NCBI GenBank assembly: GCA_022510785.1
Contig: JAFLSV010000001.1
Coordinates: 122,591-186,590, forward strand
Direction of reading: 5' to 3'
Length of the DNA: 64,000 nt
DNA from: Desulfovibrionaceae bacterium
Lineage (GTDB): Bacteria; Desulfobacterota; Desulfovibrionia; Desulfovibrionales; Desulfovibrionaceae
Numbering within the stretch: the first letter of the stretch is position 1; each line of letters opens with the position of its first letter. Both the position numbers and the translations under genes were made by a program. Below the pieces are notes generated by a model, which did not search any database, was not told the origin of the DNA, and worked only from the letters and a program-made list of their open reading frames with translations. This document shows positions 1-64,000 of this stretch, piece by piece.

Positions 1-1
1 G

Positions 2-466
2 GAGATCATCGCGCTGGCAAGGCTGTGGGAGCTGTGTGGCGGCAATGCGGGCGTTCGCGGCGTTGACGCCACGGATACGGTGGAGGAGGCGCGCCCCGCG
101 GCGATAGCCCTTGCGCGTCATACGGGTGGGGCGGTGGCCGTGTCGGGGGTCGTGGATCTCGTCACGGATGGGAAAGTCATGGCGCGGGCAGAGGGCGGAT
201 CGAAATTTTTATCCATGATTACGGGAGGCGGCTGCTCCCTGGGCGGCGTGACGGCGGTGTATGCGTGCGTGGCGGCGCCTTTTGTCGCGGCGCTGACGGC
301 CACGGCAATTTATAATTTCGCTGGGGTCAAGGCGGAAAAACGCGCCGAGGGGCCGGCAAGCTTTCAGACGGCGTTTCTTGACACGCTCTACCGGGCGACG
401 CCGGAGGATGTAAGCGCCCAGCCCTTCACGCTGGAATCTGTCGAAAAAGAGGAAGGACACAGATGA
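2..466 (+). CDS. thiM: Hydroxyethylthiazole kinase, 3' part (5' end outside window)
   Basis: Reading frame is open from base 2 (EIIALARLWELCGGNAGVRGVDATDTVEEA...), with ThiM-like C-terminal motif KFLSMITGGGCSLGG; followed by thiE. Confidence 0.88.
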   Translation, partial: EIIALARLWELCGGNAGVRGVDATDTVEEARPAAIALARHTGGAVAVSGVVDLVTDGKVMARAEGGSKFLSMITGGGCSLGGVTAVYACVAAPFVAALTATAIYNFAGVKAEKRAEGPASFQTAFLDTLYRATPEDVSAQPFTLESVEKEEGHR

Positions 467-768
467 ATGTTCTGGTTGCGTTGGCGATAGCGCCCTATGG
501 AACAGGCGAGGAACTTTCGGCGGAGGTGGCGGAGGTCATCCGCGTGATTCGCGCCTCGGGGCTCAAAAACAGGACAAATTCCATGTTTACCGAAATTGAG
601 GGCGAGTGGGATGATGTCATGCGTGTGGTGAAGGATGCGACGTTCGTTCTGGCGGGCAAGGGCATACGCACGGAAGTCGTTTTAAAGGCGGATCTGCGGC
701 CCGGCTATACCGATATGATGACCACAAAGACGGCGCGTGTCGAAAAAATATTGGAAGGCGGGCAATGA
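463..768 (+). CDS. MTH1187-family thiamine-binding protein (DUF77-like)
   Basis: About 100 aa, MNVLVALAIAPYGTG...IRASGLKNRTNSMFTEIEGEWDDVM pattern of the thiamine-binding YkoF/MTH1187 family; overlaps thiM stop and thiE start. Confidence 0.8.
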   Translation: MNVLVALAIAPYGTGEELSAEVAEVIRVIRASGLKNRTNSMFTEIEGEWDDVMRVVKDATFVLAGKGIRTEVVLKADLRPGYTDMMTTKTARVEKILEGGQ

Positions 769-1478
769 AGACCATGCGGGAGGCGTTGGATATTTCTGCC
801 TATCTGGTTGTAGGCCCGGAGAACACACAGGGGCGTCCCGTCCGTGACATTGTCCGCGCGGCGCTGAGGGCGGAATTCACCTGCGTGCAGATCCGCTCGA
901 AGGAAGCAAGCGCCCGGGAGATGATCGACCTGCTCCGCGGCGCGGCGGAGGAAATTGCGGCGGCAGGCGCGTCGGAGCGTGTGGCTCTTCTGGCGGATGA
1001 TCGGCTGGATGTCGTTCTGGCGGCGCGAAACCTTGGTGTCAAGGTGGACGGCGTGCATGTCGGACAATCGGATATTCCGCCGGAGATTTGCCGCGCGTAT
1101 CTGGGACAGGCCGCCGTGGTCGGCCTTTCCGCGCGGACGGATGAACTCATCAGCTATGTGCGGGACACCGATACCGGCGCCATCGATTATTTCGGCGCGG
1201 GGCCGCTTCACGAGACAGCGACGAAGCCGGACTGCGGGCGCGACGCTCAGGGAAATATTATCACGCGCAGCTTTGCAGAGCTTGAAGAACTGGCCGCGTC
1301 AAGCCCCATACCGGTCGTCGTCGGGGGCGGCGTTAAAGTTTCGGACATCCCCAACCTGGCAAAAACAGGCGTGGCCGGTTTTTTTGTCGTCAGCGCCGTG
1401 GCGGGCGCGCCGGATCCGGAAAAAGCGGCGGCGGAGCTTGTTGCCGCCTGGCGGAAAAACAGGGAGCATAATTCATGA
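765..1478 (+). CDS. thiE: Thiamine phosphate synthase
   Basis: ThiE motifs VQIRSKEASAREM, LLADDRLDV, GVHVGQSD, DYFGAGPLHETATK, PVVVGGG. Confidence 0.9.
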   Translation: MKTMREALDISAYLVVGPENTQGRPVRDIVRAALRAEFTCVQIRSKEASAREMIDLLRGAAEEIAAAGASERVALLADDRLDVVLAARNLGVKVDGVHVGQSDIPPEICRAYLGQAAVVGLSARTDELISYVRDTDTGAIDYFGAGPLHETATKPDCGRDAQGNIITRSFAELEELAASSPIPVVVGGGVKVSDIPNLAKTGVAGFFVVSAVAGAPDPEKAAAELVAAWRKNREHNS

Positions 1479-1969
1479 AAAAGAGTGCCAGATGTCCTCA
1501 CTGCGGGGCGGAAATCGGCAAATACCGCAATCCCTTTCCCACGGCGGATGTTGTCATCCATGACCCCGATCGGGGTATCGTCCTGGTAAGGCGGGGGCAT
1601 GAACCCCTGGGCATGGCGTTGCCCGGAGGCTTTGTGGAAGAGGGAGAAAGCGTGGAACAGGCCGCCGTCCGGGAAATGCGCGAAGAAACAGGCCTTGATG
1701 TGGAACTTGCGGGTATTCTTGGCGTCTATTCCGCCCCCGGGCGCGATCCGCGATTTCACACCATGACCGTCACCTTTGTGGGAAAGGTGGCTGATCCCGA
1801 TGCATTGTGCGCCGGCGACGATGCGGCCGACGCCTCTTTTTACCCCCTGGACGCCCTGCCTGAGCCTTTGTGTTTTGATCATGCGAGGGCCGTGGAGCAT
1901 TTTCGCCAATATCTGGCCGGGCAGCGGCCTCTTCTGCCCTGCTGTGAGCCTGTCCCTTCGCCTGCCTGA
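1475..1969 (+). CDS. NUDIX hydrolase with N-terminal CxxC element
   Basis: Nudix box GGFVEEGESVEQAAVREMREETGL; N-terminal CPHCGAE; start overlaps thiE stop by 4 bp. Confidence 0.88.
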   Translation: MKKSARCPHCGAEIGKYRNPFPTADVVIHDPDRGIVLVRRGHEPLGMALPGGFVEEGESVEQAAVREMREETGLDVELAGILGVYSAPGRDPRFHTMTVTFVGKVADPDALCAGDDAADASFYPLDALPEPLCFDHARAVEHFRQYLAGQRPLLPCCEPVPSPA

Positions 1970-2175
1970 TTCGGGAAAATTTTTTCACGCCGTCCGCATG
2001 TTCCACACTGCCCGGGAAAAGCGGAAATCCAGGCCAGCCGGCACCTTTCAGGCCTTTTCGGAATCTTTCTTGAGAATATCTTGAGTTTTTGACAAATTCC
2101 ATGTACAGCAAAAAGCATACATGACCGGGACGGACAGCAGGGTCGGAATTTTCAGACCCCAACGAGGAATGCCGC

Positions 2176-2598
2176 ATGCCACAAGTCGCCGCGCGCATAA
2201 GCGATGAACAGGAAAAATGGCTCAAGGACTATTTTCGCACCAAAAGCGCCGGTGCGGAGTTCATTCTGCCGTGGGCTGTGGATACCTTTTTCCGGGCCAT
2301 CAATTCGCTGAAAGCCATGTTTACCGGGCCGGAACTGAAAACCATCGTCGAAGCCCACAAGGATATGCGCCTCATGCCCGATCACACGCGTCTTTCCTAT
2401 CTCATGCTGCGGGTTCTGGATGCATGCGATACCAACAGCCTGCATATCCGGAACGGCGCCAGCCGTTCCAGCCTGGAAGCCAAGCTGAAGCGGCTGGATG
2501 ACACTCAGGCAACGGCTCTTATGGTGTGGGCCTCGGCGTTCTGGGTCAGCCGCAACTGCTCGGCGGAAAATCTGGATGAATACATCAAGGCCTATTGA
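2176..2598 (+). CDS. Hypothetical protein (140 aa)
   Basis: Isolated ORF with GC-rich codon usage, followed by a hairpin terminator; no family recognised. Confidence 0.65.
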   Translation: MPQVAARISDEQEKWLKDYFRTKSAGAEFILPWAVDTFFRAINSLKAMFTGPELKTIVEAHKDMRLMPDHTRLSYLMLRVLDACDTNSLHIRNGASRSSLEAKLKRLDDTQATALMVWASAFWVSRNCSAENLDEYIKAY

Positions 2599-2621
2599 GA
2601 GATTTTTTATGCGCGCGCCAG

Positions 2622-2659
2622 AGGGGCGGCGGGCATAAACCCGCGGCCCCTTTGTTTTT
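2622..2659 (+). terminator. Rho-independent terminator after 2176..2598
   Basis: AGGGGCGGCGGG / CCCGCGGCCCCT stem (one G-G mismatch) followed by TTGTTTTT. Confidence 0.65.
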
Positions 2660-2670
2660 CGGGGTACTGT

Positions 2671-3870
2671 ATGGCGGTATATGTCCGCAGCCGCATGTTT
2701 TTTTCCGTAAGCATCCTCGTCATGCTGGCAGCTGGCGCCTATGTCTCATGCCGCCTGCTTGCGGGGCGTCAGCTTCCTCTGTGGCTGATCATCGCGCTGA
2801 CCTGTTTCATTCTGCTGATTTCCCAGACCATTTCCCTGATGCGGCTCCTCATTATTTCCGCGGCAAAGATACCCTTTGCCTGGCTGCGGGTGGGGGGATT
2901 CATGGCCTGCCTGTTCACAACCGCGGTCAGTCTGCTCGTTGTCCGCGACCTTGTTCTCATCCTGTTGTGGATTGGGCAGCGCATGCCCGGAGCGGCCGCG
3001 ACGGCCGCACTGGCAGCCTGGCTGAACACGCCGCGTGCGGATGCCTGTCTGCTGGGCGGCAGTGTGCTTGCAGCCGCTTTTTTCATGTGGCGTACCCTGA
3101 GGGTACCACGCATCCGCGAAGTGGAAATTTCCATGGACGCTCTGCCGCATGAACTTGACGGACTGCGGCTTGCCCAGCTCAGTGATTTGCATATGGGGTC
3201 AACCTTCAACGGCCAGTGGCTGCGCGAGGTTGTGGAACGCACCAACGCCATGCAGCCGGATTTTGTGCTGCTTACCGGCGATCTGGTGGACGGCAGGCCC
3301 GCCGTGCTTGGTGAGGACATGAAAGCGCTTGGCACGTTGAAGGCCCGATATGGCGTGCTGATAACCGTGGGCAATCATGAATATTATTCCGGCCTCATGC
3401 CCTGGGTGCAAACCTGGCGGCAGCAGGGGCTTACAGTCCTGCTCAATGAACATCGCGTGTTCATGATCAACGGTGTTCCCCTGCTGATCGCCGGGGTGAC
3501 CGACCCTAGCGCCGCGCGCTTTTCTGGCCTGAGCCTGCCTGATCCCGAACAGGCCAAGGCGGGCTCGCCACACGCCTTCAGCATTCTTATGGCCCATCAG
3601 CCCAAAGACGCGGCCCGTCATGCTGCCCTTGGCTATACGCTGCAAGTGTCCGGTCACACCCACGGCGGTCAGTATGTTTTCATGTTTCCCTTGGTCTCAT
3701 GGCTGAACCGGGGATACCGTTCCGGCCTGTATGAGGTGCAGGGCATGAAATTATACGTCAGTCCCGGCACTGGCCTGTGGGGCTATGTGCCCATGCGCGT
3801 GGGCTCCCCTTCCGAGATCAGCATTCTGACCCTGACCTGTCCCCGCCCTGCCGGTGGCGATCGCAAGTAG
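2671..3870 (+). CDS. Membrane-anchored metallophosphoesterase
   Basis: N-terminal TM segments; LAQLSDLHMGS, LLTGDLVDG, TVGNHEYY, VSGHTHGGQ metallophosphatase motifs. Confidence 0.9.
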   Translation: MAVYVRSRMFFSVSILVMLAAGAYVSCRLLAGRQLPLWLIIALTCFILLISQTISLMRLLIISAAKIPFAWLRVGGFMACLFTTAVSLLVVRDLVLILLWIGQRMPGAAATAALAAWLNTPRADACLLGGSVLAAAFFMWRTLRVPRIREVEISMDALPHELDGLRLAQLSDLHMGSTFNGQWLREVVERTNAMQPDFVLLTGDLVDGRPAVLGEDMKALGTLKARYGVLITVGNHEYYSGLMPWVQTWRQQGLTVLLNEHRVFMINGVPLLIAGVTDPSAARFSGLSLPDPEQAKAGSPHAFSILMAHQPKDAARHAALGYTLQVSGHTHGGQYVFMFPLVSWLNRGYRSGLYEVQGMKLYVSPGTGLWGYVPMRVGSPSEISILTLTCPRPAGGDRK

Positions 3871-3930
3871 TCTGAAAAGGCCAGCGCGCAGCGTTTCACC
3901 ATCAGGCGTCCGGTTTTGGCGCCATCTGGA

Positions 3931-5613
3931 TCAGCGGGTCAGCTTGCGGAACTTCAGGCGATGCGGCGTGTCCGCATCTTTGCCAAGACGTTTGCGCCGA
4001 TCTTCCTCATACTCGCTGTAGTTGCCCTCGCAAAAACTCACCCGGCCTTCATCCTCAAAGGCAAGAATGTGGGTGGCGATGCGATCCAGAAACCAGCGAT
4101 CATGGCTGACCACCAGCACGCAGCCCGCAAAGTTTTCCAGGGCGTCTTCAAGCGCGCGCATGGTGTTGACGTCGATATCGTTGGTGGGTTCGTCCAGCAG
4201 AAGCACGTTGGCGCCGGATTTGAGCATCCGGGCCAGGTGGACGCGGTTGCGCTCGCCCCCGGACAGCACATCCACCTTTTTCTGCTGATCGGCCCCCGTG
4301 AAATTGAAGCGGGAGCAGTAGGCGCGGGCATTGATCTCCTGTCCGCCCAGCCTGATGACGTCGCGCCCCTCGCTCAGAATTTCGTATACCGTCTTGCCGG
4401 GAGTCAGGGAGTCGCGGCCCTGATCCACATAGGCAAAACGGACGGTCTCGCCTACCATGAGCTGACCCTCATCAGGCTGTTCCTGTCCGGTCAGCATTTT
4501 GAACAGCGTGGTCTTGCCCGCCCCGTTGGGGCCGATAATACCCACAATGGCACCGGGCTGTACGATAAACTCCGCCTTGTCCATAAGAATTTTGTCACCC
4601 ATGGCCTTGGACAGTCCATGGGCTTCAATGACGGTCTTCCCCAGGCGAGGCCCGGGCGGAATATAAATTTCCAAATCCGGGGCCAGCCGCTCGCTTTCGT
4701 GGCTGAGCATGGCCTCATAGGCATGAATGCGGGCCTTGCCCTTGGCGTGCCGGCCCTTGGGCGACATTCTGATCCATTCCAGCTCGCGAAGCAGCGTTTT
4801 GCGGCGTTCCGCATCGCTTTTTTCTTCCTGGGCCAGGCGTTTTTCCTTCTGCTCCAGCCACGACGAATAGTTCCCCTTCCAGGGAATGCCGCGCCCCCGA
4901 TCCAGTTCCAGTATCCAGCCTGCCACGTTATCCAGAAAATACCGGTCATGGGTGACGGCTATGACGGTACCCGCAAAATTCTGAAGGTAGCGCTCAAGCC
5001 AGGCCACGGACTCCGCATCCAGATGGTTAGTGGGTTCGTCAAGCAGCAGGATATCGGGATTCTGGAGCAGCAGACGGCACAGGGCCACACGGCGGCGTTC
5101 CCCCCCGGAAATGACAGATACCGGCGTCTCGGCGGGCGGGCAGCGCAGAGCGTCCATGGCCATTTCCAGGCGCGCGTCCAAATCCCAGGCATTAAGGGCG
5201 TCCATGCGCTCCTGCACCTTGCCCTGCCGTTCAATGAGGGCATCCATCTCGTCCGCGTCCATGGGTTCGGCAAAGCGGGCGTTGATGTCATTGAATTCGC
5301 GAACCAGGGTCACGACTTCCCGCACGCCCTCCTCCACCACCTCGCGCACGGTGCGCGTTTCATCCACCAGAGGTTCCTGCTCCAGATACCCTATGGTGTA
5401 GCCCGGCGCCACGACAACCTCGCCGTCAAAGGCTTTGTCCACACCCGCCATAATCTTGAGCAGTGACGATTTGCCCGCGCCATTAAGGCCCAAAACACCA
5501 ATTTTGGCTCCGTAGAAATAGCCGAGGGATATATCCTTGAGAACTTCTTTCTGACCGTGCCGTTTGGTTACACGGTTCATGGAATAAATGACTTTATCCG
5601 GTTCGCTGCTCAT
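3931..5613 (-). CDS. ettA: ABC-F ATPase, energy-dependent translational throttle protein EttA
   Basis: Two ABC domains (GLNGAGKSS, GPNGAGKTT; ISGGERRRVAL, LSGGERNRVHLARM); start chosen at MSSEPDKVIYSMNRV. Confidence 0.92.
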   Translation of the reverse strand: MSSEPDKVIYSMNRVTKRHGQKEVLKDISLGYFYGAKIGVLGLNGAGKSSLLKIMAGVDKAFDGEVVVAPGYTIGYLEQEPLVDETRTVREVVEEGVREVVTLVREFNDINARFAEPMDADEMDALIERQGKVQERMDALNAWDLDARLEMAMDALRCPPAETPVSVISGGERRRVALCRLLLQNPDILLLDEPTNHLDAESVAWLERYLQNFAGTVIAVTHDRYFLDNVAGWILELDRGRGIPWKGNYSSWLEQKEKRLAQEEKSDAERRKTLLRELEWIRMSPKGRHAKGKARIHAYEAMLSHESERLAPDLEIYIPPGPRLGKTVIEAHGLSKAMGDKILMDKAEFIVQPGAIVGIIGPNGAGKTTLFKMLTGQEQPDEGQLMVGETVRFAYVDQGRDSLTPGKTVYEILSEGRDVIRLGGQEINARAYCSRFNFTGADQQKKVDVLSGGERNRVHLARMLKSGANVLLLDEPTNDIDVNTMRALEDALENFAGCVLVVSHDRWFLDRIATHILAFEDEGRVSFCEGNYSEYEEDRRKRLGKDADTPHRLKFRKLTR

Positions 5614-6008
5614 ACATGTTCTTCGGGGTTTGAGGTGTATCCGGCGTGTCCACTGGCACCCGGTGCGGGCAAGGACATTATAGTATGGCACATGCCTTTG
5701 CCTTGTCCAGTCATAATCCTGTCGAAATGTTCACTCTTTTGGTGGTATCCATGCCCAGTTCCCGTGAACTTTCCCCCAATTTTCCTGAAATTATCACTGA
5801 AAGAATGCTTCCGGCTGCCGGGGAAAAAGAAATCGGTTGAAAACGGGTGCAAGTCTGGTCATACACTTGACATGGACAGATCTCGCGGGTAAGTTTTTTT
5901 CCAGAGGAAATATCGACGCCCGCTTCTCGCAGCCCAGGCACCATCCCCGGAGGCTTTCCAGAGGTTGGGCATCTTTTTTTTGCATTTTATTTTTTTGAGG
6001 AACAGGCC

Positions 6009-6488
6009 ATGAGCACTCCTATTTCCGTCCAGGGCTATCGGAAACTTGAGCAGGAACTTGAGCAGCTGAAAAAAGAACGGCCCGCCGTCATTCAGGCCAT
6101 CAAGGAAGCCCGCGAGGAAGGCGATCTCAAGGAAAACGCCGGATATGACGCGGCCCGTGAACGCCAGGGGTTTCTGGAAGCGCGCATCGCCTATATTGAA
6201 AGCCAGCTGCCCCAGTACAATGTCATTGATCTTGACATCTTGCGCGGTGACAAGGTCATTTTTGGCGCGACTGTCCATGTGGAGGACATAGACTCCGGCG
6301 AGGAAAAGCAGTTCACCCTGCTGGGCCCGGATGAGGCCGATTATGCCAAGGGCTCCATTTCCATTAATTCACCGGTAGGCAGGGCTCTTTTGGGCCATGA
6401 AGTGGGTGACGAAGTGAGCATTGATATTCCCAAGGGCCGGGTCACCTACGAAATTACCAACATTGAATTCCACGGCGTGCGCGACTGA
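6009..6488 (+). CDS. greA: Transcription elongation factor GreA
   Basis: GYRKLEQELEQLKKERP...EGDLKENAGYDAARERQGFLEARI; S/P-x-G-R-ALLGHEVGDEV. Confidence 0.95.
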   Translation: MSTPISVQGYRKLEQELEQLKKERPAVIQAIKEAREEGDLKENAGYDAARERQGFLEARIAYIESQLPQYNVIDLDILRGDKVIFGATVHVEDIDSGEEKQFTLLGPDEADYAKGSISINSPVGRALLGHEVGDEVSIDIPKGRVTYEITNIEFHGVRD

Positions 6489-6515
6489 TTGGCGCGCCGC
6501 GCCTGCCTGCATGGC

Positions 6516-6547
6516 ACCGGGGGCCGCTTTTCCAGCCCCCGGTTTTT
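6516..6547 (+). terminator. Rho-independent terminator downstream of greA
   Basis: ACCGGGGGC...GCCCCCGGT stem followed by TTTT. Confidence 0.75.
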
Positions 6548-6600
6548 CATGGTCATGGGCTGTCCTGCCGCGCTCGCATGCGCGCCTTTTGATCTTCCGC

Positions 6601-7887
6601 CTAGTACATACGCAGCAGCTTGGGCAGGAACGTAATCACATCAGGAACAAGGATCACGAAAATAACAAGGCAAATCAGCACACAGATATAGGGCATGGCT
6701 CCCCGGGCCACCCGTTCCAGCGGTAAATTGGAAAGATTCATGGAAATAAACAGATTTACGCCCAATGGAGGCGTAAGAAGCGCCACTTCGTTGGTCAGTA
6801 CCCAGAATACGCCGAAGAACACCGGATCAATGCCAACGCTCTTGATGATGGGCAGAAACACAGGCGCCAGAACGACAATAGTGGCAAGCGTTTCCATGAA
6901 CATGCCAAGAAAGAGCAGCAGGCAGCCGATGAGCAGGAGGATGACATAGGGATTGGTCGTCAGCTGCACCATAAGCTGCGCCAGATGCTGGGGGATCTGG
7001 TACATGGTCAGGAAGCGGCCGAAAATTGTCGAAACCCCAACAACGATGAGGATAGTCCCCGTCGAAATGTTGGCAAGCTTCATGGCAGAGAATATCTGAC
7101 TGAAATTCAGCTGCTTCGTAATAAAAATACCGACAAAAAGCGCATACCAGACAGCCACAACGGACGCTTCCACAGGGGTGCACATACCGCTGTAAATGCC
7201 GCCGAGAATAACGACAGGGGCCAGAAGCGACCAGATATTATGCCTCAGCGCCCGCAAAAATTCGGCCATGGTATAGGACTGCATATTGCCACGGTAGCCG
7301 GATCGTCTGGCGATGACATACGCGGTTGTCATGAGGCAGGCGCCAACGAGAAAACCCGGCACAAATCCGGCGGTGAACAGTGCGGAGATCGAAACGTTGG
7401 CAATGATGCCATAAACGAGCATGGGGTTGCTTGGCGGAATAAGAATGCCGAGCGTGCCGCCCGTAGCGGAGACGCCTGCGGCATATTCAGGCGAATAGCC
7501 CTTTTTTATCATGGATGGAATCATGATGCTGCCCATGGCCGCCACGGTTCCAGGGCCGGAACCGATCATGGACGCAAAGAACATGCAGCCCAGAATAGTG
7601 ACCATGCCAAGGCCGCCGCGCACCCGCCCCACAATCATGGACGCGACGTCCACAATCTGTGCCGCCATGCCGCCCTTGTCCATGAGCGCTCCGGCAAAGA
7701 CGAAGCCCACGACCGCGAGCAGCGGGAACATATCGGCAACCTTCAGAAGGTCGATCATGATAAGGGAAAGAGGAATATCGCTGAAAAGCAGGACGATGAT
7801 GGACGACATGCCCAGCGCGACAAATATTGGCGTGCCAATGGCGAGCAGAGAAGCCAGGGCGACCCAGATCAGGACTTCGAGTTCCAT
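6601..7887 (-). CDS. dctM: TRAP transporter large permease (DctM)
   Basis: 428 aa hydrophobic; GTPIFVALG, PPSNPMLVYG, TPVEASVVAVWYALFVG typical of DctM. Confidence 0.92.
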   Translation of the reverse strand: MELEVLIWVALASLLAIGTPIFVALGMSSIIVLLFSDIPLSLIMIDLLKVADMFPLLAVVGFVFAGALMDKGGMAAQIVDVASMIVGRVRGGLGMVTILGCMFFASMIGSGPGTVAAMGSIMIPSMIKKGYSPEYAAGVSATGGTLGILIPPSNPMLVYGIIANVSISALFTAGFVPGFLVGACLMTTAYVIARRSGYRGNMQSYTMAEFLRALRHNIWSLLAPVVILGGIYSGMCTPVEASVVAVWYALFVGIFITKQLNFSQIFSAMKLANISTGTILIVVGVSTIFGRFLTMYQIPQHLAQLMVQLTTNPYVILLLIGCLLLFLGMFMETLATIVVLAPVFLPIIKSVGIDPVFFGVFWVLTNEVALLTPPLGVNLFISMNLSNLPLERVARGAMPYICVLICLVIFVILVPDVITFLPKLLRMY

Positions 7888-8423
7888 CAGCTCACCTCCT
7901 CGCTGGGGATCACGATTTTATCCCTGCCAAGCAGGATACGTGCCCACCGCTCGATGACCCGGATGGCCTGAAGCGCGAACGCAAGGGGAACAGCGGCGTT
8001 AATATAGCGCATATCAAGCATAAGCGCGCCGGAAATCATGGGGCGGCGGCTCATGCCGATGATGAACTCCGTGCCTACATACAGCACGATGAGGGCAAAG
8101 GTGAGCCATATCACGTCGGTGATGAAAAGCAGAAGGATTTGCATGAAACGGGGAAGCAGCTTCAACTGAGCGGTCACTCTGATATGGGCGTTTTTATGCG
8201 TGGCAAGGCTGGCTGCGAAATACACCAGATAGAGAAAGGTAAAACGGCATACTTCTTCACTCCAGGCAATGGAGTGCCCGCCAACATAACGAAAGAGAAC
8301 CTGAATCATGAGCAGTGTGACTATGACAGCAAGCAGCACACAGCAAAGGTACTCTTCCAGGTTATCCCAAAATTTATAAAGCTTAGCCGACATGGGTGTC
8401 TCCTGTGCAAAAGCCGTCCTCAA
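7887..8423 (-). CDS. dctQ: TRAP transporter small permease (DctQ)
   Basis: 178 aa, WSEEVCRFTFLYLVYFAASLATHKNAHIRV motif; overlaps dctM start. Confidence 0.88.
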   Translation of the reverse strand: MRTAFAQETPMSAKLYKFWDNLEEYLCCVLLAVIVTLLMIQVLFRYVGGHSIAWSEEVCRFTFLYLVYFAASLATHKNAHIRVTAQLKLLPRFMQILLLFITDVIWLTFALIVLYVGTEFIIGMSRRPMISGALMLDMRYINAAVPLAFALQAIRVIERWARILLGRDKIVIPSEEVS

Positions 8424-8672
8424 AGAATGTTTTACCCGGTTTACCCACGAGATGAGCTCAATAGAGCTTGAGTGCCTTCAGTGAAACGCCATCCTTATTT
8501 TTTTAGAACCAGGACGAATGCCCCGTTTTTCCGCTATAAAAAAACCGCAAAATGCCGTTCGGACTGTTTCCAAAATTTCGTATATCCGTGATATGCTCAA
8601 GCGGCTTGCGTCAGGCTGAAAAAACGCGCGCGGGCATCCATGTGCTGCGTGGACAGCCCCAAGAAAGAACAA

Positions 8673-8699
8673 GGCTCGGAGAACCAGGTTCTCCGAGCC
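8673..8699 (-). terminator. Hairpin between dctP and dctQ
   Basis: Perfect 12-bp stem GGCTCGGAGAAC-CAG-GTTCTCCGAGCC just past the dctP stop; minus strand continues TTGTTCTTTCTT. Confidence 0.65.
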
Positions 8700-8708
8700 C
8701 CATATGAG

Positions 8709-9728
8709 TTACGGACGGGTGATATTGAGCGTTTTCAGGAAGGCATCAAGAAGAGTAATATCACCGATCTTGTCATAGAACTCCGGCCAGACGGACATGG
8801 CGAGCTTTTGCCATTCAGCTTCATCGGGAAGCTCCCTGGTAATCTCAACGCCCTTGGCGGTCAGTTCCTTGACAAGATCTGCCTCCATTTCGGCGATCAT
8901 CTGGCGGTTATTGGCAGTGGCGAGCTTGCCGCCTTCGAGAATGGCCTTCTGAACATCGGCAGGCTGCCTGTCAAACCATTCCGCGTTCACAACCACAGGC
9001 CCGACCCACATCTTGTAATGCACGTCGGTAATATACTTCTGCACTTCTTCAAACTTGTTGGAAGCGAACACGGTATACGGATTTTCCTGACCGTCGATGA
9101 CCTTTTGCTGGAGCGCGTTGAACAGTTCGTCCCAGGCCAGCGGAGTCGGTTCGCATCCCCAGGCGCGGAAGGTGGCGACCATAATGGGATTGCTGGGAAC
9201 CCTGATCTTCAGACCCTTGATATCGTTGAGATTTTTCACGGGACGAACATTATTGCTCAACACACGGAAGCCCTGAACGAGCCAGGCCACCGCCATGTTG
9301 CCGGATTCGGCGATCATGCGCTTGTTAATTTCGTCCCAGTTCTGGTCAATGCACTTGTAGGCGTCTTCCGCGCTGGCAAAGATATAGGGAAGGTCGAACA
9401 CGCCCATGGAAGGCGAGAAGACAGAGGCGTTATTGACGGCGAGCGAGCCGATCTGGACGACCTGATTCTGAATATCCTGGAAGGTGCGTTCCTCGCCGCC
9501 GAGCTGGCTGCCGGGATAAATCTGGACTTCGACCTGCCCGTTGGTGGCCTTTTCGACATATTCCTTAAAATCGGTGGCCGCCGCGTGGTGCGGTTCTTTA
9601 ACCATGGCGGCGGAGCTGTGGCTGTAGCGCATGATGATTTTGTCAGCGGCGGAGGCGCCGGCGGGCAGACAGAAAATGCCGGCGCAGAGCGTGATGAGGG
9701 AACATTTGATCAGAAAATTGCGGCTCAT
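8709..9728 (-). CDS. dctP: TRAP transporter substrate-binding protein (DctP family)
   Basis: Signal peptide, YSHSSAAMVKEPHHAAATDFKEYVEKATNGQVEVQIYPGSQLGGEERTFQDIQ; VIDGQENPYTVFASNKFEEVQKYIT. Confidence 0.92.
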   Translation of the reverse strand: MSRNFLIKCSLITLCAGIFCLPAGASAADKIIMRYSHSSAAMVKEPHHAAATDFKEYVEKATNGQVEVQIYPGSQLGGEERTFQDIQNQVVQIGSLAVNNASVFSPSMGVFDLPYIFASAEDAYKCIDQNWDEINKRMIAESGNMAVAWLVQGFRVLSNNVRPVKNLNDIKGLKIRVPSNPIMVATFRAWGCEPTPLAWDELFNALQQKVIDGQENPYTVFASNKFEEVQKYITDVHYKMWVGPVVVNAEWFDRQPADVQKAILEGGKLATANNRQMIAEMEADLVKELTAKGVEITRELPDEAEWQKLAMSVWPEFYDKIGDITLLDAFLKTLNITRP

Positions 9729-9829
9729 GCTGTTCTCCTGGGTTTATAGGGTTGGTTGAAAAAGGAAGGAAACCGATCATCCCAAGGCAGGCCTAAAAAT
9801 TCCATCAAGAAATTTTTTTTACGATAAAG

Positions 9830-9841
9830 GAAAACGTTTGC
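9830..9841 (+). promoter_or_regulatory. Candidate LacI-family operator 1 (GAAAACGTTTGC), upstream of dctP
   Basis: Exact reverse complement of the 12-mer at 10030..10041; AAACGTTT core; lies in the dctP-lacI divergent intergenic region. Confidence 0.6.
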
Positions 9842-10029
9842 AGTGTCAATATCAAAAGAAAAAATGACGTGTCTGGATAACTATCACACTGAAATACTTT
9901 ATTTTTTATGTATTTCTCAAAAATTTTTACCCTGTGTCCGCTTTTCCTTTCCGCCTTTGTCTTGACTTATTTGTTCAATCATTTACAATTCAAAGAAAAA
10001 GTTACCCTAACATATTGAAAAAACTCAAG

Positions 10030-10041
10030 GCAAACGTTTTC
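10030..10041 (+). promoter_or_regulatory. Candidate LacI-family operator 2 (GCAAACGTTTTC), abutting the lacI-type start codon
   Basis: Exact inverted copy of operator 1, immediately before ATG at 10042. Confidence 0.6.
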
Positions 10042-11070
10042 ATGAAACGGCGCGCAACCCTCAAAGATGTCGCTGATCTGGCCGGTGTCTCCCTGTCCAC
10101 CGTCTCCCGCGCTCTCCGCATGCCCGAGCTTTTCACCCAGGAGACGGTGGACAGGGTCTGCAGCGCCGCGGCAAAACTCTCGTATGTGCCCAATGCCGCA
10201 GCCAGCACACTTTCCCGGCGGCGCTCCAACACCATAGGCATCATTATGCCTTCCCCGGAATATTCCGCTTTTGCGGGCAACCTGCTTGCCATCCAGCGGG
10301 TATGCAGCGAACGGAATTATTCCTTCAAGCTGGAGTTTACGGATTTTTCTCCTGAAAAAGAACTGATGGCGCTCAAGCATTTTGAGGAACACCGCGTTGA
10401 AGGCGCCATCCTGGTGGGCATTGATGCGGAGCACATTCCCCTGTTAAAACAGCTCGATCACAACGGCATCAGGAACATTCTGCTTTGGGAAAAAAGCGAA
10501 AATATTTCCAACTACATCGCCATCGACAACGAGCGCGCCACCCTGCAGGGACTGGAATATCTCTACAATCTGGGGCACAGGCGGATCGCCTATATGCTTG
10601 GGCCCTATTCGTGCACGCTCCGCAACCGTGAAAAACAAAACGCCTATGTAAAGTTCATCCGTGAACACGATTTGGAACTGGACGCCGACCTCATCACGTC
10701 TCAGCCGCCCACGTTTTTCATGGGCAAGGAGGCTATGCGCCGTTTTCTGAAACTGGGCAATCCTCCGACCGCGGCGTTCTGCGTCAATGATAATCTGGCT
10801 ATCGGAGCCGTCCGCGCCGTTCGCGAGGCCGGGCTCCGGGTTCCCGAAGATATTTCCATCTGCGGTTTTGATGACATTTCCATCTCCGCGTACCTCGATA
10901 TCCCCTTAACAAGCATACGAACCCCCATCCTTGAAATGGGCGAGATTGCGGCAAGTCTGCTCATTGAAGCCATTGAAAACGACAGTGACCTGAACGTCCA
11001 GTATCTTCTCGATACTCAGCTTGTGGTTCGGGGAACCTGCGCCAGAGCCCCGCGGGAGGAACAGGCATGA
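10042..11070 (+). CDS. LacI-family transcriptional regulator
   Basis: HTH MKRRATLKDVADLAGVSLSTVSRALR; periplasmic-binding-like domain IGIIMPSPEYSAFAGNLL; CGFDDISISAYLDIPLTSI. Confidence 0.93.
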   Translation: MKRRATLKDVADLAGVSLSTVSRALRMPELFTQETVDRVCSAAAKLSYVPNAAASTLSRRRSNTIGIIMPSPEYSAFAGNLLAIQRVCSERNYSFKLEFTDFSPEKELMALKHFEEHRVEGAILVGIDAEHIPLLKQLDHNGIRNILLWEKSENISNYIAIDNERATLQGLEYLYNLGHRRIAYMLGPYSCTLRNREKQNAYVKFIREHDLELDADLITSQPPTFFMGKEAMRRFLKLGNPPTAAFCVNDNLAIGAVRAVREAGLRVPEDISICGFDDISISAYLDIPLTSIRTPILEMGEIAASLLIEAIENDSDLNVQYLLDTQLVVRGTCARAPREEQA

Positions 11071-12374
11071 CTATAACACGCGTTGCTGTTGCATCCCTCG
11101 GGGCAAAAACCATAGACTCTCCCATCTGCAGCGGAAAAATCGCTGACGATGCGCGCATCGAGCTTTCTCTGGGGCCCAATATATTCTCGGATTTGACCGA
11201 CTACCACAGCTATTCTTTCGAACTTGGCGGGGCGAGGGAAAAAATTTATTTTGATCCGGACGCGAGCAGATGCGCCATCGTGACCTGCGGCGGCCTGTGC
11301 CCCGGCCTGAATGACATCATCCAGTCGCTTGTCTGGACGGCGTGCCACAATTACGGTGTTCGTTCCGTTATCGGCATCAGGCATGGATTGCAGGGTTTCA
11401 TCCCCGATAACGGGCTGGAGCCCATGGAACTGGATCCCGGCAAAGTCTTCCAGATCCATGAACTTGGCGGCTCCATCCTTGGCACCTCGCGCGGGCCTCA
11501 ACCAACGGATGTCATCGTCGACAGGCTTGAGCGGCTTAATATAAACATGCTGTTCATCATAGGCGGCGATGGAACCATGCACGCCGCGCAGGACATCTAT
11601 CATGAAATAACCCGCAGGGGCCGCGCCATCTCCGTGACAGGAATTCCCAAAACTGTTGACAATGACATCAATTTCATTCCCAAATCCTTTGGCTTTGAAA
11701 CAGCGGTGGAAAAGGCTTCTGAAGCGATACGCTGCGCGTATATCGAAGCGACGAGCGTCTTGAACGGCGTGGGCCTGGTCAAGCTCATGGGCAGGGAATC
11801 CGGCTTCATCGCGGCGAATGCGTCACTTGCCATTCGCGAGGCCGATTTCGTTCTTGTTCCCGAAGTCCCTTTCACCATGGAGGGCAAACACGGCCTTCTT
11901 CAGGCCCTTGAAAACAGGCTTATTCAAAACAGGCATGCGGTTATCGTCGTCGCCGAAGGGGCCGGCCAGGATCTTTTCCAGACGACAAACAAGTGCGATG
12001 CCTCCGGCAACAGGAAGCTGGAAGATATTGCCGCCTTCATGCTGGCACGGTTCAAAACCTACTTCGCGGAGCGCGGCATTCCCTATTATCCGAAATACTT
12101 CGACCCGGGCTATCTTATTCGCGCAACACCGGCCAATACCTACGACAGGCAGTATTGCGGAAATCTGGGCCAGAACGCCGTTCATGCCGCCTTCAGCGGG
12201 CGAACGGGAATGGTGGTCGCACGGATCATGGACAAAATCGTCCATGTTCCGCTTGAGCTTGTCACCGCCAGGCGCAGGGTCATCAACCCCCACTCTGATT
12301 TGTGGCGGGCAGTCATGGAAATGACGGGACAAGGAGATCTGAATGATCGGGAATCCTGTCCCGGTACTGTATAA
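11067..12374 (+). CDS. ATP-type 6-phosphofructokinase family protein (long PFK clade)
   Basis: CGGLCPGLNDII, GTSRGPQ, IGGDGTMHAA, GIPKTVDNDI, MGRESGFIA motifs. Confidence 0.88.
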   Translation: MTITRVAVASLGAKTIDSPICSGKIADDARIELSLGPNIFSDLTDYHSYSFELGGAREKIYFDPDASRCAIVTCGGLCPGLNDIIQSLVWTACHNYGVRSVIGIRHGLQGFIPDNGLEPMELDPGKVFQIHELGGSILGTSRGPQPTDVIVDRLERLNINMLFIIGGDGTMHAAQDIYHEITRRGRAISVTGIPKTVDNDINFIPKSFGFETAVEKASEAIRCAYIEATSVLNGVGLVKLMGRESGFIAANASLAIREADFVLVPEVPFTMEGKHGLLQALENRLIQNRHAVIVVAEGAGQDLFQTTNKCDASGNRKLEDIAAFMLARFKTYFAERGIPYYPKYFDPGYLIRATPANTYDRQYCGNLGQNAVHAAFSGRTGMVVARIMDKIVHVPLELVTARRRVINPHSDLWRAVMEMTGQGDLNDRESCPGTV

Positions 12375-12388
12375 CAATGGAGCGTGCT

Positions 12389-13207
12389 ATGAACGAACGT
12401 GCTTTGGCAGAACTCAAAAACCTGAGCAATGAGGGACGCAGGCATCTCATCAGGATGATCGGCAAGGTCGGCGTTGGGCATGTGGGGGGGGCTCTGTCTG
12501 TCCTTGATGTCATGGTGTATCTTTATTTTCGGGAACTGAATCTTCGCCCGGACGATGCGCGCTGGTCCGAGCGTGACCGCTTTGTCATGTCCAAGGGACA
12601 TGCGGGCCCCGCTCTGTACACCGTGCTTGCCATGCGCGGCTTTTTTGGCCTTGACAGGCTGGAAACGCTCAACAGCCTGGGCACGAATCTTCCCAGCCAC
12701 TGCGACATGAAGCGCACCACAGGCGTCGATATGACCGCCGGCTCGCTGGGACAGGGCCTTTCCGCCGCTGTCGGCATGGCGTTGGCCGCGCGCATGGATA
12801 AAAAAAGCTATCGCGTCTACTGCATCGTCGGAGATGGTGAAATGCAGGAAGGTCAGATATGGGAAGCCGCCATGTATGCAGGTTCTCAACAGTTGGACAA
12901 CCTTGTGGTTATTGTTGACGATAACGGCATGCAGATTGACAACTATACTGACGCAATCAATAGTGTGCGTCCAATTGATAAACGCCTTGAATCATTTGGA
13001 TTTGAGACAATATCCATTGATGGGCATGATTTTAATCAGATGGAATTTGCCTTTTATAAGGCAAAAACAATAAAAAAACATCCAACAGCCATCATCATGT
13101 CCACGGTCAAAGGCAAAGGCTTTACTTTCTGTGAAGGAAAGATCGGCTCTCATAACATGGCCGTCAGTTCTGAAGATCTTGCCGGCGCACTGAACGAACT
13201 TGCCTAA
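12389..13207 (+). CDS. Transketolase, N-terminal (TPP-binding) subunit
   Basis: GHVGGALSVLDVMVYLYF, SKGHAGPALY, GSLGQGLSAAVGMALA, VGDGEMQEGQIWEAAM. Confidence 0.92.
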   Translation: MNERALAELKNLSNEGRRHLIRMIGKVGVGHVGGALSVLDVMVYLYFRELNLRPDDARWSERDRFVMSKGHAGPALYTVLAMRGFFGLDRLETLNSLGTNLPSHCDMKRTTGVDMTAGSLGQGLSAAVGMALAARMDKKSYRVYCIVGDGEMQEGQIWEAAMYAGSQQLDNLVVIVDDNGMQIDNYTDAINSVRPIDKRLESFGFETISIDGHDFNQMEFAFYKAKTIKKHPTAIIMSTVKGKGFTFCEGKIGSHNMAVSSEDLAGALNELA

Positions 13208-13217
13208 GGAGCGAACC

Positions 13218-14162
13218 ATGCTCGAAGAACTTGAAATGCGTAACGTCTATGGCGAGATGATGGTGGAACTTGCTGCCAGGGATCCCCGCATTGTGTCCCT
13301 CCAGGCCGATCTGACCGGCGGTCACGGGATGAAAGGTTTTCAGCAGGCCTATCCTGACCGCCACTTCAATATTGGCGTTGCCGAAGCCAACATGGTGGGC
13401 GTGGCAGCCGGGATGGCAGCATGCGGCAAGGTTCCGTTCGTTCATTCCTTCGCCACTTTTTCCACCAGGCGCTGCTTCGACCAGATCGCCATTTCCGTCT
13501 GCTATGCCGGGCTGAACGTCAAAATCGTGGGTTCCGATCCCGGTGTGGGCGCGGAGCTGAACGGCGGCACGCACATGGCGCTGGAAGACACCGGGATCAT
13601 GCGCACGCTGCCCGGAATGACCATTTTTGAACCCGTCGATAATACCCAGCTGAGGCAGGCCCTTCCGCAAATTGTCGATTACGACGGCCCGGTCTATATC
13701 AGGCTTTTCCGCAAGAAGCCTGAAAAAATTTTTGGCGAGGGCTATACCTTCCAGTGGGGCAAGGCCGATGTGCTCCAGGAAGGAACGGACGTCACGCTCA
13801 TCGCCTCCGGGGTCTGCGTCGCGGAATCCCTTGAAGCGGCGAGTCTGCTTGAGGCCGATGGCGTTTCCGCGCGGGTGCTGGCCGTGCACACCATCAAACC
13901 CATTGATACGGAAAGCATCGTGAAATCGGCACAGCTCACCGGAGCAGTCGTGACCGCGGAAAACCACAACATTATCAACGGGCTGGGCAGTGCTGTTGCC
14001 GAGGTTCTCGCGGAAAATCATCCGGTTCCCATGGAACGGATCGGGGCGCGCGACCGCTTTGGCGAAGTCGGCAAGGCCGCTGACCTCAAAAAGGTTTTGG
14101 GCATCACCGCGGCCGATATCGCCTGCGCCGCAAAAAAAGCCCTTTCCCGCAAGGCTTTGTGA
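13218..14162 (+). CDS. Transketolase, C-terminal subunit
   Basis: NIGVAEANMVGVAAGMAACGKVPFVHSFATFSTRRCFDQI; own AAGGAG ribosome-binding site upstream of ATG. Confidence 0.92.
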   Translation: MLEELEMRNVYGEMMVELAARDPRIVSLQADLTGGHGMKGFQQAYPDRHFNIGVAEANMVGVAAGMAACGKVPFVHSFATFSTRRCFDQIAISVCYAGLNVKIVGSDPGVGAELNGGTHMALEDTGIMRTLPGMTIFEPVDNTQLRQALPQIVDYDGPVYIRLFRKKPEKIFGEGYTFQWGKADVLQEGTDVTLIASGVCVAESLEAASLLEADGVSARVLAVHTIKPIDTESIVKSAQLTGAVVTAENHNIINGLGSAVAEVLAENHPVPMERIGARDRFGEVGKAADLKKVLGITAADIACAAKKALSRKAL

Positions 14163-14173
14163 AGGAGGCTGGC

Positions 14174-15064
14174 ATGCTGTCCATAGGTGTTATCGGACTT
14201 GGAATCATGGGCCGCCGATGCGCCCTGAAACTGAAAGAACACGGTTTTCAAATTGCCGGCTATGATGCGTTTCCCGCGGCCTCGCGCAAAGCCGCCGAAG
14301 AGGGTATCGCGCTGCTGCCCACGCCGGCCGCCGTTGCCTCTGCTTCCGATGTCGTTATCATGTTCGTCCCCGGCCCCGAGGAAAGCATCTCCGTCGGCCT
14401 TGGACGCGACGGCCTCATCGAAGGCATTTCCGAAGCCAAGATCGTCCTCAACATGAGCACGGTTGATCCCGCCACCAATGAAAGGCTTGCCGCCGCCTTT
14501 GCCGAAAAAAAGGCATACGTTCTGGACAGTCCCGTCCTCGGCTCTCCCGAAGGCATCGGGCATTGGGCCTTTGCCATTGGCGGCGAGGAAGAGGCGTATG
14601 CGCGGATCAGGCATGTGCTTCTTCCGCTGTGCGGCAGTGAAGACAGGATATTCCGCACCGGAGGCATAGGAAGCGCCAACAAGCTGAAGCTTCTCAACAA
14701 TATGTTACTCGGCACGATTAATGCTGGCATTTCGGAAATTTTTGCGCTGGCGGAACACATGGGGCTTTCTCCCCAGACGCTGTTCCGCGCCGCCAAGGCC
14801 TGCAAGGGCCGTGTGCTCAGCCTGGCCTACGAGCAGTTTGCCGATCGGACAGTTCGCGATGAGTATGAAGATCCCATTTTCTCTCTGGCCATGCTGATCA
14901 AAGACAACAAACTCTGTCTTGATATGGCGCGGGCCAATAACGCCCCGCTCATCGTCGCAACGGCTGTGGACTACCTGCACCGCATTGCGGCGGCTCACCC
15001 CGGCTATGGCAGCCTTGATTCGTCCATCGCGTGGAAGAGTGTCAAGGATTCCTGGGAAAAGTAA
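14174..15064 (+). CDS. NAD(P)-dependent 3-hydroxyisobutyrate dehydrogenase-family oxidoreductase
   Basis: IGVIGLGIMGRRCALKL, STVDPATNERLA, GSANKLKLLNNMLL motifs; start taken at MLSIGVIG. Confidence 0.87.
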   Translation: MLSIGVIGLGIMGRRCALKLKEHGFQIAGYDAFPAASRKAAEEGIALLPTPAAVASASDVVIMFVPGPEESISVGLGRDGLIEGISEAKIVLNMSTVDPATNERLAAAFAEKKAYVLDSPVLGSPEGIGHWAFAIGGEEEAYARIRHVLLPLCGSEDRIFRTGGIGSANKLKLLNNMLLGTINAGISEIFALAEHMGLSPQTLFRAAKACKGRVLSLAYEQFADRTVRDEYEDPIFSLAMLIKDNKLCLDMARANNAPLIVATAVDYLHRIAAAHPGYGSLDSSIAWKSVKDSWEK

Positions 15065-15088
15065 CCACATCGTTATGGAGGAAAAACT

Positions 15089-16252
15089 ATGCCTTTCTCC
15101 CATCTGACTGTTAAAAAGATCGTACATGGCATTGGCTCTGTCAAAGACGCGCCAAAGGAAGTAAAGGCTCTCGGAGGTTCCCGCGTCCTCATTGTAACCG
15201 ATCCCGGCCTTGCCCAGCTCGGCGTTCAGAAAGTTCTTGAAGACGCCCTCACCGAAGGCGGCATCGCATGGGAACTTTTTGCCAAGGCGGAACTCGAACC
15301 GTCCATGGACTCCATTCAGGCCTGCGCTGACGCGGCGAAGAACTTCGGCGCCGATGTGCTTATCGGCTTCGGCGGCGGAAGCGCCCTTGATTCCGCCAAG
15401 GCCGCTTCCGTTCTTCTTTCCAATGAAGGCCCCATTGAAAAATATTTTGGTATGCAGAAGGTTCCCTGCCCCACACTTCCCAAAATCCTCATCCCCACCA
15501 CGGCGGGCACGGGCAGTGAAATGACCAATATCGCCGTTCTTGCCGACACGAAGAACGGCGGCAAGCAGGGGGTGTGCTCCGACTATATGTACGCCGACAC
15601 CGTGCTGCTTGATCCTTCGCTCACTGTGGGCCTTCCCCCCCGCGTGACCGCCATCACCGGTGTGGACGCCTTCGTTCACGCCATGGAATCCTATTGCGGC
15701 ATCGCGGCGACACCCTTCACGGACGCGCTCGACCTCGCCGCCATGAGGCTTATCTGCGCCAATATCCGTCAGGCCTATGCCAACGGGCAAAACCTTGAAG
15801 CCCGTCAGGCCATGCTCTACGGTTCCGCCCTTGCCGGCATGGGCTTCGGCAATACGCAGAATGGCATCATCCACGCCATCGGCACCACACTTCCCGTGGA
15901 ATGTCATATTCCGCACGGCCTGGCCATGGCCATCTGCGGGCCCTTCTCGGTGGGCTTCAACTACATCGCCAATCCCGACAAGTACGCCCTGGTCGCCGAC
16001 CTGCTTCGCGGCGCCGACCGCGCCGCTTCCATGAGCGTGCTTGAGCGCGCCGCTGATGTGGAAGCCGCCTTCCGTGCCCTGCTTGCTGACCTCAATATCG
16101 AGACCGGGCTCAGCAGGTACCGGGTGAAACGCGAAGACCTGCCCGCATGCGCCGACCGGGCGTTTGCCGCCAAGCGTCTGCTCAACAACAACCCTCGCAC
16201 GGCCAGCCGTGACCAAATCCTGGCGCTGCTGGAAGCCAATTTTGAAGTCTGA
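15089..16252 (+). CDS. Iron-containing alcohol dehydrogenase
   Basis: GFGGGSALDSAKAAS, PTTAGTGSEMTNIAVL, DAFVHAMESY, HAIGTTLPVECHIPHGLAMAI metal-site motifs. Confidence 0.92.
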   Translation: MPFSHLTVKKIVHGIGSVKDAPKEVKALGGSRVLIVTDPGLAQLGVQKVLEDALTEGGIAWELFAKAELEPSMDSIQACADAAKNFGADVLIGFGGGSALDSAKAASVLLSNEGPIEKYFGMQKVPCPTLPKILIPTTAGTGSEMTNIAVLADTKNGGKQGVCSDYMYADTVLLDPSLTVGLPPRVTAITGVDAFVHAMESYCGIAATPFTDALDLAAMRLICANIRQAYANGQNLEARQAMLYGSALAGMGFGNTQNGIIHAIGTTLPVECHIPHGLAMAICGPFSVGFNYIANPDKYALVADLLRGADRAASMSVLERAADVEAAFRALLADLNIETGLSRYRVKREDLPACADRAFAAKRLLNNNPRTASRDQILALLEANFEV

Positions 16253-16285
16253 GCATTTGCCGGCAGGGCGTTAATCTTTTACCGG

Positions 16286-16321
16286 AACGGAGTTTTTCTC
16301 ATGCATGAGAAAAACTCCGTT
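16286..16321. terminator. Perfect 36-nt palindrome, bidirectional terminator candidate
   Basis: AACGGAGTTTTTCTCATG|CATGAGAAAAACTCCGTT between convergent Fe-ADH (+) and recJ (-). Confidence 0.75.
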
Positions 16322-16332
16322 TTCTGATTAAT

Positions 16333-18042
16333 CTACAGCAGTTCGATATCGCGAATTTTTATATCGACATTGGCGATACCGTTATACATGTCAATGCTGG
16401 GACTGTATGCCAGGCGCAGACGCTTTCCCGTCATGGAGGAGGGCAGAACGCCGGCCTGCCTCCAGGCTTTGGCATGAAGAATGGTGCCGCAGCTTTCATC
16501 CTGCAATTCCAAATCGACATGGTCGCGCTGAGAGCCGAACAGTTTGCGGCCGAGCACGGTCAGGGGCGGCGAGGCAAACACCGGTTCAGGGTTGCCCACG
16601 CCAAAGGGCTGAAGCATTTCCAGTTCTTTTAAGAACGTGAAATCCGAGGCTGCCGCGAAATTGAGTTCGCCGTCCAGCGTCAGGCTGGACGGCGCGGGCG
16701 TGTCGCCCAGTTCAGCCCGAGCGACACTCAGGAAGCGTTCACGAAATTCCTTCAGACGGCTGGGTTCCATCCGGACTCCGGCCGCCATGCGGTGACCGCC
16801 GTATCCAACCAGCAGGTCAGCGCAACGGCTCAGGCCCTGGTGCAGATCAAAAGACGGGACAGATCGTCCGGAACCCTTCAGGGTTTCGCCATCGGCACAG
16901 AGAATCACCGCGGGCTTGTTATAGCGCTCCACCATGCGGGATGCCACAATGCCGATAACTCCCTGGTTCCAGTCCGCTCCGGCCAGCACCAGGGCTGGAT
17001 CAGCCAGGCAGGCTTCGGCCTGCACCCGGGCTTCTTCCACAATCTGTTCTTCCTGGCGGCGGCGCTCCGTATTGTGATCGTTGAGCTGGCGGGCGAGTTC
17101 GGCGGCCCGGTTATGGTCATCGCAGCAGAGCAAGTCCAGGGCCAGTGTCGCATGGGCCATGCGTCCCGCCGCATTGAGGCGCGGAGCCAGGCTGAAGACA
17201 ACCTGCCCCGCGCCGAGGAACGCCAATGGTTGATAGCCGCTGACAACTTTCAGCTCTGCCACGCCTGGACGACGGGCCTCCGCAATTTTGAGCAGCCCAT
17301 TTTTGACCAGAATGCGGTTCTGACCCTCCAGGCTGACCATGTCAGCCAAAGTGCCCAACGCCACAAGATCAAGGGTCTGGCGCATATCAAACCTGGGACG
17401 CCCCAGGGCGGCCAGCCGGCTGTTGATTTCAGCCATAAGAAAAAAGGCCACGCCAACCCCGGCAAGAGAGGCGCAGGGGCAATCTCCAAGCCGGGGATTG
17501 CACAGCACATCGGCAGGCGGCAGCGTTGCGGGGGGCAGATGGTGATCGCTGACCACCACCTCCATGCCCAATTCCCGCGCGCGGGCTATGGCCGCCGTGT
17601 CAGAGATGCCGCAATCCACAGTGAGCAGCATGCCTACGCCTGACGCGGCCAGTCGCTCCACATGCTCCACGTTGAGCCCGTACCCTTCGGCCAGCCGATC
17701 CGGCAGATGCCATTCCACCAGAAAGCCGTGATGGCGCAACACCTGCATGACCAGAGCCGTGGCCGTGACCCCGTCCACATCATAGTCACCCCACACGGCG
17801 AGGCGTTTGCCCGTGGTGAGGCCGTGCATCAGCAGATCAGCGGCCTCGCCCACTCCGGGCCAGGCTGTCGGCATGGCCAGATGCCGCAGCATGGGGCTGA
17901 GAAACAGGCGCATTTCATCGGTGTCACGCACATTTCGCCGCCACAGAAGTGACGCAAGACGGGGCGAAACACCTGATGCATCCGCGAGGTTGGGCGGTTC
18001 GGGCGCGCCGTCCCGACGCTGCCGGAAAGTCCAGGTTTTCAT
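16333..18042 (-). CDS. recJ: Single-stranded-DNA-specific exonuclease RecJ
   Basis: WGDYDVDGVTATALV, VSDHHLPP, NPRLGDCPCASLAGVGVAF, GGHRMAAGVRM. Confidence 0.93.
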   Translation of the reverse strand: MKTWTFRQRRDGAPEPPNLADASGVSPRLASLLWRRNVRDTDEMRLFLSPMLRHLAMPTAWPGVGEAADLLMHGLTTGKRLAVWGDYDVDGVTATALVMQVLRHHGFLVEWHLPDRLAEGYGLNVEHVERLAASGVGMLLTVDCGISDTAAIARARELGMEVVVSDHHLPPATLPPADVLCNPRLGDCPCASLAGVGVAFFLMAEINSRLAALGRPRFDMRQTLDLVALGTLADMVSLEGQNRILVKNGLLKIAEARRPGVAELKVVSGYQPLAFLGAGQVVFSLAPRLNAAGRMAHATLALDLLCCDDHNRAAELARQLNDHNTERRRQEEQIVEEARVQAEACLADPALVLAGADWNQGVIGIVASRMVERYNKPAVILCADGETLKGSGRSVPSFDLHQGLSRCADLLVGYGGHRMAAGVRMEPSRLKEFRERFLSVARAELGDTPAPSSLTLDGELNFAAASDFTFLKELEMLQPFGVGNPEPVFASPPLTVLGRKLFGSQRDHVDLELQDESCGTILHAKAWRQAGVLPSSMTGKRLRLAYSPSIDMYNGIANVDIKIRDIELL

Positions 18043-18064
18043 GACTGCGCCGCGGGCCTTGCCA

Positions 18065-18922
18065 TCAGGAGGCGGCGTCAGCGGAAGCGTTTTCCTGCTC
18101 CGCCGCGGCGGAATCGGCGGGCTCGGCGGAATTTTCCCCGGCAGGCGCAGATTTGGGCACGAGCAGTGCCTGAGCCTGTTCGGCGCTCAGCAGGCCTTTC
18201 GTCTCCATCCAATGCAGAAACTTATGGGCCGTTTCGTTGTCTGGTGAAATTTCCAGGGCTTTGCCCAAAAATTCGGCGCAGTGGGGGATGTCTTTTAGCT
18301 CCAGATAAACCCTGGCAATGTTGATATACAGATTTTCGTCTTGCTGGGTCAGATCCAGGGCGCGGAGATAATATTCCAGAGACTGCGAAAACATTTTGTT
18401 TTTCCGCAGATTGATGCCGAATTCGTTAAAAAGGTGTTTGTGTTCTTCTTCATAGGCGCCGTCCAGCTTAATCAGGCGGGAAAAAATATTTTCGGCCTTG
18501 TCGGTTTCCCCTCGGGTGAGATAGGTCAACCCTATGCCGAAATTGGCGCGCACATTGTCCACATCCACCTGCAAGGCGTTATCGTACTCAAACTCCGCGC
18601 TGAAGGTTTCACCTTTTTCCCGGGCGGCGTCTGCCCGATCTATGGTTTCGGAGAGTTCGCGCATTTTGGGATAGACAGTCTGAACGTAAAACTCCGGCTC
18701 CGGGGAAAATTTTTCGATAAGTTCATCTTTAGTGATATAGCGCTTGTTGCCAGTGGGCACATAGTTACTGTTAATTGGCTGGACATAAAGACGGCCATCC
18801 GCGTCCTCTTCCGCAAACCAGAAGGTTTTGGCCACGGTTTTGCGGGTTGTGGTGCCGGTACCTACCTTGCGCACTTCCTGAGAGGAAAAAACGCCCCTTA
18901 TTTTATCATTGGCGGCTTGCAT
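18065..18922 (-). CDS. Tetratricopeptide repeat protein
   Basis: TPR-like helices (NFGIGLTYLTRGETDKAENIFSRLI, ENLYINIARVYLELKDIPHCAEFLGKALEISPDN). Confidence 0.75.
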   Translation of the reverse strand: MQAANDKIRGVFSSQEVRKVGTGTTTRKTVAKTFWFAEEDADGRLYVQPINSNYVPTGNKRYITKDELIEKFSPEPEFYVQTVYPKMRELSETIDRADAAREKGETFSAEFEYDNALQVDVDNVRANFGIGLTYLTRGETDKAENIFSRLIKLDGAYEEEHKHLFNEFGINLRKNKMFSQSLEYYLRALDLTQQDENLYINIARVYLELKDIPHCAEFLGKALEISPDNETAHKFLHWMETKGLLSAEQAQALLVPKSAPAGENSAEPADSAAAEQENASADAAS

Positions 18923-19022
18923 GAGAATTCAACCTCCGCTGTCAACACGGTCAATCTGACCGGAAATCCTGGAAAAGTCTGGAGCATCCCCGTATGAAAC
19001 GCTCCAGCGGTATACACCCCTA

Positions 19023-19709
19023 TCAAAACGGTGCGTTCATATCCGCAAGGATAGCGGCCGCCGCCGCCACGGGATCAGCCGCGCGCGTGATGGGGCGCCC
19101 CACTACCAGAAAGTCCGAGCCGGAGGCCACGGCCTGGGCGGGAGTCATGACCCTTTTCTGATCGTCCGCTCCGTCGTAATCCATGCGAATGCCGGGAGTC
19201 AGGCAGCGCAAATCGGGATGCTGAGCCTTGATGGCGGCGCATTCACGCCCGGAACACACCACGCCGTCCAGGCCCCAGTGTTCCGCATGATCGGCCAGAG
19301 TCCGGGTCAGGTCAGGCAGGGATTGCTGGCAGCCAGGCAGCTCTCCTTCAGCCAGGCTGGTCAGCACGGTAACCCCAAAAACAAGGGGACGGCTCGGCGC
19401 GGTTCGCAGGGCGTCAAGCGCAGCCCGGCACATATGTTCGCCGCCCATCAGATGCACGGTGATGAGATCCGCGCCGCCCTTGGCGCAGGCCAGGGTGGCC
19501 CGGCTTACCGTATTGGGAATGTCATGCAGCTTGAGATCGAGAAATACCCTGTAGCCCAGCCCCTTGAGCGAGTGCAGCATGCGGGGCCCTTCCATGGTGA
19601 AAAGTTCAAGTCCTACTTTAACCCACGAAATCTGGCCACGCAGCACGGTAGCCATGTTCAGCGCGTCAAGCGCGTCGTCGAAATCAAGAGCGACAACAAG
19701 CTCGGCCAT
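19023..19709 (-). CDS. pyrF: Orotidine 5'-phosphate decarboxylase
   Basis: [65 protein letters not shown]; start at MAELVVALD. Confidence 0.93.
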   Translation of the reverse strand: MAELVVALDFDDALDALNMATVLRGQISWVKVGLELFTMEGPRMLHSLKGLGYRVFLDLKLHDIPNTVSRATLACAKGGADLITVHLMGGEHMCRAALDALRTAPSRPLVFGVTVLTSLAEGELPGCQQSLPDLTRTLADHAEHWGLDGVVCSGRECAAIKAQHPDLRCLTPGIRMDYDGADDQKRVMTPAQAVASGSDFLVVGRPITRAADPVAAAAAILADMNAPF

Positions 19710-20334
19710 GGTATTCTCCTTCCAGAACAGCCCGGGGCAGGCCGGGACGAAGCGAGGGCCGCAGCGCGGCCGCCAGATAAAAAGCCCGTAATTCAGCATA
19801 CGCCTGTTCCAGGTCGTTGTTGACGATCCAGGCGTCGAACCAGTGGCATGTGCCAATTTCCACCTTCGCGTTGACCAGCCGGACTTTAATGGCCTCTTCA
19901 CTGTCCGTGCCGCGGCTGTGCAGACGCTGGGCAAGAACTTCCAAAGAAGGGGGCAGAATGAAGACAAAACGGGCTTCGGGCAAAGACAGTGCCAATTGTG
20001 CCGCCCCCTGCACATCAATATCGAAAAGCATGTCTTCGCCCCGGTTCAGGCGTTCCTGCACGGGCTGAAGCGGGGTACCGTAAAAATTGCCGTGAACCTC
20101 GGCCCATTCGGCAAAATAGCCCGTGCGCTTTTTTTTCAGAAACTCGGCCCGATCCAGAAATATGTAATCCTGCCCCGCGGTTTCACCCTGTCGGGGCGGC
20201 CTGGTGGTGCACGACACGGAAAAATTCAGCGGAAATTCCTGGCGCAGTTTTCGGATCAGCGTGGTCTTGCCCGTGCCGGAAGGCGCGCAGACCACCAGTG
20301 GCAATCCCCGGCGGCGAATTGGCTCATTCGTCAT
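19684..20334 (-). CDS. gmk: Guanylate kinase
   Basis: [51 protein letters not shown]. Confidence 0.93.
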
Positions 20335-20620
20335 GGTCGCTCTCCGTTTCGTCGCTTATGTCAGAGCCGGCGTGCTGTTGCAAGGTAAAGCGCTGACCCA
20401 GGGTATCCGCGGAAATGGCTGACAAAATGACGTGGTTGGAATCTGTCACCACAATGGAACGGGTTTTGCGCCCATGAGAGGCATCCACAAGCCGGCCTTC
20501 AGCCTTGGCGTCTTCCCGCAGTCTGCGCATGGGCGACGACACAGGGTTGACGATGGCGATCACCCTTTCCGCCAGCACATAGTTCCCAAAGCCCACATTG
20601 ACAAGCATGTGCCCCGGCAT
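20324..20620 (-). CDS. DUF370 / RemA-like regulator
   Basis: [29 protein letters not shown]...[24 protein letters not shown]; classic yicC-DUF370-gmk context. Confidence 0.85.
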
Positions 20621-20623
20621 GTC

Positions 20624-21505
20624 CTACTCCAGATTCTGAACCTGTTCGCGGCATTTTTCAAGTTCGTTCTTGAAATCCACCACCAGGCGCGACAGGTCGG
20701 CGTCCTGGATCTTGTTTCCGCATGTGTTGATTTCACGAAAGCATTCCTGCAGCGTGAAATCCAGCTTCCGGCCGGCATCCTGGCCGGAGCGCAGCAACTC
20801 GCGCAGACGGACTAAATGTGAACGCAAGCGCGTCAGCTCTTCGCTGACGTCAAGGCGATCGGCCATGATGACCATCTCCTGAAGAAAGCGGGCTTCTTCC
20901 AGCTCGCAGCCCAGCGAGCCGAGGATATCCGCCAAGCGTTCACGCACAAGGCGAAAGCGTTCCTCTTTAATGGCCGGGGCTCTCTTTTCCACCTGCCTTA
21001 CCCATTCTTCCATATGCTGAATGCGGATGTCGAGATCGGCAGCCAATTGAGCGCCTTCGGCCCGTCGCGCCGCATTCCAGTCCTCCAGAGCCTGGGTGAG
21101 GCCTTCTTCCAGCGCGGCGGCCAGGCCGGCGTCCGTGTCGTCGTCGGATGAGCTCCACAAAGAAGGGATGCTGAGCAGAGCCGCATAATCCGGGCAAAAG
21201 GAATCGCCCCGCTCCCGGGCAAAAGCCTGGAGCGTGTCGAGCAACGCGGCGGCCTGCCCGGCATCAAAGTGAAGCGCCGCTGAATCTGCACTGCCCCGAA
21301 GAATCAGCGATATTTCCACCCTGCCCCGCCCCGCATGGCGGCGCAGGACTTTTTCCAGGCGGCCTTCCAGAGCCCGCGCCTGGGAGGGAAGCCGCCACTT
21401 GGGATCAAGATAGCGGCTGTTGACGCTCCGCACTTCCCAGGTTTGCACCCGGAGGCCATCGTCACGCTGAAAACGTCCAAATCCTGTCATGCTGCAAAGG
21501 GCCAT
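20624..21505 (-). CDS. YicC family endoribonuclease-like protein
   Basis: MALCSMTGFGRFQRDDG...EVRSVNSRYLDPKWRLP...FTLQECFREINTCGNKIQD. Confidence 0.9.
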   Translation of the reverse strand: MALCSMTGFGRFQRDDGLRVQTWEVRSVNSRYLDPKWRLPSQARALEGRLEKVLRRHAGRGRVEISLILRGSADSAALHFDAGQAAALLDTLQAFARERGDSFCPDYAALLSIPSLWSSSDDDTDAGLAAALEEGLTQALEDWNAARRAEGAQLAADLDIRIQHMEEWVRQVEKRAPAIKEERFRLVRERLADILGSLGCELEEARFLQEMVIMADRLDVSEELTRLRSHLVRLRELLRSGQDAGRKLDFTLQECFREINTCGNKIQDADLSRLVVDFKNELEKCREQVQNLE

Positions 21506-21576
21506 AGTACCGCCTTCCGGAGCGCGCGCCCGCTTCTGCCCCATGCGGGGGACAGTGTATACCGCGTCACGCTACG

Positions 21577-22950
21577 TCAAGTCCCGTGCCTTGGCAAGAC
21601 GCCGGGACGGCACAGCACATGCCGGCCGGACACACCCACAGGCCGCACATGCCGCAGTTCATGGCCCGTGGCCATGCTCGCGCCATCTTCCAGCCGGCAG
21701 GGAGCGTAATATTCATTAACCCCTCCGTTTCCGCCGTCGCCATCACCGGCAAACACAAAGCCCGGCAGAGCGCTCTGCTCATCAAGGAACGCCGCATGCT
21801 TTTCGGCTATCAGCGCGCGCACCCGGGCCGCGTGTTCCTGCCGCTCGGCTTTGGGCAGGATGCCCGGCATGGCGGCAGCCCTGGTGCCCGGCCTGGAGGA
21901 CCATGGAAAAACATGGGCGTAGGTCAGGGGAAGAGACTGAACCATATCCAGCGTTTCCTGGGTTTCCTCTTCATTTTCACCGGGAAAGCCCATCAGAATA
22001 TCGGCCCCCAGGCCGAACACGGGCCAGAAATCGCGAACACGCGTCACGGCGTCGAGTATGCGCTCCAGGCTGTACCGGCGTCCCATGCGCCGCAAAACCG
22101 CCGGGCTGCCGCTTTGCAGGGAGAGATGCAGATGAGGGCATACCAGAGAGCACGCTTCCAGGCTTTCCAGTCCTTCCGTGTCAAGCTGGGCCGGTTCGAG
22201 CGAACTGAGACGCAGACGCGCCCTGCCCTGCCATTCCGGCGCAAGTTCCTGGTTCAGGCGGCGGAGCAGGCCCCAGAAGTTCTGGCCCCCGGCATGATAC
22301 TGGCGCAGATTGATGCCCGATATCATAATTTCGCGGTGGCCGGCCGAAAGCAGGCGCCGGGCTTCGTCCACCGCTTCAGCGGGCGGGCGGCTGCACGACG
22401 GGCCGCGCGTCAGGGGGACAATGCAATAGGTGCAGCGGTGGGAACAGCCATCCTGTACCTTGAGAACCGGCCGCGCGCGGCGGAAGCTTTCGATGTGGAA
22501 TGGCGGAAAAGCGGGCCTTTCCCGCTTCACAGGGTCGCGCGTGTCACGCGCCTTCTCCTGCCGCACGCACAGCATGACGTCACTGTCCCTTTTTCCCTCC
22601 AGTGTCATTGGATGCGCGGACAGCAGCTCCGCCTTGCGGCTTTGGGGCACCACAGCCGTCACACCGGGCAGGCGGAAATCGTCAGGCTCCGCCGAAGCCG
22701 CGCATCCCGTGACCACAATGCGGGCAAAGGGCGCTTCGCGCCCCCATTTGCGCGTCGCTTGCCGGGCGTCGGCCACGGCTTCGGCTGTGACCGCGCACGA
22801 GGCGACAAGAATGACATCGGCCTGGCATGGCTTGTCCGTTTCCCGGCCTCCCAGGCGCATCCAGTGTTCGCGCAGGGCCTGGCTTTCGTACTGGCTGACC
22901 TTGCATCCGAAGGTGGCGATAAAAAACCGGAACGAAGAGGCGTCAGTCAT
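21577..22950 (-). CDS. MiaB/MtaB-like tRNA methylthiotransferase (radical SAM)
   Basis: FIATFGCKVSQYESQALRE, VQDGCSHRCTYCIVPLTRG, LGADILMGFPGENEEETQ. Confidence 0.88.
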   Translation of the reverse strand: MTDASSFRFFIATFGCKVSQYESQALREHWMRLGGRETDKPCQADVILVASCAVTAEAVADARQATRKWGREAPFARIVVTGCAASAEPDDFRLPGVTAVVPQSRKAELLSAHPMTLEGKRDSDVMLCVRQEKARDTRDPVKRERPAFPPFHIESFRRARPVLKVQDGCSHRCTYCIVPLTRGPSCSRPPAEAVDEARRLLSAGHREIMISGINLRQYHAGGQNFWGLLRRLNQELAPEWQGRARLRLSSLEPAQLDTEGLESLEACSLVCPHLHLSLQSGSPAVLRRMGRRYSLERILDAVTRVRDFWPVFGLGADILMGFPGENEEETQETLDMVQSLPLTYAHVFPWSSRPGTRAAAMPGILPKAERQEHAARVRALIAEKHAAFLDEQSALPGFVFAGDGDGGNGGVNEYYAPCRLEDGASMATGHELRHVRPVGVSGRHVLCRPGVLPRHGT

Positions 22951-24313
22951 GGCCTAGCAGGGTCATGCCCTTCATGCGATTGAGCAGCAGGGCGTCATCC
23001 GGCACACAAGGCAGCTCGCGCCCCGGTCTGGTGGAGGTGATGACGGCGCGGCCCAGCACATGGCGCCCTTCCCTGCCGTTTGCGTCACGTGTGCGCACCC
23101 CCCAAAGATTGTGAAAGAAGGCGGCCTGCCCCTGGCACTCGCCCAGATACAACCCGATATGCCCGGGCATCCACAGCAGGGTCAGAAAGGGGCGTCCTTC
23201 CGCAAGAATATGGCGTTCGCGGACATCGGGCGCGTCGGCCGTCAAATCCACAAAGCGGCCGCTTTTGGCCTGAGAGGCGGAATTGCGGGGGAGCCACAGT
23301 CCGAAGGGAGTGAACAGATCGCGCAACGTGGCCGAGCAGTCGCGGTCACCGTTCAGACCGCCCCATCCGTAAGCCTGTCCCATGAGTGTCGCCCCCACGG
23401 CAGCCATACGGCGGGGAGTCAGCGGAAGCGGCATGGCGGCGGCCTGCTCCCTGTTCACCCGCGCTGTGGCGATGAGCGCCCGCCCTTCCGGGTCACGGAC
23501 AGGAACCAGCACATGCAGGCCTGATCCATCATCCCGGCTCAGGGGCAGAACCGTGCCCAGATTGGCCCTGGCCAGCCACGTGCCGCTTTGATCCCACAGG
23601 GACACGCCGTCGCGGATAAAGGCAGCCAGGGGCAAGACGCGCCAGATACGCTGGAATGCCTGATCCACAAGCGCCACATCGTCAGCCGCCACCCAGCCGC
23701 ACGCCAGCGAGTTTTCCGCGTAATACCACGCGCCGTCCCGGCTGCGGTGCAGAAGCATGAGAGGAAAGCCGGGGGGAAGCCCCGTCTGCTGAAACAAGTC
23801 GAAAGGATAGCCCTGGCCTGGCGCGTCCGGACGCTCGAAACGGGGCAGCGCGGTGGGGGCAAGGCGCAGTGACGTGGCCCGCACGGTAATGGCCGCCATA
23901 CGCACAGAGGGAAAACGCGGCCAGTCGGCATTGGTTGCCATAGTCCGCCAACGGCTCTCATCCCAGGGTTGAAAATTTTCGGCGTAACCGCGCCTGGAGC
24001 CGCTCCGGGCCAGCTCGGCCCGGAAAAAATCCGCATTGCCCCGCCCGGGACGGGTAATATCCCATGCGGCATACAGCAGCGTGTGAAATCGGGCGGCGTC
24101 TTCAGCGGCGTGGGCTTCACTGCGCAGCAGGACATCATTCCCCGCCCGTTCGGCAAACCAGTCCAGATTTTGAGGAAAAAGCTCCATATCGCGGACAAGC
24201 GCCGGGCGATATTCGCCAGATACCGTCGGTGCGGGAAGCTTGGGCCCGCACCCGCCAGTCAGGAGCGCGGCCGTCAAGACCAGCCAGGCGCCATGCCGCC
24301 AGATTGCCTTCAT
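22943..24313 (-). CDS. SH3/NlpC-P60 (C40) family lipoprotein peptidase
   Basis: Lipobox LLTGGC; GQAYGWGGLNGDRDCSATLRDLFTPFGLWLPRNS catalytic Cys region; LWMPGHIGLYLG His region. Confidence 0.85.
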   Translation of the reverse strand: MKAIWRHGAWLVLTAALLTGGCGPKLPAPTVSGEYRPALVRDMELFPQNLDWFAERAGNDVLLRSEAHAAEDAARFHTLLYAAWDITRPGRGNADFFRAELARSGSRRGYAENFQPWDESRWRTMATNADWPRFPSVRMAAITVRATSLRLAPTALPRFERPDAPGQGYPFDLFQQTGLPPGFPLMLLHRSRDGAWYYAENSLACGWVAADDVALVDQAFQRIWRVLPLAAFIRDGVSLWDQSGTWLARANLGTVLPLSRDDGSGLHVLVPVRDPEGRALIATARVNREQAAAMPLPLTPRRMAAVGATLMGQAYGWGGLNGDRDCSATLRDLFTPFGLWLPRNSASQAKSGRFVDLTADAPDVRERHILAEGRPFLTLLWMPGHIGLYLGECQGQAAFFHNLWGVRTRDANGREGRHVLGRAVITSTRPGRELPCVPDDALLLNRMKGMTLLGHD

Positions 24314-26556
24314 AATGCCTCCGGAGCGCCAAATTCGGGCAGCATATCCGGCCGCCGGGCTGCCTGCCCGCCCGTCAGCCGGCGGGCCAGCCATGTATAG
24401 CGGTGACGGATACGGTTGTTTTTCACGGCCATGGCCAGGGCCTTATATTCACCCACAAGCACCACCAGCTTGCGTCCCCTGGTAACGGCCGTATAGACCA
24501 GATTGCGCTGCAGCAGCACATAATGCTGCATGAGCAGAGGAATGACCACCGCCGGGTATTCCCCACCCTGGGATTTGTGGATGGAAATGGCATAGGCGGG
24601 CACAATTTCGTCCATTTCGTCCCACTGGTAGGGAACATTGCGTTCATCGTACCGCACGGTCAGTTCGCGTTCTTCTCTGTCAAGCACAATGATGGTGCCG
24701 ATGTCGCCGTTGAACACGTCCTTGTCGTAATTGTTCCGAATCTGCATCACCTTGTCGCCCGGCCGGAACTGGCGATCACCCCGCTGGATGAAGCTCTCCT
24801 GAGGGTTGAGGGCGTCCTGAAGCCGCCGATTGAGATTGTTGACCCCAACCGCGCCCTTGAGCATGGGCGAAAGAACCTGAATGTCCTCCGGCCGAAACCC
24901 AAAGCGCTGGGGAATGCGCTCGCGTACCAGATCCACAACCAGATCGGCGGCCAGTTCGGGATCATCCTGGCGAAAGAAGTAAAAATCGGTCGTGCCGCTC
25001 TGACGCAAGGTGGGCATGTCCCCCCTGTTAATCTGGTGGGCATTGCAGATGATATCGCTTTCCGCCGCCTGCCGGAACACCTCAAAAAGTTCCACCACGG
25101 GCACCACGCCGGACGCGATAACGTCGCGCAGCACATTGCCCGGGCCCACCGAGGGAAGCTGGTTGACGTCGCCCACCAGAATGAAGGTCGCCCCCAGGGG
25201 CGCCGCTTTGACCAAATGGTACATGAGCATGGTATCCATCATGGACGCCTCGTCCACCACCAGCAGACCGCAGGCCAGAGGATTGTTCTCATTGCGGCCA
25301 AAGCCGTCTTCTTTGGGACTGTATTCCAGCAGTCTGTGAATGGTTTTGGCGTCTCTCCCGCTGGTTTCGGCCATGCGTTTGGCAGCGCGGCCGGTGGGGG
25401 CGGCCAGCAGAATTTTGGCCCCGGCCTCGGCAAAGACCTGAATGATGGCGTTCAGGATGGTGGTTTTGCCCGTGCCGGGGCCTCCGGTCAGAACCATAAG
25501 CTTGGCCGTGGCGGCCGTATACACCGCTTCGCGCTGCTCATCGGCCAATTGCATGGGCAGGCGTTCCAGCACTTCGCGCACCGTTTTCCTGGCATCGGCA
25601 AAGTGTACCGACTTTGGCGAACGCAGCAGGCGCTGAAGATAAAAGGCGATTTTGGATTCATACAGATAATGGCGCGACAGATACACCCCCGCATGATCGC
25701 CCAGATCTTCAATAATGATGCGCTCTTCCAGCTCCAGCTGAGTCAGGGCCTCGTCAATGCCTTCGGGCGCGATCTCCAGCTGCCGGGAAGCCTCTTCCAC
25801 CAGCTTGGCGCGGGGGTAGTAAATGTGCCCGTCGTCCGTGATTTTGAGCAGGGTATACAGAACTCCGGCCTGAGCCCTGAGCGGACTGTCCGGCGCAAAA
25901 CCGAGTTTGGCGGCCAGAGCGTCGGCTGTGGCAAAACCAATGCCGTGAATATCCATGGCCAGGCGGTAAGGATTTTCCTGAACAATGGCCAGAGCCTGCT
26001 GACCATAAAAACGGTAGATACGCACCGCGTATGACGGGCCAATGCCATGAGGCTGCAGGAACATCATAAGTTCCCGCACGCCCTGATGTTCGGCCCATGA
26101 GGCCTTGACCTCGGCCAGGCGCTTACGCCCGAAGCGCGGCAGTTCCAGCAGACGATCGGGATCTTCGTCGAGGACGCGCAGGGTTTCCGTGCCAAAACGG
26201 GCCACAATGCGATCCGCCCAGCGCGGCCCAACACCCTTGATGCAGCCCGAAGCCAGAAAAAGGCGTATGCCTTCGGTGGTGGCGGGCCGATGCTCTTCCC
26301 AGGAAATCATCTGCATCTGCCGGCCAAATTTTGGGTGGCTGATCCAGTGCCCCCGCACACGCAGATTGACGCCTGGCTGGGGTGAGGACATGGCGCCCAC
26401 CACGGTGGACAAATCCTCCTTGCCCTCGACCCGCATCCGGAAGACGGTATAGCCGTTTTCCGGATTGTGGAAGACGACGCGCTCCAGCGTGCCTTCCAGC
26501 TCGTCCGGTTTTTCGCCGCGCGGCGCAAGCCCCGGCAGTGCGACCTGGTGTTCCAT
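24310..26556 (-). CDS. recD2: RecD2-like ATP-dependent DNA helicase
   Basis: GTLERVVFHNPENGYTVFRM, LTGGPGTGKTTILNAII, LLVVDEASMMDTMLM, SIHKSQGGEYPAV, YTAVTRGRKLVVLVG. Confidence 0.93.
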   Translation of the reverse strand: MEHQVALPGLAPRGEKPDELEGTLERVVFHNPENGYTVFRMRVEGKEDLSTVVGAMSSPQPGVNLRVRGHWISHPKFGRQMQMISWEEHRPATTEGIRLFLASGCIKGVGPRWADRIVARFGTETLRVLDEDPDRLLELPRFGRKRLAEVKASWAEHQGVRELMMFLQPHGIGPSYAVRIYRFYGQQALAIVQENPYRLAMDIHGIGFATADALAAKLGFAPDSPLRAQAGVLYTLLKITDDGHIYYPRAKLVEEASRQLEIAPEGIDEALTQLELEERIIIEDLGDHAGVYLSRHYLYESKIAFYLQRLLRSPKSVHFADARKTVREVLERLPMQLADEQREAVYTAATAKLMVLTGGPGTGKTTILNAIIQVFAEAGAKILLAAPTGRAAKRMAETSGRDAKTIHRLLEYSPKEDGFGRNENNPLACGLLVVDEASMMDTMLMYHLVKAAPLGATFILVGDVNQLPSVGPGNVLRDVIASGVVPVVELFEVFRQAAESDIICNAHQINRGDMPTLRQSGTTDFYFFRQDDPELAADLVVDLVRERIPQRFGFRPEDIQVLSPMLKGAVGVNNLNRRLQDALNPQESFIQRGDRQFRPGDKVMQIRNNYDKDVFNGDIGTIIVLDREERELTVRYDERNVPYQWDEMDEIVPAYAISIHKSQGGEYPAVVIPLLMQHYVLLQRNLVYTAVTRGRKLVVLVGEYKALAMAVKNNRIRHRYTWLARRLTGGQAARRPDMLPEFGAPEAL

Positions 26557-26558
26557 GC

Positions 26559-27701
26559 TCAATGTCCTTCACAGGAGGGGCGGCGGCCTTCCCATGCGTG
26601 CAGGTTCACCGCGTCCATGCGGCATTGCCACAGCAGCATATCCGCCAGCACAAGAGCGGTCATGGCTTTCAGCACGGGAACCACACGCGGAATGGCGCAG
26701 ATATCATGGCGACCGCCAATACTCATGTCCAGGCTTTCTCCCCGCCGGGTCACCATGCGCTGCGGCAGCGCCACGGAAGGAATGGGCTTCACGGCGGCGC
26801 GCAGCACAATGGGAGCGCCGGTGGAAATACCTCCCAAAATGCCTCCCGCGTGATTGGATTCCCACTGCGGCTTAAAACCGTTGTCCGCGGAAGCGGGCCG
26901 CATCCGATCGTTATTCTGGGAACCGAGCAGGCGCGCGGCGCCAAAGCCTTCGCCCACTTCCACGCCCTTGACCGCGCCCACGCTCATAAGCGCCTGGGCC
27001 AGAACCGCATCCAGCTTGTGGAATACAGGTTCACCCAGGCCGGCGGGCACGCCAAGAGCCTCCACAGTCACCACACCGCCCAGAGTATCGCCGCGGGCAC
27101 GGGTGACGGCCGCCAGTTCGTCCCAGGAGGGAATCACGGAAGCAGACGCCGCGCTGTAGGGACGTGTTTCCGCATCGTCCAGCTCGCTTTCCGTCCACTC
27201 GGCGGCAAGACCGCCAACTTCCGTGGCAAAGGCCCGTATCCGGATACCATGAAGCGCCAGCAAAGCCTGGGCTATGGCTCCGCCCGCCACTCTGGCGGCG
27301 GTTTCACGCCCCGAGGAACGGCCGCCGCCCCGATAATCGCGCACACCGTATTTCGCGTCGTAGGTCATGTCCGCATGCCCCGGCCGCCACAAATCGGCCA
27401 GGGGCCCGTAGTCTGCCGATCGCTTGTCTTCGTTGGCGATGGAAAAGGCAATGGGCGTACCCGTGGTGATCCCCCCGAACACGCCGGACAAAAGATGAAC
27501 CGTATCGGATTCTCTGCGGGCGCTGCCCATGTTCCCTGTTTCAGGGCGCGCGCCCGGCCTCCGTCTGTCCAGCTCGCGTTGGATCAGTGCCTCATCCAGA
27601 GGCAGCCCCGCCGGGCAGCCGTCCACCACTCCGCCAATGCCTGGCCCATGTGATTCACCGTAGGTGGTCAGGGTAAACACCCGACCGAAAGTACTGCTCA
27701 T
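26559..27701 (-). CDS. aroC: Chorismate synthase
   Basis: GRVFTLTTYGESHGPGIGGVVDGCPAGLPL, RPGHADMTYDAKYGVRDYRGGGRSSGRETAARVAGG. Confidence 0.95.
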   Translation of the reverse strand: MSSTFGRVFTLTTYGESHGPGIGGVVDGCPAGLPLDEALIQRELDRRRPGARPETGNMGSARRESDTVHLLSGVFGGITTGTPIAFSIANEDKRSADYGPLADLWRPGHADMTYDAKYGVRDYRGGGRSSGRETAARVAGGAIAQALLALHGIRIRAFATEVGGLAAEWTESELDDAETRPYSAASASVIPSWDELAAVTRARGDTLGGVVTVEALGVPAGLGEPVFHKLDAVLAQALMSVGAVKGVEVGEGFGAARLLGSQNNDRMRPASADNGFKPQWESNHAGGILGGISTGAPIVLRAAVKPIPSVALPQRMVTRRGESLDMSIGGRHDICAIPRVVPVLKAMTALVLADMLLWQCRMDAVNLHAWEGRRPSCEGH

Positions 27702-28270
27702 AACTGCCGTTCTCCACCGCGAACAGGAAAGTCCGCCAGACAGGACACCATATCCGCAAGATCCTCCACACGCTGATCCGCCGGAACCGTGTAATGCGCT
27801 GTTTTCCGATACAGAGCGTCACGCTCGCGCAGCACATTTTCCACATCGTCGGCCGGGTGCGCGTGGGACACGCCCGCGCCATGCGGATCGGACAGGGGCG
27901 GCCGCTGTCCCGGAGCGGGCTCACGGCGCAAGCGTTCACACAGGAGGGATGGCGATGCCTCCAGGTACACGCACAGTCCTGACTGCCGCAGGAAAAGCCG
28001 GTTGGACGGGCTCAGCACGACGCCACCGCCGGTGGCCACTACCGTATACGGCGCGGCGGCGGCGCGCAATGCCAGCGCCTCACGGGCACGAAACCCGTTC
28101 CATCCCTCAATGCGCACAATATCAGCCACCTCAAGCCCGCCAGCGCCTTCGCGCACACGATCATCGGTATCCATCCAGGCATATCCCAGCCGTTCCGCCA
28201 GAGCCCGGGCCAGAGTGCTTTTTCCGGAAGCGCGCATCCCAAGCAGAAACAGGGTGGAGGGACAAAACAT
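27698..28270 (-). CDS. aroK: Shikimate kinase
   Basis: LFLLGMRASGKSTLARALAERLGYAWMDTDD, VVATGGGVVLSPSNR; start chosen at MFCPSTLFLL (upstream starts possible). Confidence 0.87.
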   Translation of the reverse strand: MFCPSTLFLLGMRASGKSTLARALAERLGYAWMDTDDRVREGAGGLEVADIVRIEGWNGFRAREALALRAAAAPYTVVATGGGVVLSPSNRLFLRQSGLCVYLEASPSLLCERLRREPAPGQRPPLSDPHGAGVSHAHPADDVENVLRERDALYRKTAHYTVPADQRVEDLADMVSCLADFPVRGGERQL

Positions 28271-28550
28271 GCGGTTGGTATGGGGCGGAGCCATGGGAAC
28301 AATCCTTAAGAGACACCGGGGGAGGCGCCGCGCGATCCGGCACAAACGCCGTCAGGCAAGCCGGAGTGTCAGGCCGCGTGTGCCGCCCGGGCGATCGCCC
28401 CGGGACAGGCGAACGCTTTACAAGCTCCCGTTAGTCCTACTATAGAGAAGGCGGATCAGCAAGCCGGGCGGCCACCCATGACCACGGCAGTTCTTTGTTT
28501 TCCCTATCCGGCACGCCTTCCGGCCACGCCGCGCCTCATCTAAGGACATC

Positions 28551-29723
28551 ATGAACGAATTTCCCCGTATGCTTCGCTTGCCGCCCTACGCGTTCAGCGT
28601 GGTTGGCGACATCAAGAAGGAATTGCGCCGTCAGAACATCGACATCGTTGACCTTTCCATGGGTAATCCGGATCCGCCCACGCCCCGGCATATTGTGGAC
28701 AAAATGGTGGAAGCGGCCCGCAAGCCGGTCAATCACCGCTATTCGGTATCGCGCGGTATTCCCAGTCTGCGCAGGGCCATCTGCGACTGGTACAGGCGGC
28801 GTTTCGGCGTGGAACTGAACCCTGACAGCCAGGCCATCGCCACCATGGGCGCCAAGGAAGGTTTTTCCCATCTGTGCCTGGCCATGCTGGAACCGGGCGA
28901 TGTGGTGTTTGCCCCTGATCCGACCTATCCCATCCATGTGTACGCTCCTGTCATTTGCGGAGCCGATGTGCGCCGTGTGCCCATCGGTGAAGGCAGGGAT
29001 TTTTTCGACGATCTGCTGACCGCCACCAAACAGACCTGGCCCAAACCCAAACTGCTTATTCTGAGCTTTCCGCACAACCCCACCACCCAGGTGACCACGC
29101 TGGACTTTTTCCAGAAAGTGGTGGACTTTGCCAAAGAGCACAAGATATGGGTCATTCATGATATGGCCTATGCCGATCTGGTTTTTGACGGCTACCAGGC
29201 TCCAAGCTTCCTTCAGGCCAGGGGAGCCCTTGATGTGGGCGTGGAATTCTATTCCATGACCAAGGGCTATTCCATGGCCGGCTGGCGGGTGGGGTTCTGC
29301 GCGGGCAATGAGGAAATGGTTCACGCTCTGACCCGGATCAAGAGCTACCTGGATTACGGCATTTTCCAGCCCATCCAGATTGCCGCCACGGTGGGGCTCA
29401 ACGGCCCGGAAGAACCGGTGCGCGAAATCTGCGACATTTACCGCAAGCGCCGCGACGTCCTGTGCGAGGGGCTTAAGCGCATCGGCTGGGACATTGAGCC
29501 GCCCAAGGCCACCATGTTCTGCTGGGGGCATATTCCTGAGCCTTACCGGGCCATGGGCTCCATGGAGTTTTCCAAGCTGCTGCTCACCGAGGGACATGTG
29601 GCCGTGCAACCGGGCATCGGCTTTGGAGCCTGCGGTGACGAATATGTGCGCTTTGCCTTGATCGAAAACCAGCACCGAACCCGGCAGGCGCTCAGAGGTA
29701 TCAAAAAGGTCATCTCAGGCTGA
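28551..29723 (+). CDS. Class I/II PLP-dependent aminotransferase (alanine/LL-DAP aminotransferase-like)
   Basis: [54 protein letters not shown]. Confidence 0.9.
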
Positions 29724-29804
29724 TCCGGCCACGTTTGACAGACACTCCGGCAGTTCCCGGATTGCCGGACGCAAATTTTTCTTCAACCTCTACCGGAGAC
29801 GAGC

Positions 29805-31148
29805 ATGCTTCAACCCTTTGTCATCGGCCTGGCCGGCTTGGGCACGGTGGGCAGCGGCCTGGTGGACATGCTGCTCGCAAACAGGGACGACATATGGCGC
29901 CGGACTGGCCGGGAAATCGTGCTCAAAAGCGTGGCCGTGCGCGATACTTCCAAACCCCGCGCCCTGCCGCCGGGAGTCGCGCTCCTGGATAACCCTCTGG
30001 CGCTCGCCGATGACCCGGCCATTCAGGTGATTGTGGAGCTCATGGGGGGCAAAGATGCTGCCAGGGATCTGATCCGCGCCGCGCTGAAGCGGGGCAAGTC
30101 TGTGGTGACGGCCAACAAGGCCCTGCTGGCGGAAGATGGCGAGGAATTGTTCCGGCTTGCCCATGAACGGGGCGCGGCTTTGCGTTACGAGGCCAGCGTG
30201 GCCGGAGCCATCCCCATTGTCCAGACGCTGAAGGAAAGTCTGGCGGGCAATCACATCAGCTCCATCATGGGTATTCTGAACGGCACAAGCAACTATATCC
30301 TGTCCACGATGACCAGCTGCGGCCGGGATTTTCCCACCGCGCTTGCCCAGGCACAGGAACAGGGCCTGGCGGAAGCCGATCCCACGCTGGATATCGACGG
30401 CTTTGACGCCGCGCACAAGCTGACGTTGCTTATTCGCCTGGCCTGGGGCTGCCATTACCCCTACTCCGCTCTTTCGGTACAGGGCATACGGGGATTACGG
30501 CGCATGGATATTGATTTCGCCCGCGAATTTGGCTACCGCATCAAACTGATCGGACAGGCGCGCGAAGCGGACGGGCGTATCGAGGCCGGAGTGTATCCTG
30601 CCCTGGTGCACCATACCCTGCTGCTGGCACGGGTAGGCGGCGCGTACAACGCCATCCGGGTGGAAGGCAACGCCGTGGGGTCACTTTTCCTGCACGGACT
30701 GGGGGCGGGCAGCCGTCCCACGGCCAGCGCCGTCCTGGGCGATCTTCTGTCTCTGGCGCAGGAGGGCGCGCGCTTCAAGGCGTCGGCCAATACAGGTTTT
30801 GTGGATGCGGATCTGCCCCATGCGGCCGCACTGCCTGCCTCGGATGCCGTAAGCCCCTGGTATGTGCGGGCTATGGTGCGTGACAGCTCTGGTGTGCTGC
30901 GGGATATCGCCGGAGCCATGGCCGCTGAAAATGTCAGCATGGCTCAGGTTATTCAAAAGGCCGAGCGGCCTGACGGCGTGCCCCTGGTGTTCATGACCCA
31001 TGCCACCACGGGCAGGGCCATGCTGGCCGCTGTGAGGCGTCTGGAAACGTCAGGGCAGGTTCTGGAACCGGCGACCTGCTACCGTGTTCTGCCGCGGGCG
31101 GGAACAGTCGAGGATACGGCGCTGGAGCAGGATTGCGCCGGCGGCTGA
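29805..31148 (+). CDS. hom: Homoserine dehydrogenase
   Basis: VIGLAGLGTVGSGLVDML, VVTANKALLAEDG, GILNGTSNYILSTM, EADPTLDIDGFDAAHKLTLL; C-terminal ACT-like region. Confidence 0.95.
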   Translation: MLQPFVIGLAGLGTVGSGLVDMLLANRDDIWRRTGREIVLKSVAVRDTSKPRALPPGVALLDNPLALADDPAIQVIVELMGGKDAARDLIRAALKRGKSVVTANKALLAEDGEELFRLAHERGAALRYEASVAGAIPIVQTLKESLAGNHISSIMGILNGTSNYILSTMTSCGRDFPTALAQAQEQGLAEADPTLDIDGFDAAHKLTLLIRLAWGCHYPYSALSVQGIRGLRRMDIDFAREFGYRIKLIGQAREADGRIEAGVYPALVHHTLLLARVGGAYNAIRVEGNAVGSLFLHGLGAGSRPTASAVLGDLLSLAQEGARFKASANTGFVDADLPHAAALPASDAVSPWYVRAMVRDSSGVLRDIAGAMAAENVSMAQVIQKAERPDGVPLVFMTHATTGRAMLAAVRRLETSGQVLEPATCYRVLPRAGTVEDTALEQDCAGG

Positions 31149-31218
31149 TGATCAAACAATGGCGGCCTGTTCCCTGTTTCAGTGATCCGCCGAATTTTTT
31201 GTGATGTCCTGATGGCCG

Positions 31219-31893
31219 CTACTCGCTCATGTGCCCATCGGGCGCCATGATCACCGCGCGCAGAGGAATAATCTTTCCGCTCCGTTCCAGCGCGGTCTTC
31301 ACCGCATGGAGCAATCCTCCACAGCAGGGTACGGTCATCCGGGTCAGGAGAACGCTTCGGATCTCATTGCCAGTAAGGATCTGCGCCAGTTTTTCCGAAT
31401 AATCCACAGCGTCCAGCTTGGGGCAGCCAATCAGCGTCACCCGGCCCCGCATGAACGCGCTGTGGAAATTGCCACAGGCGTATGCGGCGCAATCGGCGGC
31501 GATCAAGAGATCCGCGCCGTTAAAATACGGGGCGTTTACCGGAACCAGCTTGATCTGAATGGGGAAATTCCGAAGCTGACTGGGAACATCAGGGGCGGCG
31601 GAAGACGGCTTGAGCGTCTGGCAGGCCGAGCCCGGGCAGCCACAGGGCAAGGCCGCTTCCTTTTGAGCGGCGCGCACAGCAGCTTCGTCATAGGCCGGAG
31701 CTTCCCGCTCCTCAAAGCGGATGGCGCCTGTGGGGCAGGCCGGAAGGCAATTGCCCAGACCGTCGCAGTAGTCCTCCCGCAACAGCCTTGCCTTGCCATC
31801 CACAATGCCAATGGCCCCTTCATGACAGGCGTTGGCACACTGGCCGCATCCGTTGCATTTTTCTGTATCAATAGCGATGATCGTGCGGATCAT
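31219..31893 (-). CDS. 2x[4Fe-4S] ferredoxin-type protein with Cys-rich C-terminal domain
   Basis: CNGCGQCANACHEG and CDGLGNCLPACPTG clusters; additional PCGCPGSAC, CAAYACG, VPCCGG cysteines. Confidence 0.83.
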   Translation of the reverse strand: MIRTIIAIDTEKCNGCGQCANACHEGAIGIVDGKARLLREDYCDGLGNCLPACPTGAIRFEEREAPAYDEAAVRAAQKEAALPCGCPGSACQTLKPSSAAPDVPSQLRNFPIQIKLVPVNAPYFNGADLLIAADCAAYACGNFHSAFMRGRVTLIGCPKLDAVDYSEKLAQILTGNEIRSVLLTRMTVPCCGGLLHAVKTALERSGKIIPLRAVIMAPDGHMSE

Positions 31894-32064
31894 GATGCGG
31901 ACTCTCCTTTCGATGGATGCGGCAGCTGCCAGCCTATTTCCTCAGGATAGATGTGATGTTCAGTTTCTGACCTTACCCGAAAACTGTCAACGTGTCCAGA
32001 CTCAAAACTCATCAAAGAGAAGTAAATTTATTTTGCTCAACAAGATCAGCAAAAATTTTTGGGC

Positions 32065-32101
32065 CATGACTAGCTGATAGCTGTTCCATCAGCTAGTCAT
32101 G
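32065..32101. repeat. Intergenic palindromic element, copy A
   Basis: CATGACTAGCTGAT-AGCTGTTCC-ATCAGCTAGTCATG, perfect 14-bp arms; left arm is shared with 63934..63947. Confidence 0.6.
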
Positions 32102-32125
32102 ATCTTATTTTTATTGATCTAATAA

Positions 32126-33568
32126 TCAAAGATACGGAGAAAATATCCAGAGCGCGGCGTCAAGAAGACGGCATGGCGCATGCCTGCGGTCGTAATCCTT
32201 GACCGTAAATTCCGTTGAACGGGAAAGCAGATCCAAAAAATACTCAGACATGGAGGCGCAGAATGTTGTGTCAAACACCTCCATATTCAACTCAAAATTC
32301 AGAAAAAGACTGCGCGGATCCAGATTTGCTGAACCAACAAGAGTATAATAATCATCCACCAGCAAAAGCTTGGTGTGGGCAAAGGGCGGCGGCTGAAAAA
32401 AAATACGCACGCCCTTGCGGATCAAATCGGGCTGCATGTGCCGTGAGGCGCGATGGACATAGGGCAGATTATTGACCTCTGGCAGCATGATGCGCACATC
32501 CACTCCCCGCAGTGCGGCGCTTGTCAGGGCATTGGAAAGTTCGCGCGGAGGCAGGAAGTACGGCGTCATGATGGCCACACGTTCCCGTGCCCCGCTGATA
32601 ACGCCGCACAAAAGATCGTGGATGTCATCGCGGCCGCGTCCCAGACCGTCAAAGACCAGCCGGCACCATGATGAACCGTGCGGTTCACCCATTTTTAAGG
32701 ATGGCGCGGTCTGTTTGCGGGTGACAAAGGCCCAGTCCATGAGGAAAGCCTCCTGCAAAAGCAGGGCAATGGGGCCGGCGCAGCGAAAATGGATGTCTTG
32801 CGCCTGGTTTTTGCCGGGCCGTTCCACGAGATGATGATCCCCTATATTCATGCCGCCGGTAAAGCCCACCAGGCCGTCGCAGACCAGCACCTTGCGATGT
32901 GTGCGCAGATTGATGGAAAAAGCTGGCGGAAACAAGCGGGGAGGCAAAAAGCGACGCACCTGGACGCCAGCTTCGCCCAGACGCTGCCAGGGTTTTGCCC
33001 GTGAATACAAGGAAGCACCCAGGCCATCCACCAGCAGCCGCACATCCACCCCGCGCCTGGCGGCTTGCGCCAGCGCATCGGCAAAGGCGTTACCCGTCAG
33101 GCCGCCTTTAAATATATAGGTAGAGAGATAAACATAACTGGATGCCTCATGGATGGCGGCCAGCATGGCCGGATAGGCCTCTTCGCCATTGCGCAGCAGG
33201 CGAATGCTGTTCCCCGCCAGGGGTTCACGCCCGGTGAGGGCACGTCCCACACGGGCCACCGTCTGTTCCGGTGGAACCGCTTCTCCCGGCGGGACAGGAG
33301 GAACGGGCTGAGGCAGACGGCGATCCAGAGCCGCATCGGCCTGTTCCTGCGCTTTGGCTGCTGAAGCCAGCAAATGGGCGGCATGGCTGTCCACCCGGCT
33401 CACTCCCGCCAGCAGATAGGCCACCGCTCCCGCATAGGGCAGCAGCATGATAAAGGCCACCCACGCCAGCGCCGCCTGCGGATCACGTTTGTGCAGCAGG
33501 GCGTGGCAGGCCGCTCCCAAAGCCAGAAGGACACCCGGAAGCGCAAGGGCGATACAGAGTGAGGTCAT
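32126..33568 (-). CDS. cls: Cardiolipin synthase (phospholipase D family)
   Basis: N-terminal TM domains; two HKD motifs THRKVLVCDGLVGFTGGMNIGD and HTKLLLVDDYYTLVGSANLDPRS. Confidence 0.92.
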   Translation of the reverse strand: MTSLCIALALPGVLLALGAACHALLHKRDPQAALAWVAFIMLLPYAGAVAYLLAGVSRVDSHAAHLLASAAKAQEQADAALDRRLPQPVPPVPPGEAVPPEQTVARVGRALTGREPLAGNSIRLLRNGEEAYPAMLAAIHEASSYVYLSTYIFKGGLTGNAFADALAQAARRGVDVRLLVDGLGASLYSRAKPWQRLGEAGVQVRRFLPPRLFPPAFSINLRTHRKVLVCDGLVGFTGGMNIGDHHLVERPGKNQAQDIHFRCAGPIALLLQEAFLMDWAFVTRKQTAPSLKMGEPHGSSWCRLVFDGLGRGRDDIHDLLCGVISGARERVAIMTPYFLPPRELSNALTSAALRGVDVRIMLPEVNNLPYVHRASRHMQPDLIRKGVRIFFQPPPFAHTKLLLVDDYYTLVGSANLDPRSLFLNFELNMEVFDTTFCASMSEYFLDLLSRSTEFTVKDYDRRHAPCRLLDAALWIFSPYL

Positions 33569-33876
33569 GGCTCATAGCGCCGTTGAGGCAAAAAAATTTG
33601 AACAATCTTCATGTGTTATCCCTATTTTCTTCCCTTGAAGCGTTGTCAAGGATAAGAACTGACACAGGGTTGTCTGAAGCTGCATGCTTCATCGCGGTAC
33701 TCTTGACCTACTAAGAAAATTATGTATAGAAACAAAGTATAAAATTGTGATTACGGTCTTACACAGCGTTGGATTCTGTGCTGCCAGGTCAGAGGATATC
33801 AGAAAAGAACAGGCCAACGGCACAGGAGACGGCTCAGTCAGAAAAAAACAAAAACAGCATGCCGGAGGAAGCAGCA

Positions 33877-34644
33877 ATGAACATACATCAAATACGCAAT
33901 GCAACACTGGTTATTACCTACAATGGAAAACGTTTTTTGATTGATCCGTGGCTGATGCCCAAAGAATTCATGGCGGGGTTCTCCGGGGCTATCCATGCCG
34001 ATGTGCGTCAGCCGCGCGTCGAACTTCCATTGCCCATTGAGGCTGTTGTCAGCGTCGATGCCGTTATTCTCACCCATATACATCCTGACCATTGGGATGA
34101 CTTCGCCGCCAGGGCACTTGATAAACATATCCCGTTTTTTGTGCAGAACGAAGTGGAAGCGCAAAGTATTCGGTCTTTGGGCTTTCATAATGTGCGGGTT
34201 ATATCGGAGACAGGAACGCATTTTGATGGAATAATCCTCTTCAAAACAGGCGGTCAGCACGGCAGACGGGAAATTGTCAAAGCTGTTTGCGAGCAGATTG
34301 GCCTGACATACGATGCCATGGGTGTTGTCTTTACGGCAGATAATGAAAAAACGCTTTACCTTGCCGGTGACACAATATGGTGCGAGGAAGTCAGGGCCGC
34401 CGTGGATGCGCACAAACCCGATATGATTATCGCCAATGCGTGCGGCGCCATGCTCCTGAACGGTGAAAAACTCATCATGGACACCGCGGATATTCAAGCA
34501 CTGGCCGCATACACACCGAAAACAACCATCATTGCCAGCCACATGGACACCGTGAGCCACCTGAGCGTGACACGCGATGATATCCGACGCCTCAATCTCC
34601 GCAATGTGCTGGTGCCGGAAGACAATGAGATTTTGGCATATTAG
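33877..34644 (+). CDS. MBL-fold metal-dependent hydrolase
   Basis: NATLVITYNGKRFLIDPWL, LTHIHPDHWDDFA, LYLAGDTIW, ASHMDTVSH. Confidence 0.87.
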   Translation: MNIHQIRNATLVITYNGKRFLIDPWLMPKEFMAGFSGAIHADVRQPRVELPLPIEAVVSVDAVILTHIHPDHWDDFAARALDKHIPFFVQNEVEAQSIRSLGFHNVRVISETGTHFDGIILFKTGGQHGRREIVKAVCEQIGLTYDAMGVVFTADNEKTLYLAGDTIWCEEVRAAVDAHKPDMIIANACGAMLLNGEKLIMDTADIQALAAYTPKTTIIASHMDTVSHLSVTRDDIRRLNLRNVLVPEDNEILAY

Positions 34645-34786
34645 GGCTGTCGTCCCGGTTTCACCCCCGTCGTCCGTATTCCGGCCATGGACGGCTCAGC
34701 GCGTCGACAAGCGTTCCGGATTCATGGGGCCTGTCTGACCGGGGGTATGAATCGAAAACGCCACACAAAAAAAAGCGGGGTTGACC

Positions 34787-35569
34787 ATGCATGTTCTTGA
34801 AATTGATGCAAGCCGTTGCTGCGGCGATGCCCTGTGTGTGCGGGTGTGCCCGACGGGCTGTTTGCGTATGCACGCGGACAAGGCGGCTCCCGTGCCGCTC
34901 AGCGGCAAACTCTGTCTGGACTGTGGTCACTGCGTCGCCGTATGCCCCAAGGCCGCAGTGAGCATAGATGGGCGTTCTCCCGACGAATTAGCGCCGGCCC
35001 GGAACAGCGTCACGCCCGAGGCATTTTCCATGCTGGCCCGGACACGCCGCTCCATGCGCGCCTTTCGCCCTGATCCGGTTCCTCACGAGATACTGGCGGC
35101 GGCACTGGACACGGCGCGCTATGCTCCCACAGGAAAAAACAGCCAGGATGTGGCCTGGATTGCCGTGGAAGGTGAAGAGAAGCTGGCCGCTCTGGGAAAG
35201 CTGGTTATTGATTCCATGCGAACCATGCCGGGTACCGAGCGTCTGGTGGAGGCCTTTGAGCGTGGACGCGACCCCATTCTGCGCAAGGCGCCCTGCGTCG
35301 TGTTTGCTCACGGCTCCACCGGCTATGGCCTCAGCGCGGCGGACTGCGCCATAGCCATGACCTATTGTGAGCTGGCGCTGCACAGTATGGGACTGGGAAG
35401 CTGCTGGGCGGGCTATGTGCTGGGCGTGGCCCGGCACAGTGCCGAGGTGCGAACCCTTCTTGGTCTGCCGGAAGGGCGTGAAGCGTATGCCGGGCTTATG
35501 GTGGGCTACCCTGCCCTGCGCTATCAGCGCATACCGGATCGCAAGCCCGCGCACCTTGTCTGGGTCTGA
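34787..35569 (+). CDS. Nitroreductase with N-terminal 2x[4Fe-4S] ferredoxin domain
   Basis: CCGDALCVRVCPTGC, CLDCGHCVAVCPKAA; RRSMRAFRPDPVPHEIL, YAPTGKNSQDV. Confidence 0.9.
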   Translation: MHVLEIDASRCCGDALCVRVCPTGCLRMHADKAAPVPLSGKLCLDCGHCVAVCPKAAVSIDGRSPDELAPARNSVTPEAFSMLARTRRSMRAFRPDPVPHEILAAALDTARYAPTGKNSQDVAWIAVEGEEKLAALGKLVIDSMRTMPGTERLVEAFERGRDPILRKAPCVVFAHGSTGYGLSAADCAIAMTYCELALHSMGLGSCWAGYVLGVARHSAEVRTLLGLPEGREAYAGLMVGYPALRYQRIPDRKPAHLVWV

Positions 35570-35625
35570 ATTCCACAGCTCTCCCGGATGCACGTGTTGC
35601 GGATGGAGAATTAGTACCGTAATCC

Positions 35626-35664
35626 GCATTCAAAACCGCCCCTTATCGGGGCGGTTTTGAATGC
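35626..35664. terminator. Bidirectional terminator between nitroreductase and degQ/htrA genes
   Basis: Perfect 17-bp arms GCATTCAAAACCGCCCC-TTATC-GGGGCGGTTTTGAATGC. Confidence 0.8.
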
Positions 35665-35719
35665 CGGGCAAAAAATTTTGCCCTATGCGGGAATACAGGC
35701 CGAGCCTGCTTCTTTTTCT

Positions 35720-37135
35720 TTAATCCTTATCCACCGGCACGGTGACAAAAAAGCTTTCGCCCCGGCGGTTCACCTGAAGCATGACAGCCCCGCGTTCACG
35801 TCCCTCCTTGCGCACAATGGAGGCCAGTTCATCCACACTGGTCACCGGGTTCAGGTTGGCAGACTGGATAACGTCGCCGGAACGCAGGCCAGCTTCCTGC
35901 GCCGGACTGCCGGGCTCAACGGACAAAATAACCAGCCCTTCGGTATTGGCCGGCAACTGGAGGGAGCGCATGTCATCCCTGGTAAGCGGACGTATAGTCA
36001 AACCGAGCGAAGCGTTGCCCTCTTCCTGAACGCCGCTCTGGCTGATATGCTGGCTCGCGCGTTCTCCAAGCCTGACGGTGGTGCTGAATTCCTTGCCGTT
36101 GCGGAGCGCGGTCACTTTGACATCCGTGCCAGGCTTCAGGTCGGCCACGCTGCGCAGAAGCTCGGCCGAATTGCGGATATCGGTGCGGCCAACACGCACA
36201 ATGATATCCCCGGCCTTCAAACCGGCCCTGGCCGCGGGCTCATCAGGCATCACAGAGCCAATGAGCGCGCCCTGGCTGTCTTTCAGACCCAGAGCCCTGG
36301 CCGTGTTTTCATCCACATCCTGGATGGTGACGCCCAGCCAGCCGCGGCTGATCCGCTTGCCGCTTTTCAATTCATCCACAATGCGGGAAGCCAGGTTGCT
36401 GGGAATGGCGAACCCGATCCCCTGGCCGCTGGCCACAATGGCCGTATTGATGCCGATGACCTCCCCGGCCATGTTGATCAGCGGGCCGCCGCTGTTACCG
36501 GGATTAATCGATGCGTCGGTCTGCAGGAAGTTGTCAAAGGGGCCGGAGTGAATGTCACGCTCCTTGGCACTAAGAATGCCCGCCGTCACCGAATTGCTGA
36601 GGCCGAAAGGATTGCCGATGGCCACTACCCATTCACCCACTTCGGCGGCATCGGAGTCGCCGAATCTGAGCACGGGCAGGGCGCGTTTGGCATCCACCTT
36701 GAGCAGCGCGAGATCGGTTTCGGAATCGGTGCCAACCACGCTGGCCTCAAGGGAATGGGCGCGATCGGAATTCCCCTCAAGGTTGACGAACACCTTGTCC
36801 GCGCCTTCCACCACATGGTTGTTGGTAACAATATAGCCATCGCTGGAAATGATGAAGCCAGACCCCAGCGACGTCTGTTTGCGCGGCCCTTGCGGCTGCC
36901 CCCAGAACGGGGCGAATTCCTCAAAAAAGCGTTCCATCATGCCAGGAGGCATGCCGGGAAAGCCGTTCCGCATACGGGGCGCGACTTCGCGCTCGGTGCT
37001 GATGTTCACCACGGCAGGCCCGGCGCTTTTGGCCAGGGGCACAAAATCGGGAAGGGCCGGGGCCGCCACGGCCACGGAAACAGTCAGAGCCAGTGCCGCC
37101 ATTAAAAACGCCGTTTGGCGAAGAGTTCGTTTCAT
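35720..37135 (-). CDS. degQ: Do/DegQ-family periplasmic serine protease with two PDZ domains
   Basis: Signal peptide; GSGFIISSDGYIVTNNHVVEGA, TDLALLKVD, TDASINPGNSGGPLINMAGEVIGINTAI; two PDZ repeats. Confidence 0.93.
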   Translation of the reverse strand: MKRTLRQTAFLMAALALTVSVAVAAPALPDFVPLAKSAGPAVVNISTEREVAPRMRNGFPGMPPGMMERFFEEFAPFWGQPQGPRKQTSLGSGFIISSDGYIVTNNHVVEGADKVFVNLEGNSDRAHSLEASVVGTDSETDLALLKVDAKRALPVLRFGDSDAAEVGEWVVAIGNPFGLSNSVTAGILSAKERDIHSGPFDNFLQTDASINPGNSGGPLINMAGEVIGINTAIVASGQGIGFAIPSNLASRIVDELKSGKRISRGWLGVTIQDVDENTARALGLKDSQGALIGSVMPDEPAARAGLKAGDIIVRVGRTDIRNSAELLRSVADLKPGTDVKVTALRNGKEFSTTVRLGERASQHISQSGVQEEGNASLGLTIRPLTRDDMRSLQLPANTEGLVILSVEPGSPAQEAGLRSGDVIQSANLNPVTSVDELASIVRKEGRERGAVMLQVNRRGESFFVTVPVDKD

Positions 37136-37285
37136 GAATGAGCTCCTGAAAATAAGAGGTGCTGTGAACCGGAACGCCGGTCTGGCCGACGCCCTGCGCT
37201 GTGTCCATATTTAACCATGCGACCGGGAAACGCCATTGTAAAAACCGGCGGCGTGCCCGCATACCACCCCAGAGCTTGTGTCTCC

Positions 37286-37540
37286 TTATCGCCCCGCGCC
37301 GTCCTTAGCGCCGCATGCCGCTCCCGGACAGGAGCCGGAACAGGCGGTTGAACGTGAGGGCACAGGCCGGACAGATCCGGGCTTAAAGGGAAACGCGCCC
37401 GTTTTGAGGGGGCTTGGCGCGCTGACCTGGCGCCTTGTATCAAGGGATCCGCAATGAGGACAGGGCGCTGCTTCGTCACCAGATACCAGATCCTCGAACT
37501 GTGTGCGACAGGCCGAACAAAAGAAATCGTACATGGGCAT
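37286..37540 (-). CDS. FmdB-family zinc-ribbon protein
   Basis: MPMYDFFCSACRTQFEDLVSGDEAAPCPHCGS. Confidence 0.85.
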   Translation of the reverse strand: MPMYDFFCSACRTQFEDLVSGDEAAPCPHCGSLDTRRQVSAPSPLKTGAFPFKPGSVRPVPSRSTACSGSCPGAACGAKDGAGR

Positions 37541-37764
37541 AGGGACATCTCCAAACCGCACGGATTCCGTATCGGGACTGATGGAAGAGAACAGTGCGGC
37601 ATAAGGCTACATTAATCACCAAATTTTAAATGGCAAGGGCGACAGGTGAGGGAACGCCCCCTGTCTTTTTCATGGACACAGCCGGACTTTTCATACGGCC
37701 GCCATGCGGCGGGCCTCGGCTTCACAGCTTGTCAAGGCAGGCCGCTTGTGCCACAAAGACGGTT

Positions 37765-38376
37765 ATGAACATACTGCGTCATGTCTTTTTCTGGATCGGG
37801 CTCCTCGTCCTGCTCCTGCCCATTCCGGTGCGCGCCGAAGGCGATGCGGTTTTTGTGCTTAACTCTCTCAGTGTGACGACACGCACTGACATCCCCCGCC
37901 TGGAAGCGGCCGTCACGGTGAGCGATGTGGCCCCCATACGCGCCAATCTGCGCGATGGCGCGGCCCTCAATCTTTCCCTGGACGTGATTCTCGAACTGCC
38001 CCGCCTGGTACTGCCTTCGCAGATTCTGGCGGAAAGCCATATCCTGTACCAGATCCGTTTTGATCCTCTGGCACGGGAATATCTGCTGCTGCGTGAGGCG
38101 GCACCGCCCCTGCGCCACAGCAGCCTGGAATCTCTGCTGAACGATGTGCTGGGCGATACGGTCATCCCACTCGTTCCCTCAACGCCTTTCACGCCGGATG
38201 ACACCTATCGGGCGACTCTGACCCTGTCCCTGCGGCACGCTCATGTCCCGCCCTGGCTGAAAAAGGCCCTGTTTTTCTGGTCCTGGGATGTTCTTGCTCC
38301 GGCTGCCTTCACTCTGGATTTTCAGTATGAAGCGCTTCCGCTTTCCGATGCGGAACAGGGGCGCCCCTATGCCTGA
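37765..38376 (+). CDS. DUF4390-like exported protein
   Basis: Signal peptide MNILRHVFFWIGLLVLLLPIPVRAEG; overlaps the start of the downstream histidine kinase. Confidence 0.7.
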   Translation: MNILRHVFFWIGLLVLLLPIPVRAEGDAVFVLNSLSVTTRTDIPRLEAAVTVSDVAPIRANLRDGAALNLSLDVILELPRLVLPSQILAESHILYQIRFDPLAREYLLLREAAPPLRHSSLESLLNDVLGDTVIPLVPSTPFTPDDTYRATLTLSLRHAHVPPWLKKALFFWSWDVLAPAAFTLDFQYEALPLSDAEQGRPYA

Positions 38377-40612
38377 ATCGCCCATCCATCCCGTCAGTCC
38401 CGCGCCCGATCCCGCCGCGGCCGGACGCCTCGAACGCACGCGCCGTCGCAGAGAAATGACAGCGGCCATCGTGCTTATTCTGATGGTCGTACTCGGCACC
38501 TGGGGGCAACTGGCCTATTTCGGCACAGATTCCTGGATGTTCCTCGGGCTGCTCAATGTCAACGCCGTCCTGATGCTGATCGTGCTGTTCCTGGTGGCTC
38601 GCAACGTGGTGAAACTGCTCCTGGAACGACGGCGAAAAATATTCGGCGCGCGTCTGCGAACGCGCCTGGTGCTGGCCTTTGTCTCCATCTCCCTGGTGCC
38701 GGTACTCATCATGTTCCTGGCGGCCAACCGCGTGTTGAACTCCAGCGTGGACTACTGGTTTACCAGCCAGGTGGAAAATTCCATGCAGGCGGCTCTGGAA
38801 GTGGGGCAAAGCTTCTACAGCTCGGCAGCCGGCAGGCTGCGCACCAGCGCAATCCCCCTGCTGAATGAAGTTCGGCAGCTTTCTCTGGATAACCCCGCCC
38901 TGGATGAACTGCTGGAACGCCATCATCGCGAAAATGGCCTGATGCTGGCGGGCTTCATCCAGCGCCTGCCCACCGACCCGCCTGTCTACGCGGAAAAACT
39001 GTGGCATACCCAGGCGGCTTTTGCTCCCATCTGGAACGAGGTGCGGCGGGGTATCAATTGGGATACAGTCACGCGCACCGGTTTTGAGTCCATACTCTGG
39101 GCGGATCGCAGCGGTGATTATGTCATTTGCGCTCTGCCCGTGCCCGACTCGGACGCTGTGTATCTGGTCATTGCCGAATCCATAGGACATGGCCTTCTTG
39201 TTCAGCTGGATCGCATCAGTCAGGGCTTTGAGGAATATACCCAGCTCAAGAACCTGAAAAAGCCATTAAAGATTTCTTTCACGCTTATTCTGGGCCTGCT
39301 CAGCCTGATCATGGTCTTTGGGGCTGTCTGGATGGCCTTTCGCCTGTCGCGCGAACTCGTCGAGCCAATTCTGGCGCTGTCTCACGGCACGGCGCAGGTC
39401 GCACGGGGAGAACTGGACTTTCAGCTTCAGGATGCCGGCAAGGACGAGCTGGGGCAGCTGGTGGATTCGTTTAATCGTATGGCCGCCGATCTGTACGAAA
39501 GCCGTGAACACCAGGAACGACTGAACGCTCTTCTGGAAGAGCGCACCCGCTATATCGAGACCGTGCTTGAAAACATAGCCACCGGGGTTGTGACCCTGGA
39601 TGCCGAAGGCCGTATCCTGACCATGAACAAGGCGGTGTGCAGCATTTTCTCCACGACGGCTCATCAGTGGGAAGGCCGCCGCCCCGCCGTTTTTCTTCAG
39701 CCCGAGTATGCGGAACTTCTGACCGTCATGTATGAACACCTGCGCCGGCATCCCGAACAGCCCTGGCAGCAGGGCCTGGAATTTGTGAGGCGCGGCCGCC
39801 ACTGGAAATTGCTGGTTCACGCCGTCGCCCTGCCCGCCGGATCCGACGAGGCGTCGCCACGCGGCCTGGGCAGCGTGGTCGCCGTTATTGAGGACATCAC
39901 CGAACTGGCCCGGATGCAGCGCTTTGCGGCCTGGCGGGAAGTAGCAAGGCGCATCGCTCATGAAATCAAAAATCCGCTGACCCCCATCAAGCTTTCCGCC
40001 CAGCGGCTGGAACGCAAATTTTCCGAGGCGGTCAGCGACCCTGCCTTTTCACAATGCACAGGGCTTATCGTGCGCGAAGTGGAGCGCATGCAGAATATGG
40101 TGACGGAATTTTCCTCCTTCGCCTCACTGCCCGAGGTATCGCTGAAGCCAGGCAATGTGGCTCCGCTGCTGGAAGAAGTGGCCGCCATATTCCGGGCCAG
40201 TCATTCCGGCATTCAGTGGCACACGCAGATACCGGCCGCCCTGCCCGACATCCGGCTTGACCCTGAAGCTCTGCACCGGGCGCTTCTGAACGTGCTGGGC
40301 AACGCGGCCGAAGCGCTGGAAGAAGCCTGTCCTCCCCGGGGTGAGGGGGGCCGCGTTACCGTGCGGGCCGCATTGACCGCTCCAGGCGGGGATCTGGTGG
40401 TGGAAGTCGAGGACAACGGCCCCGGCCTCCCGGACGAAGACACGTCGCGTCTGTTTGAGCCGTATTACTCCCTCAAGCGTGGTGGCACCGGGCTGGGTCT
40501 GGCTATCGTCCGTTCCATCATCCAGGATCACGGGGCCACGGTATGCGCTTTTGGAGCGCCCGGCGGGGGCACGGTTATCCGCATGGAATTTCCCGTGCCG
40601 GAACACGGTTAA
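38369..40612 (+). CDS. NtrY-like sensor histidine kinase (TM, HAMP, PAS, HisKA, HATPase)
   Basis: RRIAHEIKNPLTPIKLSAQRLERKF H-box; LNVLGNAAEALEEA N-box; VEDNGPGLPDED; GGTGLGLAIVRSIIQDHG. Confidence 0.92.
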   Translation: MPESPIHPVSPAPDPAAAGRLERTRRRREMTAAIVLILMVVLGTWGQLAYFGTDSWMFLGLLNVNAVLMLIVLFLVARNVVKLLLERRRKIFGARLRTRLVLAFVSISLVPVLIMFLAANRVLNSSVDYWFTSQVENSMQAALEVGQSFYSSAAGRLRTSAIPLLNEVRQLSLDNPALDELLERHHRENGLMLAGFIQRLPTDPPVYAEKLWHTQAAFAPIWNEVRRGINWDTVTRTGFESILWADRSGDYVICALPVPDSDAVYLVIAESIGHGLLVQLDRISQGFEEYTQLKNLKKPLKISFTLILGLLSLIMVFGAVWMAFRLSRELVEPILALSHGTAQVARGELDFQLQDAGKDELGQLVDSFNRMAADLYESREHQERLNALLEERTRYIETVLENIATGVVTLDAEGRILTMNKAVCSIFSTTAHQWEGRRPAVFLQPEYAELLTVMYEHLRRHPEQPWQQGLEFVRRGRHWKLLVHAVALPAGSDEASPRGLGSVVAVIEDITELARMQRFAAWREVARRIAHEIKNPLTPIKLSAQRLERKFSEAVSDPAFSQCTGLIVREVERMQNMVTEFSSFASLPEVSLKPGNVAPLLEEVAAIFRASHSGIQWHTQIPAALPDIRLDPEALHRALLNVLGNAAEALEEACPPRGEGGRVTVRAALTAPGGDLVVEVEDNGPGLPDEDTSRLFEPYYSLKRGGTGLGLAIVRSIIQDHGATVCAFGAPGGGTVIRMEFPVPEHG

Positions 40613-41724
40613 TCCCTTCCGTTCCCCTTGCGCTTCCCGGCCGCCCCTCCTTCCTTCGCGCAAAGGGCGGCTTCGTCCGTTGAAAAACAAAACAGAATCC
40701 CCCGCGAATCCAATGCGGCGCATGCCCCGCCTGAAAACTGGAAGCGGCGGCCGTATCGATGCTGTTCCCAGGCCTCATCCAGGGCAAATATGGTGGACGA
40801 ACGGGCCTGTCCCCTGCCCAGGCGGGTGAGAGCCTCCACATAGGCCCTCAGACGTGCGGAGCGCGGCAAGCCGGCCAGTGCGTTCCGTCCCAGCAGGATC
40901 CCTTCCGGCACGAATTCAAGAACGGGAAAAACCAGGGCACGCCAGTATGTCTCGTCCGCACGGGCCACGCGCCACAGCGAGCGCGCCACATCGTACAGAT
41001 CGGAATTTTCCGCCAGAAGCAGGGGCAGCACATCCAGGCGCACGCGGTTGCGGCGGAAATTTCGCTGTCCGTTGGAGGCATCTTCTCTCCAGGGGATGCC
41101 CTGCCGCTCCAGCAACGCGCGCAGCCGCGCCTTTTCCACCAGCAGCAGCGGGCGCAGCACCCGCCCTTCTCCATCCGCGCCCCGCAAGCCGCAGGGAGCG
41201 GCCATCCCGGACATGCCGCCCAGCCCTGGCCATGATGCGCCTCGGATCAGGCGCAGGAGGATATCTTCAGCCAGATCTCCCACATGGTGCGCGGTGACAA
41301 TCCAGCGGGCGCCCACGTCTTGCCGCACCTCGTCCAAAAACGCATACCGGGCGCGGCGGCCGGCATCTTCCAGCCCCCTTCCCGTCCCGTGGTTCGCCAT
41401 ATCGAGGCGCCGAAGCTGAAACGGAACATCCAGGCGGCGGCACAGCTCGCGGGCGGCCTCGGCATCCTGACCACTTTCAGGCCGCAGGCCATGATCCAGA
41501 TGGGCGGCGGTCAGAGAAAAATCCAGGCGTTCGCGCAGCGCGCTCAGCACGACGAGCAGTGCGGTGGAGTCCAGGCCGCCCGACAGGGCCACGACCAGGC
41601 CGGCTCCTCGCCAGTCCACGCGCAATTCCCGGGTGACAAAGCGATGAATGGACAAGGCCAGCCTGGCGTCGGCGGGAGCCAGAGCGCTGAGAGCCCTCGG
41701 CCAGGAGCCTTCGGAAGCGATCAT
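40609..41724 (-). CDS. tilS: tRNA(Ile)-lysidine synthetase
   Basis: VVALSGGLDSTALLVVLSALRERL PP-loop; AAHLDHGLRPESGQDA; start taken at MIASEGSWP (4-bp overlap with upstream gene). Confidence 0.9.
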   Translation of the reverse strand: MIASEGSWPRALSALAPADARLALSIHRFVTRELRVDWRGAGLVVALSGGLDSTALLVVLSALRERLDFSLTAAHLDHGLRPESGQDAEAARELCRRLDVPFQLRRLDMANHGTGRGLEDAGRRARYAFLDEVRQDVGARWIVTAHHVGDLAEDILLRLIRGASWPGLGGMSGMAAPCGLRGADGEGRVLRPLLLVEKARLRALLERQGIPWREDASNGQRNFRRNRVRLDVLPLLLAENSDLYDVARSLWRVARADETYWRALVFPVLEFVPEGILLGRNALAGLPRSARLRAYVEALTRLGRGQARSSTIFALDEAWEQHRYGRRFQFSGGACAALDSRGILFCFSTDEAALCAKEGGAAGKRKGNGRD

Positions 41725-43037
41725 GAGCCCGATGACCCATATTGCTTGCGCCATTCATCCAGAAACAGCAGGCTGGTCTCCAGACTGCCGAGCACGCCGC
41801 TTTCCTGACGCAGGCGGGTCACCACATCGACAAAGGCCGCCTGGGGCGGCAGACCCAGGCGTTGCAGCAATGCGGCCAGTTCGGCGCGCAGGCCGGCGGG
41901 AATATCCTGGGGCCAGTCGGCCGTCGCGCGTGGAGCGGGCCATCCCGCCCGCCGTAACTGAATGAAGTCCAGCATGCTGCTCATGCGCCGTTCATAGCTG
42001 TGCTCGGCCAGCACACGGGCCCTTGCCCGGCGGGCCATGGCTTCCCGCTCTTCGGGATGGACAAGATAATAGCTCAGGCCGCGCTCCAGACCATCCCAGT
42101 CGGAAAAAACAGCCAGCTCGGCATCAGGGGCAGGCGCGCCCGTGCCCGCGCAGACGCTTTCATCCACACGGAACAGCTCATCCAGCAAGGATCGTTTGTC
42201 TATCAGTTGAAAGGCTCCCATGCAGGCAATCTCAAAGGTTCGCGGATTGACAAAATCCCCGCCTGAGACCGCCGTGTCCGCGCGCACGCTGGAGTGCAAA
42301 TTAAGATTGATGCGGGTGGCATTATAGACCCGCACCGAGTCTTCCGGTGATATGCGGGCGCCGCCCTGCTGCACGAGCGGAGCCAGTATGGCGTCGCCGT
42401 CCCAGTCCGAGCCCCATATTTTGAAATTGCGCCCGGCCAGAGTGCGGAAGGCCGCTCTGCGATTGGGGTAGCCCGCTCCCAGAAATGCCAGATCGGCGCC
42501 GTAGCGGGCGCGTTCGGCCGCCGTCAAATCCAGCGGCTGATGGAAGGAGGGCAGTGCCGCCAGGGGCAGATAGCACGCGTTTTCCACGCCGATATCCCGC
42601 AGCAGGCCCAAAAAGGGATCCTTCTGAATGACAAAGAAAAAATCATACAGGGGCGCAAAGCTGCGCCAATAGGTAAACAGGGCGTAATCTTCCACAAACC
42701 ACATGGCCGTGGGCACGCCATCCGCCCGCAAACGCCGCAGAGTCTGGCGGCCGAGCGGGGCCTGAGCCAGGGCAAGCACCAGATCCGGCGCAAAAGTTTC
42801 CGCCTTGGCGTACACGGCTTGCGACAGCGTGTTCAGAAAAGCCGTCTCCAGCTGAGACAGGCGTTCCACGCTCACGCGCAGTCCGCGCAGGGCCACATGA
42901 GCCTGCTGAAAGGCCGGAGCATCGAACTCCTCCACCAGGTGCCCCATTTCACGCAGGGCCTGGGCACAGTAACGGCCTATGGGCAAAGAACCGCCATAGA
43001 GCGGCAGAACGACGAGTATGCGAAGGGGAGTATTCAT
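41721..43037 (-). CDS. CgeB-like glycosyltransferase
   Basis: RILVVLPLYGGSLPIGRYCAQALREMGH; VYNATRINLNLHSSVR; NPRTFEIACMGAFQLID. Confidence 0.83.
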   Translation of the reverse strand: MNTPLRILVVLPLYGGSLPIGRYCAQALREMGHLVEEFDAPAFQQAHVALRGLRVSVERLSQLETAFLNTLSQAVYAKAETFAPDLVLALAQAPLGRQTLRRLRADGVPTAMWFVEDYALFTYWRSFAPLYDFFFVIQKDPFLGLLRDIGVENACYLPLAALPSFHQPLDLTAAERARYGADLAFLGAGYPNRRAAFRTLAGRNFKIWGSDWDGDAILAPLVQQGGARISPEDSVRVYNATRINLNLHSSVRADTAVSGGDFVNPRTFEIACMGAFQLIDKRSLLDELFRVDESVCAGTGAPAPDAELAVFSDWDGLERGLSYYLVHPEEREAMARRARARVLAEHSYERRMSSMLDFIQLRRAGWPAPRATADWPQDIPAGLRAELAALLQRLGLPPQAAFVDVVTRLRQESGVLGSLETSLLFLDEWRKQYGSSGS

Positions 43038-43041
43038 GGCA

Positions 43042-44259
43042 TCATGGAAGGGCTTGAGGCAGCATCCAGTCCGCCTCGCGATAGAGAAGATTGACCGCAT
43101 CCGAATCGGCGCCAGCGATTCCCAATCCCAGATATTCGGCCAGTTGCCCTCTTAGCACGGCGCGGCGACGGGCAAAAGGATCCGTTCCTTCACGGGGTGT
43201 CCAGATTTGTCCCAGCAGGTCAAAACCGGAGGCCAGAGGTATCAGTCCGTCCAGCGGCCGGCTGGCGGCGCCGCTGCCCCGTCCCTGGAACCGGGCCAGA
43301 AAGGCCGGGCTGGTAAAGGCTTTGCGGCATGCGGCGCCACGGGAACAGGGGGAGGATTCCACACAGGGGGCGCAATGCGCCACAGTCTGCCATATCCGAT
43401 GCCCGGTTCCATAGGGGCCGGTTTCCCAGGCCCAGGCCGAGGAGCAAAACAGCCCTTCCACCGGTACCCCGAGATGCGCGGCCAGATGAGCTGTGCCCGT
43501 GTCTGGGGAAAGCAGCGCATCAAGGCCGGTCAGGGCGTCGGCCAGGCCCGCCCAGTCGGTGCGGCCTGTCAGATCGACGGCGGCGGATGCCAGCGACGAC
43601 GGCAACGCGGTCAGCAAACGCCGGGCTGCCGGACGATCGGCCGAAGCGCCCAGCAAAACCATGCGTGAAGCCCCCAGGCGTTCAAACACGGCATGCACCA
43701 CAGGGGCCAGATAGTCCGGCGGCAGAGAACGACGGGGGTTGCGCCCGGAGAGAACCACCCCCAGACCGGCCCCACCCGGCCGGGCAGGAGGATTGACCTG
43801 GTCGCCGGGAATCATGGCCGGAGCAAGGGCGGCCCAAAAATCCACCAGATTGAGGGGCGCCGCTCCCCGATCGGCCATCCAGCGAAAAGCCAGCCGCACC
43901 CAGTTGGAGCGCAGAACCTGACCGGAATCCACGCGATAGCCCCTCACCACCGCCGGATCAAACAGTGCGGCCACCGCCCGGCACAGGCCGGCGTGATTGA
44001 GGGCATAGACAGTATCAAAGCGCTCGGCCCGCAACGCTTCCAGCACGGTGTGCCCCGAACTGAAAACCTCGTCCCCGGTGCAGCCATGCGCGGGCAGGCC
44101 ATGCACCACAAGGCCGGGATACACAAGACAGGCCAGCTCCTGCAGCGAGCGATCCACACACAAATGAACCTCGCCCTGCGCCTGTAGCGACAGAATGAGA
44201 CGCTTGGTCTGGACAATATCCCCGAAGCGGGCAAGCTGGATTACAAGGTGCTTGGACAT
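43042..44259 (-). CDS. Glycosyltransferase family 9 (heptosyltransferase-like)
   Basis: HLVIQLARFGDIVQTKRLILSL; LLSPDTGTAHLAAHLGVPVEGLFCSSAWAWETGPYG. Confidence 0.88.
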   Translation of the reverse strand: MSKHLVIQLARFGDIVQTKRLILSLQAQGEVHLCVDRSLQELACLVYPGLVVHGLPAHGCTGDEVFSSGHTVLEALRAERFDTVYALNHAGLCRAVAALFDPAVVRGYRVDSGQVLRSNWVRLAFRWMADRGAAPLNLVDFWAALAPAMIPGDQVNPPARPGGAGLGVVLSGRNPRRSLPPDYLAPVVHAVFERLGASRMVLLGASADRPAARRLLTALPSSLASAAVDLTGRTDWAGLADALTGLDALLSPDTGTAHLAAHLGVPVEGLFCSSAWAWETGPYGTGHRIWQTVAHCAPCVESSPCSRGAACRKAFTSPAFLARFQGRGSGAASRPLDGLIPLASGFDLLGQIWTPREGTDPFARRRAVLRGQLAEYLGLGIAGADSDAVNLLYREADWMLPQALP

Positions 44260-44388
44260 GATGTTTCATAGCGCGAATTGTCCCTTCCCGCAACGGGCAG
44301 GATACGGATCCGGGCAGGCATCATATCCGTCCGCCCCCCCGGACTTTAAGACGGTGGACGTGGAGCCGGGGCTGAGATACAGAAGGCC

Positions 44389-45078
44389 ATGCGGTATTAT
44401 CCCATATTCCTTAACCTGCGCGGCAAACGCTGCCTGGTGGTGGGCGCGGGTCGCGTAGGCCGCCGCAAAATTGCCGGCCTGCTGGAGTGCGACCCGGCGG
44501 AAGTGCTGGTTCTTGACCCCAATCTTCCTTCCGCCGAAGTCAGCGCCCTGCCTGGGCACCCGGCTCTTCGCCATGAACGCCGCGCGTTCACGGCGCCTGA
44601 TGTCGCCGGGCGACACCTGGTGTTCGCCGCCACTCCCGTGCGAAGCGTCAACGCGCTGGTGGCCGCCTGCTGCCATGAACAGGGCGTGCCGTGCAATGTG
44701 GCCGACGCCGCGCAGGACAGCGATTTTCTGGTGCCCGCGCGCGTGGACAGCGGTTCCCTGACCCTGGCCGTATCGACGGGCGGAGCCAGTCCGGCCCTGG
44801 CGCGGGCATTGCGCGAAGACCTTGAAAAATGGCTGGGGCGGCGCTATTGTCGCCTGGCTTGTCTGCTGGACAAACTGCGGCCCGTCATAATGGCCCTGCA
44901 CCTTGGTAGCGATGCGGACGCCGAAATTTTTCGCGCCTTGTGCGCCATGCCTTTGCGGGAAACGCTGGCCGAGATGCTGAACCGGGCCGATTTCAGTCAG
45001 GCCCGGGCCGAGCTGTCCAGAATCCTGCCTTCGGCCACGCATCCTTTCCTTGCGGAGCTGCTGCATGAACTGGATTGA
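44389..45078 (+). CDS. Precorrin-2 dehydrogenase / sirohydrochlorin ferrochelatase (siroheme synthase N-domain)
   Basis: YYPIFLNLRGKRCLVVGAGRVGRRKIAGLLE; VNALVAACCHEQGVPCNVADAAQDSDFLVPA. Confidence 0.9.
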   Translation: MRYYPIFLNLRGKRCLVVGAGRVGRRKIAGLLECDPAEVLVLDPNLPSAEVSALPGHPALRHERRAFTAPDVAGRHLVFAATPVRSVNALVAACCHEQGVPCNVADAAQDSDFLVPARVDSGSLTLAVSTGGASPALARALREDLEKWLGRRYCRLACLLDKLRPVIMALHLGSDADAEIFRALCAMPLRETLAEMLNRADFSQARAELSRILPSATHPFLAELLHELD

Positions 45079-45889
45079 GTCTTGTTCCCTGATCGCCCTG
45101 CTGGGCTATGTCACAGCTTCTGTGGCCGCTGTGGCCGGGCTTCTGGGACGATCCGCGCGCGTCAGGGCTGTGGCGTTCGGATTGACAGGTGTCAGCTTCG
45201 CCATGCACAGCCTGCTTCTCCTCGGGGCGCTGACAGCCCAGGCCGAAAGTTCCCGCCTTGCGTATCTCATCCCCTTTGCCTGGTGCATAGTGGCGGCAGG
45301 TCTGCTGCTGCGGTGGAAATTGCGCCTGGATATCATTCTGGTGTTCGTGGCTCCCCTGGCCTTTGTGCTCCTTTTCATTGCCCAGGTTCTGCACAGCGCC
45401 AATACCGCGCTGCCTGAAACCCTGCGCGGCCCCATATTCTTCCTGCATCTGGGAGGGGTCTTCATCGGCGTGGGGCTGATGGCCGTGGCCGCCGGAGCGG
45501 CGGCCATCTTCCTGTGGCAGGAGCGGGCCATCAAGTCAAAAAGCCCGCTGTCCGGATTCCGCAGGGAGCTTCCCGCGCTGGGGGCGCTGGATCGGATTAA
45601 TGCCCTGGCCACGGCCATCGGCTTTCCGTGCTATACCATGGGTGTGCTGTGCGGCTTCGTCTGGGGGCGCATTGTGTGGAAAACCCTGATTTCAGGTGAT
45701 CCCAAGGAGCTGATGTCTCTCGCCATCTGGGCTGTCTACGCCCTGCTCTTCCATCAGCGCCAGGCTCTGGGCTGGCGTGGCCGCAAACCAGCCATCATGG
45801 CGCTGTGCATTTTTCTTGCCTCCCTTTTTTCCCTGTTTGCCGTCAACCTCTTTCTGCCGACCCATCACAGTTTTGCCACCTATATCTGA
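45065..45889 (+). CDS. CcsA/HemX-family cytochrome c assembly protein
   Basis: About 8 TM segments; HLGGVFIGVGLMAVAAGAAAIFLWQERAIK...GFVWGRIVWKTLISGDPKELMSLAIWAVYALLFHQR. Confidence 0.85.
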   Translation: MNWIESCSLIALLGYVTASVAAVAGLLGRSARVRAVAFGLTGVSFAMHSLLLLGALTAQAESSRLAYLIPFAWCIVAAGLLLRWKLRLDIILVFVAPLAFVLLFIAQVLHSANTALPETLRGPIFFLHLGGVFIGVGLMAVAAGAAAIFLWQERAIKSKSPLSGFRRELPALGALDRINALATAIGFPCYTMGVLCGFVWGRIVWKTLISGDPKELMSLAIWAVYALLFHQRQALGWRGRKPAIMALCIFLASLFSLFAVNLFLPTHHSFATYI

Positions 45890-45890
45890 C

Positions 45891-47186
45891 ATGGCTCACA
45901 CCATCCACCTGATTGGCCTCAACCACCACAGCGCCGCCGTGGAAATCCGCGAGCGTTTCTCCCTGACGGATTTCTGTTCGCCCACAGCCTGGGCCGTGCC
46001 GCGTGGCGGCGCTATTGACGAGGCGCTTATCCTCTCGACCTGCAACCGGGTGGAAATCCTGGTGGTGGGCCAGGACGACGCCCCCCGGCAGCAGGCTCTG
46101 GCCTGCTGGTGTCAGGCATGCGGCACGGGTCTGGATGAACTCACTCCCTATACCTACCAGTACCGCGACAAGGAGGCCGTGCGTCACCTCTTTCTGGTGG
46201 CGTCCAGCCTTGACTCCCTGGTGCTGGGAGAACCACAAATTCTGGGTCAGCTCAAGGCCGCCTACCGCAAAGCGATGGATGCCGGCATGGCCAGGTTTGT
46301 TATCAACAAGCTGCTGCACAAGTCTTTTTCTGTGGCCAAACGGGTGCGCACGGAAACGGCTGTGGCTTCCAGCGCGGTTTCCATCAGTTATGCCGCCGTG
46401 GAACTGGCGAAACGCATCTTTGAAGATATGGGCAACCGCGAGGCGTTGCTCATCGGCGCGGGCGAAATGGCGGAACTGGCCGCCATGCACCTCAGACAGG
46501 CGGGCATTCGGCGTATCCGTGTGGCCAATCGTACCATGAGCCGGGCGCAGGAACTGGCCGCGCGCATAGAGGGCGAGGCTGTCCCCTTTGATCGCCTGCT
46601 TGATGACCTCGTGGATACCGATATTGTCATCAGCTCCACCGGCGCGCCGGAAGCCATCATCCACGCGGCTGACATGCGCGATGTGCTGCGGCGCCGCAAG
46701 CACCGGCCCATGTTCCTCATTGATATCGCCATGCCCCGCGATATCGACCCCGATGTCAACAATCTCGACAATATCTACCTGTATGATATTGACGATCTTA
46801 AAGAAGTAATTGAAGAAAATCGTTCACAACGCCGGGAAGAAGCGGAAAAAGCCAAAGGCATTGTGGATGCGGAAGTGGATGCGTTCTGCGCCTGGATGCA
46901 TTCCCTGGTGCTGCAACCCACCATCGTCGATCTGGTGCGCCGGGGGGAAGGCATCATGCGGGAAGAACTGGCACGCACCTTCAAGCGCCTGGGTACTGTG
47001 GATAATTCCACCCGCGAGGCGCTGGAGGTCATGGCGGATTCGCTGGTGCGCCGCTTCAATCACGCGCCGTTGTCCTTCTTGCGTGCCGCCTTCCATGACG
47101 GTGAAGAGCATGGTCATGACGCGATGCGGGCCATTGACACCATTCGGCGCGTCTTCCAGCTGGATGATGAAGACCTGCGACCCTGA
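45891..47186 (+). CDS. hemA: Glutamyl-tRNA reductase
   Basis: IGLNHHSAAVEIRERFS, ILSTCNRVEI, GEPQILGQLKAAYRKA, DIAMPRDIDPDVNNLDNIYLYDIDDL. Confidence 0.95.
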   Translation: MAHTIHLIGLNHHSAAVEIRERFSLTDFCSPTAWAVPRGGAIDEALILSTCNRVEILVVGQDDAPRQQALACWCQACGTGLDELTPYTYQYRDKEAVRHLFLVASSLDSLVLGEPQILGQLKAAYRKAMDAGMARFVINKLLHKSFSVAKRVRTETAVASSAVSISYAAVELAKRIFEDMGNREALLIGAGEMAELAAMHLRQAGIRRIRVANRTMSRAQELAARIEGEAVPFDRLLDDLVDTDIVISSTGAPEAIIHAADMRDVLRRRKHRPMFLIDIAMPRDIDPDVNNLDNIYLYDIDDLKEVIEENRSQRREEAEKAKGIVDAEVDAFCAWMHSLVLQPTIVDLVRRGEGIMREELARTFKRLGTVDNSTREALEVMADSLVRRFNHAPLSFLRAAFHDGEEHGHDAMRAIDTIRRVFQLDDEDLRP

Positions 47187-47237
47187 GTAGCCGCTCTTTT
47201 CAGCCGGAACGCGGCCAAGGGCTCATGCCCCGGGCAC

Positions 47238-47555
47238 TTATTCGTCGTCTTCGGCCTGAAGGGCGTCATGCACGGCGTCGGTAAAAATCTCAAACGCCAC
47301 ATGCTCAATGGGCGTATCCGGCTCGTAGTCCAGGATTTTTTCAGGCAATTCTTCGTATTGGGCGCAGTATTCGTCAAAACGCCTGGTATATTCACCGATC
47401 AAACGAGCCACTTCCGCCACCACGGGATCGGAAGAGGGCGGTTCCGCACCATCGCCCTCAGCAGCTTCGCATTGAGCCTCATACGCATCCAGCGCCCTGC
47501 CAATTTCCTTTTCGGACAGAGCCGCAAACTCGGGGCCGCTTTTCACGCTTTTCAT
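47238..47555 (-). CDS. Acidic hypothetical protein (105 aa)
   Basis: ORF MKSVKSGPEFAALSEKEIGRALDAYEAQCEA...; no family recognised. Confidence 0.6.
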   Translation of the reverse strand: MKSVKSGPEFAALSEKEIGRALDAYEAQCEAAEGDGAEPPSSDPVVAEVARLIGEYTRRFDEYCAQYEELPEKILDYEPDTPIEHVAFEIFTDAVHDALQAEDDE

Positions 47556-47647
47556 GAATAAAGCCTATCCGGGCACTCTGATGCTGTCAATGAAGAGATG
47601 ACTTGCCGTCCCAGGGGCGCCGGGGAGCCTCCCGGGCTTCGTCTCGT

Positions 47648-49573
47648 TCAGGGGTGCAGCGCCTGCCGCGCGGCTTCTTCCAGCTGGCCCGCCGTGTACA
47701 GGTCTCGCAGCACCACAGGACTTTTCCATCCTTCACCCTCCGGAAATATCGCCAGCACGGGAATGCTGGCGCTGTTCAGGGCTCGCAGCAGGGCGTGAGC
47801 CTGGGCGTCGCCGCGGGTCAGGTCAGCGCGCACCAGGGTCAGGCCATAGCGCTCCACAAGAGATTTCAGCATGTCATCCGTCAGGACGCTGTGCTCCAGC
47901 ACCTTGCAGGTAGGGCACCAGTCCGCCGTAAATTCCACCAGAATCGGCCTTGTCCCGAGCATACCGCGGAAGGATTCCGCTCTGAACGCCTGCCATTCCA
48001 TGCCCGGTGCGGCCGGGGCAAAGCTCATCCAGATGCTGAGCCCCACCACTGCCAATCCTCCTGCACCAATGGCCAGGCGCTGCGGCACGGTATCGCGCGC
48101 AGCGCCCCAGCGCCCCCATACCCAGGCCGCAACGGCGGCTGCCAGCAGCACGGCCAGGCTGGGCATATGCATGGATACGGGCAGAATGGAGAGCAGATAC
48201 AGCCCCGTTCCCATCAGAAAAAAACCCAGAACGCGCTGGAAACTCAGCATCCAGTTGCCCGGACGGGGCAGCACGGCGGCCATGCCGGGCTTCACAGCCA
48301 TGAGCAGATAGGGCAAAGCCATGCCCAGGCCTGTGGCCAGAAAAACGGTCATCAGAATCGGCAGGGTTTGCCCGAGGCTCCAGCCCAAAACGCCGCCAAG
48401 CAAAGGGCCGCTGCATGGCGTGGACAGCAATGTGGCCAAAAGTCCCGCACAATAGGCGTTAAGACGTGGGTTGGCGGCAGAGTTTTTTCCACATATATCC
48501 AAGACGGGCAGATGAAACACATCAAACATGGACAGTCCCAGGACAAAGACCAGAAGCAGCATGGCGAATACCACGGCGCTGCTCTGAAAAAGCTGTCCCC
48601 AGACCATGCCCGCCACACCGAACAGCAGGGCCAGGGCCGCAAACCAGGTCAGAATCCCCGCGGAAAACAGAAGCGCATGTTCCCGGAACGCCCTTATGCG
48701 CTGATCCGCGTCAGCCTCTGCCGCAAGCAGGGGAGAAACCTTGAGCATCAGCACCGGCAGCACACAGGGCATGATGTTGAGGATAAGCCCGGCCAGCAGC
48801 CCGAACAGGAGGGCCTTGCCCAGCCCTCGAACTTCCAGGCCGGCCTGAAGCGCACGCGGTTCCAGATTCCAGGCGGCATCCATCTCGTCCGGAAAGGAAC
48901 TCTGAGTATTCAAAGCGCTGTCAGACGGCCCCTTGAGCTGCCCCTGGACTTCCATTCCGGATACCGGGAAATACGCGCCAGCGCTGTGCATGGGTTCGTG
49001 CGCGCCAGCAGCCGCCTGCTCATCAGAACGGGCACGGAACAGATCGGCCAGCCATGCAGGCCGCTCAGACAGCGACATGAGACCGGGTGAGGGTGGTACG
49101 CCCAGCGCAAGCGTCGTCCGCACCGGAAAGCAGTTTCGGGAGGAACAGGCCAGCAGGGACACCGAGGCTTCGGGATGTGCCGGAAGCGACTGCCGCGTGA
49201 ACAACAGAAAAACCGGCGTTGGCCCTTCGTAAACCCGGACTGTCGTATCCGGATCAAACATGTCAGGTTGAGGAACACCCGGCAGATAGCGAATCTCCGC
49301 TCCGTGCGCCTCTATTGTGGTGGGCATGGCTCCCCCGCCGGGCTTGTGCGCGTAGGTGTGGTATCCCTCTTCCGGGATCAGCCACAGCACGGCCACAACG
49401 CAGCCAGAGCCAGGAATCTGAAGAGCCGCGCATTCCTGCTCAGCCAAGCCGCCCCACTCCACCCGGAATGCAAGCGGCACGTCCGCCGCGGGGGCAGGTT
49501 GAAAAGGCACGAAGGTCAAGATGAGCCAGCTGCCTAAAATACAAAGAATATTCCAGCGAATGCGGTATGGCAT
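47648..49573 (-). CDS. dsbD: Thiol:disulfide interchange protein DsbD-like
   Basis: N-terminal periplasmic domain, NIMPCVLPVLMLKVSPLL TM domain, thioredoxin domain VEFTADWCPTCKVLE. Confidence 0.9.
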   Translation of the reverse strand: MPYRIRWNILCILGSWLILTFVPFQPAPAADVPLAFRVEWGGLAEQECAALQIPGSGCVVAVLWLIPEEGYHTYAHKPGGGAMPTTIEAHGAEIRYLPGVPQPDMFDPDTTVRVYEGPTPVFLLFTRQSLPAHPEASVSLLACSSRNCFPVRTTLALGVPPSPGLMSLSERPAWLADLFRARSDEQAAAGAHEPMHSAGAYFPVSGMEVQGQLKGPSDSALNTQSSFPDEMDAAWNLEPRALQAGLEVRGLGKALLFGLLAGLILNIMPCVLPVLMLKVSPLLAAEADADQRIRAFREHALLFSAGILTWFAALALLFGVAGMVWGQLFQSSAVVFAMLLLVFVLGLSMFDVFHLPVLDICGKNSAANPRLNAYCAGLLATLLSTPCSGPLLGGVLGWSLGQTLPILMTVFLATGLGMALPYLLMAVKPGMAAVLPRPGNWMLSFQRVLGFFLMGTGLYLLSILPVSMHMPSLAVLLAAAVAAWVWGRWGAARDTVPQRLAIGAGGLAVVGLSIWMSFAPAAPGMEWQAFRAESFRGMLGTRPILVEFTADWCPTCKVLEHSVLTDDMLKSLVERYGLTLVRADLTRGDAQAHALLRALNSASIPVLAIFPEGEGWKSPVVLRDLYTAGQLEEAARQALHP

Positions 49574-49616
49574 GCAAAAATTTTAGGCACTTTTTCCCGT
49601 AAAGGCAAAAAAAATC

Positions 49617-49645
49617 TTGACGAAGGCTCATGGACAGGCTACTTA
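49617..49645 (+). promoter_or_regulatory. Possible sigma70 promoter of tRNA-Lys
   Basis: TTGACG, 17-bp spacer, TACTTA; about 20 nt before the tRNA. The -10 match is weak. Confidence 0.4.
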
Positions 49646-49664
49646 TGACAAGCGGTGACGCGCT

Positions 49665-49740
<76 letters not shown>

Positions 49741-49751
49741 GTGAAAAGGAT

Positions 49752-49776
49752 CCCCCCGGCAAAGCCGGGGGGTCTT
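49752..49776 (+). terminator. Terminator after tRNA-Lys
   Basis: CCCCCCGGC-AAA-GCCGGGGGG followed by TCTTT. Confidence 0.8.
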
Positions 49777-49780
49777 TATA

Positions 49781-49827
49781 TTGTGATCCGAAAACCTCCC
49801 GCTAGGCGGGAGGTTTTCGGATCACAA
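49781..49827. terminator. Second hairpin, 22-bp perfect stem (terminator for metQ on minus strand)
   Basis: TTGTGATCCGAAAACCTCCCGC-TAG-GCGGGAGGTTTTCGGATCACAA. Confidence 0.75.
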
Positions 49828-49881
49828 AAAGTCCGGCAATCGCTCGATTACCAGGCTTTTTCCATTTCTACTGACCGGAGT

Positions 49882-50679
49882 CTACTCGGCGGGCACCACC
49901 GCGCCTTCATAGGTATCCACAATGAACTTTTTGACCTTTTCGCCCTTGAGTGCCTTCACCAGAGCCTGGAGCTCGGGACGGTTTTCATCGCCGGCGCGAA
50001 TGGCCAGGATATTGGCATAGGTCGCGGCGGCCACCGAGTCGGCGGATTCCGCCGCCAGGGCGTCTTTCACCTTCAGGCCGCCCAAAATGGCGTAGTTGCC
50101 ATTGATAACCGCGATTTCCACATCGGGCAGCGCCCGCACCAGCTGTGCGGCTTCCAGTTCCTCAATCTTCAGATTTTTGGGATTGTCCACAATGTCGCGC
50201 CGGGTCGCGGTCAGACCTGCCCCATCCTTCAGCTTCAGCAGGCCCTGATCCTGCAGAAGCAGCAGCGCGCGGGCCTCGTTGGTGGTGTCGTTGGGCACGG
50301 CAACCATGGCGCCATCCTTGAGCTCGGCCAGATTGGAGCACTTACCCGCGTAAATGCCGAAGGGCTCGTAATGCACCGTGCCCAGAGAAACAAGTTTGGT
50401 GCCCTTTTCGGTATTAAAATCGTCAAGATAGGGCTTGTGCTGGAAAAAGTTGGCGTCCAGATCCTTGCTGTCCAGAGCCAGGTTTGGCTGCACATAGTCC
50501 GAATATTCCACAACGTTCAGATCATAGCCCTGATCCTTGAGCTCTTCGGCAGCCACTTTCAGGATTTCGGCGTGAGGCGTAGGCGACGCGCCCACCGTCA
50601 CCGTTTTGGAATCGGCACGGGCCCATGCCGGGGCCAGAGCCAGGCAGAGGGCCGCCAGAAGCAAAAGGGACTTTTTCAT
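49882..50679 (-). CDS. metQ: Methionine ABC transporter substrate-binding protein (MetQ/NlpA family)
   Basis: TVTVGASPTPHAEILKVAAEELKDQGYDLNVVEYSDYVQPNLALDSKDLDANFFQHKPYL. Confidence 0.93.
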   Translation of the reverse strand: MKKSLLLLAALCLALAPAWARADSKTVTVGASPTPHAEILKVAAEELKDQGYDLNVVEYSDYVQPNLALDSKDLDANFFQHKPYLDDFNTEKGTKLVSLGTVHYEPFGIYAGKCSNLAELKDGAMVAVPNDTTNEARALLLLQDQGLLKLKDGAGLTATRRDIVDNPKNLKIEELEAAQLVRALPDVEIAVINGNYAILGGLKVKDALAAESADSVAAATYANILAIRAGDENRPELQALVKALKGEKVKKFIVDTYEGAVVPAE

Positions 50680-50742
50680 GACAGATACTCCGTAAAAAAG
50701 GTTGAGGACGCAGGCGCATAAAGACGCCGCTTCCGGGAATAT

Positions 50743-51405
50743 TCAGGACTGGCGTTTGTCACTGTGCCTGGCGGCGCGGTTGCCGATTTCCTGAAAAATC
50801 TGGACGATGATAATAAGCAAAACCACGGTGGCAAACATGATGTCTGTCTGGTAGCGGTTGTACCCATACATAATGGCCAGCTTGCCGAGGCCCCCGCCGC
50901 CCACCGCGCCGGACATGGCGGAATAGCCCAGAATGGTGGTGGCCGCTATGGCGCTGCCGTTGATGAGTGAGGGTGTGGCTTCGGGCAGCAGCACCTTGGT
51001 GATAATCTGCCAGGTGGACGCCCCCATGGACTGGGCCGCTTCCACAATGCCCCGATCCACTTCCAGCAGCGACGACTCAATGAGGCGGGCCACAAAGGGA
51101 GCGGCGGAAATAACCAGGGGCACCACCGTGGCGGTATTGCCGATGGTCGTCCCCACCAGGGCGCGGGTAAAGGGAATGACCGCAATCATGAGGATGAGAA
51201 AGGGAAAGGAGCGGGTGAGATTCACCACAATATCCAGTACCTTGTACAAGGATACGCACGGGCGTATGCCATCGGGGCGGCACACCACGAGAATCACGCC
51301 CATAACCATGCCAAACACATACGCAAACAGCGTGGAGACCAGGGTCATGTACAGGGTGTCCAGCACGCCCTCAGCCAGCATTGTCAGCGTTTCCGTATCA
51401 AACAT
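50743..51405 (-). CDS. metI: Methionine ABC transporter permease
   Basis: ARLIESSLLEVDRGIVEAAQSMGASTWQIITKVLLPEATPSLINGSAI EAA loop; between metQ and metN. Confidence 0.93.
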   Translation of the reverse strand: MFDTETLTMLAEGVLDTLYMTLVSTLFAYVFGMVMGVILVVCRPDGIRPCVSLYKVLDIVVNLTRSFPFLILMIAVIPFTRALVGTTIGNTATVVPLVISAAPFVARLIESSLLEVDRGIVEAAQSMGASTWQIITKVLLPEATPSLINGSAIAATTILGYSAMSGAVGGGGLGKLAIMYGYNRYQTDIMFATVVLLIIIVQIFQEIGNRAARHSDKRQS

Positions 51406-51525
51406 GACAAACCTCAATCCTGTAAAGCTCAGTTTCCGCACAACCGAGCGCATTCAGCCTGGCCGGTGTTTTGCCTCCCTGCTCGGGGCAGACTCAGACA
51501 GATTCGGCAGCCGGGCAGCGCAGTC

Positions 51526-52536
51526 TCAAACCTCGCGCACTTCTTCCATCACCAGACCCTGTCCGGTGACATAATTTACCATGCGGCGCACGGTCTCGTC
51601 ATTGTCGGGCACCTGCACCACCATCTGCCCGAACGCCTTGCCGTCTATGTCCCGTGTGTCGGCAAACATGATATTGACAGGCGTGCGACACTCCAGAACC
51701 ATATTGGCAATGACCGGTTCAAAAGAGGAACCACCGTCAAACACAATGCGGTACAGCCGGTGGGAGCCCAGATTGAGCACCGGCGCCCGGCTTTCGGGCA
51801 GAACCAGTTTGCGGGCCGCGTCGGTGCGGGGATGGAAAAACACCTGCTCCACCGTGCCCGATTCGGCGATGCGGCTGTCGCTGATGATGGCCACCTTGGT
51901 GCATATCTGCTCAATAACATGCATCTCGTGGGTGATGATGACCACCGTGATACCCAGGCGGCGGTTGATATCCTTCAGGAGGGCAAGAATGGAGGCCGTG
52001 GTGGACGGATCGAGGGCCGAGGTGGCCTCGTCGCACAAGAGCACCTTGGGATCGCTGGCCAGAGCGCGGGCGATGGCCACCCGCTGCTTCTGCCCGCCGG
52101 AAAGCTGGGCAGGGTAATACGCGGCGCGGTCAGCCAGCCCCACCAGTTCCAGCAAATCCCGGGCGCGCTTGCGGGCCGTGGCGCGATCCACTCCCGCTAT
52201 TTCCAGCGGAAAGCACACGTTGGCCTCGGCCGAACGCTGCATGAGCAGGTTAAACTGCTGAAAGATCATGCCCATGGAACGGCGTATCTGGCGCAGCTCA
52301 CGCGGGCTCAGCCGCCCCAGGTCGCGCCCGTCGAAAAAAACCGTGCCTTCCGTGGGACGCTCCAGCATGTTGATGCAGCGCACCAGCGTACTCTTGCCCG
52401 CTCCGCTCATGCCGATAATGCCGAATATATCGCCCCGCTCCACCGTTAAATTGATATCGCGCAGGGCGGTGACCTCGGTATTCTTGCTGCGGAAGCTCTT
52501 GCCAAGGCCCTTGATCTCAATAATGGGTTCAGCCAT
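51526..52536 (-). CDS. metN: Methionine ABC transporter ATP-binding protein
   Basis: GMSGAGKSTLVRCINMLERPTEG, LSGGQKQRVAIARALASDPKVLLCDEATSALDP; C-terminal NIL-like domain. Confidence 0.94.
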   Translation of the reverse strand: MAEPIIEIKGLGKSFRSKNTEVTALRDINLTVERGDIFGIIGMSGAGKSTLVRCINMLERPTEGTVFFDGRDLGRLSPRELRQIRRSMGMIFQQFNLLMQRSAEANVCFPLEIAGVDRATARKRARDLLELVGLADRAAYYPAQLSGGQKQRVAIARALASDPKVLLCDEATSALDPSTTASILALLKDINRRLGITVVIITHEMHVIEQICTKVAIISDSRIAESGTVEQVFFHPRTDAARKLVLPESRAPVLNLGSHRLYRIVFDGGSSFEPVIANMVLECRTPVNIMFADTRDIDGKAFGQMVVQVPDNDETVRRMVNYVTGQGLVMEEVREV

Positions 52537-52562
52537 GCGTGTTCCTCGCGGGGTGAGCAGAC

Positions 52563-52823
52563 TCAGTAAAAGAAAAGCCGGCCAGCGTCTGTAATTTCAA
52601 TGTCCTGCGCGATGGGATCCCGAAGTCGGCAATAGCCGTAATTCAGCCATTCATCCAGCACATCCATCACATACTCATGCGGACAGCCCTCGGCTTCCGC
52701 CTGACGCATAAGCAGGGGAAAACGGCCTGGCGGCAGCGGGCGGGGAGCATTGCCCACGCTCCTGTACAGACAGCCGCGGGTTTCTTCCAGCGTGGCCGGA
52801 ACAACCCGTTTTTTACGCGCCAT
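52563..52823 (-). CDS. Small hypothetical protein (86 aa)
   Basis: [64 protein letters not shown]...; overlaps the upstream gene end. Confidence 0.65.
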   Translation of the reverse strand: MARKKRVVPATLEETRGCLYRSVGNAPRPLPPGRFPLLMRQAEAEGCPHEYVMDVLDEWLNYGYCRLRDPIAQDIEITDAGRLFFY

Positions 52824-53328
52824 GTCTTTTCTCCCACTTTGCCAGCAAGCGCCGCACCTGGTCGGGAGCATCCGGTTCCCCGGGCCGCGCCCCGTCCTGC
52901 CGGCATGCCCAGCGCGCCGTGTGTTCCAGCAGCTCCAAAGCAGCCTCCACGCTTTCCACCCACACGCTGCCGGCGCCGTACAACATAAGGCCAGGAGCCT
53001 CCAGAGGGCCGCGTATGCCCAGCACCGGCACGCCTGAGGCCCTGGCCAGACCGACTTCCACCCCGGCATCCTGCCCTGACGCGCCGACGTACACGACAAA
53101 ATCGGCCTGACGGCAGGCTTTTTCACAAAAGGCGAACACCTCACCCCCATGATCCGTGTCCATCCAGGCCCGGCGCTGGGCCGGAGTCAAACCGTCCGGG
53201 GGTTTGGCCAGCTCTGTCCAGTCAAGCAAGCTGTAGCCCATGCTCCGCATGACCCGGCCGAGCAGGCGCACCGCGTGAAGATGCCGGAAAGACGCCGCAA
53301 TATAGACCTTCAGGGGTTCGTCAGCCAT
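52813..53328 (-). CDS. Nucleoside 2-deoxyribosyltransferase-like protein
   Basis: [19 protein letters not shown]-terminal motif and [24 protein letters not shown]; start overlaps argH stop. Confidence 0.6.
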
Positions 53329-54692
53329 GCTTCCAGTTCCTTCAGCTGCGAATTCACCGGCTCCGGCCCAGTGCCGCCTGGAATCGTGCGCCGTGCCACC
53401 GCCGTGTCATAGTCAAGCACCGTGTACACATCGGGCCCGATATCCGGGCAGAGGCCGCGCAATTCCTCCAGCGTCAAATCCTCCAGCCCCACGCCCTTTT
53501 CCTCCGCCAGAGCCACGGCCCGGCCCGTGACGTGATGGGCCTCGCGGAAGGGCATGCCGCGAGTGGTCAGGTAGTCGGCCAGCTCCGTGGCGTTAAGAAA
53601 GCCGGCCTTCAAGGCCTTGCGCATACGCTCCGCATGAAAATGAATGCCGCCCAGCATGTCCGCCATAAGGGCCAGAGAGGCGCGTACGGTCTTGTCGGTA
53701 TCCAGGAAGGGAACCTTGTCTTCCTGCAAATCGCGGTTGTAGGTGAGAGGCAGCCCTTTGAGCGTGGTCAGCAGATTCATGAGGTTGCCGTAAGTCCGGC
53801 CGGTCTTTCCGCGCATCAGCTCCGCCACATCGGGATTTTTTTTCTGGGGCATGATGGAGGAACCCGTGGAATGGGCATCGGACAGGGAGACAAAGCCGAA
53901 CTGCGGGTTGGCCCACCAGATAATTTCCTCGCACACGCGGGACAGATGAGCCATGACCACGGAACCGCAGAACAGGGCTTCCAGAGCGAAATCGCGATCC
54001 GCCACGGCGTCCATGCTGTTCTTGAACGCGCCGTACATGCCGAGGCTTTCGGCCACGCCGGCCGTATCCAGGGGATAGGTCGTACCCGCCAGGGCGGCCG
54101 CCCCCAAGGGGCTGATCCTCGCCCGGCGCTCACAGTCCCGCATACGCTCCACATCGCGCCGGAACATCCAGGCATAGGCCAGCATATGATGGGCCAGACT
54201 CACCGGCTGGGCGGGCTGCATGTGGGTACAGCCCGGCAGCAGCGTCGCCCGGTGCTCGGAAGCCCGCCGCACGAAGACGGCTATAAGCCCGCGGGTCAGC
54301 CGCATCCATTCGCGCAGGCTGTCCGACACATAAAGCCTGAAATCCAGACAAACCTGATCGTTGCGGCTGCGGCCGGTGTGCAGTTTTTTCCCCACCTCAC
54401 CCACCAATTCGGTGAGCCGCGTTTCCACATTCATGTGGACATCTTCCAAATCCTGCCGCCAGGGGAAACGGCCTGCCTCAATTTCCGCGCGCACCTCGTC
54501 CAGGCCGCGGATCAGGGCATCCGCCTCAGTGGGGCTGATCACCCCCTGCCTGCCCAGCATGGCCGCATGAGCCTGGGAACCGGCAATGTCCTGAGCGTAG
54601 AGCTCGCGGTCAAACGAAATGGATTCCGTATAGGCCTCCACGGCCCCGCTGGTTCGCTCCCTGAAGCGGCCACCCCATGGCTTGTCGGACAT
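53310..54692 (-). CDS. argH: Argininosuccinate lyase
   Basis: [45 protein letters not shown]. Confidence 0.95.
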
Positions 54693-54746
54693 CATGCCTC
54701 CCAAACGGTAAGAGCTGGGGAGCTTTTCACTCCCTATCTTCTGGTA

Positions 54747-55955
54747 TTATTTGCCGTAACGTTTGACGCGATCGGCATAGCCGCGGATACGCAGCCCCTG
54801 AAGCCGGATAAAGCCTGCGGCATCCTTGTGATCGTAGGTGGCGCATTCCTCAAAGGTGGCGAGGTCATGGCAATACAGGCTGTGCGGGGAATAGCGGCCC
54901 ACGGGCCAGGCGTTGCCCTTGTACAGCTTGAGGCGCACGCTGCCGGTCACGCCCTCCTGGGTTTTATCAATGAGGGCCTGCATGGCCTCGCGTTCGGGCG
55001 CGAACCAGAAGCCGTTATACACGGCGGCGGCATAGCGGGGCATTATGGTATCGCGCACGGCCAGGGCCTCGCGATCCAGGCAGATACCCTCCAAATCCTG
55101 ATGTGCGATGTGCAGCACGGTGCCGCCGGGGGTCTCGTACACCCCGCGCGACTTCATGCCGACAAAGCGGTTTTCCACCATGTCCAGACGGCCTATGCCA
55201 TGCTTGCCCGCAAGTGCGTTCAAGGCCATGACCATGCGGGCCGGGCTGAGGCGCTCGCCATTAAGTGCCACGGCGTCGCCCTTTTCATAATCCAGGGTGA
55301 TATATTCAGGCTCGTTGGGAGCCTGCTCCACAGGCACCGCCATGATGTAACTTTCAGAACCGGGCTCCTCCCAGGGGTCTTCCAGCTCACTGCCCTCAAA
55401 ACTGCAATGGAGCATGTTGCGATCCATGCTGTAGCGCTTGTTGGAGGCGTTGACGGGAATACCATGCTGTTCGGCAAACTCGTTCAGCGCCGAGCGGGAC
55501 ATGAGATCCCATTCCCGCCAGGGCGCAATGACCCGGATATCGGGAGCAAGGGCGTTGATGGACAGTTCAAAGCGCACCTGATCGTTACCCTTGCCCGTGG
55601 CCCCGTGAGCGATGGCCTGAGCGCCCTCGGCCCTGGCGATCTCCACCAGGCGCTTGGCGATGAGGGGACGGGCGATGGAGGTGCCGAGCAGATAGCGGCC
55701 TTCGTACATGGCCCCGGCGCGCATCATGGGGTAAATATAGTCGCGCGCGAATTCCTCGCGCAGGTCTTCAATATAGACCTTGCTGGCTCCGGTTTTCAGT
55801 GCCTTGGGCTCCACGCCGTCCAGATCGTCTTCCTGCCCCAGATCGGCGGTTACCGTGACCACTTCGCAACCGTAGTGAACCATAAGCCACTTGAGAATAA
55901 CCGAGGTGTCCAGCCCCCCGGAATACGCCAGTACCACTTTGCTGATCTTCTTCAT
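54747..55955 (-). CDS. argG: Argininosuccinate synthase
   Basis: [56 protein letters not shown]. Confidence 0.96.
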
Positions 55956-56923
55956 GGCTGCCTCGCCGCGGCGCTGTCCGCGCCGCCTTGCTGAACGTTG
56001 ACGGAATATTCTGCCGGCGGACACAGCATGTCTATAAGGGCTGCCTGACAGGCCCGAAGGCAGGCCTTGCGCTCGGCTTCCCAGGGGCCATCCGCCTCTG
56101 AAGAAATATGGGCATCAAACGGGCAGACAGGTATGCCCGCCGCCGCCTGTGCCAGCTCTGGATCCGACAGCAGCGGGTGACGCGCTCCCAGTCCGGATGC
56201 GGATGCATTCCAGGGAGCGGCGACCAGAACGTGACAGCCATCCACCACGGGCAGCGGATCGTGACTGAGAAATATTCTGGCTCCGGCGCTCATGGCACAT
56301 TCCAGATGCTCAGCATCAGGCTCATGCCCCCGCGGAAAGCCCGCAAAAAATTCCAGATGAAAACACAAAGCCGCATCCAGCCAGGAGCGGAAGAGTCCGG
56401 CGCTGGGGCCATCCGCATCGCCCAGCCAGCCCGCGCGCAAGGCCTTCAGCGGCGCCGCGGCCGGGTTGCGGCGCAGACTGACGGCCAGCAGATCGGCCAG
56501 CACCTGGCAGGGCCGTGCCGTTTCATTGCCCGCATTGACAAGCGGCATGGGGGCAAGCTGAGCGAGTTCGGTCAGAATGCCGGGCTCAAGTCCGCCCACA
56601 ACCAGCACGTCACAGCCCCGGGCCCCGGCGATCAGGGCCGCGGGCTCCGTTTTCCCTTCCGCCTTCCACTCCAGGGGCAGGACTGCCGCCCCCAGGCAGC
56701 GGGCGGCGTCCTGCCAGGCCTGGGCCGCCGTGTCCTCTGTTTCATGGGAGGCACCGGCAAAGCACATGGCCATGCGCAGGCCTGGACGCGCCACCGTGGG
56801 GACGGGACAGACGGCATCCTTTCCATAAGTGGCAGACATGGCCCGCATGTCACGCGCACGCGCGCACAGTTCCACGGCTCCACGGCAACCGCGACTGCGC
56901 AGGTGTAAAAAATGCTGTTCCAT
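55952..56923 (-). CDS. Divergent ornithine/aspartate carbamoyltransferase-fold protein in the argF position
   Basis: [27 protein letters not shown] and [24 protein letters not shown] resemble OTC; catalytic motifs are degenerate (see findings). Confidence 0.7.
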
Positions 56924-57114
56924 AGAATACTCTCGCCGGGATGCCGCCCGAAAAACCGCTGCCCGCCGCACGCACCGTGTATTTGCGGCTGGACAGTCTT
57001 AAAAAGTTCATGCCGCTTTGTAAAGCTCGCATTTCGTCCGGGGCATTCACCCTGTCACGGCCCGGGACTGCCGGGTCTGATGCCGCAACAGCCTGACTGA
57101 AAGCGCACGCACGC

Positions 57115-58701
57115 TCAATCCTCGCGATGATGGCAGCCCAGGCTGCGCTTGTTGCGCAGGGCCGCCTGGGTGATGAGATAGGCTGTCTGACACCCATGGA
57201 ACAGGCGCACCAGCGGCTGTGACAAAGGCGTATGCCGGTAGAAATCATGCAGATGGCTGGATAAGTCGCGCAAATCGGCAAAGGCCCGGCGCAGGCGGCT
57301 CTCCGTCCGTATGATGCCCACATAATTCCACATGATATTACGGATGGTGGCCCAGTCCTGCGCAACCAGCGCCGGGTCGTCATTGTGCTCGTCCCCGGGG
57401 CTCTCCCAATTGGGAATGGACTCCAGCACGCGCGGACTGAGCCGATCCTTGCCCTTCAGCTGCGCGGCGATATCTTCCCCGGCCGAAGAGCCCCACAAAA
57501 GAGCCTCCAGCAGCGATGTGCTGGCCAGCCGGTTGGCACCGTGGATACCCGTGCAGCTGCACTCGCCCACCGCATACAGGCGATCAAGCGTGGTGCGTCC
57601 GCGCAGATCCACCAGAATGCCCCCGCAAAAATAGTGCGCGGCGGGCACCACGGGGATGGGGTCAGTCCGGATATCAATGCCGATTTTCAGACAGCCTTCA
57701 AAAATCGTTGGGAAACGCTTGGTGACATCGCAATCCAGATGGGTGGCGTCCAGAAAAACATTGGTATCGCCGGATGACAGCATTTCGCTGACGATGGCCT
57801 GGGACACGATATCACGCGGAGCCAGATCGCCACGCCCGTCGTAGCGTTTCATGAAGGCTTCGCCCCGCGCGTTAACGAGGTGCGCGCCCTCCCCGCGCAT
57901 GGCCTCGGTAATGAGAGAACCCTGCTGATCGCCCCGATACAGGGCCGTGGGGTGAAACTGCACAAATTCCATGTTGGCGATGCGCACCCCGGCCCGCTGG
58001 GCCATGGAAATGCCAGACCCGATGGCCCAGGGGCTGTTGGTGGAATGCAGATAGACCTGCCCTACCCCGCCCGTGGCCAAAACCGTATAGTCGGCCAGAT
58101 GCGGTTCCACCTGCGAGGTCAAATCGTTGAACACATAGGCGCCCACGCACTGATTGCGGAGCTGATAGCGGTAGGCGGGCGTTGTGGCGTGATGCTCGGT
58201 GGTAATCAGATCCACAGCCGAACGGTGGCTGAGCACTGTCACCCGGGGATGGGCGGCAATAGCCGCGTGCATCGCCTCCATGATGGCCCGGCCCGTATAG
58301 TCCGCGCAGTGCAGAATACGGGGCGCGGAGTGCCCGCCCTCCAAGGTCAAATCCCAGTCGCTGCTGTCCGCCGAGCGGTGATTAAAGGGCACATGCACCT
58401 GATCCACAAGGATGCGCTGCACGGCGTCACCACCCTGAGCGGCCAGGAAACGCACCGCCTTATCAAAATTGTACCGGTGCCCGGCCACATACATATCGCG
58501 TTCAAGGGCCTTTTCGTCTTCCTTGTCCCTGACGAACACAATACCGCCCTGGGCCATGGAGGAATTGCCGCCGTCCAGCTGATCCGACGGAGTCAGCAAA
58601 TTCACGTCATATCCCTGATTGGCCAGCATCAGGGCTGCCGTGCAGCCAGCCAGGCCGGAACCTATAATCAATACCCGAGAACTGTACCGGATGGATTCCA
58701 T
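57115..58701 (-). CDS. nadB: L-aspartate oxidase
   Basis: VLIIGSGLAGCTAALMLANQGYDVNLL, NSSMAQGGIV, HYFCGGILVDLRGRTTLDRLYAVGECSCTGIHGANRLASTSLLEAL. Confidence 0.95.
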   Translation of the reverse strand: MESIRYSSRVLIIGSGLAGCTAALMLANQGYDVNLLTPSDQLDGGNSSMAQGGIVFVRDKEDEKALERDMYVAGHRYNFDKAVRFLAAQGGDAVQRILVDQVHVPFNHRSADSSDWDLTLEGGHSAPRILHCADYTGRAIMEAMHAAIAAHPRVTVLSHRSAVDLITTEHHATTPAYRYQLRNQCVGAYVFNDLTSQVEPHLADYTVLATGGVGQVYLHSTNSPWAIGSGISMAQRAGVRIANMEFVQFHPTALYRGDQQGSLITEAMRGEGAHLVNARGEAFMKRYDGRGDLAPRDIVSQAIVSEMLSSGDTNVFLDATHLDCDVTKRFPTIFEGCLKIGIDIRTDPIPVVPAAHYFCGGILVDLRGRTTLDRLYAVGECSCTGIHGANRLASTSLLEALLWGSSAGEDIAAQLKGKDRLSPRVLESIPNWESPGDEHNDDPALVAQDWATIRNIMWNYVGIIRTESRLRRAFADLRDLSSHLHDFYRHTPLSQPLVRLFHGCQTAYLITQAALRNKRSLGCHHRED

Positions 58702-58765
58702 GCTTTCCGCTCCCCGGCCGGACACTGCCTCCCACGGGGAGAGCGGCGCCCGGCGCGGCATCAGT

Positions 58766-59827
58766 TTACGCGCACTGCTGGAGCATGCGGGTCAGGGCTT
58801 CGCGGGCCGGCCCCGCCTGGGCCTGGTCTATCTGAAGCGGCTGCGCCGCGCCTTCGCGGATAGCCCGCAAGGTGCGCCACAGCGCGGCCGGCCGTATCTT
58901 TGTCATATTGGAACAGCAGGCGCTGACGGCCAGGGGCAGGACTTCAACCCGCCCGGCATGGCGCGCGGTCAGACGGCGAACCAGATTAATTTCCGTGCCC
59001 ACCACCAGGGTTGAGCCCTCCGGGGCGGCCTGCGCCTGCCGGATGATGAACGAGGTTGAGCCGGCTGCATCCGCCGCGCCCACCATTTCCGGCGTGCATT
59101 CAGGATGAACGATAACACGCGCCCCGGGATGAAGACGACGCGCCTTGTCAGCCATGTCGGGCTTGAACACGGCATGTATGGGACAGCAGCCCGGCCACAG
59201 CAGCAGGGCGGCCTTGCCCACGGCCTCCATGTCCACCTGATTGCCGCCTTGCCGGATGTTCAGGATATGGCGCCGCTCGGGCGGCAGACCAAGCTGATCC
59301 GCCGTATTGTTGCCCAGATTGTGATCGGGCAGAAAAAGCACGGCATCCCCCTGATCCAGCGCCCATTTCAGCATGGTGGGGGCATTGGCGGATGTGCACA
59401 CCGCCCCTCCGTGCCGACCGACCACAGCTTTGACCGCCAGGGAGGTGTTGACATAAGCTAAGGGAACAATGCGCCGCCCGGTGCTTTTCAGGCGCGTCAT
59501 CATGGCCTCCAGAAGCGGAGCCGGGGTGGTGTCCGACATGGTGCAGCGGGCTTCCAGCACGGGCAGATACACGGCCTGATCCGCGGCGGCCAGCAGCCTG
59601 GCGGATTCGGCCATGAAATGCACGCCGCAAAACACAATATGACGGGCTTTAATGCCTTCAATCATGCGGGCCAGCTCAAGGGAATCCCCCGTATGATCCA
59701 CATGCGCCACAATATCGTCGGCCTGATAATGATGCCCCACAATGACCAAATCCCGCCCCAGTTCGGTACGCAGGGCATCAATGGCCCGACCGAAATCCTG
59801 GCTTGAGGCTTCGTTAAGATCAGACAT
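58766..59827 (-). CDS. nadA: Quinolinate synthase
   Basis: VIVGHHYQADDIVAHVDHTGDSLELARM, CGVHFMAESARLL, HPECTPEMV, ACCSNMTKIRPAALW. Confidence 0.95.
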   Translation of the reverse strand: MSDLNEASSQDFGRAIDALRTELGRDLVIVGHHYQADDIVAHVDHTGDSLELARMIEGIKARHIVFCGVHFMAESARLLAAADQAVYLPVLEARCTMSDTTPAPLLEAMMTRLKSTGRRIVPLAYVNTSLAVKAVVGRHGGAVCTSANAPTMLKWALDQGDAVLFLPDHNLGNNTADQLGLPPERRHILNIRQGGNQVDMEAVGKAALLLWPGCCPIHAVFKPDMADKARRLHPGARVIVHPECTPEMVGAADAAGSTSFIIRQAQAAPEGSTLVVGTEINLVRRLTARHAGRVEVLPLAVSACCSNMTKIRPAALWRTLRAIREGAAQPLQIDQAQAGPAREALTRMLQQCA

Positions 59828-59831
59828 GGTA

Positions 59832-60833
59832 TCAACTCCTTGCAACAGGCGCGGCGGCACGCTCCATGCGTATGCTGAAATCCGCCACCGGCGCGGAATG
59901 CGTGATGCGCCCCACCGAAATAAAGTCCGGCGGGCGGACAGAAGAGGACAAAGCCAGGGCGCGTATGGTGGACAGCTCCACACCGCCGCTGATTTCGGCC
60001 TCAATGTCGGAAGGTATGAGAGGAAGAACAACGGCCAGTTGCCCAGGCGTCATATTGTCCAGCAAAATCCGCTCCGGGCGGCAGCTTACGGCCTCCCGCA
60101 CCTCAGCCTCGTCGCGGCATTCCACCTCAATGGGGGGACAGGGGGAATAGCGGTCGCGCAAAGCGGCCACCGCCGCCGTGATGGAGCCGGCGGCATCAAT
60201 GTGGTTATCCTTGACCATGAGCATTTCGGCCAGATTCATGCGATGATTCCAGCCCCCCCCCATGCGCACGGCGTATTTTTCCAGATATCTTTGGCCGGGC
60301 GAGGTTTTGCGTGTGTCCAGCAGTCGTACGCCCGTGCCTTTCAGCTCATCGACATAGCGCAGAGTGAGGCTGGCCACGCCTGAAAGATGGCTAATCAGGT
60401 TCAGAATGACCCGCTCCGCCTTCAAAAGCAGCGTTGCGGGGCCCCACAGACGGGCTATGCTTTCACCTGGTTCGGCATGGCTGCCTTCGGATTTCAGAGC
60501 TTCCCAATGCTCCATCGGACTATCCGCTCCCAGTTCGGCAAGCACCAGGCTGATAAGCGGCAGGCCAGCCACCACAGCGGACTGCTTGGCCACAATGCGG
60601 GCCCGGGCGCTGTCACCTGGCAAAAAAATCCCCAGAGCTGTCAAATCCGGGCCATCCTCCTCCAGCGCCAGGCGCACCAGCCGTCTGGCATACCCTGCCC
60701 CTTCGCCGGGCAGCATGGCCGCCACATCAGCCGGAAGCGCCGCTTCCGGCACGCCATGCTCCGGCGCCGCGGCCGCGGCCGCTCCGCTTGCTCCGCAACA
60801 AGGGGAATGGTATAATACTTTTCCTTCTGTCAT
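59832..60833 (-). CDS. nadC: Nicotinate-nucleotide pyrophosphorylase (carboxylating)
   Basis: LDTRKTSPGQRYLEKYAVRMGGGWNHRMNLAEMLMVKDNHI, EVECRDEAEVREAVSCRPERILLDNM. Confidence 0.95.
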   Translation of the reverse strand: MTEGKVLYHSPCCGASGAAAAAAPEHGVPEAALPADVAAMLPGEGAGYARRLVRLALEEDGPDLTALGIFLPGDSARARIVAKQSAVVAGLPLISLVLAELGADSPMEHWEALKSEGSHAEPGESIARLWGPATLLLKAERVILNLISHLSGVASLTLRYVDELKGTGVRLLDTRKTSPGQRYLEKYAVRMGGGWNHRMNLAEMLMVKDNHIDAAGSITAAVAALRDRYSPCPPIEVECRDEAEVREAVSCRPERILLDNMTPGQLAVVLPLIPSDIEAEISGGVELSTIRALALSSSVRPPDFISVGRITHSAPVADFSIRMERAAAPVARS

Positions 60834-60938
60834 GGAACGCCTTTTCTTTTCGACTGCGCTATGGCCGGAACTCCGGCACATGCCGCACAGGTTAGGTGTC
60901 CCTTGTGGCTTCGTCAAGTATCACCGGGAGCGTCTTTC

Positions 60939-62327
60939 GTGAGTCCCAAAACAGCACCGGTCGTCCATTCTTCCAGCAGCGCGGGGACGCCTTCTTCCAA
61001 ACCCGGGGAGCAGGCGGACAGCGCGGCACACCTTGCCGTCGGCGGTGAAGAACTGGCAGGCACGGATTTTTCGCACCCGGCGGACAGGGCCGAGCATTTA
61101 GGGCAGCTGAGCCTCAAGGAACAGGTGTATGTCCTCAAGCACCTGCCCGCCGACGAGGCGGCCGAGGCCCTGGCTGAGCTCGACAGCCCGGTGGCCAGCG
61201 ATGTGCTGGAAAACCTGGATGCCAATGACGCCGCCCGGATCCTGGCCGAAATGTCGCCCGACGACGCTGTGGACGTGCTGGACGGCGTGGATGAAGGTCA
61301 CCGCGATGCGCTGCTCAGCAATCTGGCCCCTGAAGAAGCCTTGGAACTGCGGGCGCTGCTGACCTTTGACCCCGACACCGCCGCCGGGGTGATGAATACC
61401 GAAATAATCCTCATCCAGGCCGATATGACCGTGGACGAGGCTATCCGGCAAATCCGTTCCGACATGGAAGATATGGAAATGCCCTACTACGTCTATGTGG
61501 TGGATGCCATGGACATACTGGTGGGCGTGCTGTCCCTGCGCGACCTTATGCTCACCCGGCCCGGCACCCATATTCAGGATGTGCTGGGCAAGCAGGATCT
61601 GATCACGGTCGTCTATGATGCGGACAAGGCCGAAGTGGCCCGCCTGCTTGGGCACTATAACTTCCTTTGCCTGCCGGTGGTGGATCGCGAGGGACACCTG
61701 ATGGGTGTGGTCACCCATGACGACGTTATCGACATCCTCCAGGACGAAGCCAGCGCTGACATGCTGGGCATGGTGGGCGCCGGCCAGGACGAGGATGTGG
61801 ACACTCCCTGGCTCCAATCCGTGAAACTGCGCCTGCCTTGGCTGGTCATCAATATGCTCAATTCCACCGTGTCGGCGCTTATCGTGTATATATTTGAGGG
61901 CACCATCGCCCAGATGGCCCTGCTGGCCGTCCTTATGCCCATGGTGGCCAATCAGGCGGGCAATACAGGGCAGCAGGCCCTGGCCGTCATGATCCGGCAA
62001 CTGGCCACGGAACGCTTTGACAGCCGCAAAGCATGGACGGCCGTGCTGCGCGAAGGAAAAATCGGTTTGCTGACAGGGCTTATTGTGGCGCTCGGCGCCA
62101 TGTGCGGAGTAGGCCTGCTCACCCGGAACTTTCAGCTGGCCGGCGTCATGGGCGGCGCACTGCTTCTGGATATGGTGCTGGGCGCGGTGGCCGGGGGATC
62201 CATTCCGCTTATTCTGCGCGCCCTCGGACGCGACCCGGCTCAGGCCTCCAGCATTTTTCTCACCGCCCTGACCGATGGGGCCGGTTTTTTCATCTTCCTG
62301 GGCCTGGCCACGCTGATGCTGCTGTGA
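60939..62327 (+). CDS. mgtE: MgtE-family magnesium transporter
   Basis: N-terminal MgtE helices, CBS pair (YYVYVVDAMDILVGVLSLRDLM; LCLPVVDREGHLMGVVTHDDVID), C-terminal TM domain NQAGNTGQQALAVMIRQLA; GTG start proposed. Confidence 0.92.
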   Translation: MSPKTAPVVHSSSSAGTPSSKPGEQADSAAHLAVGGEELAGTDFSHPADRAEHLGQLSLKEQVYVLKHLPADEAAEALAELDSPVASDVLENLDANDAARILAEMSPDDAVDVLDGVDEGHRDALLSNLAPEEALELRALLTFDPDTAAGVMNTEIILIQADMTVDEAIRQIRSDMEDMEMPYYVYVVDAMDILVGVLSLRDLMLTRPGTHIQDVLGKQDLITVVYDADKAEVARLLGHYNFLCLPVVDREGHLMGVVTHDDVIDILQDEASADMLGMVGAGQDEDVDTPWLQSVKLRLPWLVINMLNSTVSALIVYIFEGTIAQMALLAVLMPMVANQAGNTGQQALAVMIRQLATERFDSRKAWTAVLREGKIGLLTGLIVALGAMCGVGLLTRNFQLAGVMGGALLLDMVLGAVAGGSIPLILRALGRDPAQASSIFLTALTDGAGFFIFLGLATLMLL

Positions 62328-62397
62328 GGACAGAAGTCTCCCCTCTTTCTATCCCCTAGAAAAATAAGAGGTTTTCATTACCCGTCACAGGACACAA

Positions 62398-62440
62398 AGA
62401 AGTCCGGAAACCATTTATTATCAACGGCTTCCGGACTTCT
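62398..62440. repeat. Inverted repeat downstream of mgtE
   Basis: Perfect 12-bp arms AGAAGTCCGGAA ... TTCCGGACTTCT; no clear T-run. Confidence 0.55.
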
Positions 62441-62902
62441 CTGGCATTCGGTGAAAAAAATCTGGCGGACGAGGGAGAGTTTGATGTTTAATAGATAATA
62501 TACTAATATAATTTTATTTTTAAAGATTGGAATTAATATATACCCAAAAAGTTACCCAGCGAAAATTTTTCAAAAATTTTTTGTGTCCATGTGAATCCAC
62601 GGGGATTTCCGTGTGTCCAGCCGCGATATCCAAGGATCAATTAAAATCCCTGTTATCGATTTAGATTTACGTCAAAAATTGGATTCAAACTCACGGTAAC
62701 TGGTAAATCAATCATCGTGAAGCCTTCACTTGACTTCCAAGTCGGATGCGCCTCCTGCAATGAGTGATGGCATGAAAGGCCGGACTCAATTCGGCCAAAC
62801 CTCATAGCTCACCGAAGGCGGCGGCCAATCCGACAAGGAACGCTGCCGCTCTTCCCAACCGGCTCAAAAAAGCCTATTATGAAAGCACATACGAGGCTCA
62901 CC

Positions 62903-63922
62903 ATGCCGAAACAACACCACCAGCATGACATAAATTACAAAAACCTGTTCACAAATCCGGACATGGTGGCCTCTTTGTTGCGGAGCTTTGCCCCGGCCGA
63001 TGTGGTGGCGGACATGGATTTTTCCTCCCTGGAACCCTTCCCGTCCGAACATATCACGGAAGATCTGCGCGAACGGCACAGTGATATTGTCTGGCGCATC
63101 CGCATGAAGGATTCCTATTGCTATTTTCTGTTTCTGCTGGAATTTCAGTCCACGGAAGACTGGTGGATGGCTGTTCGCATTCTGGCCTACACCGCCCTGC
63201 TCTGGCAAAAAGTCATCAAAGCCGAAAAACTCAAGGACGGTGACAAACTGCCGCCGGTGTTCCCGCTTGTCCTCTACAACGGCGGCACGGCATGGAAGGC
63301 GCCGACAGACCTGCGCGAACTCTTGAGTCCGCATGGGAAAGCCTTGGAACCTTATCAACCGCAACAACAGTATTTTCTTCTGGATGCCGGTCGCGTGCCA
63401 GAGGAAGACCTGGCCAGAACCAACGAAATTGCCACCCTGCTTATCCGTTTTGAGCGCACACAGGCCATAGGGGAATTCATTCAACTCCTCACGGAACTGT
63501 GTACACTCCTTCCCCCATCGGAACGCCTGCACCTGCACCGTGCGTTCATCAGCTGGCTTGGCAAGACTGTGTTCAACCGAACCCAAATAAGCGAAGACAT
63601 CCTGCACTGCTCAACCATTCAGGAGGCACGATCCATGCTTGCCGATATCGCCCCTCATTGGGAACAGACGTTTATGGAAAAGGGTAGGAATGAAGGAATT
63701 TCCATCGGCCGGAGCGAAGGGATTTCCATTGGTGAAACTCTTGGTATCAAAAAAATCTTGCAGGAAATCCTGACGCATCGCTTCGGGGCACTGCCAAACG
63801 ATGTAATGGCATCTATTGACGGCATTTCCAATGCGAACGACCTGAAAAACCTCACTCATGAAGCCTATCAGGTCAGTTCATTTCAGGCTTTTCGTGAGCT
63901 ACTGGATCGCATCTGCAAATAA
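62903..63922 (+). CDS. Rpn-family recombination-promoting nuclease / putative transposase (PD-(D/E)XK)
   Basis: DINYKNLFTNPDMVASLLRSFAP, RHSDIVWRIR...YFLFLLEFQST core, C-terminal EGISIG repeats. Confidence 0.88.
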   Translation: MPKQHHQHDINYKNLFTNPDMVASLLRSFAPADVVADMDFSSLEPFPSEHITEDLRERHSDIVWRIRMKDSYCYFLFLLEFQSTEDWWMAVRILAYTALLWQKVIKAEKLKDGDKLPPVFPLVLYNGGTAWKAPTDLRELLSPHGKALEPYQPQQQYFLLDAGRVPEEDLARTNEIATLLIRFERTQAIGEFIQLLTELCTLLPPSERLHLHRAFISWLGKTVFNRTQISEDILHCSTIQEARSMLADIAPHWEQTFMEKGRNEGISIGRSEGISIGETLGIKKILQEILTHRFGALPNDVMASIDGISNANDLKNLTHEAYQVSSFQAFRELLDRICK

Positions 63923-63930
63923 AAAATCTG

Positions 63931-63979
63931 GGTCATGACTAGCTGAGAGAAGCCAAAAGGGCTAAACTCAAGTCATGAC
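63931..63979. repeat. Intergenic palindromic element, copy B (related to 32065..32101)
   Basis: GGTCATGACTAGCTGAG...CTCAAGTCATGAC with inner AGCC/GGCT hairpin; shares CATGACTAGCTGA with copy A. Confidence 0.55.
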
Positions 63980-64000
63980 AAGCAAAAACAAGTACTCCTA

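Follow-up and report, generated by a model that had tools for sequence, protein, structure and literature searches.

Which substrate is degraded by an operon that joins a PFK paralogue, a split transketolase (TK) and two dehydrogenases in a Desulfovibrionaceae genome? The window, by which we mean the whole 64-kb stretch of DNA that was analysed, comes from an organism related to gut sulfite-respiring bacteria; its genome is G000 in our set.

Organization and control of the locus

The nine open reading frames at 6601-16252 match their expected families far above chance in profile searches (Table 1), and the layout described in the earlier note is present exactly there: dctMQP on the minus strand diverges from a compact lacI-pfk-tkN-tkC-hibdh-Fe-ADH operon on the plus strand. 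The overlapping or short junctions claimed for this operon are borne out, ranging from 4-bp overlaps (lacI/pfk and tkC/hibdh) through gaps of 2 bp (pfk/tkN) and 10 bp (tkN/tkC) to a 24-bp hibdh/sarD gap containing a GGAGG ribosome site. It was also correct that the cluster encodes no isomerase, aldolase or further kinase; by ORF and profile searches, the apulose kinase and isomerase expected beside AptBC, the apulose-4-phosphate transketolase, are absent from the operon.

Table 1. Genes and putative control sites of the locus, in window coordinates
Feature	Position	Strand	Basis or remark
dctM, TRAP large permease	6601..7887	-	TIGR00786 375 bits, PF06808
dctQ, TRAP small permease	7887..8393	-	PF04290; 67% to G073
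dctP, TRAP substrate-binding protein	8709..9728	-	PF03480
promoter-like site of dctP	9849-9821	-	promoter scan
putative LacI operator 1, GAAAACGTTTGC	9830..9841	+	overlaps promoter-like site of dctP
putative LacI operator 2, GAAAACGTTTGC	10030..10041	-	immediately before lacI
lacI, LacI-family regulator	10042..11070	+	PF00356 + PF13377; 55% to G073, 50% to G193
pfk paralogue	11067..12374	+	PF00365, NF005301 591 bits; catalytic motifs retained
tkN, split transketolase N-terminal half	12377..13207	+	PF00456; PDB 6yak split TK 1.5e-75
tkC, split transketolase C-terminal half	13218..14162	+	PF02779/PF02780; PDB 6yaj 6e-89
hibdh, beta-hydroxyacid dehydrogenase	14159..15064	+	PF03446/PF14833; 52% to G073, 44% to G193
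sarD, sulfoacetaldehyde reductase	15089..16252	+	NF050025 700.2 bits; tree

Both divergent promoters are flanked by duplicated putative LacI operators. The operator pattern has two matches in the 64 kb, against 0.09 expected, and similar sites occur in the relatives' loci L010 and L147.

The transporter is 83% identical in DctM to that of the orthologous locus in genome G073. It is also related to the TRAP system heading a sarD-ending operon in G127, a genome of the same genus (DctM 66%, DctP 48%), and the same-genus genomes with such a TRAP-headed, sarD-ending operon have no tpa; identity between the window DctP and the DctP of the taurine TRAP is about 34%. DctP retains the anion-binding Arg/Arg/Asn of IseP (R156, R177, N217), and its pocket is common to the G073-P2, G193 and G127 DctPs. 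PDB neighbours of DctP include 24gg and 24gh, deposited beside a DHPS-TRAP series.

The operon ends in the only sulfoacetaldehyde reductase of the genome

The last gene had been taken for an anonymous Fe-ADH. The family assignment stands, and the enzyme can be named: it is SarD by the NCBIfam equivalog NF050025, with a margin of only 0.2 bits over the cut-off of 700. In a tree it lies within a clade that includes taurine-type SarDs (support 100) and outside the SqwF clade, at 33-38% identity to SqwF. This is the single SarD match in the genome, whose taurine cluster reads ald-tpa-TRAP, without sarD; the taurine clusters of relatives retain sarD after tpa, as ald-tpa-sarD or tpa-sarD-TRAP. Because the last enzyme of the operon is the cell's only sulfoacetaldehyde reductase, the operon probably degrades a sulfonated sugar. 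Taurine breakdown in this genome must rely on this enzyme as well, so that sarD may have come to lie in the operon through a relocation that says nothing about the pathway.

Within the family, three genomes have the gene combination of this locus, which the earlier note did not recognize as described; the papers searched contain no case of it. In G193, from another genus, the order is hibdh-TPP enzyme-sarD-lacI-pfk-tkN-tkC-SDR-dctP. The G193 SarD scores 585 bits, under the NF050025 cut-off, and groups with the SarD of a sulfoacetate cluster (support 99), apart from the taurine-type SarD of the window. SarDs of different lineages beside the same lacI-pfk-tkN-tkC genes point to independent recruitment; judged from the sequences, the two loci suggest either two recruitments of sarD or one replacement. 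G073 carries the same TRAP-lacI-pfk-tkN-tkC-hibdh genes in a locus without sarD; a genome-wide search of G073 at E<=1e-120 returned no SarD-class match, and tpa is also absent. Several HIBDH relatives were set aside: that of G240 has no adjoining TK, and those of G133 and G286 and one of G032 have LacI neighbours and no TK, and belong to different systems.

Transketolase type and accessory enzymes

The head-group motif of 6-deoxy-6-sulfofructose transketolase is RAFDR, and that of phosphosugar enzymes is RSFHR (PMC11659671). The corresponding tkC residues of the window (R8, G35, F78, D107 and R165) read RGFDR, as they do in the G193 TK, while the G073 TK has RAFDR. RAFDR is present in each of the nine sulfo-TK-type loci amenable to scoring; the RAFDR-like combination of A or G with D also occurs among split TKs that lack a recognized sulfo-TK context (12 of 56). 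The TKs of the window-type locus form their own clade in a tree (support 95), sister to locus L074. This placement rules out a window TK nested within the SqwGH clades.

The genome's second PFK copy is the one in the operon; a tree separates it from housekeeping PFKs with support of 100, and it also retains ordinary PFK motifs. It is not the sole PFK of glycolysis: a housekeeping PFK lies elsewhere in the genome, as in all ten genomes searched. Its family, PF00365, is the superfamily of SqiK, a membership that holds at superfamily level only. HIBDH reaches no NCBIfam equivalog cut-off in profile searches, and the suggestion that it is of YihU type fails, with 108 bits against a cut-off of 348 for sulfolactaldehyde reductase (NF012005).

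Elsewhere, the genome encodes two HpsG/IslA-type glycyl-radical lyases, one of them 73% identical to a lyase that adjoins an IseP-like protein. YihQ, the GH31 sulfoquinovosidase that SQ clusters typically contain, was found neither in this genome nor in four relatives by searches that detected their positive controls. SqvD, the SQ isomerase, is missing from the cluster and had no genome-wide match in a search run without a positive control. SqwI, the sulfoerythrose isomerase (PF02502), is likewise missing from the cluster; the genome has one RpiB, on another contig.

Proposed pathway and its alternatives

On balance, we lean towards reading the locus as a catabolic operon under LacI repression that acts on a sulfonated sugar or polyol, carried by a sulfonate-respiring bacterium of the Desulfovibrionaceae. 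The TRAP system would take up an anionic sulfonate, from which a 2-ketose with the sulfonate at its end would be made by HIBDH, probably together with enzymes from other loci, or by an isomerase not linked to the operon. The split transketolase would then pass the two-carbon ketol unit, which bears no sulfonate, to glyceraldehyde-3-phosphate. The products would be xylulose-5-phosphate, which would enter central metabolism, and sulfoacetaldehyde, which SarD would reduce with NADH to isethionate. A glycyl-radical sulfite-lyase of the genome would cut isethionate, and the sulfite may then be respired. The PFK paralogue may act on extra fructose-6-phosphate or on a sulfo-ketose. More tentatively, a single anaerobe might thus import an intact sulfonated sugar or polyol, cut its chain with a dedicated transketolase and cleave the C-S bond for sulfite respiration without a fermenting partner, with TRAP uptake and PFK/HIBDH in place of SqvD and SqwI; the substrate would then perhaps be a sulfonate new as a bacterial substrate.

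A sulfonated-sugar system had been proposed for this locus before as one possibility, and the terminal SarD, the TK motif and the related TRAP in a same-genus sarD-ending operon strengthen that part of the proposal; its main competitor, which we consider rather unlikely, is a carboxylated sugar acid such as a keto-aldonate or uronate of four to six carbons. In that case the TK would release an aldehyde acid (tartronate semialdehyde or glyoxylate) for reduction by HIBDH, and sarD would be a relocated taurine gene or encode an aldehyde-acid reductase. The models nearest to HIBDH, HIBADH and tartronate-semialdehyde reductase, agree with such a substrate, as does the operon of G073 without sarD, and TRAP proteins for the most part bind carboxylates. 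Related genes also keep such company: the neighbours of L074, the nearest TK relative, are of carbon-acid type, among them genes resembling those for a 2-hydroxyacid dehydrogenase and a glycerate kinase, and in G032 a TK and HIBDH stand alongside PdxA, RpiB and LarA-like genes. The window operon itself, however, has no recognized glycerate kinase or hydroxypyruvate reductase, its TK motif is of the type seen in all scored sulfo-TK loci, and SarD-class reductases of different lineages adjoin the same genes in two genomes.

A class II aldolase that adjoins the HpsG-type lyase raises the prospect, in our judgement improbable, of bifurcated sulfoglycolysis of 6-deoxy-6-sulfofructose. The operon PFK would act like SqiK and the unlinked aldolase like SqiA to yield sulfolactaldehyde, which HIBDH would convert to DHPS for the HpsG lyase, with a parallel TK-SarD branch leading to isethionate. 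SqiK does belong to PF00365 and SqiA to the class II aldolases (PMC9594981), the PFK of the operon is a paralogue that has diverged from the housekeeping copy, and bifurcated TK/TAL clusters provide a precedent (PMC11659671). Yet the neighbours of the aldolase resemble a four-carbon acid cluster, HIBDH falls well under the sulfolactaldehyde reductase cut-off, and neither YihQ nor, in the search without a control, an SQ isomerase was matched. Least probable of all, and hardly to be expected, is a chance arrangement in which a taurine-pathway sarD moved into a sugar operon and is transcribed from it by accident. Its single copy, its absence from the taurine cluster and its grouping with taurine-type SarDs would suit such a move; the independent SarD in the G193 cluster would not. 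Only 24 bp separate sarD from hibdh, and the promoter scan showed nothing promoter-like directed at sarD immediately before the gene, which also argues against a chance neighbour. A sigma-54-like site, which would have tied sarD to taurine control, was not found there either, a result that is uninformative because the sigma-54 scan found none at the taurine clusters. Taurine use would, moreover, suffer from LacI control of sarD unless the intermediate is common to both pathways.

Comparison with known systems

Anaerobic breakdown of sulfosugars has been shown to yield hydrogen sulfide through cross-feeding, with isethionate or DHPS set free by fermenters and then respired by Bilophila-like bacteria (PMC11659671, PMC13219744). 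If our preferred reading of a sulfonated substrate is true, this chain of fermenter and respirer would be shortened to one cell, a sulfonate respirer that cuts the carbon chain with a module of its own, and sulfonates besides free sulfoquinovose would be indicated as direct sources of hydrogen sulfide. Recruitment of sarD also offers a testable rule for locating more sulfonate pathways.

The sulfo-TK pathway (SqwGH, SqwI and SqwF; Clostridium sp. MSTE9, Faecalicatena and Caproiciproducens) shares with the window a split TK with RAFDR-type residues, a sulfoacetaldehyde-reducing Fe-ADH in the same cluster and xylulose-5-phosphate as the expected carbon product. The window operon differs from it: YihQ, SqvD and a dedicated SqwI were not found, uptake is by a TRAP system rather than by ABC or MFS transporters, SarD stands in place of SqwF, a PFK paralogue and HIBDH are added, the TK forms a separate clade, and the host itself carries C-S lyases. 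Sulfo-EMP2 (SqiK, SqiA) has in common with the window a PF00365 kinase in a sulfosugar-like operon, whereas the window cluster has no SqvD or SqiA. With taurine respiration in Bilophila wadsworthia (Tpa-SarD-IslAB), the window's genome shares SarD, an IslA-type lyase and tpa, but its sarD lies within the LacI/TK operon and not behind tpa. The tandem sulfofucolytic-sulfolactate sulfolyase pathway of Paracoccus wurundjeri combines, as proposed here, C-C and C-S cleavage in one organism, using the Entner-Doudoroff route and SuyAB where the window's genome has a transketolase and glycyl-radical lyases.

The operon and its relatives

An ORF check of the window confirmed every ORF, strand and junction that the earlier note had described, and NCBIfam and Pfam assign the products to DctM, DctQ, DctP, LacI, PFK, both transketolase (TK) halves, a beta-hydroxyacid dehydrogenase (HIBDH) and an Fe-ADH. 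From SarD, HpsG/IslA-type enzymes and the gene content of relatives, we infer that the genome containing the window (G000; 2.2 Mb, 55 contigs) belongs with Desulfovibrio–Bilophila–Mailhella–Taurinivorans bacteria. A family-wide search with HIBDH as query, covering 149 genomes and then 288 with alignment, found the operon only in G000, G073 and G193, the last from another genus.

Coordinates and gene content of the features discussed
Feature	Genome	Position	Strand	Content
GAAAACGTTTGC copy 1	G000 (window)	9830–9841	+	Putative LacI operator; pattern match
GAAAACGTTTGC copy 2	G000 (window)	10030–10041	-	Putative LacI operator; pattern match
Orthologous locus	G073			dctP-dctP-dctQ-dctM divergent from lacI-pfk-tkN-tkC-hibdh-SDR; 52–83% identity to window proteins
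Orthologous locus	G193			hibdh-TPP enzyme-sarD-lacI-pfk-tkN-tkC-SDR-dctP
L147	G193	10403–12103		Acetolactate-synthase-like ThDP enzyme; flanked by hibdh and sarD in the orthologous cluster
L059	G000 (contig C3)	8926–10560		Full ald-tpa-TRAP taurine cluster
L048	G000 (contig C43)	1–8297		HpsG-type glycyl-radical enzyme divergent from class II aldolase - tartronate-semialdehyde-reductase-like - permease - DUF1537-like kinase - second HIBDH
L037	G127	660–10524		TRAP - IolC/DUF2090 kinase-aldolase - Zn-ADH - IolO-like epimerase - gluconate-5-DH-like SDR - DeoC - sarD
L038	G103	7237–16564		Same gene order as L037, sarD last
L044	G062	3578–8259		SarD, CoA-acylating aldehyde dehydrogenase-like, two CoA-ligase-subunit-like genes
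L012	G032	4–10439		TRAP - LarA-like racemase - RpiB-like isomerase - PdxA - split TK (RAFDR) - HIBDH

Both copies of GAAAACGTTTGC lie in the 313-bp divergent intergenic region, where these putative operators overlap a dctP promoter-like site and the stretch immediately preceding lacI. The pattern GAAAACGYWTKC is expected 0.09 times in the whole window, an optimistic figure as the pattern was partly built from these sites. Similar sites occur twice in the divergent region of G073 and once, before hibdh, in G193.

SarD and the proposed fate of sulfoacetaldehyde

The product of the last operon gene scores 700.2 bits with the NCBIfam equivalog model of SarD, sulfoacetaldehyde reductase, passing the cut-off of 700; G000 encodes no other SarD. 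In relatives, sarD usually follows ald-tpa (L035, L036, L039, L042 and L045) and in L034 it lies between tpa and a TRAP; the G000 taurine cluster has lost it from this place: tpa is followed by just 255 bp, without sarD. Because that cluster lacks the gene, the lone sarD of the LacI/TK operon must also serve taurine, unless a different reductase takes that role. The TRAP permeases of the taurine cluster are flanked by two DctPs, 58% identical to each other.

Phylogenetically, SarD of G193 joins a sulfoacetate-cluster SarD (support 99), and that of the window falls inside a clade holding taurine-type SarDs (support 100). The same core therefore bears two separate SarD lineages, the strongest single argument for sulfoacetaldehyde being a pathway product; G073, with no sarD-class match at E ≤ 1e-120, argues the other way. 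For the L147 ThDP enzyme, the sulfoacetaldehyde acetyltransferase model is absent among the matches listed. The L044 gene row looks like a sulfoacetate-to-isethionate cluster.

Two genomes of the same genus as G000, G127 and G103, carry a different sarD operon (SarD of G127, 738 bits); Tpa was not found in either, the nearest protein being a distant aminotransferase (34%). Its TRAP is related to that of the window (DctM 66%, DctP 48%), with nearly identical DctP pockets. DUF2090-type aldolases usually yield malonate semialdehyde, in which a carboxylate takes the place of the sulfonate of sulfoacetaldehyde. By this analogy, the operon could conceivably run through a 5-sulfo-pentulose phosphate, and it is possibly a second undescribed route to sulfoacetaldehyde.

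G000 encodes two HpsG/IslA-type glycyl-radical enzymes above the 1000-bit cut-off, both cut by contig ends. Isethionate cleavage is likely, since one is 73% identical to a G070 lyase that adjoins an IseP-like protein. The gene surroundings of an HpsG-type enzyme in G000 are those of L048. Sulfosugar cleavage and desulfonation within one bacterium have been termed unusual (PMC12421959).

PFK, HIBDH, transketolase and a proposed pathway

A housekeeping PFK is present in all ten genomes searched and a second only in the three operon carriers. Given this confinement and its separation from the housekeeping PFKs with support 100, the operon PFK, with intact catalytic motifs, is by sequence a dedicated paralogue. 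Its predicted substrate is either fructose-6-phosphate from xylulose-5-phosphate or sulfofructose as in SqiK, a sulfofructose kinase also of PF00365 (PMC9594981). HIBDH falls below every NCBIfam equivalog cut-off.

The nearest solved structures for both TK halves are of the Carboxydothermus hydrogenoformans split transketolase (6yak/6yaj). According to a study on Faecalicatena, phosphosugar TKs orient phosphate by RSFHR, whereas the sulfofructose TK has RAFDR (PMC11659671). By TkC alignment, RAFDR occurs in 9/9 scored sulfo-TK-type loci and G073, RGFDR in the window and G193, and RSFHR in the G000 housekeeping TK. The window motif fits a sulfosugar TK but is non-specific, as 12 of 56 other split TKs also have A or G plus D. 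The 68 split TKs aligned on tkC form two active-site classes, canonical SHxGxxxGEDGxTHQ and non-canonical GSDPGxxAxxNGGTHM (His to Asp, Asp to Asn), the latter with many uncharacterised members. Another uncharacterised TK/HIBDH combination is L012.

We somewhat favour an operon for a sulfonated sugar or sulfo-polyol, with sulfoacetaldehyde released by transketolase chemistry in a sulfonate-respiring host, a reading to which the two SarD lineages point. The main rival, a carboxylated sugar-acid pathway, we consider less likely; in its favour, L074, sister of the window–G073–G193 TK clade, has 2-hydroxyacid dehydrogenase-like and glycerate-kinase-like neighbours (read by eye). No description of this gene combination was found in the literature searched.

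A tkC scan of named genomes returned sulfo-TK-type clusters among the best matches, with TK beside RpiB-type SqwI, SqvD-like isomerase, Fe-ADH or SqwD/SqwKL-like genes (assigned from gene order and from homologues in L060/L066). G000 has no GH31 sulfoquinovosidase (controls positive), no SqvD relative seen in a search run without a positive control, and one RpiB, on a contig other than the operon's. The window, G073 and G193 TKs form a separate clade (support 95) outside the sulfo-TK groups. Having neither SqwI, YihQ nor TK nesting, the window operon is not classed as a member of the sulfo-TK pathway, although its proposed working is alike.
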